DNA of 33,581 bases from Betaproteobacteria bacterium. GTDB taxonomy: Bacteria; Pseudomonadota; Gammaproteobacteria; Burkholderiales; Burkholderiaceae_C. The DNA lies in NCBI GenBank assembly GCA_028870715.1, contig JAGWOZ010000012.1, positions 1 to 33,581 on the forward strand. Reading direction: 5' to 3'. The notes beneath the pieces were generated by a model. It did not search any database. It had not been told where the DNA came from and worked only from the letters and a program-made list of their open reading frames with translations. Shown here in pieces: positions 1 to 33,581 of this stretch; position 1 is the stretch's first letter; each line of letters opens with the position of its first letter. The position numbers and the translations under genes are program-made.

Positions 1-44
1 CGCCGCGGCGCAAGCGCTGCAGAGATCCGTTGGAGCGATCCAGG

Positions 45-788
45 TCAGATGATCCCGCCGTTGATGGATACGATTTGGCCACTGATATACGCGGCATGGT
101 CGGAGGCGAGAAAACCCACCAGGTCGGCCACCTCCTCGGGTCGGCCGGCGCGCTTCATCGGGACCATCCGAGCAATGGTCTCGGCGTCGAACGCGCTGGC
201 GCTCATGGCCGTGGCGATGATGCCGGGGGCCACGGCGTTGACCGTGATGCCACGGCTCGCCACCTCGAGGGCGAGCGACTTGGTGGCCGCGTGCAGCGCG
301 CCTTTCGCTGCGGCATAGTTGACTTGGCCACGGTTGCCGGTGATGGCAGCCACCGAGGTGATGTTCAGGATGCGGCCCCAGCGGGTACGGATCATGGGGA
401 GCATGAGGGGCTGCGTGACATGGAAAAAGCCGTTGAGGCTGACATCAATCACATGCTGCCATTGCGCAGCGCTCATGCCTGGAAATACGGCATCGTCGTG
501 CACTCCAGCGTTATTCACCAGCACCTGAATGGGGCCGTGCGCAAGAACATCGGCAATGGCGGCGGCCGTGGCGTCGGGATCGGTGATGTCAAAACACACG
601 GCCTGCGCGCTGAAACCTTGCTCACGCAGCGTGGCAGCGAAGGCGTCGGCGCGGTCGATGCCGCGGTTGGCATGCACGATGACGTGGCAGCCGTCAGCAG
701 CCAAGCGTCGGCAGATGGCGGCGCCGATCTCTCCGCTGCCGCCCGTGACCAGGGCGCGGCGGGAATGGGCGAACACGGGTTTGCTCAT
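45..788 (-). CDS. apeQ: 3-ketoacyl-ACP reductase of aryl polyene cluster (FabG-like SDR)
   Basis: NADPH-dependent reduction of the 3-keto group on the ACP-bound chain in each aryl polyene elongation cycle; cytoplasmic. The 247-residue protein is a classical short-chain dehydrogenase: TGGSGEIG cofactor loop at residues 15-22, NNAG at 92-95, and catalytic N119, S145, Y158 and K162. It ends in the usual SGQ...NGG C-terminus. The ATG at 788 overlaps the TGA of the upstream dehydratase gene by 4 nt (ATGA), which fixes the start and implies translational coupling. FabG itself is the alternative, but the position directly after the ApeP-type dehydratase matches ApeQ. Only 44 bases lie downstream in the window, and no start of the next gene can be chosen there. 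Confidence 0.93.
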   Translation of the reverse strand: MSKPVFAHSRRALVTGGSGEIGAAICRRLAADGCHVIVHANRGIDRADAFAATLREQGFSAQAVCFDITDPDATAAAIADVLAHGPIQVLVNNAGVHDDAVFPGMSAAQWQHVIDVSLNGFFHVTQPLMLPMIRTRWGRILNITSVAAITGNRGQVNYAAAKGALHAATKSLALEVASRGITVNAVAPGIIATAMSASAFDAETIARMVPMKRAGRPEEVADLVGFLASDHAAYISGQIVSINGGII

Positions 789-1309
789 GGCGTGGTCCGG
801 GCGTCGGGGATGGATGCTGTCAGGCCAGGTCCCGGAATGTTGGATGCATGCACATCGAGGATCACCGTGGCTTGGCCTTCGATCAGCACGCGTTCTTCCG
901 CGCGTAATTCGAACGTATAGCGCAGCAGGTTGGCATCGGCCGCATGGCAAGTCGCAAGCACCAGGAGTTCCGTGGCAACGGTGTCGAGCCGCGCCACATG
1001 CCAGCGCACGTCACGCGCACTAATCAGCATGCCTGGATGCGGTGCGGTAACCGGCCGACCGGACGCACGCAGCGCACCATGCACGGCCATGGCCTGGGCA
1101 GCGTATTCGATACCGCAGGCCGCGCCCAGTCGGCCGTATTGGCGCAGCGGGTTGGTGGGACTGCGGTGGCTTTGGGCGGTGCACAAAACATGCCCCGCAT
1201 CCCATGCGCACACCCTATCGAGTAAGCACATCGTGCCCTGATGCGGAATGCGCCCAGCGATCCAGTCGTGGTCGAGCGCGTGGCCATGCAGAGTGGCAAC
1301 GTTCAGCAT
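785..1309 (-). CDS. apeP: 3-hydroxyacyl-ACP dehydratase subunit, hotdog fold (ApeP-like)
   Basis: Predicted to dehydrate the 3-hydroxyacyl-ACP intermediate together with the small ApeI-type protein encoded at 8595-8915; ApeI:ApeP act as a heteromeric dehydratase in characterised APE systems. The protein has 174 residues with the hotdog opening IPHQGTMCLLDRV (residues 21-33, His23 the likely catalytic His) and a long helix containing GIEYAAQAMAVHG. The ATG at 1309 overlaps the end of the upstream CLF-like gene by 7 nt; the frame is open further upstream, but that part lies inside the CLF gene. Its own stop forms an ATGA overlap with the ketoreductase. Family and context agree; the partner assignment is inferred from known clusters. 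Confidence 0.85.
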   Translation of the reverse strand: MLNVATLHGHALDHDWIAGRIPHQGTMCLLDRVCAWDAGHVLCTAQSHRSPTNPLRQYGRLGAACGIEYAAQAMAVHGALRASGRPVTAPHPGMLISARDVRWHVARLDTVATELLVLATCHAADANLLRYTFELRAEERVLIEGQATVILDVHASNIPGPGLTASIPDARTTP

Positions 1310-2133
1310 GGCATGATCTCTGTAGCCAGCGTCTGCCCAGGCAAGTAGTCCAGGTGTACGGTCCCAGCAGCACGGTGGGCCAGCGCATGAAGAAGCGGCA
1401 GGACGCGCGCGGCGGGTATTGTCCGGCGCACGGCTTCGAGAAGCGGAAAGTCCAGCGTATTGGCAGCCGCGTCGCTGCACGGTGCCGCGGCATCGATGGC
1501 GATGCGGCCCAGACTTAGCGGACCCGGTTGCGGCGACAGGGCAAGCGCGACGCCCAGACTGTCCGGAATGGGCCGTACTGCAAGTAGTGGCTCGGGATAG
1601 TCCGTGTCGTAGGCCAGCAGCAGGACCGGCGCCTGCGTCAATACCACCTGGGCGAGCGCCTCCAGCAGGCCGGCAGAAAAACAGCCGTCATAGGCGCACA
1701 GCACGGTCGAAGGCGCCATGGCGCCCGTGGCGATGCCCCAGTAGCCGGATGCGGCGTTGTGTACCGAGTTGTGAAAGCGCGTGGGGGAGATCAGCCGATC
1801 GTTCGACGCAAGCGCTGCACAAACGGCATGGCAATTGTGACTGTCACCGCCGGAGGAGGTGAACACCGTGGCAAGTTGTGCCGGATCCATCCCGGCCGCC
1901 TGTGCTGCCTCAAGCCCGACGGCCAAGGCAAGCTTGACCACGGTTGCCGCGCGTCGTCGTTCCGCCGCGTGCAAGGTTTGCGGCACGGGAAGCAGCGTCC
2001 TTTGCGGGGTGTAGTTGGCTTGCCCGCGTAGCACGGAGCTCGTCTGTCGCCAGCCCGCAAGGCCAGGCCCGAGAAGCCCAACGCCGTCAACCCATGCTTC
2101 AAGCCGGGCGGCGGGTGTCGTGGCGTGGTTCAT
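1303..2133 (-). CDS. apeC: Ketosynthase-like chain-length-factor protein lacking active-site Cys
   Basis: A 276-residue protein of the beta-ketoacyl-synthase N-terminal-like type (PF13723-like), about two thirds the size of a full ketosynthase. The conserved stretch FHNSVHNAASGYWGIA is present, but no Cys sits at the nucleophile position. It is therefore expected to be a non-catalytic partner of the full ketosynthase just upstream, as in the ApeO:ApeC KS/CLF heterodimer. The ATG at 2133 is preceded by GAGG at a sensible distance; an in-frame ATG at 2217 is less well supported. A 127-nt gap separates it from the ketosynthase, the longest gap in an operon that otherwise overlaps almost everywhere. 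Confidence 0.82.
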   Translation of the reverse strand: MNHATTPAARLEAWVDGVGLLGPGLAGWRQTSSVLRGQANYTPQRTLLPVPQTLHAAERRRAATVVKLALAVGLEAAQAAGMDPAQLATVFTSSGGDSHNCHAVCAALASNDRLISPTRFHNSVHNAASGYWGIATGAMAPSTVLCAYDGCFSAGLLEALAQVVLTQAPVLLLAYDTDYPEPLLAVRPIPDSLGVALALSPQPGPLSLGRIAIDAAAPCSDAAANTLDFPLLEAVRRTIPAARVLPLLHALAHRAAGTVHLDYLPGQTLATEIMPC

Positions 2134-2260
2134 TGCAGTTGCCTCGCGTTTTGCAGGTTCCCTTGCAGAAGGTGGCCGTCCTCTGCCGAGCAGATGTATC
2201 GAAGGCTTGCGCTCCATTCCGTGAGAGGGTTCCACGCCTTTTCCCAGCAGTGCGGGGGGC

Positions 2261-3487
2261 TCATGCCGGTTCCCCCACGCCGAACACCAGGCAGCAATTG
2301 GTGCCGCCGAAACCGAAGGAGTTGCTGAGCACCCGGCGCGGTGCCAGAGCGCGGGTTTGCAGCAGGTAATTGAGCGGGCCGGCGGCCGCCGTGATAGCCG
2401 GATCCAGGGCCTGCGTACCGGCGCTCCCAGGCATGAAGCCATCGCGCAGGGCAAGTGCGCAGAACACGGCCTCGACCGCGCCAGCGGCGCCTAAGGTATG
2501 GCCAGTGGCGCCCTTGGTTGAGCTACACGGCGTCTCAGCGCCAAACACCGCAGCAACGGCGCGGCCCTCGGCTAAGTCATTGCTCGCTGTCGCAGTGCCA
2601 TGCAAGTTGATGTAGTCGATATCGCGGGGATTCAGGTGCGCCTGGGTAAGCGCCTGCTGCATTGCCATGCGCGCGCCCGTCCCGTCCGGATGGGGCGACG
2701 ACATGTGGTGGGCATCGCTGGATTCGCCCGCGCCGAGGAGCCATACGGTGTTGGGAGCAACGGGATGTGCGACGCGCTCCAGCAGTGCGAAGGCGGCCGC
2801 TTCGCCGATGGACAAGCCATTGCGTTGCGCGTCAAACGGACGGCAGGAATCGCTGGACATCAGTTGAAGTGAGTTAAAGCCATAGAGCGTGGTCAAACAC
2901 AGACTGTCGACACCGCCGACGACAGCGGCATCGATGACGCCACAAGCCAGCAGGCGCTGGGCCGTGGCAAAGACCTTCGCGCTGGACGAGCAGGCCGACG
3001 AAATCGTGTAGGCGGGCCCACTCAGGCCGAGTCGAGCGCGCACATAGGCAGTGACCGAATAGGGATTGTGCGTCTGGGAATACCTGAAGGAGCAGGGTAA
3101 GGCGCCTGTGGTATCGCGTTCACGGTAGGCCAGTTCGGTCTGCAGAATTCCAGACGTGCTCGTACCGATAAAGACCCCCACGCGGTGCGGACCCACGCGT
3201 GCAGCGGCTTGCCGCACGGCTGCGGCGAATCCGTCTTGATACAGGCCGAGTTCGGCCAAGCGGTTATTGCGGCAATCGTAATCTTGCAGGGCCTGTGGCA
3301 GGCGCACTGCATCCACGTCGGGCACCGCACCGGTCCAGGCTGGCAGGTCAAACAGGTCGAAGCCTTCGGGGCGCAGCCCGCTGAGCGTGCCGCGCAAGGC
3401 GTCGAGCGTGGGCGCCAGCCCATGCCCTAAGCAGCTACTGACGGTGTAGCGCGTTAGCGCCATGGGCGGCAGTGTCGTGGTGGACAT
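2261..3487 (-). CDS. apeO: Beta-ketoacyl-ACP synthase of aryl polyene cluster (ApeO-like)
   Basis: Decarboxylative Claisen condensation of malonyl-ACP onto the growing polyene chain. The protein has 408 residues, a normal KS length. The full catalytic set is visible: Cys166 in SSACSSS, His296 in NLHGTATASND, Lys325 and His330 in TKGATGHTLGAAG, and the C-terminal NSFGFGGTN loop. It starts 5 nt after the stop of a small unknown ORF and is followed by the Cys-less partner, giving the KS/CLF arrangement typical of APE systems. FabF or another type II KS would look similar; the cluster decides the name. Confidence 0.92.
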   Translation of the reverse strand: MSTTTLPPMALTRYTVSSCLGHGLAPTLDALRGTLSGLRPEGFDLFDLPAWTGAVPDVDAVRLPQALQDYDCRNNRLAELGLYQDGFAAAVRQAAARVGPHRVGVFIGTSTSGILQTELAYRERDTTGALPCSFRYSQTHNPYSVTAYVRARLGLSGPAYTISSACSSSAKVFATAQRLLACGVIDAAVVGGVDSLCLTTLYGFNSLQLMSSDSCRPFDAQRNGLSIGEAAAFALLERVAHPVAPNTVWLLGAGESSDAHHMSSPHPDGTGARMAMQQALTQAHLNPRDIDYINLHGTATASNDLAEGRAVAAVFGAETPCSSTKGATGHTLGAAGAVEAVFCALALRDGFMPGSAGTQALDPAITAAAGPLNYLLQTRALAPRRVLSNSFGFGGTNCCLVFGVGEPA

Positions 3488-3492
3488 GGTGG

Positions 3493-3789
3493 TCAGACCT
3501 CTGCCCTTTCAGTCCAATGCCGCTGCGCAAGGCGCCCTTGCAAGATGGCCCAGGCGCCTTCGCTGCGCAGTCGCGTTGGCGGCGTGACCTGGGAGATCAT
3601 GGAGCGCTGGCCGCCGAGCGGCCCTCGACTGGAGGGTTGGAGAACACGATTACTGCCGTGTGGCTGGCTGCCGAAGACCAGCTTGCCGGGATGCCTGCGC
3701 CAGCCGACGCGCCGAACCAAGCGAAAGCCAGTGCCATTGAACGCAGGTGTGGCGCCGGTCCGATAGGAGAGGGATCGATTTATGCTCAT
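3493..3789 (-). CDS. Unrecognised 98-residue protein inside the aryl polyene operon
   Basis: I do not recognise this protein. It is basic (many Arg and Gly), with no signal peptide, lipobox, membrane segment or known motif. Its reality rests on layout: the ATG at 3789 overlaps the deacetylase TGA by 4 nt (ATGA), and its stop lies 5 nt before the ketosynthase ATG, so it exactly fills the space between two real genes. In other APE clusters the position between the exporter and ApeO is often held by a small envelope protein (ApeN type), but I cannot align this protein with that family. It could be a divergent or eroded version, or a chance ORF. Confidence 0.5.
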   Translation of the reverse strand: MSINRSLSYRTGATPAFNGTGFRLVRRVGWRRHPGKLVFGSQPHGSNRVLQPSSRGPLGGQRSMISQVTPPTRLRSEGAWAILQGRLAQRHWTERAEV

Positions 3790-4619
3790 GAAAAGGCTTG
3801 ACGCAAGGTGACGGGGCGCAGCCCAAGGCTCGCGATGGAGTCCAACAGGCCAGGCAGCACTTCGAAAATGACGGGCTGCCCCGATGCTGTGCGCGCGGCA
3901 TGGCCATCGTGCAGCAGCACGATATCGCCCGCGCGCATGCCATGCCGCAGGCGATGCAGAACTCTCATTGGATCACGTTCGCGTGTATCGAAGCCGCGCC
4001 GCGTCCAGCTCGCCAGCTGCAGGCCGAGTTGGCTCAGAACCCGGTCGAGGAAGGGGTTGCGCAGCCCTGCTGGAGCGCGGAAGAAGGTCGGTGCCTGTCC
4101 AGTGATGCCAGTCAGCGTGGCCTGAGCGACCTGCAATTCGCGGAGGAAGCGGCGCGGACCGGACAACGAGAAGCTGTGGCGGTGGCTGTGACTGTGATTT
4201 TCCACGGCGTGGCCGCGCCGCACGATGTCACGGCACAGGTCCGGGTAGGCACTGGCTCGCTCCCCGATGCAAAAGAAGGTGGCCTTGGCGTTGTGCGCAT
4301 CAAGGACGTCAAGCACGCCTGGCGTTACGAGCGGGTCGGGCCCGTCATCGATGGTCAGCGCGATTTCGCCGCGCGCCACGGCTGTGTCGGGCAGACGTGT
4401 GTGGTTGGCGCCGAGAAGTTTGCTGCGTGGCCACAGGCCGGCGCCCGCGAGCACCAGATGGTTGAGCGCCAGGATACTCAGCCCCCAGGGCCATAGGCTG
4501 GTCTGAAGGGCCACGGCGCCAAGCACAAGCGGGTGCAAGATTAGCGAGCCAGCGACAAGCGGCGCGGGCCGCCAGCCGGCGCCGGTCGCCGGCTGAGGTG
4601 CGGGGCTGGACACTGGCAT
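3786..4619 (-). CDS. Membrane-anchored polysaccharide deacetylase family protein (NodB fold)
   Basis: A 277-residue protein. Residues about 20-65 form two hydrophobic segments. The NodB homology domain follows, with TIDDGPD (Asp91/Asp92), the metal-binding His pair in NHSHSHRH (His142/His146), RAPAGLRNP and LLHDGH. All the usual carbohydrate esterase 4 catalytic positions appear present, so it should be an active metal-dependent N- or O-deacetylase. The substrate is unknown. It sits between the MMPL exporter (12 nt upstream) and the small unknown ORF (ATGA overlap) in one operon, so it probably modifies the lipid- or glycan-linked polyene, or the surface it is attached to. That role is inference. 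Confidence 0.85.
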   Translation of the reverse strand: MPVSSPAPQPATGAGWRPAPLVAGSLILHPLVLGAVALQTSLWPWGLSILALNHLVLAGAGLWPRSKLLGANHTRLPDTAVARGEIALTIDDGPDPLVTPGVLDVLDAHNAKATFFCIGERASAYPDLCRDIVRRGHAVENHSHSHRHSFSLSGPRRFLRELQVAQATLTGITGQAPTFFRAPAGLRNPFLDRVLSQLGLQLASWTRRGFDTRERDPMRVLHRLRHGMRAGDIVLLHDGHAARTASGQPVIFEVLPGLLDSIASLGLRPVTLRQAFS

Positions 4620-4631
4620 GCGGGTTTGCTC

Positions 4632-6998
4632 TTAGACGGCAGCAGGCGGCCGCGTCGTGGTGGACGGTGAGGCCGACAGTATGGCCGAAAACACCAGGGC
4701 CAGCAGCACGCCGGGGCCTACCGTCATCCCCAGGGCTTGCAGAACAGGCACGCCGGACAAGGCCAACGGCCCGAAGCCGAGCACAGTGGTGAGATTGGCA
4801 ACCAATAGCGAGGCCAGCGTGCGTGGCGCAATGCCGCCACGCTGCGCGCCCTGATCGAAAAACAGCGCGTAGTTCGAGCCGACTGCGACGATGAGCATGA
4901 GGCCGATGAGGTGCAGCAAAGTCAGTTGCTGTCCACCCAGCAGCAGCCCGGCGCCGACCACAAGTACCGCGCTCAGAAGGGGAGCAAGCACCCGTAGCGT
5001 GCGAGGTGCGGAGCGCAGGCTGACCACGAGCAGTGCAGCAATGCACGCCAGGCTCGTCAGCGATAGCCAGGCTGCAGTGTGCAGGTAGTTGTCATAGAGG
5101 CTGTTGCTGAGCTGGCCAAGGTTGATGTAACTGGCTGGAGTGCCAGCCAATGCAGCTCGCACCTGCGCGCCATCGATGTTCCGGTTTGCCTGCGCATGCA
5201 GCGGCAGCACGGCCAGCCAGCGTCCATCCGTCTGGCGAAGCAGCATGCCATCGAGGGCCAGCGCAAAGGAGGTATGCGCCAGCTGCCCACGCGCGAGCAG
5301 GCCCTGCGAGCGCGCAGCCTGCACATCGTGCACAAATGGTGCGAACAATCGGGCGCTCACCGGCAGTCCGATGATCGCTTGCTCCAGCCGACGCTGCAGA
5401 ACGGCCGCATCGGGCAGCGCTGCGAGACGGCGGCGTTGGGTGGCGGCACTCGGAAGGTACCGGTCTGGGCTATCGAAGCCGGTGATGACGCCGCGCGACA
5501 CCAGACTTTGCAAGCGGGGGCGCAGTGCCTCGGCCGCAGTCAACGCAGCGTCTGAACTGGTCCCTTGGACGACCACCAGGTTGCCCGAATCGGGCGCGCC
5601 GAGCTGACGGCGCAGCTGAGCATCCAGCTTCAGTGCCTCAGGGGTCACGGGGCTGAGTGCGGCGAGTCGCGTATTCCACAGGGCATCGCGTTGCGAAATG
5701 AGCACGCCAAAGGCAATCACCACGGTGATGCCAAGCAACCAGCGCAGGCGCCGCAGCCCTGGCAGCCGCGCTGTCAAGTACGCGCCAAAGGGCGCAAGGT
5801 CGCGCATCGACAGGCGTGCCGGCATCAATTGCGGCAGCACAAAGCGCGTGACGAGTGCTGCCACGAGCAGACCGGCGATGGAATACAGGCCAAGCTGGGC
5901 CAAGCCGGGGAAGCCCGACATCAGCAGGGTGGCAAAGCCAAACACCGAAGTCAGCATGCCCAAACGGACGGTTGGCCAGAAGCTCTGAAGCCAGAGGGTG
6001 CGATCGGTGACGGAGGGCTGAGTGGACTGCACAAAGAGGTAGATCGCGTAGTCCACCGCCTCGCCCATGAGCGTTGTGCCAAAGCCCAGGGTCACGCCTT
6101 GCACCGCGCCGAAGCCAAGGCTGACGGCGGCGATGCCGGCCAGCACCCCCGACAGCACCGGGAGCAGACCCAATGCCAAGACCGTCGGCGAGCGATAGAC
6201 GAGCAGCAACAAGCCGACGATGAGCACGGCGCCGAGGAGCGAAACGCGCTCCACCGCGCGCTTGATCAGCGCTCGCGACTGCACAGCGAATACGCCCGGG
6301 CCGCTCATCACCAGCGTGGTCTGGCGCGCGTCTGCACCGCCCTGGCGCTGGGCCATGGCGAAGGCGTCGCGGATGGTCGCCATGGCCTGTTGCATGGCGT
6401 CGGTGTCGGTGCCTTGCGCCCGGGTTTGCACCAGAAGCAAGGCGCGCGGCGCCCCGGCGGCGGCCCATACGCCGTTGTCTCGCTCAGGTCCCTGGCCCGG
6501 CGAAAGACGTTGCACGAGGTCCAGCAGCGCGCCGGTGGGGTCGGTGGGGAGAAGCGCCTTGAGGCCTTGCCCCATGGGCGAGGCGAGGCGATCGATACTA
6601 TTGGTAATGCCGCGGTGCAACCCCAGGACGCTGAACTGAGACGCAGTATTGGGCGACAGCACGTAACGGTAGTGGAACAGCAATTGCTCATCGCGTTGTG
6701 CGTTCAGGGGTTGGCCGTTCTCCACGGCGACGAAGGCTCGATCCGCGCGCAGGCGTGCAGCCATCGACTTCGACAGATCGGCGCGCGTCGCGGCGTCAGC
6801 ACCGTCAATGCCAATGAGGATGAGCCGCGAGACCAGGCCCCGGCGTAGCTGGTCCACCAGGAAGCGTTCCTGGGCCGTGGGCGCCTGCGGCAGGAACGCC
6901 GACATGTCCGCCGTGAATCGACTCTTGACGATGACGACCGCGCAGGCCAGCAGCACGGCCAGCCAAAGCAGCACGGGGACAGCCGCGCGCCGGTTCAT
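4632..6998 (-). CDS. MMPL/RND-family exporter of the aryl polyene cluster
   Basis: A 788-residue inner-membrane protein with the MMPL/RND layout. One N-terminal transmembrane helix (VPVLLWLAVLLACAVVIV) is followed by a large periplasmic loop, a block of five helices (roughly residues 260-400), a helix near 420, a second periplasmic loop and a second block of helices near the C-terminus. Family knowledge from APE and hopanoid/lipid exporters suggests it extracts the lipid-linked polyene from the inner membrane and hands it to the LolA-like protein. The start overlaps the LolA-like stop by 4 nt (ATGA), so carrier and exporter are translationally coupled. Confidence 0.9.
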   Translation of the reverse strand: MNRRAAVPVLLWLAVLLACAVVIVKSRFTADMSAFLPQAPTAQERFLVDQLRRGLVSRLILIGIDGADAATRADLSKSMAARLRADRAFVAVENGQPLNAQRDEQLLFHYRYVLSPNTASQFSVLGLHRGITNSIDRLASPMGQGLKALLPTDPTGALLDLVQRLSPGQGPERDNGVWAAAGAPRALLLVQTRAQGTDTDAMQQAMATIRDAFAMAQRQGGADARQTTLVMSGPGVFAVQSRALIKRAVERVSLLGAVLIVGLLLLVYRSPTVLALGLLPVLSGVLAGIAAVSLGFGAVQGVTLGFGTTLMGEAVDYAIYLFVQSTQPSVTDRTLWLQSFWPTVRLGMLTSVFGFATLLMSGFPGLAQLGLYSIAGLLVAALVTRFVLPQLMPARLSMRDLAPFGAYLTARLPGLRRLRWLLGITVVIAFGVLISQRDALWNTRLAALSPVTPEALKLDAQLRRQLGAPDSGNLVVVQGTSSDAALTAAEALRPRLQSLVSRGVITGFDSPDRYLPSAATQRRRLAALPDAAVLQRRLEQAIIGLPVSARLFAPFVHDVQAARSQGLLARGQLAHTSFALALDGMLLRQTDGRWLAVLPLHAQANRNIDGAQVRAALAGTPASYINLGQLSNSLYDNYLHTAAWLSLTSLACIAALLVVSLRSAPRTLRVLAPLLSAVLVVGAGLLLGGQQLTLLHLIGLMLIVAVGSNYALFFDQGAQRGGIAPRTLASLLVANLTTVLGFGPLALSGVPVLQALGMTVGPGVLLALVFSAILSASPSTTTRPPAAV

Positions 6999-7591
6999 GG
7001 CGAAGCGACAGGGTGGATGTGCATGACGGAGCGGTCGCCGTCGGCCTGCTCCACGGTGATCGTTTGCACGACGCCTTCAATCCCGCTGATGCGGATGTCA
7101 CTGATGTGCTCATGCGCCTTGACGTCGCGCGGAACCAGGGTGAGGGTCCATTGCGCGGCCGGGCCATCCAGGGTCAGGTCGTAGTGGCGTTGCAGGAAGT
7201 CAAGGTCGCCATTGAGTGTGGCGCGGATGCCGTCGATGAGCGTGGCGACGTCGGGATGTTCACGCAAGTCGAACTGCTGCGAATGTCCGCTTGCTTCCAT
7301 CGTGAGCTGATTGCCCATCAGGGTCAAGGTCTGCCGCCTGGGCTTGAGCGTGCGCATCTGCAGGAAATCCGGTGCCGCGAATCGCAATTCGCCAGATGAC
7401 TCGATGGGCTTGTTCAGCATCGCAAGGGTCTTGGTTTCCGTGAAATCGGCGCGGCCACCGTGATGCTGGACCAGTGCGTGCATCAGCGTCTGCAGATTCC
7501 ATCCGGCGGCCAGTCCACCACTCGCCCACAACAATGCCGCGGCAACCAGGCAGGCGCGCAGGCAAAGGCTAAGAAGAAAAGGCAGCTTCAT
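6995..7591 (-). CDS. LolA-like outer-membrane lipoprotein carrier family protein
   Basis: A 198-residue secreted protein. The first 30 residues form a signal peptide (KLPFLLSLCLR charged start, hydrophobic core, cleavage near GGLAAG). The mature part resembles LolA-type periplasmic carriers: FTETKTLAMLNKPIESSGELRF near the start, then a series of beta strands, with GDRSVMHIHP near the end. It is expected to shuttle the lipidated polyene across the periplasm with the MMPL exporter encoded next. It has ATGA overlaps on both sides (with the acyltransferase upstream and the exporter downstream). It is distinct from housekeeping LolA by context. Confidence 0.85.
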   Translation of the reverse strand: MKLPFLLSLCLRACLVAAALLWASGGLAAGWNLQTLMHALVQHHGGRADFTETKTLAMLNKPIESSGELRFAAPDFLQMRTLKPRRQTLTLMGNQLTMEASGHSQQFDLREHPDVATLIDGIRATLNGDLDFLQRHYDLTLDGPAAQWTLTLVPRDVKAHEHISDIRISGIEGVVQTITVEQADGDRSVMHIHPVASP

Positions 7592-8598
7592 GGCGTTTCG
7601 GGTTCTGCGGGGGGCGCTGACGGTTGCGCACTGCGGCTCCAGAAGTCGAAAAAATTGAACCAGTTATCGGGCTCGCGCTCGCAATGGGCCTGGAGGCGTT
7701 GTACATACGTCGCAAGCGCTGCGCTCTCGGCCTCGCTGCGAGCTCGCCGGTCTGTGTCGGAGAAGTCGGCTAAGCATTCGAAATACACGTCATAGCGATT
7801 CCCGCCACCGTAGACGCCAAGAGCCATGACGACAGGTTTGCGCAGAAGAGCGGCGATGCGCCAGGGGCCAGCAGGCCAGCGTGCGGGCTCGCCGAAGAAG
7901 GGTACGCACACGGTTTCGTCGTCGTGCAGCGAGCGGTCGGCCAGTATGCCGATGATTGCACCGTCATCGAGTGCATCGCGCAGGCGAAGCATCGACTCGG
8001 GTTGGCCGAGCGCAATGACGTCATGCTCGGACAGGGGATTAATCGCCTTGAGCGCGGCATTGATCTTGCGCGCGTTGCCCTCGTACATCAGCATGCACAC
8101 ACGCAGGCCCGGGCGCTGGTGTGAAATGGCACGCAGGACCTCAAAACTGCCGAAATGAGCCCCGACCATGAACACGCCTTCACCACGGTTCAATGCCGCG
8201 TCAATGACCTCCTGCCCGTGGACACGGATGCTCAGGAGGTCGAAACGACCGTTGAGCAGATAGACCCTGTCGTGAATGGTCGAGGCGAAGCTGAAGAACT
8301 GGCGAAAGCTGTCGCTGATGCTGGGTGCACGCCCGAGCGCACGCGCCAGGTATTGGCGCGAAGCGCGTCTCGCCGCGGGGGCGAACACCAGGAAGTACGC
8401 GGCGATGCCAGACAGAACGACACGTGCCGCGCGTCGCCCCAATCGCAGGGAAATCCATGTCATGATGCGCAGCATCAGCATATTGCTGCGTTCGGCGTTC
8501 CGTACCCATTGAGCCTGCCGGCTGGGCGCGGAAACGGGGGATGGCCCTGGCGCGGCACCAGTTCGTTTCCCCGAGGGTGGAGGTAAGCGCGTGCTCAT
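7588..8598 (-). CDS. Lysophospholipid acyltransferase-family (HtrB-like) acyltransferase
   Basis: A 336-residue protein of the LpxL/HtrB acyltransferase superfamily. An N-terminal membrane segment (RVVLSGIAAYFLVFAP region) precedes the catalytic HFGSFE (H-x4-E) in VGAHFGSFEVLRA; ILADRS and the GEPARWPAGPWRIA substrate loop follow. In APE clusters such an enzyme is thought to attach the polyene to, or acylate, the lipid anchor. The ATG at 8598 overlaps the ApeI-like stop as ATGA and was preferred over the in-frame ATG at 8607. The long upstream open frame is a shadow of the dehydratase gene. Confidence 0.87.
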   Translation of the reverse strand: MSTRLPPPSGKRTGAAPGPSPVSAPSRQAQWVRNAERSNMLMLRIMTWISLRLGRRAARVVLSGIAAYFLVFAPAARRASRQYLARALGRAPSISDSFRQFFSFASTIHDRVYLLNGRFDLLSIRVHGQEVIDAALNRGEGVFMVGAHFGSFEVLRAISHQRPGLRVCMLMYEGNARKINAALKAINPLSEHDVIALGQPESMLRLRDALDDGAIIGILADRSLHDDETVCVPFFGEPARWPAGPWRIAALLRKPVVMALGVYGGGNRYDVYFECLADFSDTDRRARSEAESAALATYVQRLQAHCEREPDNWFNFFDFWSRSAQPSAPPAEPETP

Positions 8599-8915
8599 CG
8601 AACGCATCCATCGGCCACGCGCAGGCGCCCGCGGGCAACCACGCGCGTGCTGGCGTGCAGGCTGAATGTCACGAGCCCCGAACCCGTGGTGTCTTGACGC
8701 AGGTCCAGCGCCTCGCCGGGCAAGACGGGCGAGAAAAACTTCACCGATGCAACGTGCCACGCGCTTTCGTCAAGGCCGCAGCGTAGGCACACGGCGTGCA
8801 CGACACTGTCGAGCAGCATCGCTCCCGGTGTGATGGGACTGCCGGGAAAGTGCCCCGCATAAACAGGGTGCTCGGCAGGCGGAGCCGTCAGCAATTCAGT
8901 CGGCATGGTTGTCAT
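8595..8915 (-). CDS. apeI: 3-hydroxyacyl-ACP dehydratase subunit (ApeI-like hotdog protein)
   Basis: A 106-residue FabA/FabZ-type hotdog protein. The signature GHFPGSPITPGAMLLD at residues 21-36 contains the likely catalytic His22 and acidic Asp36. It is expected to pair with the ApeP-like protein encoded at the far end of the operon to form the dehydratase. Start choice is uncertain: ATG at 8915 (20-nt overlap with the AMP-ligase end) or ATG at 8906 (11-nt overlap); neither has a strong ribosome-binding site. Confidence 0.83.
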   Translation of the reverse strand: MTTMPTELLTAPPAEHPVYAGHFPGSPITPGAMLLDSVVHAVCLRCGLDESAWHVASVKFFSPVLPGEALDLRQDTTGSGLVTFSLHASTRVVARGRLRVADGCVR

Positions 8916-10269
8916 CGTCGATGAGGTGTCGTGCCGATGCACGTGTGGCCAACGCGGACAAAGCGTCGCGAGGGAGTTTGCCCGTTGCATTGCGCGGCAA
9001 GGTGTCGACAAAGACCAGCGGTCGTGGCATGAATGCCGGGTCAAGGCGTTCACGCAGTGCCTCGCGCACGACGGCGCGATCAATCGCGGGAGCGACGACG
9101 AAGGCCATCAGTCGGGCCACGGACACGTCAGCGCCAGCATCGGGCATGAAGAACGCGCCGTCTTGCACGCCGGGGATGCTCGTGAGTTGATGGTTGAGGT
9201 GAGCCAGAGAGCTGCGTTTGCCGGCGATGTTGATCATGTCGGCGCCGCGTCCGTGCAAGAAAAAGCGGCGGTCGTCGACGATTTCAATGATGTCGTGCAG
9301 CACCTGGGCTTGGGCAAGATGTCCGCCCGTGACTCGGACTTGCCCATGCGGTTCTGGCTCCAGGCGCACTCCGGGAAAAAGCTCCCAGACATCTGTGCGC
9401 GCTGTGCGGCGGGTGGCGATCTGACCGGTTTCGGTCGAGCCGTAGATCTCCACAAGAGGGGCGTTCAGGCGGCCCTCGGCCTCTTGCGCCAGATCCCGTG
9501 GCAGCGGGGCTGTAGCCGACAAAACCAAGTTCAAGGGGGGAATGCGGACGTGGGTAGCAAGCAGTGCGCGCAAGTGCACGGGCGAAGTGACCAGCATTCG
9601 CGGAGCGCGGATGCGCGTTAGCGCGGCGGCAACGTCGGCTGGATAGAACGGCTGCTCGGCGCTCATCGCCACGCAACCATGCAGCGCAATGAGCGCTGTC
9701 GACTCGAATCCGTACATGTGCTGAGGGGGAACCGTGCCCACCAGAGCATGGGCGCGGCCGTCGCGAAGGCCAAGGCGCAAGGCGCCGGCCTGCACGCACT
9801 CAGCAAGCGATCCCCAGGTCTTTGGATGGGGCACCGGGGCTGCGGTGGATCCGGAGGTGAAGACCTGCGCGACCACACGGGCGGCTTCGATGTGCGGCAT
9901 GTTCACCATGGCAGTCGCGTCGCAACCGACGTTGCGATCGGCATACTCGACACGCGGCAGTTGGATGCCGTCGTCATGGTCGCTCAGACAGAACGCATCA
10001 GGGGCCAGGTTGCGCAGTTGACAGATCGACTCGGGCGTGCGTGTTGACGGCAGAAGGCTGATCTTTCCGGTGATGACCGAGGCGCCGAACCCCACCAGAA
10101 AGCGGTAGCGGTCTTTGCAGACGTTGAGGACGTGGCCGCTCGCCGGGAGGCGGCTTGCAAGGGATTGCACGTCAAGCAGGAAGTCGCGCACCGTCACGGC
10201 ATGGCCATCGCGCCAAGCCAGTGTGTCGTCGGTGGACAGCCAGGAGACGAGCGGCAGTTGCATCAGCAT
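8896..10269 (-). CDS. apeH: AMP-dependent acyl-ACP/CoA ligase (starter activation, ApeH-like)
   Basis: A 457-residue adenylate-forming enzyme. Visible ANL motifs: the P-loop-like FTSGSTAAPVPHPKTW, IYGSTETGQ for ATP and substrate binding, the hinge-region HGRGADMINIAGKR, and the C-terminal catalytic Lys in NATGKLPRDAL. It is shorter than CoA ligases (500-600 residues), as is usual for APE AMP-ligases. It probably activates an aromatic acid such as 4-hydroxybenzoate and loads it on the ACP. ATG at 10269 is the first Met after the upstream gene and leaves a 58-nt gap; a second ATG lies at 10263. No clear Shine-Dalgarno sequence is visible, and a non-ATG start further upstream is possible. Confidence 0.87.
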   Translation of the reverse strand: MLMQLPLVSWLSTDDTLAWRDGHAVTVRDFLLDVQSLASRLPASGHVLNVCKDRYRFLVGFGASVITGKISLLPSTRTPESICQLRNLAPDAFCLSDHDDGIQLPRVEYADRNVGCDATAMVNMPHIEAARVVAQVFTSGSTAAPVPHPKTWGSLAECVQAGALRLGLRDGRAHALVGTVPPQHMYGFESTALIALHGCVAMSAEQPFYPADVAAALTRIRAPRMLVTSPVHLRALLATHVRIPPLNLVLSATAPLPRDLAQEAEGRLNAPLVEIYGSTETGQIATRRTARTDVWELFPGVRLEPEPHGQVRVTGGHLAQAQVLHDIIEIVDDRRFFLHGRGADMINIAGKRSSLAHLNHQLTSIPGVQDGAFFMPDAGADVSVARLMAFVVAPAIDRAVVREALRERLDPAFMPRPLVFVDTLPRNATGKLPRDALSALATRASARHLIDDDNHAD

Positions 10270-10327
10270 CGAAGATGGGGCACACAAGGGCTTGCGACAC
10301 TTGGGTGCGTGGGTGGGAAAACGCAGG

Positions 10328-11017
10328 TCAGCGCGTCTGCGAGCCGATGGCTGGCTGTAACGGAACGGCTGTGGCACTGCCACGTCTGCGATAGCGCATA
10401 AAGGCCGCCACGGCTTGCAAGGGGCCGGTGCGCTCGTGCGCGGGGAGCACCAGAACCCGCACGGCGTACTCGCCAACGAACATGATGGCCACAAGCGGCG
10501 CAACCAGCACGTCGGCGAACAAGGACCATACCGCTGGCGCGGCCACGAGAAACAAGGCGGTCGACACCAAAGCCATGACGGCAAAAAAGACAGTCCAGGC
10601 CCATGTCAGACCCCGTGTGTAGCGCGATGTGCGTGCGGAAATATGGCCATCGTGCGCCAAGAGCGCAAATTGCGTGATCAGGGCCACACGGCCACGCCGC
10701 AGGCTGCTGCCAAAGAGGAGGGCAAGCAGGGTCATCGGTCCGATGTTTTGGACCAGATAGCCCCAACGATAGTGTTGCAGGAGTACATCGCGGGCAAACC
10801 ACAGGACCAGCGCCGCAAGTACCACGACGGCAAGGGCACGGATGCGATGCAGCGACTTCCAGGCCATCCACACGCCGCCCAACAACAAGGGCGCGTAAGC
10901 GAGTCCAGCACCTAGCAGGGTGGGGTGGGCCGACCGGGCGCAGACGTAGCTTGCCGCCGCATAGGTCACGCTTGCTGCGGCGACAAAGGCGCCTTGCATG
11001 ACAGCGCGCCAGCGCAT
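10328..11017 (-). CDS. COG4648-type integral membrane protein of the aryl polyene cluster
   Basis: A 229-residue protein with about six hydrophobic segments. It has the feature usual for the small membrane protein found between ACP and AMP-ligase in APE clusters, including LITQFALLAHDGHISARTSR followed by a TRGLTWAWTVFFAVMA helix. The molecular function is unknown. The ATG at 11017 starts 1 nt after the ACP stop, so coupling is strong; the longer open frame to 11194 lies over the ACP gene and is a shadow. Confidence 0.82.
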   Translation of the reverse strand: MRWRAVMQGAFVAAASVTYAAASYVCARSAHPTLLGAGLAYAPLLLGGVWMAWKSLHRIRALAVVVLAALVLWFARDVLLQHYRWGYLVQNIGPMTLLALLFGSSLRRGRVALITQFALLAHDGHISARTSRYTRGLTWAWTVFFAVMALVSTALFLVAAPAVWSLFADVLVAPLVAIMFVGEYAVRVLVLPAHERTGPLQAVAAFMRYRRRGSATAVPLQPAIGSQTR

Positions 11018-11018
11018 G

Positions 11019-11309
11019 TCAATGTGTCCGGTGGGCGGCCACGTAATTGGCCAAGCTGCGCAGGGAACGAAAGATCTGCTGGTTGTTCGCGTCGTCGGCG
11101 CGGAGTTGCACGCCAAAATTCTTGGACACGACCAAGGCAAGCTCGAGAATGTCGATCGAATCCAGCCCCAGGCCATCGCCATACAGCGGTGCATCAGGGT
11201 CGATCTCAGTGGGGGCTACCTCGAGGTTGAGTGATTCGATAATCAAGCCCGCCAAATCGCGGAGAAGCGCAGGTTCGGTGGTTAATGCAGGTATTTGTGG
11301 CACGGACAT
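11019..11309 (-). CDS. Acyl carrier protein, first visible gene of the aryl polyene operon
   Basis: A 96-residue ACP; the phosphopantetheine attachment site is Ser51 in GLGLDSIDILEL, followed by the usual helix. It carries the starter and growing polyene. Known APE clusters encode two ACPs (ApeE and ApeF); only one is visible here, and nothing resembling a second is seen up to 11,515. The ATG at 11309 has only a poor Shine-Dalgarno region. The gene ends one base before the membrane protein start. Confidence 0.88.
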   Translation of the reverse strand: MSVPQIPALTTEPALLRDLAGLIIESLNLEVAPTEIDPDAPLYGDGLGLDSIDILELALVVSKNFGVQLRADDANNQQIFRSLRSLANYVAAHRTH

Positions 11310-11515
11310 GGCGCCGAAAAGTCGTGGAAAGGATGCAGAATGAGCCCCGCGATGATAAAGGAACCACCCGGTTCCACCATTTCAGCCTGGGACCGCAGCG
11401 CGGCTTGGCTCAAGGCGCCAAGCCTTTCGAGTCCCTGCCGCGCATGTGTCAAATTCGTCGAAGCGGGCGCGAGCTTCACTCCGGGATTTGGCCGAGTGAA
11501 CGTCACCCGGTCTGT
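11310..11515. other. Intergenic region upstream of the aryl polyene operon
   Basis: 206 nt between the secreted Pro/Tyr-rich protein gene (also minus) and the ACP gene. The operon promoter should lie here unless transcription reads through from the upstream gene. I see no convincing -35/-10 pair or terminator hairpin. A GTG-initiated minus-strand frame (11282-11506) spans it, but it overlaps the ACP start and has no recognisable protein features. Confidence 0.5.
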
Positions 11516-11845
11516 TCAACGCTCGTCGTCATCGTCGTGACGGCGATGCCAGGCGCGGCGGTAACCCCAATAGGGGCGCGTGTCGCGCATATAGCCCCCA
11601 TAGGTGACATAGCCGGGGTTATAGATGACCCGCGGCGGAGCATAGACCACCGGAGGCGGAGCGTAGACCACGGGGGGCGGTGCCACGTAGATCGGGGGTG
11701 GCGCCACTGGGTAGACGTTGCCAAAATTGGCCGCCACTCCGGGCGTGCCCACGCCCAGCGACCAATAGACACCATCCGCGTGGGCGGAAGGCGCCAGCGC
11801 GGCAGATGCCGACAGGGCCGAGGCCAGCAAGAATGTGCGGATCAT
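11516..11845 (-). CDS. Small secreted Pro/Tyr-rich repeat protein
   Basis: A 109-residue protein. Residues 1-23 form a signal peptide ending APSAHA. The middle carries a short tandem motif of the form YVAPPP/VVYAPPP/VVYAPP, and the C-terminus is rich in Tyr, Arg, His and Asp, ending in a DDDDER tail. It resembles the PXPV-repeat exported proteins common in Burkholderiales, whose role is unknown. The ATG at 11845 follows a GGAG ribosome-binding site. It is encoded on the same strand as, and directly upstream of, the APE operon; whether they are linked is not shown. Confidence 0.8.
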   Translation of the reverse strand: MIRTFLLASALSASAALAPSAHADGVYWSLGVGTPGVAANFGNVYPVAPPPIYVAPPPVVYAPPPVVYAPPRVIYNPGYVTYGGYMRDTRPYWGYRRAWHRRHDDDDER

Positions 11846-12255
11846 GAGGTTTCTCCAAATGAGACTGCATACATGGCGTCCATAACGGGATCGAGATGGG
11901 CGGAGCCGACAGTCGTCGCCACGCATTTGTGACTAAATGAAACATCATGCGGAGATTTCAAAGGTCTTGGTCCAGGAGCTCAACGCATTCGCAAGAGCGT
12001 CGAGTCGGGTGAAAGAGGCGCAAATTATCATTGAGACAGCTGGTCCAGGGCCTGCGCAAGCGGTGGTCGAGTGCGACCGTGGTCACACATGCGCAACAGT
12101 CGAGACCAGCGGCGTTGCGTGGCGCGCCTTTGAGGACTTGGCACGGATGCAAACCGGCGCTACCAGGGTCGGTTCGCTTGCGCCTGATGGCTGCACCATG
12201 GGACAGATGGCGTGCTCCATGAGCCGCCGATAAAACACGGGATGAGGAATCGTCT
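11846..12255. other. Divergent intergenic region
   Basis: About 410 nt between the divergently transcribed secreted protein (minus) and PAP2 phosphatase (plus). It should hold both promoters. A 98-codon plus-strand frame (11937-12233) is present, but it has no ribosome-binding site or family resemblance that I can see, and I do not call it a gene. Confidence 0.45.
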
Positions 12256-12981
12256 ATGCCGTTGTCGAACTCGAGCGCGCTCCCAGCGACCCCCGGCGCA
12301 ACAGAACTGATGTTGCGGACATTGAAGGTTCTCCGGTCTCATTTTTGGCTCAAGTCCGTCGGAACGTCGTCATTCATGCTGGTATTTTTTGTCGCCTACT
12401 TTTATTTGCTCAAACATCCGGACGGCCATGTGACGACGATGCCCCTCACGGCACTTGATCGCTGGATTGGGTTTCAGCCGTGGGCCTTGCCGATCTATTT
12501 GTCGCTGTGGGTTTATGTTTCGTTGCCGCCCGCCTTGATGGCGTCGCGAAGCGACATCATCGGTTTTGGCACGCGCATTGGCGCCTTGTGTCTGATTGGT
12601 CTGGCGGTGTTCTATGTCTGCCCGACCAAGGTTCCGCCCGTGTCCATTGACTTTGCGCGGCATCCGGATTTCTCAATCCTTAAGGGTGTCGACGCGGGCG
12701 GCAACGCCTGTCCGTCCCTGCATGTGGCCACGGCTGTATTCGCTGCATTTTGGCTGGATCGGATGGCCCCAGGGCTGGGCTTTGGCACCCGGATGCGTGG
12801 CATCAACGCGCTTTGGTGCGCAGCCATTGCCTACTCGACCATTGCGACAGGCCAGCACGTCGCTGTAGACGTGCTGGCCGGGGCCGCACTGGGCGCAACG
12901 ATGGCTTTGCTCACCAGGCCGCGCCTTCTTCTTCGCCAATCCGCGGGAGATCTCAGCGAGCGTGTTAAGGCTGCGCCGTGA
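12256..12981 (+). CDS. PAP2-family membrane phosphatase
   Basis: A 241-residue integral membrane phosphatase. Several hydrophobic segments precede the PAP2 active site: CPSLHVA (His156, residues 152-158) and the second motif ATGQHVAVDVLAG (His201, Asp205). The N-terminal KxxxxxxRP motif is represented only loosely (around CPTKVPP, residues 122-128), as in the inositol-phosphotransferase-like PAP2 branch. The substrate is probably a lipid (pyro)phosphate at the periplasmic face. The ATG at 12256 follows a GAGGAA ribosome-binding site. It is divergent from the secreted protein gene. Confidence 0.85.
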   Translation: MPLSNSSALPATPGATELMLRTLKVLRSHFWLKSVGTSSFMLVFFVAYFYLLKHPDGHVTTMPLTALDRWIGFQPWALPIYLSLWVYVSLPPALMASRSDIIGFGTRIGALCLIGLAVFYVCPTKVPPVSIDFARHPDFSILKGVDAGGNACPSLHVATAVFAAFWLDRMAPGLGFGTRMRGINALWCAAIAYSTIATGQHVAVDVLAGAALGATMALLTRPRLLLRQSAGDLSERVKAAP

Positions 12982-13319
12982 TTGAGGCTGCAACCGCACA
13001 ATCGGTGTGCTTTGGCATGCTGGTGGGCGACCTCTCCGCATACCAGGCATGCGGACACGCGGGGATGTCGTGCGAAATGCGTCGTAAGTAAGGATTACAT
13101 CGCTCTGTGCATGTCAACGATTGGCGGGCAATCTACGGCATGTCGCAGCCGATGTTGCGTACGCGACGCGCCTGCAGGGTGTGTCCGGGGCCACGCGTTT
13201 GGCATCACCGATCCTTCTGCAGCGACGGCAGGCTTGCGCCGCGCGAATGCGTTTGATGGAGAATAGGGCGTTTTACACAGGCTGGGCAGGTGCTCGGCCT
13301 GCGTTTGGCCCCATTTCCC
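12982..13319. other. Intergenic region before glnS
   Basis: About 340 nt between the PAP2 gene and glnS. Only short shadow frames occur here, none with protein-family resemblance. It presumably contains the glnS promoter; no clear terminator hairpin follows the PAP2 gene. Confidence 0.4.
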
Positions 13320-15098
13320 ATGCAGCCCACGGATTCCAGCAGCCCCAAAGCATCCAACTTCCTACGCCAGATCATCGAGGCCGACTTGGCTAGCGGCCGT
13401 GATGCCGGCCGGCGCTTCGCCGGCACTCCCGGTGATGCGCAACAGCTCGCCGATGCCCCACTGGACACGGCGCGCATTCGCACGCGTTTTCCGCCGGAGC
13501 CAAACGGCTACCTGCACATTGGCCATGCCAAGAGCATTTGCCTGAATTTCGGGCTGGCACAGGACTATGGTGGCGTGTGCCATCTTCGCCTGGACGACAC
13601 GAATCCCGAGAAGGAAGACGAGGAGTACGTGCAGGCCATACGCGACGCAGTGCGATGGCTAGGCTTTGATTGGGTGGTCGGCGGCGTCAACCATGAGTAC
13701 TTTGCGAGCGATGACTTCGACTTCATGTATCGCGGCGCCTGCGCGCTGATCAAGGCGGGGTTGGCCTATGTGGACGAGCAGTCGCCTGAGGACATGCGTC
13801 GAAATCGTGGCACGCTTACCGAACCCGGCGTGAACAGCCCTTGGCGCGAGCGGCCGCCGAGCGAAAGCCTGGAACGCTTTGAGGCCATGCGTGCTGGCAA
13901 GCATGCCGAGGGCAGCATGGTGTTGCGCGCAAAGATCGATATGGCAGCGCCCAACATCAACTTGCGCGACCCGGCCATTTATCGCATCAAGTTCGCACAC
14001 CACCATCGCACGGGCGACCGCTGGTGCATCTACCCGATGTACACCTATGCGCACCCGGTCGAGGATGCTTTGGAGCGCATCACCCACAGCATCTGCACCT
14101 TGGAGTTTGAGGACCAACGACCTTTCTACGACTGGGTTCTCGCCCAGCTTGCCAACCTTGGCCTGCTGGCCCGCCCCTTGCCGCACCAGCACGAATTCGC
14201 ACGCCTGAATTTGACCTACGTTGTCACCAGCAAACGCAAGCTCGCTCAGTTGGTGAATGAGCGCTACGTCGACGGATGGGATGATCCGCGCTTACCGACA
14301 ATTGCCGGGCTGCGACGGCGCGGCTATACGCCGGGTGCTCTTCGTCTTTTCGCCGAGCGCATCGGCGTGAGCAAATCCGATTCGTGGATTGATGACACGA
14401 CCCTTGACGGGGCGCTGCGCGACGACCTCGATCCCCAGGCGCCGCGAGCCATGGCCGTGCTGGATCCCATCAAGCTTGTCCTGACCAACTGGGACGCCGT
14501 CATGGGCAGCGGGGTGCTCGATGACTGCCATGCGCCGGTGCACCCGCATCATCCCGAATGGGGTCAACGTCACTTCAAGCTTGGTCCTCAGGTATGGATC
14601 GAGCGCGGAGATTTCGAGAACATTCCACCGAAGGGTTTTTTCCGGCTGTTTCCTGGCAACCGGGTGCGCCTCAAGTACGGCCATGTCGTCGAATGCACCG
14701 GCGCGACCTTCGACGCGCATGGCCAAGTCACTGAAGTCCAGGCCACGCTGGTGCCCGACACGAAGAGCGGAACACCCGGGGCCAATGCGGTGAAAGTCAA
14801 AGGCGTGATTACCTGGGTGAGCGCAGCCGACGCTGCGCCAGCGCAGGTGCGCTTGTACGGCCGCCTGTTCACTCAGCCGCAGCCTGACGCTGGGGGGCGC
14901 GATTTTCTCTCTGTGCTCAATCCCGATAGTCTGCGCGTCGTTTCTGGGTGGGTCGAGCCGAGCGCGGCGCACGCGCCTTGTGGTACCAGCTTTCAGTTCG
15001 AACGGCATGGCTATTTCGTGACCGACCTTCGTGATCACGCGCCGGGTCGGGCTGTGTTTAACCGCACGACAACACTGCGCGACGGTCGCGCAGGCTGA
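13320..15098 (+). CDS. glnS: Glutaminyl-tRNA synthetase
   Basis: Charges tRNA-Gln with glutamine; cytoplasmic class I synthetase. The 592-residue protein has the class I HIGH motif in PEPNGYLHIGHAKS (HIGH at 66-69), the LRLDDTNPEKEDEEYV stretch typical of GlnRS/GluRS, and the second class I motif as TSKRK at about residues 303-307. The C-terminal anticodon-binding beta-barrels follow. It is somewhat longer than the E. coli enzyme (about 554), mainly from the N-terminal extension. ATG 13320 is used; a GTG at 13290 would add 10 residues. No strong ribosome-binding site is seen at either. Presence of GlnRS implies direct glutaminylation. Confidence 0.96.
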   Translation: MQPTDSSSPKASNFLRQIIEADLASGRDAGRRFAGTPGDAQQLADAPLDTARIRTRFPPEPNGYLHIGHAKSICLNFGLAQDYGGVCHLRLDDTNPEKEDEEYVQAIRDAVRWLGFDWVVGGVNHEYFASDDFDFMYRGACALIKAGLAYVDEQSPEDMRRNRGTLTEPGVNSPWRERPPSESLERFEAMRAGKHAEGSMVLRAKIDMAAPNINLRDPAIYRIKFAHHHRTGDRWCIYPMYTYAHPVEDALERITHSICTLEFEDQRPFYDWVLAQLANLGLLARPLPHQHEFARLNLTYVVTSKRKLAQLVNERYVDGWDDPRLPTIAGLRRRGYTPGALRLFAERIGVSKSDSWIDDTTLDGALRDDLDPQAPRAMAVLDPIKLVLTNWDAVMGSGVLDDCHAPVHPHHPEWGQRHFKLGPQVWIERGDFENIPPKGFFRLFPGNRVRLKYGHVVECTGATFDAHGQVTEVQATLVPDTKSGTPGANAVKVKGVITWVSAADAAPAQVRLYGRLFTQPQPDAGGRDFLSVLNPDSLRVVSGWVEPSAAHAPCGTSFQFERHGYFVTDLRDHAPGRAVFNRTTTLRDGRAG

Positions 15099-15125
15099 GC
15101 GCGCAAGCTACGCCGATCTTCGCAC

Positions 15126-15932
15126 TTGGCCATGGCCTGTCTCAGCCTCCGCATGCCTGGTGCGCAGCTCGCCGAGGGCTGTTCGTCGTTGGCGGCTGCC
15201 GCGGACTTGGCTAGCCAAGGCCTGTCCGAGCAGGGATTTTGCATAGCGCGGCCGGACGCGCTGGCGAAGTTGTGTGAAGTACCACCCGGTGCGTGTGCGG
15301 CAGCAGCGTCGTTTTGGGAGGCGTTGCCGCCTGACGGCTATTTAAAGGATGGCGGACATTACCGTAGCCGTCGCCACGGCAGTTTTATCCAACACCTGCA
15401 TGCTGCGGCCGGCGCGTCGGACCTGGAACAGGTGCCGCAACGGGCCCATTACCAGCCCCCCACCTTCAACGCGCTGCACGGCGGTCTGGTCCGGTGGTAC
15501 CCCCCATTGGATGGGCAACTCGTGGCCATGCCGTGCTTTCGCGGGCTGGTCGCGGGCTTGGGGCGAGTGTTCGCCGGGCAGCGACCCGTTCGACAGTGGT
15601 TTGTCGAGGTACACCAGTTCCGTATCGATACCCATGGCGGCGTCGGGCGCCCTACGCCGGAGGGGGCGCATCGCGACGGCGTGGATTTCGTGGGCGTCAT
15701 CTTGGTGCAGCGTCAAGGGATTCGCGGGGGAGAAACTCGCGTGTTCGAACTCGATGGGCCGTACGGTGTGCGCTTTACGCTTGACCAACCCTGGAGTGCT
15801 CTGCTGATGGATGACACCCGCGTGATCCACGAAACGACACCCATCGTGCCGCTCGATGCAGCCGCCTCAGGCTGGCGCGATACCTTGGTTTTGACATACC
15901 GCGCCGCCGGCTTCATGGATCCGCCTGGTTAG
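15126..15932 (+). CDS. 2OG-Fe(II) dioxygenase family protein (PF10014-like)
   Basis: A 268-residue protein resembling the 2OG-Fe dioxygenase family that includes bacterial free amino acid hydroxylases. The iron site is visible: HRD (His182-x-Asp184) in EGAHRDGVDF and distal His235 in DTRVIHETTPI, with Arg251 or Arg259 (WRDTLVLTYR) as the likely 2-oxoglutarate anchor. It probably hydroxylates an amino acid or a related small molecule; the substrate is unknown. It lies 27 nt after glnS on the same strand, so co-transcription is possible. ATG 15126 is used; ATG 15132 is an equal alternative. Confidence 0.82.
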   Translation: MAMACLSLRMPGAQLAEGCSSLAAAADLASQGLSEQGFCIARPDALAKLCEVPPGACAAAASFWEALPPDGYLKDGGHYRSRRHGSFIQHLHAAAGASDLEQVPQRAHYQPPTFNALHGGLVRWYPPLDGQLVAMPCFRGLVAGLGRVFAGQRPVRQWFVEVHQFRIDTHGGVGRPTPEGAHRDGVDFVGVILVQRQGIRGGETRVFELDGPYGVRFTLDQPWSALLMDDTRVIHETTPIVPLDAAASGWRDTLVLTYRAAGFMDPPG

Positions 15933-16394
15933 GTTGCGCGCCACACCCATAAGCGGAACTTCTGGGGTTGGCCGGCGGCACGCTGCACTGGGGGCGCGCT
16001 GACTGCAAGGTGCCCGCCATCGCGGCATTGGCGCATTGCCTACGCGAATACGCTGGAACACGTTTGGCCGCGCAAGGCAATTGCGCCAGCGTTCTGGAAC
16101 CGGCATTGCACTCGCAGGCCAGGCACCGCGCCCGGTGGAGCGCGGTTTTCGCATATGCACGGGTTCTGTGCCGGGTCTCAAGAGAGCGAGCGCGCGAAGC
16201 CGCCGAACCGATCACCATCTACGGCAGTTGAACGCGTAACAAGCGGGTCGTATCGTGCCGGGAAGGCTGAATTCAATTGGCTTTTGTGTGACGCCCGCCG
16301 GTAGCGTCAGGCAGGGGAAAGCTCGCACGGCTTATGCTTCGCTGCTATTGCCGGCAGCAGTCGGCGACAGCGACTTAGCCTTTGGAGCCCCCGC
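15933..16394. other. Intergenic region before isocitrate dehydrogenase
   Basis: About 460 nt. Small frames occur on both strands, but none looks like a known protein. A short inverted repeat, TGACGC (16289-16294) and GCGTCA (16304-16309), lies about 86 nt upstream of the dehydrogenase start and could be an operator or just a weak hairpin. Confidence 0.35.
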
Positions 16395-17426
16395 ATGACC
16401 GCACGCATCCCCGCCACCCTGATCGCCGGCGACGGCATTGGTCCCGAAATCATGGCCGCCACGCTGACCGTGCTCGAGGCGCTGCAGGCGCCGTTTGACT
16501 GGGATGCCCAAGTCGCGGGTCTCGGTGGCGTGAACACGGCGGGCGATCCGCTGCCGCAAGCCACGCTGGACAGCATTCGCAAGACGCGTCTGGCGCTCAA
16601 AGGCCCCTTGGAAACACCTTCTGGCGGTGGATACCGATCGAGCAATGTGCGATTGCGCGAAGCGTTCAAGCTCTACGCGAACATGCGTCCGGCCAAGACC
16701 CTGATTCCGGGCGGCCGCTTCGACAACATTGACCTGATGGTCTTCCGCGAGAATGTGGAGGGTCTGTACATGGGCTATGAGCATTACATCCCCATCGACG
16801 ACGACCCGCACGCAGTGGCCATCGCGACCGGCGTCAACACCCGGCAGGGGGCGCGGCATATTCTTGACTATGCGTTTCAAACCGCGATCAGCATGGGGCG
16901 CAAGAAGGTGACGGTGGTGCACAAGGCCAACATCATGAAGGCGCTCACGGGGATTTTCCTGGAAACCGCATACCAGTTGCACAAGGAGAAATATGCGGGG
17001 CAAATCGCCCTCGACGACGTCATTGTCGACGCATGTTGTATGAAACTTGTGATCAACCCCTGGCAGTTCGACACGTTGGTCACAACCAACCTGTTCGGGG
17101 ACATACTGTCAGACCTCGCCGCCGGACTTGTCGGCGGCCTAGGCATGGCCCCCGGGGCCAATATCGGACAAGACGCCGCAATTTTCGAGGCCGTCCATGG
17201 CTCGGCACCCGACATAGCAGGCAAAGGCATTGCCAACCCGATTGCGCTGATGCTGGCCGGCGGCCTAATGCTCGACCACGTCCGCCTCCATGACAAGGCG
17301 CAACGCCTGCGCCAAGCAATCTCCGAGACGCTGAATGCGGACGGTGTGCGCACAGGCGACCTCGGCGGCAAGGCGAGTACCAAGGACTTTACCGATGCGG
17401 TCGTCGCACGGATCCGCCAAAGCTAA
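16395..17426 (+). CDS. NAD-dependent isocitrate dehydrogenase (IDH/IMDH family)
   Basis: Oxidative decarboxylation of isocitrate to 2-oxoglutarate in the TCA cycle. A 343-residue member of the isocitrate/isopropylmalate dehydrogenase family. Motifs: IAGDGIGPEI at the N-terminus; SSNVRLREAFKLYANMRP, where Ser and the two Arg residues fit isocitrate rather than isopropylmalate binding; FRENVEGLYMGYEH; VHKANIMK; TTNLFGDILSDLAAGLVGG; and VHGSAPDIAGKGIANP. The short length and sequence type match the NAD-linked homodimeric branch rather than the roughly 415-residue NADP Icd. A GGAG ribosome-binding site precedes ATG 16395. Homoisocitrate or tartrate dehydrogenase are less likely alternatives. Confidence 0.88.
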   Translation: MTARIPATLIAGDGIGPEIMAATLTVLEALQAPFDWDAQVAGLGGVNTAGDPLPQATLDSIRKTRLALKGPLETPSGGGYRSSNVRLREAFKLYANMRPAKTLIPGGRFDNIDLMVFRENVEGLYMGYEHYIPIDDDPHAVAIATGVNTRQGARHILDYAFQTAISMGRKKVTVVHKANIMKALTGIFLETAYQLHKEKYAGQIALDDVIVDACCMKLVINPWQFDTLVTTNLFGDILSDLAAGLVGGLGMAPGANIGQDAAIFEAVHGSAPDIAGKGIANPIALMLAGGLMLDHVRLHDKAQRLRQAISETLNADGVRTGDLGGKASTKDFTDAVVARIRQS

Positions 17427-17447
17427 GTGTTGGGTGGTGATCCAAAT

Positions 17448-17852
17448 CTACCACCGCAGATAGTAGGCTTTGCTCCCGGTGCGCACCTTAATTGTTCGCG
17501 TCTGGCCGTCATGCCGCCCCTCGATTGTGTAGGTGCCAGCGGGGACCTTGAGGTAGCACAGGGGCCCTTCGGCAGTGAATTGGGCCACAATCTGGTTGCC
17601 TTTTTTGATGGTGACCGGAACGTCGGCGAGATATGCCCCGCGTGGCCCCTTGACCATCCAAAAGCCAAGATTGAAGTTTGGCGCTTGGGCGAGGAGTTGT
17701 TGTCGTGAACCCTCGCCAACTCCCCCGCAAAGGTGCTGGATGGGGATGGGGCCTTGGGTATGGACTGGTTGTGCGGCCACGGCGAATAAAGGAAGAGCAC
17801 CTGCTGTGGCGAGAACTGCAGCAGTTTTTAGCAATGCCTGTGTATAGGACAT
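17448..17852 (-). CDS. Small secreted protein with a beta-sandwich-like C-terminus
   Basis: A 134-residue protein of unknown role. Residues 1-27 are a signal peptide ending FAVAAQP. The mature part contains QGPIPIQHLCGGVGEGSR and a C-terminal region (ADVPVTIKKGNQIV to KAYYLRW) that resembles carboxypeptidase-regulatory-like beta-sandwich domains. The ATG at 17852 has an excellent AAGGAG ribosome-binding site. It is convergent with isocitrate dehydrogenase; the two stops are 21 nt apart. Confidence 0.75.
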   Translation of the reverse strand: MSYTQALLKTAAVLATAGALPLFAVAAQPVHTQGPIPIQHLCGGVGEGSRQQLLAQAPNFNLGFWMVKGPRGAYLADVPVTIKKGNQIVAQFTAEGPLCYLKVPAGTYTIEGRHDGQTRTIKVRTGSKAYYLRW

Positions 17853-18186
17853 GATTGGCTCCTTCTGTCTGACAATCAATGGCAAGGCACTCGCGCGGGG
17901 CGGTTGCTCGTGCGCTGAGGCGCAAGTTTGCCCTGACCCGTGCGATTGGATCCGCTTGCTGCAGAGGTTGTTCCTCGCAAGGAAGCGGCAGGGATCTTTC
18001 GAGGGCGCTTTCGGTCTGCTAATGGGATCCGCGTAACCAGGCAAGCTGCTCCGCACAGGAACTCCTGGCGTGGCTTCGAACCGATAAGACCCTGGAACCC
18101 GGGAAACGGCGTGTCGGCGACCATGATGTCTAAAATCCTCTACATGAAAGACGATGGCCCTGAGGTCGGGCGGGACTGATGCGAAC
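17853..18186. other. Divergent intergenic region between small secreted protein and purU
   Basis: 334 nt that must hold the promoters of the minus-strand secreted protein and plus-strand purU. The long minus-strand open frame across it (to 18203) is only an upstream extension of the secreted protein frame. I see no hairpin or riboswitch-like structure that I can defend. Confidence 0.4.
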
Positions 18187-19062
18187 ATGACTACGCCTGT
18201 CAATGACTACGTGCTGACCTTGTCTTGTACTGACACCAAAGGTATCGTCTATTCAGTGTCAGGGTTGCTGTACCAGGCTGGTTGCAACATCCTGGATTCA
18301 CAACAGTTTGGCGATCCAGCGACGCGTCTTTTTTTCATGCGGGTGCATTTTGCCGCGCCGCCCCATTTGGACGGACCCGACAAATTGGACCTGCTCTTTG
18401 GCGACCTGCGTCAGCGCTTTGCAATGCACGCGGCAATCCACGCTGTGGCCCGCCGAGCGCGGGTGCTGATCGCCGTTAGCCGCCAAGCCCATTGCCTTAA
18501 CGATCTGCTGTTTCGTTGGCGTGCCGGCCAACTGCCGATGGATGTTGTGGGTGTCGTCTCCAACCACACAGACTGTGCAGGATTGGCGGACCACTACGGC
18601 GTGCCTTTCCACCACGCAGCGCTACCGCCAAAGCCGGATAAAGCAGCAAAGCGCGCTCAGGAATTGCATATCGAAGCGCTGGTGCGCGAACAGCATGTCG
18701 ATTTGTTGATCCTGGCGCGTTATATGCAAATCCTGAGCCCGGAATTTTGCGCAGCCTTCAATGGCTGCGCAATTAACATCCACCATTCATTCCTGCCGAG
18801 TTTCAAGGGGGCACGGCCCTATGCGCAGGCGCATGATCGCGGGGTCAAGCTCATTGGTGCCACGGCGCATTATGTGACAGCGGAACTGGACGAAGGCCCC
18901 ATCATTGAGCAAGATGTGGTGCGGGTGGATCACAGCCAAAGCATTGAGGCCTTGACGGCCGCAGGGCAGGACGTGGAGAACCAGGTGCTGGCCCGCGCAG
19001 TGCGCTGGCATGTTGAACGGCGCATCCTGCTCAACGGACACAAGACCGTGGTGTTCCAATAA
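18187..19062 (+). CDS. purU: Formyltetrahydrofolate deformylase
   Basis: Hydrolyses 10-formyl-THF to THF and formate, balancing one-carbon pools. The 291-residue protein has an N-terminal ACT domain (about 1-85: SCTDTKGIVYSVSGLLYQAGCNI) and a C-terminal formyltransferase domain. The latter has NHTDC, the catalytic segment INIHHSFLPSF (His199/His200) and Asp235 in ELDEGPII. Length and layout match PurU. ATG 18187 is used; an in-frame ATG at 18154 lies upstream of the usual N-terminus. No strong ribosome-binding site is seen. Confidence 0.95.
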   Translation: MTTPVNDYVLTLSCTDTKGIVYSVSGLLYQAGCNILDSQQFGDPATRLFFMRVHFAAPPHLDGPDKLDLLFGDLRQRFAMHAAIHAVARRARVLIAVSRQAHCLNDLLFRWRAGQLPMDVVGVVSNHTDCAGLADHYGVPFHHAALPPKPDKAAKRAQELHIEALVREQHVDLLILARYMQILSPEFCAAFNGCAINIHHSFLPSFKGARPYAQAHDRGVKLIGATAHYVTAELDEGPIIEQDVVRVDHSQSIEALTAAGQDVENQVLARAVRWHVERRILLNGHKTVVFQ

Positions 19063-19126
19063 GCCAATAGGCGGATCGCAGCGCGATTGCGCATCTAGCC
19101 ACCAACTGCAACAACCGGATCCCTTC

Positions 19127-19579
19127 ATGCCACGTCCTTCCGCACCGCGTGCCAGTTTGCAAAGCTCTGCCGAGGCAGCCGAGGCAGCTTTTTACGAAGC
19201 CCTGCAGGCGGCGGACGTGGACGCGCTCATGCAGGTTTGGGCCGATGAGGACGATCTGGTCTGCGTTCATCCCGGCGGACCGCGAATCGTGGGGGCTGCA
19301 GCGATTCGCTCGAGTTTCGAGCAACTGCTTGCAGGGGGCGCGTTGCGCATTGTCCCGGAGCGCGTACTGCGCTCGGTTTCCTTGGGATGCGCAGTGCACA
19401 ACGTGGTGGAACGGGTGGTGATGCAGAGTCAGCCCGGCGAGCAGCAGTTTGCATTCGTTTTGGCAACCAATGCCTACACCAAGACGCCTGACGGGTGGCG
19501 TATGGTGCTGCACCATGCAAGTCCCGCGACGGCGCATGAGGTGGCGGAAGTCATGACCATGCCCGAGCGCTTGCACTGA
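19127..19579 (+). CDS. NTF2/SnoaL-like domain protein
   Basis: A 150-residue single-domain protein of the cystatin-like NTF2/SnoaL fold: helix AEAAFYEALQAADVDALMQVWADEDDLVCVHPGGPR at the start, then FVLATNAYTKTPDGWRMVLHHASP, the typical terminal strands. The exact role is unknown; related proteins are often annotated as DUF4440-type. It is 65 nt after purU and 14 nt before the hydrolase gene on the same strand, so probably part of the same transcription unit. The start is ATG 19127; an upstream extension overlaps purU and is not used. Confidence 0.75.
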   Translation: MPRPSAPRASLQSSAEAAEAAFYEALQAADVDALMQVWADEDDLVCVHPGGPRIVGAAAIRSSFEQLLAGGALRIVPERVLRSVSLGCAVHNVVERVVMQSQPGEQQFAFVLATNAYTKTPDGWRMVLHHASPATAHEVAEVMTMPERLH

Positions 19580-19592
19580 GGGACTAGGCAGT

Positions 19593-20618
19593 ATGGGTGA
19601 TGGCCCTGTGGGTCTGGGGCGCGACCTCGTTTTGCGGCGAAGCGACGCCTTATACGTCGCACCGCGGTGGCTTCCTGGGGCGCATGCGCAAACCATCTGG
19701 CCGGCGCTTTTTTCCCGTCCAGCAACTGCGGTGAGGCCTTTGCGGTGGGCGCGGGAACGATGGGACACCCCTGATGGTGATTTCATCGACGTTGACCGCA
19801 TCTCTGTTGAACGGCGCGGTACTGCACCACTGGTCGTGCTTTTCCATGGATTGGAAGGCTCGTCGCGAAGTCACTATGCACAAGCTGTAGCTCATGCTTG
19901 CATGCGAGCGGGATGGAGTGTCGCTGTGCCGCATTTCCGGGGTTGCTCAGGTGAGCCTAACCGTGCGCCGCGCGCCTACCATTCGGGGGATTGGCCTGAG
20001 GTCGACTGGATCTTGCGGCGCTTTTGCGCAACCCACGCTGGTGCCCTGCATGCGATCGGCGTTTCACTCGGTGGCAATGCGCTTCTGCGATGGGCGGAGG
20101 AGGCAGGTCATGCAGCGACGGGCGTCGTTCAATCCTTGGTCAGTGTGAGCGCGCCTATTGATCTGGCTGCTGGCGGGGCGGCGATCTCGCGCGGGTTTAA
20201 CCGCTTGGTCTACACGCGCATGTTCCTGCGCACGCTCAAGCCCAAGGCGATCGGGATGGTGCACCGGTACCCAGGATTGGCCGACGCTCGCGCCATCGCG
20301 GCGGCACAAGACCTTCGCGCTTTCGATAATGCGTTTACCGCGCCCGTGCATGGATTTCGTGATACCGATGACTACTGGCGGCGCGCTTCAGCCAAACCAC
20401 ACCTGGCACGTATCCGTGTACCGACACTGCTCATCAACGCGCGAAATGATCCGTTTCTTCCAGCCAGCGCCTTGCCTGCGGCCGGTGAAATCGCGCCCGG
20501 TGTATGGCTGGAACAGCCCGAGGAGGGTGGGCATGTCGGCTTTGCCAGAGGAGGTCCGCCTGGGGTCCTCGACTGGCTACCGCAGCGCATACTGCAGTTT
20601 TTCGCTCACGGGCTGTGA
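19593..20618 (+). CDS. YheT-like alpha/beta hydrolase (COG0429)
   Basis: A 341-residue alpha/beta hydrolase of the YheT/ABHD1-3 family. HAQTIWPALFSRP near the N-terminus and FHGLEGSS (oxyanion region) are typical. The catalytic triad is visible: Ser158 in GVSLGGNAL, Asp286 in NARNDPFLP and His314 in GGHVGF. It is likely a carboxylesterase acting on lipid or ester substrates; the natural substrate is unknown. It ends one base before the next gene begins. Confidence 0.88.
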   Translation: MGDGPVGLGRDLVLRRSDALYVAPRWLPGAHAQTIWPALFSRPATAVRPLRWARERWDTPDGDFIDVDRISVERRGTAPLVVLFHGLEGSSRSHYAQAVAHACMRAGWSVAVPHFRGCSGEPNRAPRAYHSGDWPEVDWILRRFCATHAGALHAIGVSLGGNALLRWAEEAGHAATGVVQSLVSVSAPIDLAAGGAAISRGFNRLVYTRMFLRTLKPKAIGMVHRYPGLADARAIAAAQDLRAFDNAFTAPVHGFRDTDDYWRRASAKPHLARIRVPTLLINARNDPFLPASALPAAGEIAPGVWLEQPEEGGHVGFARGGPPGVLDWLPQRILQFFAHGL

Positions 20619-20619
20619 G

Positions 20620-21216
20620 ATGGACGATCTTGTTCTTAAGGCATTAAAGCGGTGGCCTGACGTGCCTGCCTGCACAGGTTGGCTGGCACTGGACGCACGC
20701 GGCGACTGGTGGATACGCGATGCCGAAGTGCATCCATGGCCGCGCTTGCCACATGGTCGTCTTGACAAGGCTGGCGCAAGCAGGGTGCAGAACTGGAAGC
20801 TGATTGGCTTCATTCAGCGCAACTACGCCGCAGACGCGCAAGGCTACTGGTTCTTCCAGAATGGGCCACAGCGGGTGTATGTCGACCTTGAAGCGGCGCC
20901 GCTCGTGCTGCGTCTGCAGGTCAACGCGGACTCGCCAGAAGGCCTGATGTGGACCACTCAGACTGGGCAAGCCTGCAAACCGCATGCTGGATATATTGAT
21001 GAGCTGGGTCGCTTATTTCTCGCCACCAGCGCGGGCCCCGGCGTATTGCACAGCCTCGACGTGCCCCTTCTCACGCCCTGGCTTGACGAGTCGCTTGAAT
21101 TCCTGAGCCTACCTGGGGTGCCAACCATGGTGCTCGAAACCTTGCGGAGTGAGGAACTGCAGCACCGCCTACGGTTTCAAGTGCGGCCGTCATCCGATTT
21201 GCGCTTTCCCAGTTAG
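20620..21216 (+). CDS. Conserved protein of unknown function, coupled to YheT-like hydrolase
   Basis: A 198-residue soluble protein, seemingly the kind widely conserved in Burkholderiales: opening ALKRWPDVPACTGWLALD, middle FIQRNYAADAQGYWFFQNG and PQRVYVDLEAAPLVLRL. No catalytic motif is recognised. The ATG at 20620 is 1 nt after the hydrolase stop, so the two are translationally coupled. The upstream extension of this frame to 20158 is a shadow of the hydrolase. The family name is not assigned with confidence. Confidence 0.8.
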   Translation: MDDLVLKALKRWPDVPACTGWLALDARGDWWIRDAEVHPWPRLPHGRLDKAGASRVQNWKLIGFIQRNYAADAQGYWFFQNGPQRVYVDLEAAPLVLRLQVNADSPEGLMWTTQTGQACKPHAGYIDELGRLFLATSAGPGVLHSLDVPLLTPWLDESLEFLSLPGVPTMVLETLRSEELQHRLRFQVRPSSDLRFPS

Positions 21217-21233
21217 CGAGCCAGGGAACACGG

Positions 21234-21258
21234 AAAAGATCCCGCGCGTGGCGGGATC
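21234..21258 (-). terminator. Intrinsic terminator downstream of the cytochrome c gene
   Basis: A perfect 8-bp inverted repeat, GATCCCGC (21238-21245) and GCGGGATC (21251-21258), with a 5-nt loop. Read on the minus strand it is followed by TTTT (21237-21234), as expected for the end of the minus-strand cytochrome c gene, whose stop is at 21329. The hairpin also lies 21 nt after the plus-strand gene ending at 21216, so it may serve both directions. Confidence 0.65.
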
Positions 21259-21328
21259 GGATGGAATTGTGTGGCCGGAGAGACCAGGCGCGTCTGAGTT
21301 GTCCCGACGCCGCCTCGCCACGCACGGC

Positions 21329-21967
21329 TCACTTTGATTGCGCAACCATGTAATCGACCGCTGCCTTGACGTCCGCGTCGCTTGCGGTACTCCCACCTTT
21401 AGGAGGCATCATTCCGCGTTTGCCTGTGTAGCCGTGGATAGCCCTGTCATAGAGGGTGGGCATTCCTTGGGCAATGATTGGTCCCCAATCGGTCTTGTCG
21501 CCGAATTTCGGCGCGCCCGCGATGCCGGCGCCGTGACAGGCTATACAGGTGCTTTCGTACAGTTTTTTGCCGGCGTCGGCGGTTGCAACTGCACCCGCTG
21601 CCGCACCGCTGTTGGACGGCTGCGAAGCTTTGCCGGCTGCAGAGGCGCTACTCGTTGCCGCAACACTTGAGCTTGAGCTTGAGCTTGAGCTTGAGGTGGC
21701 GGCGGCGGTCGCTTGCGACGCGGTCTGTGCACTCGATGCGACTGCGATCTGCGCCACAGGTGCGATGCGCTGATCAGTGGCCGCCGTGGACAGCGAGCCC
21801 GAACCGGCGGGGGGCACCGACTCGTTGGAAATGAAATGCACGATCAACAGCAGTGCAATGACGGGGGTGGCAAAACCAATAAGAAGAATGATGATCGTTT
21901 TGCGCAGTGTCGACGCAAACGGAAGATCACTACCTTCGTTGGAGGTTTTTGTTTGATGTGAGCTCAT
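21329..21967 (-). CDS. Membrane-anchored c-type cytochrome with Ser/Ala linker
   Basis: A 212-residue electron carrier on the periplasmic side of the inner membrane. Residues 24-46 are a single uncleaved membrane anchor. A low-complexity Ala/Ser/Gln linker of about 70 residues follows, including ten Ser in a row near residues 92-101. The heme domain has CIACH (Cys141, Cys144, His145), and the distal Met is in MMPPKGG, as in c5/cbb3-III-like cytochromes. Start at ATG 21967 is chosen because the hydrophobic anchor follows at a normal distance; no strong ribosome-binding site is seen, so upstream starts cannot be excluded. Confidence 0.82.
   Translation of the reverse strand: MSSHQTKTSNEGSDLPFASTLRKTIIILLIGFATPVIALLLIVHFISNESVPPAGSGSLSTAATDQRIAPVAQIAVASSAQTASQATAAATSSSSSSSSSSVAATSSASAAGKASQPSNSGAAAGAVATADAGKKLYESTCIACHGAGIAGAPKFGDKTDWGPIIAQGMPTLYDRAIHGYTGKRGMMPPKGGSTASDADVKAAVDYMVAQSK
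21666..21695. repeat. Hexanucleotide tandem repeat (CTTGAG)x5
   Basis: Five perfect tandem copies of CTTGAG on the plus strand. On the minus strand they encode alternating TCA/AGC serine codons in the linker of the cytochrome c. Because the unit is 6 bp, slippage would change the linker by two Ser per unit without a frameshift. Confidence 0.9.
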
Positions 21968-21986
21968 GATCAGTGCGGTGGAATGA

Positions 21987-22014
21987 ACAATATCAAGATT
22001 GTGTAACTCGCCAA
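21987..22014 (-). promoter_or_regulatory. Candidate sigma70-type promoter of the cytochrome c gene
   Basis: Read on the minus strand: TTGGCG (22014-22009), a 16-nt spacer, then TATTGT (21992-21987), about 20 nt upstream of the chosen start. The match is moderate and the short leader is unusual. Confidence 0.3.
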
Positions 22015-22273
22015 ATGATATGGGCTCTTTGCTTGGTGTTGACCCGCGATATCCCGAATAGGGCACCTGATACACTGCCATGTTGAGGTTCGTCATGATG
22101 TAGGTGCCGCGTTCTGTGGGGTTCAATCGCCGCCTACCGATACGCACTTGGCCCTCACCCCTCGCCCATGCACACGTCGCTCAGCGGCTGGACTATGGGC
22201 ATCGAAAAGTACAAGTCATCTTGCCGGGGCGTTAAGATGACTATTGCACGCCACCCTGTGAAGGCATGGTCAT

Positions 22274-22349
22274 GCGCCCGTAGCTCAGTGGATAGAGTAT
22301 TGGCCTCCGAAGCCAAGGGCCGCTGGTTCGATTCCAGCCGGGCGCACCA
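22274..22349 (+). tRNA. tRNA-Arg (anticodon CCG)
   Basis: A complete cloverleaf can be traced. The acceptor GCGCCCG pairs with CGGGCGC; the D arm contains AGCTCAGTGGATAGAG; the anticodon stem TTGGC/GCCAA encloses loop CTCCGAA with anticodon CCG; the T arm CTGG-TTCGATT-CCAG follows; CCA is encoded at the 3' end (22347-22349). An IS3 relic begins within about 40 nt of its 3' end. The antisense frames over it are artefacts. Confidence 0.97.
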
Positions 22350-22450
22350 AATTCCCCCAATTGACGTGCTCCGCGTGAGTCGTTCCGTAGACTTCCCTGA
22401 ACGGGTCACAACCAGAAAATGGAGACTTCCGCTGCTGTGAAGAACCAGCG

Positions 22451-22717
22451 ATGAGGAAGTCGAAATTCACGGAGAGCCAGATGCTGGCGATCGTGGGCGA
22501 AGGTGAGGCGAGTGTGCCGGTCGCGGAGGTCTGCCGCAAACACGGCATCAGCAATGCCACGTATTGCCAATGGGAGAGCAAGTACGCTGGCATGTCGCTG
22601 CGCGAGCTCAAGCGGGTGAAGGAGCTTGAAGCGGAGAATAGCCGCCTCAAGCGCATGTATGCGGAGCTTGCGCTGGAGAACGCGGCGATCAAGGACGTGC
22701 TGTCGCGAAAGTTGTGA
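22451..22717 (+). CDS. IS3-family transposase OrfA
   Basis: An 88-residue intact OrfA: helix-turn-helix region SKFTESQMLAIVGEGEASV, then VAEVCRKHGISNATYCQW, then a leucine-zipper-like helix ending in ALENAAIKDVLSRKL. This is the IS407-group OrfA pattern. Normally it is joined to OrfB by -1 frameshifting near the end; here OrfB is broken, so the element cannot move by itself. Confidence 0.9.
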   Translation: MRKSKFTESQMLAIVGEGEASVPVAEVCRKHGISNATYCQWESKYAGMSLRELKRVKELEAENSRLKRMYAELALENAAIKDVLSRKL

Positions 22718-23557
22718 CGCCGATCGCGAAGCGTGGTGGCGGTGGGGTGCCTATCACCGGCTCTACCGTGCCAAAATTTGCAAGATCGCAGGTCCGTCGC
22801 TGTTGGGCTGTACAAGCCCAAGGTGGATTCCGCGAGCAACGATGTGCCGGTCATCGCGGCGCTGAATGGGGTGGCGGCTACGCGCACGCGGCCGGGGCTT
22901 CTGGAAGTGTTTCCGCCGCCTGCGCAATGAGGGCCATGGCTGGAATCACAAACAAGCGGGTGCACCGGGTGTACTGCGCCTTGCGCCTGAATTTGCAACG
23001 CAAGGCGAGGAAGCGTCTGGTGACGCGGGAGCGGCAACTGCTGCTGGCATCGGCCACACTCAACTATGTCTGGGCTTTGGACTCCATGCGGGACACAATG
23101 GATGACCGATGGCCGTTTCGGACCCTGAATGTGATCGACAAGGGCAACCGGGAGGGGTTGCGCATCGAGTGCTGAACGTCGATTCAGTCGGGCGCGTCAT
23201 GGAGAGCGCGTCGAGGTCTATGGCGCGCCACAGGCGATTCGGTTCGCCTATGGCCCGGAGATGACAGCCGAGGCTTTGACCGGCTGGATGCATAGTGCAG
23301 CATTTGCCTGCTGTTCATCCAGCGTGGCAGGCTCAACCAGAATGCCCTCATCGAGCGCTTCAACAAGAGCGTCCGGGACGAAGTGCTCGATGCCAACTTG
23401 TTGTTTAGCTCGATCACCGAAGTGCAGCAAGCTGTCGACGGTTGGCTGATTGATTACAACCATGCCGACCCCACGAGTCACTGGGCCATGTGTCGCCGAC
23501 GGCGTTTCGGGCTAGGATCTTTAACCAGGAACTCTTTAGTTTCGATCTGTCCATTTG
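22714..23557 (+). pseudogene. IS3-family transposase OrfB, multiply frameshifted
   Basis: OrfB pieces appear in order but in changing frames: VTPIAKR at the start overlapping orfA by 4 nt, SNDVPVIAALNG, GFWKCFRRLRNEGHGWNHK, then VHRVYCALRLN to FRTLNVIDKGNREGLRIEC followed by a stop, then VEVYGAPQAIRFAYGPEMTA, and finally NQNALIERFNKSVRDEVLDA and GWLIDYN. These include the first two segments expected around the DDE catalytic Asp, but DNGPE has become AYGPE, so a catalytic Asp is also lost. Long decay is evident. Confidence 0.88.
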
Positions 23558-23572
23558 AGCGAGAAATCTACG

Positions 23573-23935
23573 AGGGCGGCAGGAAACGGGCACGTAATCA
23601 GGGGCACCTAAACCTGCAATCCGAAATTCAAATAGGGCACAGCGACGAATCTCGTGAAGCCCGTGTCAACATTGGCTTGGCCACTGGCTGACATCCAATG
23701 AACTGGACGCTGGCGACCGTACCCAAAGAGTTGCTATAAGCTGCACGGCCCGCAAAGGCGATAACCTTTAGATATCGCGCTCCGCGCGATAAAAAATTCG
23801 AATCGGGGTTTAAGCTAATGCGCTGCCCGGTCGGACTCACAAACAATATGCTGGTCTGTTCCCGGGGGGGGCGCCATCCACCTCGGCAACATCTTTTTCA
23901 ACAAACTGGCGAAGTATTTAAAAATGGAGAGTTAA
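23573..23935. other. Intergenic region upstream of the binding protein gene
   Basis: 363 nt with no gene. It contains a hairpin, TATCGCGC (23773-23780), loop TCC, GCGCGATA (23784-23791), followed by A-residues, so it is not a standard terminator in either direction and may be a regulatory site. A run of eight G (23864-23871) lies 65 nt before the binding-protein start. Confidence 0.5.
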
Positions 23936-25093
23936 GTGAGATATTCCAAATTTGCAACCATTGCCGCATCGCTGGCAGTTGTCTTTTCTAGCTATTCGGT
24001 GGCGGTGTGCGCGGCAGAGACCGTGAAGATCGATGCGATCAACGAACTATCTGGCGCTGGCGCAATTTCTGGCACGAACTTCAATAACGGTGTCAAGATG
24101 GCGGTGCAGCAGATCAATGCCGCCGGAGGCATCTTGGGCCGCAAGATCGATCTGGAAAGTTTCGACACGCAGTCCAACCCTGGCGTCGCCAGCGCGTTGA
24201 TCCGCCGCGCCGCGGGCGACGGCGCCTACGCAGTGCTCGGGCCCGGGTTCTCCGGTTCGGTGGTCGTCAGCATGAAACAGGCTGAGCTGAACAAGATTCC
24301 TGATCTCGTAGGCGCCGAGGCCAACAACATCAGCGAACAGGGAAATCAATACATTTTCCGAACCTCGCTTGACCAGGCACAGTCGATGCCGGCCGTGGCC
24401 GCGTATATGACCAAGGAACTGCACGCCAAAAAAGTTGCGGTGATCTGGGTAAACAACGATTTCGGCAAGGACGGGCGCAACAGCATTCGCACCAACCTAG
24501 AGAAGGATGGCGCGCAGATCGTAAGTGACATTCCGGTGGAGCAGGGCCAGGTCGATTTCACCAGTGCGATCTTGAAGATCAAGGAGTCAAAGGCCGATTC
24601 GCTATTCCTCTACCTGAACGAGGGCGGCGATGCGCGCTTCTTGGTACAGCTGCGCAAGTTTGGCTTCGACGGTCCGGTAGTCGGCCAGTCGTCCTTGGCC
24701 AACCCGTCGGTGATCGCGCTAGCCAAGAGCGCGGCCAACGGCGTGTACTGTCAGGTCGGCCTGACCACCGCCGACAAGGACCCACTGGTGCAGAAGTTTA
24801 TTTCGCAGTACGAGAGCCTATACCATTCAGTGCCCGACCAAAACAGCTTCAAGGGCTATATCGCCATGCAGACCGTGGCCGCCGCTACGGAGAAATTGGG
24901 TAAGTTTGACCGCCAGGCTCTGGCAAACGAACTCCACCATATCAATCTGAGTGCCAAGCAATATCCTGGCATCCTGTACGACCTTAGCTATGAAGCGAAT
25001 GGAAACATTCTGCGCAAAAGCTTTATGGTGCAGGTGCAGAACGGCCAACAGGTTATTGTGAAGCAATATCCAGCGAGCGCCAGCAAAGGCTGA
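23936..25093 (+). CDS. Periplasmic ABC-type binding protein (LivK-like, branched-chain amino acid/aromatic class)
   Basis: A 385-residue type I periplasmic binding protein. A signal peptide spans residues 1-27 (ending AVCAAE); then INELSGAGAISGTNFNNGVK, AAGGILGRKIDL and a long two-lobed ligand-binding fold follow, a full length for the family. Relatives bind branched-chain amino acids, amides or aromatic acids. No permease or ATPase genes are visible, so it must use components encoded elsewhere or act as a sensor. The start is GTG 23936 after GGAGAG. It is convergent with the LysR gene. Proximity to shikimate-pathway-like catabolic genes suggests an aromatic or hydroaromatic ligand (inference). 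Confidence 0.87.
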   Translation: MRYSKFATIAASLAVVFSSYSVAVCAAETVKIDAINELSGAGAISGTNFNNGVKMAVQQINAAGGILGRKIDLESFDTQSNPGVASALIRRAAGDGAYAVLGPGFSGSVVVSMKQAELNKIPDLVGAEANNISEQGNQYIFRTSLDQAQSMPAVAAYMTKELHAKKVAVIWVNNDFGKDGRNSIRTNLEKDGAQIVSDIPVEQGQVDFTSAILKIKESKADSLFLYLNEGGDARFLVQLRKFGFDGPVVGQSSLANPSVIALAKSAANGVYCQVGLTTADKDPLVQKFISQYESLYHSVPDQNSFKGYIAMQTVAAATEKLGKFDRQALANELHHINLSAKQYPGILYDLSYEANGNILRKSFMVQVQNGQQVIVKQYPASASKG

Positions 25094-25117
25094 TCACAGA
25101 GGCTGCGCTTGCATTGC

Positions 25118-25147
25118 GTCGGCCACCGGGGTGATTCGGTGGCCGAC
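25118..25147. terminator. Bidirectional terminator-like hairpin between convergent genes
   Basis: A perfect 11-bp inverted repeat, GTCGGCCACCG (25118-25128) and CGGTGGCCGAC (25137-25147), with an 8-nt loop. It sits between the stops of the plus-strand binding protein and the minus-strand LysR gene. The downstream T-richness is weak, so it may be a rho-independent terminator of modest strength or an mRNA-protecting hairpin. Confidence 0.55.
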
Positions 25148-25188
25148 TTCACTTCGCCGAGCAATCAAGGGATCATCTGCCGACCAGA

Positions 25189-26112
25189 TTACATCGGGAA
25201 TGCCTGAGCGAGTCCGTCGTAGACGTAATGGTGGGCGGCCCGGCGCAAATGTGCGATGAAGTATCGCACTGCGGGGGTCACGGAAGACGCTGAGCGGATG
25301 ATTGCGCCGATTTTGATAGGCAGACCTGGCTGTTCTAAGCGCACCTCTTCTAGCTGTTCGCTGGCGATTGGGTGGTGCATGAGTTCGGCAGGCATCATCC
25401 CGACATAGTCGGCGTTCGCGATTAGGGCGAGCAGGGCGAGAGTGGAGTTCACGACCGTGCCGGCGGGAGGGGTCTCCAATCCGTATTGCGCGAACAGGGC
25501 ATTGGCGTATCCGCTGTTGGTCGCCGTGCTGGTATAGACCCAGTTCGCGCGCGCGAGGTCGCGCAGGCTGCGGGCCCGCGCGTGCACGCTGCCCCTGCGC
25601 GCGATCACGACCATGGTCGTCGCCATCAATTCCTCAATGTGAAATTCATCGTTGACGAATCCGTTTGGAATGCCGCCGACGGCGATATCAACGATTCCGG
25701 AGCGTAATGGCTGGAGTTGCTCCAGATACATTTCTTCGGTAACGCGCAAGCGGACGGCAGGAAACTCTGCAACAAAAGTGCGAAGCGCCTCCGGTATTAG
25801 CAGCATCAGCGCGACCGGAACCGCCGCGATGTTGAGCTCGCCTTGCGTCACGCCTCTCATTTGGGCGATCTGCTCGGTGGCCTGCACGATTTCCTTGTTG
25901 ACACGCCGCGCGTGCTCCAGCAGCAAATTGCCCTGCACTGTCGGAATCACACCGCGCGTGTTTCGCACCAGCAGTGGCGCAGCCAGCTCGAGCTCGAGGT
26001 CCTTAATCATTTTGGTGAGCGCGGGCTGCGTGTAGCCCAGACGCTTCCCGGCTTTGCGCAAGCTGCCATCCTCAATGGCGGCGACGAGGGCCTGCAAGGC
26101 ATTCAGCTTCAT
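25189..26112 (-). CDS. LysR-family transcriptional regulator
   Basis: A 307-residue full-length LysR protein: N-terminal winged helix (residues 1-60, LRKAGKRLGYTQPALTKMIKDLE), linker helix, then the periplasmic-binding-like effector domain (from about 92, ELNIAAVPVALML). It probably responds to a small-molecule inducer and controls nearby catabolic or uptake genes. Its ATG overlaps the stop of the upstream FMN-reductase relic by 4 nt (ATGA), which suggests the two were once, or still are, one unit. The direct target is not shown. Confidence 0.9.
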   Translation of the reverse strand: MKLNALQALVAAIEDGSLRKAGKRLGYTQPALTKMIKDLELELAAPLLVRNTRGVIPTVQGNLLLEHARRVNKEIVQATEQIAQMRGVTQGELNIAAVPVALMLLIPEALRTFVAEFPAVRLRVTEEMYLEQLQPLRSGIVDIAVGGIPNGFVNDEFHIEELMATTMVVIARRGSVHARARSLRDLARANWVYTSTATNSGYANALFAQYGLETPPAGTVVNSTLALLALIANADYVGMMPAELMHHPIASEQLEEVRLEQPGLPIKIGAIIRSASSVTPAVRYFIAHLRRAAHHYVYDGLAQAFPM

Positions 26113-26573
26113 GGCGATGCCTGCAAAGGCGATGGGAGTGCGGTTCGACCCAGCAGGCAGACCGATTCATCCAGCATTCGAGCACTGGCTCCGATCTGTC
26201 CCCCGGCTTGGAGCAGGCTTTCCTTGTATTGCGGGTAGACCTCAGGTTGCGCCATCGTCGCAGTGTCAAGATATGCAAGCATGTTGCGCGAATGTTGTTG
26301 TGCCGCCAAGGTGCCCAGAGAGCCCAGGCGGCCCCCGACGATGCCGGTCCACTCGCTCTGGCTAAGCGGCCAAGAACCCTGGTCAATCGCTTTGTTCAGC
26401 AGCCCCGGAATCGAGCGGTTGTGTTCTGGCCGGACGAAGACAACCGCATGGGATCGCTTGATCGCAGCCGGGAATTCAGCCACCGACGCGCTTACCGCAG
26501 CGTTGGCGTCGTGCTTGTAAAGCAGGGGGGCGCCTGTCGGTAGCCGTTCAGGATTCAGGTGGGCCGGTGCGCG
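26109..26573 (-). pseudogene. Truncated NAD(P)H-dependent FMN (chromate-type) reductase
   Basis: The frame reads like the C-terminal two thirds of a flavodoxin-fold NAD(P)H:FMN/chromate reductase: YKHD near the former beta-strand region, then AVVFVRPEHNRSIPGLLNKAID (family: VTPEYNRS-PG-LKNAID), LAAQQHSRNMLAYLDTATMAQPE and YPQYKESL. The N-terminal flavin-phosphate loop is missing: upstream of about 26,573 nothing alignable is seen, and the first ATG (26483) starts after the first lost part. The C-terminus also deviates after GASARM. It is therefore treated as a relic although the remaining frame is open. Confidence 0.75.
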
Positions 26574-27434
26574 TCGGGCACGCGCCGCTAGCGGCCGTCG
26601 GTTGACGGGATTGCGGCGCCAGCTGCCACCAATGGCAGCGACGTTGGAAGCGTCTATGCGGATCTCCTGTCGGGATGAAATCGATGGATGCGGCGCGCGT
26701 GGCGAGGCTGTCCGTCACTCAGAGCGTAACGTCATGGCTCGTGCTCATGGCTCACGCCATGAGAAAATCGAGCGAATAGCGCACACCTCTGCGCGAAAAA
26801 CGCGCGGATGTGGGCGTGGCGGGCTCGCTCACCCCTGGAGTTGCGAGTCCGCAACCCCCGTCGGCGCGCTTGGTGAGGTACAAGAGTAGTTGGCGAACCA
26901 GCTGCGGCTGTTCGCTGCTCAAAGTGACCTGCTTGACTTCGCAGACCAGCTTTTTCACCCGTGCCTGCGGCTTGACGCGTAGTCGACCAACGCCAGTTTC
27001 GAGCTCACCGCTCTTGGCGCTCAAGGTGCGCCAGACACGACCTTGCAATCGTTCTGCGCAGACTCAATGACGCGGCCGGTGCAGATGCTGCTGTATGTTG
27101 CGTCCAGAGACCTCGACGCGCGCCGCACGCCAGCGAGCATCGCCCATTTCGGCAAGTACGACTGCCCAGTATTGCGCCACCGCAAATAGGCGTTTGGAGT
27201 CTGGCGGCTGTCAGGGTACAACAGCGCACAAAGAGTGAATGTCACGAGCCGACGGCCTTCGAAAAATTCGGAGATCGTTCGTGGTTCGGGCAAGGCGGCC
27301 ATGGGGTCGCACTTTAGGCAGGGTGGTAAGTCCGCGAGGACCAGCATGTATGTCGGTCGCGCCACACCCTGCGTGAAGTCGCTGCCGGCGTCGAGGCGGT
27401 CGGCTCAGTGGGCCTGGGATAGGCAGCTATATCC
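26574..27434. other. Unassigned stretch without recognisable genes
   Basis: About 860 nt between the FMN-reductase relic and the GlcG-like gene. Open frames of about 60-115 codons occur on both strands (for example 27021-27365 minus and 26752-27048 minus), but none shows a ribosome-binding site plus family resemblance. It looks like degraded accessory DNA. Confidence 0.5.
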
Positions 27435-27854
27435 TCAGGACTGCAGAGCATTGGCGCCGGCGAGCGCGACCAAACCATCCTGATCGGATCGTGCACCCGA
27501 CACGCCGATAGCGCCGACCAATTTGCCGTCGCGCAGCAGCGGGATGCCACCTTCAAACAGGCAGAATTCTCGAGCTGACAACAGCCGCAAGCCGAGACCT
27601 CCCTGCGCGACGGTGTCCTCGAAGAGCTTAGTCGGGCGCTTGAAATGCGTGGCAGTTCTTGCCTTGGCCTCGGCGAGTTCAATGCTTCCATATTGCGCGT
27701 GATCCATTTTGTGCAGAATCACCAGATGGCCCGTGCTGTCAAGGATGGCAATGACCATGGCCCAACCGTGTTGGCTGGCGTGTGCTTCGGCCGCTTCGAC
27801 GATGCGCTTCGCCTCGGAGAGCGAAAGAGGTGGTCCGTATTCTGGTGGTGTCAT
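27435..27854 (-). CDS. GlcG/HbpS-like (DUF336) protein
   Basis: A 139-residue protein of the GlcG/HbpS family: SLSEAKRIVEAAEAHASQHGW, AILDSTGHLVILHKMD, then GGIPLLRDGKLVGAIGVSGA near the end, a full single domain. Members often lie in operons for 2-hydroxyacid or aromatic catabolism, and some bind heme; here the function is unknown. ATG 27854 has AGGAG six bases upstream and is preferred over the ORF start at 27878. Confidence 0.87.
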   Translation of the reverse strand: MTPPEYGPPLSLSEAKRIVEAAEAHASQHGWAMVIAILDSTGHLVILHKMDHAQYGSIELAEAKARTATHFKRPTKLFEDTVAQGGLGLRLLSAREFCLFEGGIPLLRDGKLVGAIGVSGARSDQDGLVALAGANALQS

Positions 27855-28279
27855 GGTGGCTCCTGTGCGCCGGTCCAAGCCGGCGCGATGTTGTGAATGA
27901 ACGAGGTATATGGTGAAGGCTTGGCCTGCTAGGGTGGCCCCAAGTCATGTGTATACCTTCATAAGGATATGGGCGAAGCGTTGGCAGTGGTGCGCGGGGG
28001 CCGTGTCGAGCCGCGCCATACATGCCGCGTGGCGCGAGCGGCGGGTGGTCCGTGGGGGCCGAAGCCGCAGGGGCTTGCCTGAGGCCAATCCGTTACCGCC
28101 ACGTCGCCGAGGCAGCATCGAGCCCCGTGCGGTCAGAGATCCAGCGCACGCACGGGCGCATATCGCGCGGTAATCGGGAGGTCCCGCGTTGTTCCGCATC
28201 GCGCTGGGAAGCGTCGAGTGCGCTGGCTGATTGAGTTCATGGAGCTGCGCGCGTCCGATACGCACGTGGTGCGGCGCAA
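27855..28279. other. Region between GlcG-like gene and group II intron relic
   Basis: About 425 nt. It should contain the promoter of the minus-strand GlcG-like gene. The overlapping open frames on both strands (for example 27945-28286 minus and 28022-28234 plus) have no recognisable domain. It may include the eroded 5' part of the group II intron relic, which I cannot define. Confidence 0.4.
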
Positions 28280-28960
28280 GAGGCAAGCATCGATCCGTAG
28301 TTCGCCAACATCTGCTTGCGCGACGTGTTCAGGCTAGGGCTCAAGCAATGATGGGGTGCCGTGCGCGCCGTGAAGTGATCGCGGCACGGAATGCCGACGG
28401 TTGCGTTGCCGTATTCGAGTTCCGCGCCGACGCGCGGCGCCTTAAGCGCGCGATGGAAGAACGCCTGGGCCATTTCGGGCTGAAGCTGGATCTCGAAAAG
28501 ACGCGGGCGTCGGAGTTCGGACCCGTCGGGCATGCGCGCCGACGCAGCAGAGTTCCAGGCAGACGGTCGATTTTCAATTTTCTTGGTTTCACGCGTTACG
28601 GCCCGACGACGAGGACGAGCCACTTCATGGTCTTGCGGCTCATCAGCGCCAAACTTCAGGTGGCCAAGCCCGAACTCAGACGGAGCATGCATCCGCGCGT
28701 CCCGGAGTAGGGTCAGCACCTGCGCGCGGTGTTGGCTTGGCATCGCACGCCAACCCGCCGCAGTCGGAGCCGTGGCCTGACCTGGCGTCGAATGGACCAA
28801 TAGATGGCGGACTAGTTGCCTGTTCCACGCATCTGCCACCCTTGCCCAAGCCGCGGTTCGATCGGCAGGACCTAGGACTGGCGCCGTATGCGGCGGTCCC
28901 TCACTTATGGATCTGTAGATGCGGCGCTCGGTGACTGGCATTCCCACTCGGATTGGACTC
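28280..28960 (+). pseudogene. Decayed group II intron reverse transcriptase/maturase
   Basis: Pieces of a group II intron-encoded protein appear in order in shifting frames: a degenerate copy of the segment before the YADD box (ASIDP, FANICLRDVFRLGLKQ), then NADGCVAVFEFRADARR, where the catalytic YADD is already replaced by NADG, then ERLGHFGLKLDLEKTRASEFGP, FNFLGFTRYGP, HFMVLRLISAKLQ and LRRSMHPRVPE. The downstream region, up to about 28,960 (YGSVDAALGDWHSHSD in another frame), resembles the tail and 3' flank common next to such maturases. Several frameshifts and stops mean it is inactive. Confidence 0.8.
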
Positions 28961-28989
28961 CCATGCCTTGCTGCTCGCTATGCGAATAG

Positions 28990-29017
28990 AAAAAATGGCC
29001 CGAAGGGGTCGGGCCAT
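28990..29017 (-). terminator. Strong intrinsic terminator of the shikimate-dehydrogenase-like gene
   Basis: A 9-bp perfect stem (28995-29003 with 29009-29017) and a 5-nt loop; the arms on the plus strand are TGGCCCGA and TCGGGCCA. On the minus strand the hairpin is followed by six T (28995-28990). It lies 43 nt past the stop at 29060, ideal for a rho-independent terminator. Confidence 0.85.
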
Positions 29018-29059
29018 GGAAATTGGCAGGTCATCAGTCTGCCCTGGAGATGAACGGTG

Positions 29060-29929
29060 TCAATCGTGCAACCGCGCGGCGGCGCGGAGTTCGTCGGATG
29101 TCGCAGCTGGGTAACCGAAGAAATCCAAGTATGCTGGAATCATTTCGAACAACATGTCGGTGCCAACCTGAAACGGGCACCCGCGGCTGCGCGCGGCGGC
29201 GAGAAGCGGCGTAATTTCGCGCTTCATCACGACCTCGCCGACGAAGGTCGTCGGCGCCAGGCGAGAGATATCGAACGGAAGCGGGTCATCGTCGCGCATG
29301 CCCAGCGGAGTGGCGTTGCAGACTAGGTCGAAGCCGTCGGGGTCGTTTGTGCCGGTGGATACCCGCAGATCGGGGTAGTGCTCGCGAAGGCGCTGCGCCA
29401 GACGCTTGCAGCTCGCCGCGTCGATGTCGTAGAGCTGAATCTCGCCAACGTTTGCCGCGGCGAGCGCGGCCGCGATCGGTGAGCCAACTCCGCCGCAACC
29501 AGCGATCAACACGCGCATGCCTGCGAGGCGGAGCCCCTTGCGCTGGAGAGCACGAACAAATCCGATGCCGTCGAACTGGTCTCCCGCCAGCGAGCCGTCG
29601 GGCCGCCGCGCGACCGCGTTGCATGCGCCAGCGATGCGCGCGCTGACAGAGAGCGAATGGACCAGCGGCACCGTTGCGACCTTGTGTGGCATGGTGATCA
29701 GCGCGCCACGCAGATTGGTCAGGCGGAAGATGTGCTCGAAGGTCGCTGCGTAGTCCTCGGCTTTGACGCCCATCGGAACAACGATGGCATTGATCGCCTT
29801 GCTTGCAAACCACGGGTTGTAGATCATTGGCGCACGGAACGCCTCGGTCGGATAACCGATGTGGGCAATGAGTTGCGTTGCTCCGTTGATCAAGATGGTG
29901 TCCTCTGGGGAAATGTGGGGCTGGTGCAT
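29060..29929 (-). CDS. Shikimate dehydrogenase-like protein (AroE family, catabolic context)
   Basis: A 289-residue member of the AroE/quinate dehydrogenase family: LITMPHK with catalytic Lys83, GDQFDGIGF with catalytic Asp120, Rossmann loop GCGGVGS (144-150), and NATPLGM. It would interconvert shikimate (or quinate-like) and the 3-dehydro form with NAD(P). Substrate-binding parts differ from housekeeping AroE (GATQLIAHIGYPTEAF instead of the usual IAHSLSP), which suggests a specialised paralogue. It is followed by a strong terminator and preceded by the transporter gene 39 nt upstream, so the two likely form an operon. No clear ribosome-binding site. Confidence 0.87.
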   Translation of the reverse strand: MHQPHISPEDTILINGATQLIAHIGYPTEAFRAPMIYNPWFASKAINAIVVPMGVKAEDYAATFEHIFRLTNLRGALITMPHKVATVPLVHSLSVSARIAGACNAVARRPDGSLAGDQFDGIGFVRALQRKGLRLAGMRVLIAGCGGVGSPIAAALAAANVGEIQLYDIDAASCKRLAQRLREHYPDLRVSTGTNDPDGFDLVCNATPLGMRDDDPLPFDISRLAPTTFVGEVVMKREITPLLAAARSRGCPFQVGTDMLFEMIPAYLDFFGYPAATSDELRAAARLHD

Positions 29930-29968
29930 GTGATGGTTGCGGAACTCGCGCTCGCGGGCTGAGGTGCG

Positions 29969-31072
29969 TCATGCAGCTGTAATCGACAACGTGGCCTCTG
30001 GGCTCATCTCGCAGGCGCCGCGCGGCACTTTGTCGATTGGGTGCCAAGGGGCCGAGTTGCCGGCCCGGGGCAGCGCCACCAGACCGTCGAGCACGACGAG
30101 TTCATCTGAGGCTGCAGCCGGACCCCTTGCCGCTGTGGCCGTCGTGCCGCGGAGCCATCGCAGCGGTACGCACTCGGCGCGCCGCGACACTCCAAGCAGT
30201 AGTCCGGCGGTTATGACGATTCCGATCCCACTGAGCGTCGCCGCGTTGGGCAGATCGCCGAAAAATAGCGCGCCAAGGGCGATTGACCACAGCAATTGCG
30301 CGTAAGCAATCGGCGCGAGCACTGATGCGGGCGCGGATTCAAGAGCCTTGATCATCAGCCAGTGCGTAGCGCCGGACAGCACACCGACGAGCGCCAGCAT
30401 GCATGCTGCCAAGAGGTCGGGCCGCACCCAGTGCGAAGGAAGCAGGATCGTGGTTAGCGCCGCGCCGACGCTAAGGCCGTAAAGCAGCGATCGCTTTGGT
30501 GTCTCGCGCCCGGCCAGTCGCCGAGTCAGCGCCATGTAGCCGGCGTAGGTCAATGCCATGCCGAGCGGAAGGAGCGAAGCCAACGTGAACAAGCCACCGC
30601 CTGGGCGCACGATGACAACTACCCCGGCGAAACCTAATGCGACGCTGCACCACGTTAACGCGCTGACGCGTTCGCGCAGAAAAATGGCGGCCAGCGCGGT
30701 CAGCAGTATGGGATGCACCGAGCTGATCGAAAGTGCCTGCGCAAGCGGGAGCGCGCGGTACGCGAGCATGATCAAGATCGTCCCAGCAATCATCAAAACG
30801 CTGCGAAGCAACTGCCATCCTGGATCAGCCGCACGCCAGACTCGGGTGTCACGCTCGCGCAGTAGCCAGAAGGCGGCCATCGCGAATGGAACTGCATAGC
30901 GTGCCCACGCGACCATCACGACCGGATAGTGCAACATCAGTAGCTTGGACAGTGCCGCGATCAACGCGTACCCCATGGTTACCGCAATCATTACCAGCAC
31001 ACCATGCCGCACATCGGCAGCGGGGCATGCAAGTTTTGGCGGCCATGGTGGGCCTGAGATGGTGCTTTGCAT
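29969..31072 (-). CDS. EamA/DMT-family inner-membrane transporter
   Basis: A 367-residue protein with ten hydrophobic segments in two EamA halves (first half from about residue 25, second from about residue 170), the DMT superfamily pattern. The C-terminal 70 residues after GVSRRAE are hydrophilic, longer than usual. It probably imports or exports a small organic metabolite; sharing a unit with the shikimate-dehydrogenase-like gene suggests a hydroaromatic acid. ATG 31072 is chosen; a TTG at 31105 would add 11 residues. No clear ribosome-binding site. Confidence 0.86.
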   Translation of the reverse strand: MQSTISGPPWPPKLACPAADVRHGVLVMIAVTMGYALIAALSKLLMLHYPVVMVAWARYAVPFAMAAFWLLRERDTRVWRAADPGWQLLRSVLMIAGTILIMLAYRALPLAQALSISSVHPILLTALAAIFLRERVSALTWCSVALGFAGVVVIVRPGGGLFTLASLLPLGMALTYAGYMALTRRLAGRETPKRSLLYGLSVGAALTTILLPSHWVRPDLLAACMLALVGVLSGATHWLMIKALESAPASVLAPIAYAQLLWSIALGALFFGDLPNAATLSGIGIVITAGLLLGVSRRAECVPLRWLRGTTATAARGPAAASDELVVLDGLVALPRAGNSAPWHPIDKVPRGACEMSPEATLSITAA

Positions 31073-31850
31073 GAAGCGTGTCACGGCGCGTTGGTTCGAT
31101 CTCAATCAACATTGATGGGTGCAACCATGCTACGCAGCGCGGGTGGCGGCCTCAACGCGCGAAAGCACACAGTGCGCGGATATCGCGCGGAGGCGTTCAA
31201 CTTGCGCGCAGCTTTTGACGCGACGGGAAGGTGAGCAGAAGCTCACGTCAAATCTCGGTGAGCCTCACGTAAAAGCTGTTGAGCGAAGACGCTCCATCCG
31301 AGCAGCCGTTATTGCGTTGCAAGCCGCATTCTTGATCGTCGCGTGCTCGGCGTGGCGGCGGACTCCATGGAGGAGCATCAAAGCCGGCACCACGCCCGGG
31401 ATCGCCGATACGAGTGGCATTTGGCCACGGGTTGACGCGATCCGTCGGTGCCGGTGAGCGCGGACCCGACCTTAAGCTTGTATGGAGCTCATGCACTGTA
31501 CCCAGCGAGCCGTGAGGAGCGCAGGCATCCAGCCTGAGCGGCAATTGCCGCGATGGCCGGAGGTACTTACTCAGGAGTCGTGAATGAGCGGATCAAGTGG
31601 TGCAGATCCTGCGGGTTGAAGATTGCCTCCTGGCCCTTGTCGCCGAGTTGCGCGCTCTTGCGCAGAGTGCCGAAGGTACTGTGGGAACACGCGCAGATCG
31701 GTTTGATCAAGACTTCCAGGAGGCATGCGCCGTGGCCTTATTGCACGGGTCGCACGAAGCGTTCAATGTTGCGTTGGCTACACGGGGATTCGGATATCGC
31801 CGGTTGCGCATCGCGGCCGACTTCAATGAAGCGTGCGTCCGGCGTTTGCC
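31073..31850. other. Non-coding or degraded stretch upstream of the transporter
   Basis: About 780 nt with no assignable gene. On the minus strand a short frame ending at about 31,570 (containing LGDKGQEAIFNPQDLHHLIR) looks more protein-like than the rest and may be a gene fragment of unknown family. It must also hold the promoter for the transporter/dehydrogenase unit. Confidence 0.45.
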
Positions 31851-32729
31851 TCAGGATTCGCGCGCGTATGGTGAAAGTCGCGGCTGCAATGCGCGCCGCA
31901 GCACCTGGTTGGTCAGCCAGTTGGCAGAGCGCTTGGCGTGGTCGGTGACGACAGACGCGGGCAACTGGCGGTAGTCGTCGTTCATGACGAGGAAGCTGTA
32001 GTCACCGCGGTAGCCGATGCGATCGATGGCCCTGACCATCTCGGTCAGCCGAGTACTGTGGCCGCCATCCCCCGGGAAGACACGGCTGTGATTCGCCGCC
32101 ACCCTGCGGTCGGGATCGGTGAACATGGCGGCCTCGCTGAAGTCGGACAACTGCACCAACGCGATCCGGTTCGGATCGACGTCTTCAAGAAGGGACAGGT
32201 CCGCGCCAGTCATTAGCATGTGCAGTGTGTCGAGCACCAGGTGGAAGTTCTCGTGGGCGACATCGGCGACCACGGACCACGCGTCGCTCGCGGTGCGCAC
32301 GCTGTGCGCCCAAGGCACCGCCTTGTAGCCGATTCGCACGTTGAAAGGGACGCCCAGGTTTGCCAGTTTCCGCAGATCGTGCACGTAGCCCGAAGCATCC
32401 GGCGCGGGTTCCTCGGTGCTCGACGTCACGATCAGCATCGGCGCGCCGACCGCCTTGCAGATCTTCAGCGACTCCTTCGCGATGTCGACCTTGTACTGGT
32501 GCCGTGTTGGGCTGCGTCCCTCATAGTCGCGAAGAACCTGCAAGCCCGTGATCCGCAGTTCGCTAGCGCGCACCAGACGGACGGCCTCGTCGTAGCCGCC
32601 CGGATGGTTCGCCAAGTCGCTGCCCCAGAGCATAATCTGATCGAACCCTGCAGCGCGCACCTGCTGCAGCTTGCCTTGAAGCGATCCTGGAAGGGACACC
32701 GGATCGAGGCTGAAATTACTCTGGATCAT
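31851..32729 (-). CDS. QuiC-N-like TIM-barrel protein (3-dehydroshikimate dehydratase-like)
   Basis: A 292-residue sugar-phosphate-isomerase-like TIM barrel aligning along its length with the N-terminal half of QuiC-type 3-dehydroshikimate dehydratases: LQGKLQQVRAAGFD, VRIGYKAVPW, LDTLH, RVFPGDGGH, GYRGDYSFLVMND. In the usual family the first metal-ligand Glu is in YEALAW; here it is Lys136. The last Glu (LEIFND) is Leu247. Asp167, His170 and Gln193 are kept. Classical dehydratase activity is therefore doubtful. Its ATG overlaps the VOC gene stop by 4 nt (ATGA). In QuiC proteins the two parts are fused; here they are separate genes in reversed order. Confidence 0.8.
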   Translation of the reverse strand: MIQSNFSLDPVSLPGSLQGKLQQVRAAGFDQIMLWGSDLANHPGGYDEAVRLVRASELRITGLQVLRDYEGRSPTRHQYKVDIAKESLKICKAVGAPMLIVTSSTEEPAPDASGYVHDLRKLANLGVPFNVRIGYKAVPWAHSVRTASDAWSVVADVAHENFHLVLDTLHMLMTGADLSLLEDVDPNRIALVQLSDFSEAAMFTDPDRRVAANHSRVFPGDGGHSTRLTEMVRAIDRIGYRGDYSFLVMNDDYRQLPASVVTDHAKRSANWLTNQVLRRALQPRLSPYARES

Positions 32730-33577
32730 CGCTCGCACCCCCGGTCGACAAACCCGAACTGCGCACCACCGTGCACTCCGCGCGTGAGAGCGGCGGTTGC
32801 TGTGCTGCGCGGGTCGAACTCGAAGCCGTGGCTGCGCAGGGACGCGACGGTGGCTGCCAGGTCCGATGTGCTGAACACGAGGCGGATGAGTGCCTCGTCC
32901 CAATGCGAGTCACGCGCAAAGTCCTCGGGTAGCTCGAGCAATTCCACGGCGAATTTTCCGCAGGGACTCGTCAGCACCGCGCCATAGGACTCGTCGGTGC
33001 TGGCCGTCGTAGGCACGAAGCCGAACAACTGGCCATAGAAGTCGAGCCAAACGTCGGTGCGCCGAGTGTCGGCGGTCTGCACGACACCGTGGAATTCCAG
33101 GCCGTGCATCGCTGGCGGATTGCGGTCAACGTTGGGCTCGAAGTCGAAGTCAACGTCGTAGACGGAGATGTCGTGGTAGCGGTCGACCAGGTACAGGATG
33201 GAGTCGCCGACGCCGTGCACCCCAGGGATGTTCAGTTCCATCGCTTCGGCGCGACTCGGAATCGGCCAGGCCCCGTTTCCGACCAGGCGTTGGTATGCCT
33301 TACGTGCGTCGGCTACGCGGAACGCCAGTGCGCTCAGCGAAACGTCGTCCGGTTGCGACGTACTGCTGGCAATGACATCCGGGTCGGCGTCGACGACGAT
33401 ATTCATGGTCCCTTGCCTGTACAGGAACACACGGCGCGAACGATGTCGGGCGACCAGAACGAAACCGATTCTCTCAAGCACGGCGCCAAATGCTTCGGGA
33501 TTCGCAGTCGCATACTCCACGAACTCCAGTCCATCCATGCCGAGAATGTTTCCGCTACTGTCAGCTAAATGATCCAT
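32726..33577 (-). CDS. HPPD-like VOC-superfamily protein (QuiC-C-like half)
   Basis: A 283-residue two-domain vicinal-oxygen-chelate protein resembling 4-hydroxyphenylpyruvate dioxygenase and the C-terminal half of QuiC. The opening NILGMDGLEFVEYATANPEA and the first domain (VHGVGDSILYLVDRY) are typical. The second domain is short: His163 (EFHGVV) fits the first iron ligand, but the second His is Arg232 (LIRLVF) and the final Glu is Gly275 (AQFGFVDR). It is probably not a working dioxygenase. The start is ATG 33577, 4 nt before the window edge; ATG 33538 is an alternative. Coupled by ATGA to the TIM-barrel gene. Confidence 0.78.
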   Translation of the reverse strand: MDHLADSSGNILGMDGLEFVEYATANPEAFGAVLERIGFVLVARHRSRRVFLYRQGTMNIVVDADPDVIASSTSQPDDVSLSALAFRVADARKAYQRLVGNGAWPIPSRAEAMELNIPGVHGVGDSILYLVDRYHDISVYDVDFDFEPNVDRNPPAMHGLEFHGVVQTADTRRTDVWLDFYGQLFGFVPTTASTDESYGAVLTSPCGKFAVELLELPEDFARDSHWDEALIRLVFSTSDLAATVASLRSHGFEFDPRSTATAALTRGVHGGAQFGFVDRGCER

Positions 33578-33581
33578 CGAT

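Follow-up and report, generated by a model that had tools for sequence, protein, structure and literature searches.

The window analysed here is a stretch of 33,581 nucleotides from the draft genome of a Betaproteobacteria bacterium (86.5% complete, 384 contigs). At its end it carries two minus-strand genes, the first encoding an HPPD-like (VOC-fold) protein and the second a TIM barrel of the QuiC type (Table 1). This order and the ATGA overlap joining the genes, as described in the initial annotation, were confirmed from the open reading frames and the sequence. Only 4 bp separate the HPPD-like ATG from the contig end, and the gene's upstream neighbour therefore lies outside the window. The AroE-like gene family of the window is also found near the pair in many relatives.

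Table 1. Features of the window and the basis of their assignment.
Feature	Positions	Strand	Basis or remark
AP_endonuc_2 / QuiC-type TIM barrel	31851-32729	-	292 aa ORF; profile, alignment and fold matches
HPPD-like (VOC-fold) protein	32726-33577	-	283 aa ORF; N-terminal HPPD domain PF14696, 147 bits vs. cut-off 27
ATGA shared by the barrel start and the HPPD-like stop codon	32726-32729	-	sequence
Lys136 codon of barrel	32322-32324	-	aligned with QuiC1 Glu134
Leu247 codon of barrel	31989-31991	-	aligned with QuiC1 Glu239
R232 codon of HPPD-like protein	32884-32882	-	second iron-ligand position
G275 codon of HPPD-like protein	32755-32753	-	third iron-ligand position
AroE-like protein (shikimate/quinate dehydrogenase family), unusual subfamily	29060-29929	-	catalytic Lys and Asp retained
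EamA-type transporter, between pair and AroE-like gene	29969-31105	-	profile match
HbpS-like protein	27435-27878	-	neighbour in L032 and L033 as well
LysR regulator	25189-26112	-	neighbour in L186 as well
Liv-type periplasmic binding protein	23936-25093	+	Liv permease and ATPase encoded elsewhere in this genome (contig C75)

Active-site residues of the barrel

The closest solved structure to the barrel is QuiC1 of Pseudomonas putida (5HMQ), which aligned over residues 7-279 (phmmer, 1e-29) and was also the top Foldseek match (TM 0.82 by query). We take Glu134, Asp165, Gln191 and Glu239 of QuiC1 to be its metal ligands. The corresponding residues of the window barrel are K136, D167, Q193 and L247, and the alignment bore out the annotated replacement of both glutamates, two of the four ligands. 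In addition, the active-site residues of QuiC1 listed in PMC7442255 include Arg64, His168 and Arg210, whose equivalents R67, H170 and R216 are retained. The window barrel also has Asn where relatives have Arg213, a residue absent from that list. Like QuiC1 and QsuB of Corynebacterium glutamicum, the pair combines a barrel with an HPPD-like component and keeps the equivalents of R64, D165, H168, Q191 and R210; it differs from both in being encoded by two genes in the opposite order and in the loss of two barrel ligands.

Conservation of the barrel substitutions in related loci was found as well: K136 and L247 are identical in the window and seven other Thiomonas-type loci (74-91% barrel identity). 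They are neither unique to one genome nor a sequencing error, being present in several independent assemblies, including Thiomonas sp. FB-6. Seven duplicate loci (L031, L095, L100, L106, L110, L129 and L133) were dropped and L065 and L066, with unreadable sites, were excluded, leaving 126 barrels for comparison. E136, R213 and E247 were all kept in 98 of these and all changed in 28, with none intermediate; the 28:98 ratio is not a prevalence, since the loci were found with metal-less queries and many lower matches were left unread, namely those given no locus, except one in L146. The L146 barrel (G961), outside the 126, is an exception to the three-site rule: it is changed at positions 136, 167 and 213 and keeps E247.

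K136 is present in 27/28 metal-less barrels, the exception being L013 with Val. R216 is likewise found in 27/28 and R67 in 25 of the 26 readable ones; in the L097 barrel (G707), R67, H170 and R216 are all lost. H170 is kept in the Thiomonas group and lost in the f39 group, indicating that the metal-less branches need not share one reaction.

Gene order and the HPPD-like partner

NCBIfam NF042435 (635 aa) describes a single chain with the barrel followed by the HPPD-like domain, whereas the window has two genes in the reverse order; their scores were 125 and 84 bits against 1200, a cut-off unfair to separate halves because the model was built for the fused protein. The initial annotation regarded the pair as a rearranged QuiC. 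This view had to be abandoned, as the HPPD-like gene lies directly upstream of the barrel gene in 78 of the 83 metal-intact loci showing an HPPD-like gene. The two-gene form with the HPPD-like gene first is the ordinary arrangement in a QuiC-type family widespread among Burkholderiales, usually with intact barrel ligands, and a rare rearrangement was ruled out. Metal-intact pairs of Ramlibacter, Aquabacterium and others share with the window the gene order, the partners, in many cases the AroE-like neighbour and an HPPD-like protein already carrying R232; their barrels are mostly 43-51% identical to that of the window but retain E136, R213 and E247 in 88/88 cases. The exact -4 spacing occurred in 22/25 metal-less and 1/83 intact loci under one start-codon rule. 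Under another rule it also appeared in the intact loci L007, L008, L010, L017 and L056. Because the spacing varies with the start codon chosen, the ATGA overlap was not counted as evidence.

By both sequence and fold, the HPPD-like protein best matched 4-hydroxyphenylpyruvate dioxygenases (1CJX and 7XNT), from which it differs in length (283 vs. about 357 aa), in remaining below the TIGR01263 cut-off (86.8 vs. 277 bits) and in its iron site. G164, R232 and G275 replace the 2-His-1-Glu ligands; H163 lies one residue off the first position and is Phe in most relatives. The annotated loss of two iron ligands was therefore correct for R232 and G275 but incomplete, all three being gone. The protein is also shorter than the HPPD-like part of fused relatives, which has the His/His/Glu triad in 10/10 fused rows.

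However, R232 is present in 81/83 metal-intact pairs, and the first His is absent in nearly all of them as well, indicating that the loss in the HPPD-like protein predates that in the barrel. The same-order homologues thus mostly keep the barrel ligands and lack the iron site, and the proposed matched loss in both partners, together with any link between HPPD-like and barrel losses, was rejected. Among the ligand changes of the partner, G275 alone is specific to the Thiomonas group; it was found in six of the seven partners of Thiomonas-type loci, window included (L036 keeps Glu, and L038, with no HPPD-like partner in its locus, lies outside this count). The unusual part of the pair is the barrel, not the gene order or the iron site.

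Parallel loss, selection and genomic surroundings

In a tree built without the changed columns, the 28 metal-less barrels formed three separate branches; genomes within one branch are not independent, and the solid count is three branches. For the first tree, metal-less rows below 200 aa were excluded (25/27 K rows and L013 kept), metal-intact rows below 240 aa were excluded and the others thinned at 72% identity to 21, and 6/10 fused rows were included; the careful tree excluded the long rows L105, L023, L022 and L020. Forcing the Thiomonas, g150 and f39 groups together was rejected (p-AU 0.0053), and K136 therefore arose at least twice. The dN/dS values of both genes in the Thiomonas group were 0.06-0.24 (dS mostly 0.3 or more), a sign of purifying selection and hence evidence against decay in the group that includes the window. 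The barrel values were 0.21-0.52 in other metal-less groups, compared with 0.07-0.22 in intact pairs. Error or decay of one genome was ruled out by the same residues in relatives and by dN/dS.

The surroundings of the metal-less pairs were compared in 20 of the 28 genomes. In all three branches, AroE-like proteins, a ThDP enzyme and an aldehyde dehydrogenase occur together with a second barrel whose metal site is intact; two of the branches also have a citryl-CoA lyase, a CoA-transferase and a dehydroquinate (DHQ) dehydratase; none of these last three was found within the 19.5 kb available for the third branch (G152). A second AP_endonuc_2 barrel lies within 25 kb in 17 of the 18 assessable metal-less-pair genomes (G927 has no linked one), versus 0/22 genomes within 30 kb of an intact pair, where some contigs end sooner. 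Its metal positions were E, D, H/Q and E in 21/21 rows read, and its best solved match was IolI (9e-10). A ThDP orthologue (70% identity or more) was detected in 19/20 metal-less-pair but only 2/24 intact-pair genomes; G834 has a metal-less pair and a ThDP match of only 38%. By sequence, the enzyme resembles acetolactate synthase (2e-79) more than cyclohexane-1,2-dione hydrolase (2PGN, 4.5e-57). Profile scores were above cut-off for AroD of L188 (TIGR01093, 190.9 vs. 139.3 bits) and the citryl-CoA lyase of L196 (NF004864, 443.7 vs. 261 bits). In contrast, metal-intact pairs have TRAP/AroQ/AroE-like or Liv/AroE-like surroundings without ThDP or citryl-CoA lyase genes, and the second barrel, CoA-transferase, both aldehyde dehydrogenases and citryl-CoA lyase occurred in 0/20 wide intact-pair loci.

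The second barrel and the ThDP enzyme are linked in relatives and lie on separate contigs of the window's own genome. Contig C75 holds EamA, the second barrel, IclR and Liv genes; C237 a porin end, the ThDP enzyme and CoA-transferase; and C254 AroE-2, citryl-CoA lyase, an acylating aldehyde dehydrogenase, an aldehyde dehydrogenase, AroD and a porin, all in the same order as in the relatives L187 and L221. Two genomes have the ThDP cluster without an adjacent metal-less pair, so the cluster does not absolutely require the pair: G143 has an intact pair elsewhere, a second barrel whose match is split in two and no citryl-CoA lyase within 19.9 kb, and G964 has a pair with R216S about 38 kb away. 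On its own, citryl-CoA lyase marks the cluster poorly: six of its ten matches among 399 genomes, G152 not being one of the ten, belong to a module with CoA-transferase that lacks a neighbouring ThDP orthologue (a 27% ThDP match in one case).

Proposed role of the pair and a possible ring-opening route

Sequence comparison shows that the pair descends from a two-subunit 3-dehydroshikimate (DHS) dehydratase of the Burkholderiales QuiC type and has lost its metal sites. We lean towards the view that it was retooled as its host gave up the protocatechuate route in favour of one that forms no aromatic ring. Retooling had been preferred over decay from the start, and this preference is upheld by a barrel change that is fixed under purifying selection, recurrent on separate branches and accompanied by a different gene cluster. 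The barrel would still bind a ring resembling 3-dehydroquinate or 3-dehydroshikimate, with the ammonium group of Lys136 taking the place of the metal and facing Asp167, and may perform or prepare a metal-free step on the ring without forming protocatechuate. The HPPD-like subunit would serve as an iron-free structural partner.

It is rather less probable that the pair is non-catalytic and binds an intermediate of the quinate route, serving as a sensor, a chaperone or a scaffold (of the second barrel, for instance). The missing metal sites of both partners, the retained R67 and R216, the second barrel nearby and Val136 of L013, which fits mere loss, are consistent with such a role, as is PMC7442255, where the C-terminal HPPD-like domain of QsuB is inactive on protocatechuate and proposed to act in oligomerisation. 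However, the replacement of Glu by lysine on two or more occasions instead of by a mixture of residues, with R213 changing each time, suggests specific active-site chemistry. A metal-independent DHS dehydratase, in which Lys136 replaces the ion and protocatechuate is still made, seems improbable. The Thiomonas group retains D167, H170, Q193, R67 and R216, the own genome has no other barrel of the same family at 1e-3, and strong matches to LigB, a possible protocatechuate dioxygenase (1e-75 or better), occur in 4/7 Thiomonas-type and 4/4 g150 genomes; yet the pair sits within the ThDP/citryl-CoA lyase cluster, the PF00775 intradiol dioxygenase was found in 0/7 Thiomonas-type versus 11/11 intact-pair genomes tested, the other three Thiomonas-type genomes (own, G978 and G981, all drafts) have only weaker LigB matches, and H170 is lost in f39.

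A decaying pseudo-enzyme, its function lost once the ThDP route took over, would explain the further losses in L097, one in-frame TAG in the G707 match, the raised dN/dS of g150 and f39, and the absence of both the pair and the ThDP gene from three same-genus genomes. We regard it as quite unlikely given the full-length frames and low dN/dS of the Thiomonas group and the near-constant K136 and R216. The draft state of the genome and the contig end at the pair might point to a sequencing or assembly error, an explanation of negligible probability already refuted by the independent assemblies.

For the retooled pair, inositol catabolism offers an analogy: there, an AP_endonuc_2 barrel (IolE) dehydrates a ring ketone to a 1,2-dione and a ThDP enzyme opens the ring. 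The cluster holds both protein kinds found in IolE/IolD and cyclohexane-1,2-dione hydrolase, and differs in its putative substrate ring (quinate/DHQ) and in the citryl-CoA lyase and CoA-transferase that would follow. Quinate would be converted to DHQ by the AroE-like protein, and DHQ to a cyclohexane-1,2-dione acid by an IolE-like dehydration through the second barrel and/or the pair. The ThDP enzyme would open the dione ring to homocitrate semialdehyde, which an acylating dehydrogenase, or a dehydrogenase plus CoA-transferase, could convert to homocitryl-CoA, to be cleaved to acetyl-CoA and 2-oxoglutarate; carbon is balanced in this scheme (C7 = C2 + C5). The branches appear to differ much as the scheme predicts. 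In f39, an acylating dehydrogenase adjoins the pair and CoA-transferase lies 16 kb (G396) and 27 kb (G317) away; g150 has CoA-transferase and an NAD dehydrogenase, with no acylating dehydrogenase in the stretches read; and the Thiomonas type has both sets. Quinate and shikimate breakdown via homocitryl-CoA is perhaps the ring-opening route. More tentatively, the window may hold part of an undescribed non-aromatising pathway comprising all of these steps, with the pair working metal-free through Lys136 in place of a divalent ion and the switch having evolved at least twice; this full version is possible rather than probable. In the open-licence literature, we found neither a quinate route via homocitrate, or via dehydroquinate with citryl-CoA lyase, nor a link between Thiomonas and quinate.

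Quinate and shikimate belong to the most abundant acids of plants, and their textbook degradation by bacteria leads to protocatechuate and then oxygen-dependent ring cleavage. Fermenters specialised on hydroaromatic compounds are known, Ilyobacter insuetus reportedly having been described as one in 2002, and are said to bypass aromatic rings. With a gene cluster encoding a non-aromatic route, hydroaromatic breakdown without an aromatic ring would become testable. Moreover, a catalytic metal site that disappeared three times in parallel, on two occasions with an identical Glu-to-Lys exchange, offers a clean natural experiment on metal loss.

Organisation and active sites of the two-gene pair

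The two ORFs of the pair, the HPPD-like gene followed by the TIM-barrel gene with an ATGA overlap, were confirmed on the sequence as initially annotated. The barrel belongs to the AP_endonuc_2 family, and by sequence its closest solved relative is QuiC1 (5hmq, 1e-29), the 3-dehydroshikimate (DHS) dehydratase of Pseudomonas putida. QuiC1 was also the rank 1 Foldseek match of its AlphaFold2 model (pLDDT 86.6; TM 0.82 by query), and the model of the HPPD-like protein (pLDDT 80.3) best matched HPPDs, followed by the C-terminal part of 5hmq. We take Glu134, Asp165, Gln191 and Glu239 to be the metal ligands of QuiC1. Its active site comprises Arg64, Leu97, Glu134, Leu136, Asp165, His168, Gln191, Ser206, Arg210 and Glu239 (PMC7442255), and sequence alignment to 5hmq gave R67, I100, K136, V138, D167, H170, Q193, A212, R216 and L247, in the same order, for the window's barrel. 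By this mapping the window's barrel lacks two of its four metal ligands and keeps the remaining pair of ligands along with both arginines and the histidine. That source also reports that the enzyme requires metal and is inhibited by EDTA. In QsuB, the DHS dehydratase of Corynebacterium glutamicum, it reports an HPPD-like domain that showed no activity on protocatechuate and may serve oligomerisation (PMC7442255).

Features with coordinates
Feature	Sequence	Positions	Strand
HPPD-like gene	window	32726-33577	-
QuiC-type barrel gene	window	31851-32729	-
AroE-like gene	window	29060-29929	
Intron-like ORF	window	28231-28710	+
Putative aryl polyene-kind run	window	45-10584	-
Second barrel copy of genome G961	locus L146	9522-10358	

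The proposal that the pair is a rearranged QuiC did not hold, as the HPPD-like gene lies directly upstream of the barrel in 78 of the 83 metal-intact (E136/R213/E247, window numbering) unfused loci showing an HPPD-like gene; a gap of ~850 bp (four loci) or 151 bp (one) separates the others. The two-gene form is ordinary in this family. Barrel matches at 1e-20 were found in 32/399 genomes of the order (Burkholderiales), including that of the window, and in 115/299 of the family. Nine of the 32 gave only weak matches (~30% identity), and all seven of these examined were fused QuiC with the barrel first. Metal-intact pairs of Ramlibacter and others usually neighbour TetR, a TRAP transporter, an AroE-like dehydrogenase and a type II 3-dehydroquinate (DHQ) dehydratase (that of locus L051 passes TIGR01088, 177.9 versus a cut-off of 169.85 bits), a neighbourhood that is, by content, a quinate operon.

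A matched loss in both partners had also been suggested, and was contradicted by R232 of the HPPD-like partner, which is present in 81/83 metal-intact pairs. It also occurs in the groups with metal-less pairs, namely the window's Thiomonas type (7/7), g150 (4/4) and f39 (12/13, the thirteenth having an alignment gap), and fused QuiC carries His at the equivalent position (10/10). The first-ligand His is absent from the two-gene family, with Phe-Gly at 163-164 in 80/83 metal-intact pairs. Because R232 and the missing His also typify metal-intact pairs, the loss of the HPPD-like iron site is, judged from these alignments, earlier than the barrel change, mostly old and common to the family. Glu275 is kept in 81/83 metal-intact pairs, and Gly275 was seen only in Thiomonas-type partners (6/7).

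Recurrent change of the barrel metal site

Positions 136/213/247 read E/R/E in 88/88 metal-intact and 10/10 fused barrels, and all three were changed in 28/28 metal-less barrels; none of the 126 compared had just one or two changed. The set was collected with metal-less queries, so 28 versus 98 is no estimate of prevalence. Thiomonas-type barrels (n=8) carry K136, N213 and L247, those of g150 (n=5) K136, D213 and L or Q247, those of f39 (n=14) K136, T, A or S213 and D247 together with H170D, and the further branch L013 of genome G152 (n=1) V136, N213 and Q247. R213 aligns with Arg207 of QuiC1, which is absent from the published active-site list (PMC7442255).

Trees built without columns 102, 136, 170, 213 and 247 require three separate changes to the metal-less state, on the branches of Thiomonas type plus g150 (98/88), f39 (100/100) and L013. 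Forcing the three K136 groups together cost 34.7 log units and was rejected (p-AU 0.0053), which indicates that K136 arose at least twice. The L146 barrel, outside the 126 and lacking an HPPD-like neighbour, is intermediate at 136/213/247 (G136, N167, H170, Q193, D213, R216, E247) and is possibly a fourth metal-site loss. Two f39-family pairs, L121 (G964) and L123 (G966), keep E136/R213/E247 with R216S, and L123 also has Q193R. The metal-less barrel of G707 (L097/L139) has lost R67, H170 and R216 as well, its match contains one in-frame TAG, and it looks like a decaying copy.

Nei-Gojobori dN/dS, with some pairs near saturation, was 0.06-0.24 for the barrel (21 pairs) and 0.09-0.24 for the HPPD-like gene (20 pairs, one more saturated) in the Thiomonas group, and 0.07-0.23 among four metal-intact loci (six pairs per gene). 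The values for g150 and f39 exceeded the metal-intact ones, at 0.21-0.52 for the barrel and 0.20-0.34 for the HPPD-like gene (six pairs for either gene). The window's group is thus clearly constrained, and, given the raised ratios elsewhere and the residue losses of L097, some relatives may be less so.

Gene clusters around metal-less pairs

The gene set around metal-less pairs differs from that of metal-intact pairs. The Thiomonas-type cluster (L187, L188, L220-L223) runs from AroE-like, citryl-CoA lyase, SauS-like acylating aldehyde dehydrogenase and NAD aldehyde dehydrogenase genes through type I DHQ dehydratase, porin, ThDP enzyme, CoA-transferase III, EamA and a second AP_endonuc_2 barrel to a divergent IclR, Liv genes and the pair, and a further AroE-like gene either follows the pair or precedes LivH; the far end of the cluster was covered in G977, G978, G979, G981 and the window's genome, G980 and G982 being left out. 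In the window's genome, contig C254 (L236) holds AroE-2, the lyase (82% to L220), both aldehyde dehydrogenases and AroD and stops in the porin gene; C237 (L246) starts with the porin end, continues with the ThDP gene (90%) and stops past the CoA-transferase; C75 (L192) carries EamA, the second barrel, IclR and Liv genes and stops in the Liv ATPase genes. With the window's contig C124, they look like the L187/L221 cluster broken over four separate contigs.

The f39 loci mostly have IclR beside the pair, with acylating dehydrogenase, ThDP and second barrel genes, and citryl-CoA lyase in 7/10 loci with a ThDP gene (L149 of G152 included). G152 has the second barrel, ThDP, acylating dehydrogenase, AroE-like and IclR genes, and no lyase, CoA-transferase or DHQ dehydratase was found within 19.5 kb. 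In g150, AroE-like genes lie near the pair in 5/5 genomes examined, AroQ occurs in four stretches (L136, L137, L139, L140), NAD aldehyde dehydrogenase plus CoA-transferase in three and TRAP genes in two; the second barrel lies 13-23 kb away, as do ThDP, citryl-CoA lyase and Liv genes in G352, G819 and G707. Second barrels retain E, D, H or Q, and E at the metal positions (21/21 rows). AroD, AroQ and citryl-CoA lyase passed curated cut-offs; the SauS-like, acetolactate-synthase-like and CoA-transferase names missed theirs and are therefore family-level assignments only.

The control covered 20/28 genomes with metal-less pairs. A second barrel was linked to the pair within 25 kb in 17/18 (none found in G927; the window's genome and G982 were left out because of contig ends), and within 30 kb in 0/22 intact-pair genomes, some of whose contigs end sooner. 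At 20 intact-pair loci (no longer than 20 kb, with two truncated at a contig end and one taken as 18 kb), the second barrel, CoA-transferase, both aldehyde dehydrogenases and citryl-CoA lyase were each found in 0/20, and a ThDP protein in one (31% identity). Across whole genomes, a ThDP orthologue (≥70% identity) was present in 19/20 metal-less versus 2/24 intact-pair genomes (Fisher test 4e-9, ignoring kinship) and in 0/3 same-genus genomes without the pair. The exceptions were G834 (g150), where none was found; G143, where ThDP lies beside IclR and a second barrel whose match was split in two, and the intact pair is on another contig; and G964, with ThDP ~38 kb from its R216S pair.

The AroE-like subfamily near many pairs has GD(M/Q)FDG in place of GDNTDG, keeps the catalytic Lys and Asp, and has FKAP or RAP at the place of the two substrate-binding serines of AroE; these proteins may act on a compound other than shikimate. 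A citryl-CoA lyase and CoA-transferase III module (59-68% identity) without a nearby ThDP orthologue is carried by six further genomes of the order (L237-L242), perhaps for another acid pathway. Elsewhere in the window, an ORF between AroE-like and HbpS-like genes resembles, by eye, a group II intron reverse transcriptase fragment, and the putative aryl polyene-kind run, also judged by eye, appears to comprise ketosynthase, dehydratase, MMPL-type exporter, acyltransferase and acyl-ligase genes.

A possible route from dehydroquinate

The initial view of a retooled pair was upheld more strongly than proposed, because the metal-site loss recurs and goes with a new gene context. DHS dehydratase acts on a 3-ketone ring, from which it removes the C5 hydroxyl. 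DHQ has no C1-C2 double bond, so that an equivalent elimination there could not aromatise the ring and would give 1-hydroxy-3,4-dioxocyclohexane-1-carboxylate. A ThDP hydrolase might then open the dione ring between its two carbonyls to a homocitrate semialdehyde. Conversion of the latter to homocitryl-CoA could take either a single acylating dehydrogenase or a dehydrogenase working with a CoA-transferase, and a citryl-CoA lyase-like enzyme would release acetyl-CoA and 2-oxoglutarate. The reactions of IolE, IolD, cyclohexane-1,2-dione hydrolase and citryl-CoA lyase are the models for these steps, and shikimate or DHS could enter through DHQ dehydratase in reverse.

A working DHS dehydratase in such a route would leak carbon to protocatechuate, and this would be a reason for it to lose its metal. 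Among candidate genes for cleaving the protocatechuate ring, the non-specific intradiol dioxygenase family PF00775 was found in 11/11 intact-pair genomes tested, 3/6 f39 genomes and G152, and in 0/7 Thiomonas-type and 0/4 g150 genomes. Strong LigB matches (1e-75 or better) occurred in 4/7 Thiomonas-type, 4/4 g150 and 5/6 f39 genomes, and neither was found in the drafts of the window's genome, G978 and G981. Some metal-less genomes could thus still use protocatechuate. The remaining pair may carry out a Lys-assisted step or an isomerisation, deliver to the second barrel, or act as a sensor. On the boldest reading, these clusters would encode an undescribed pathway.
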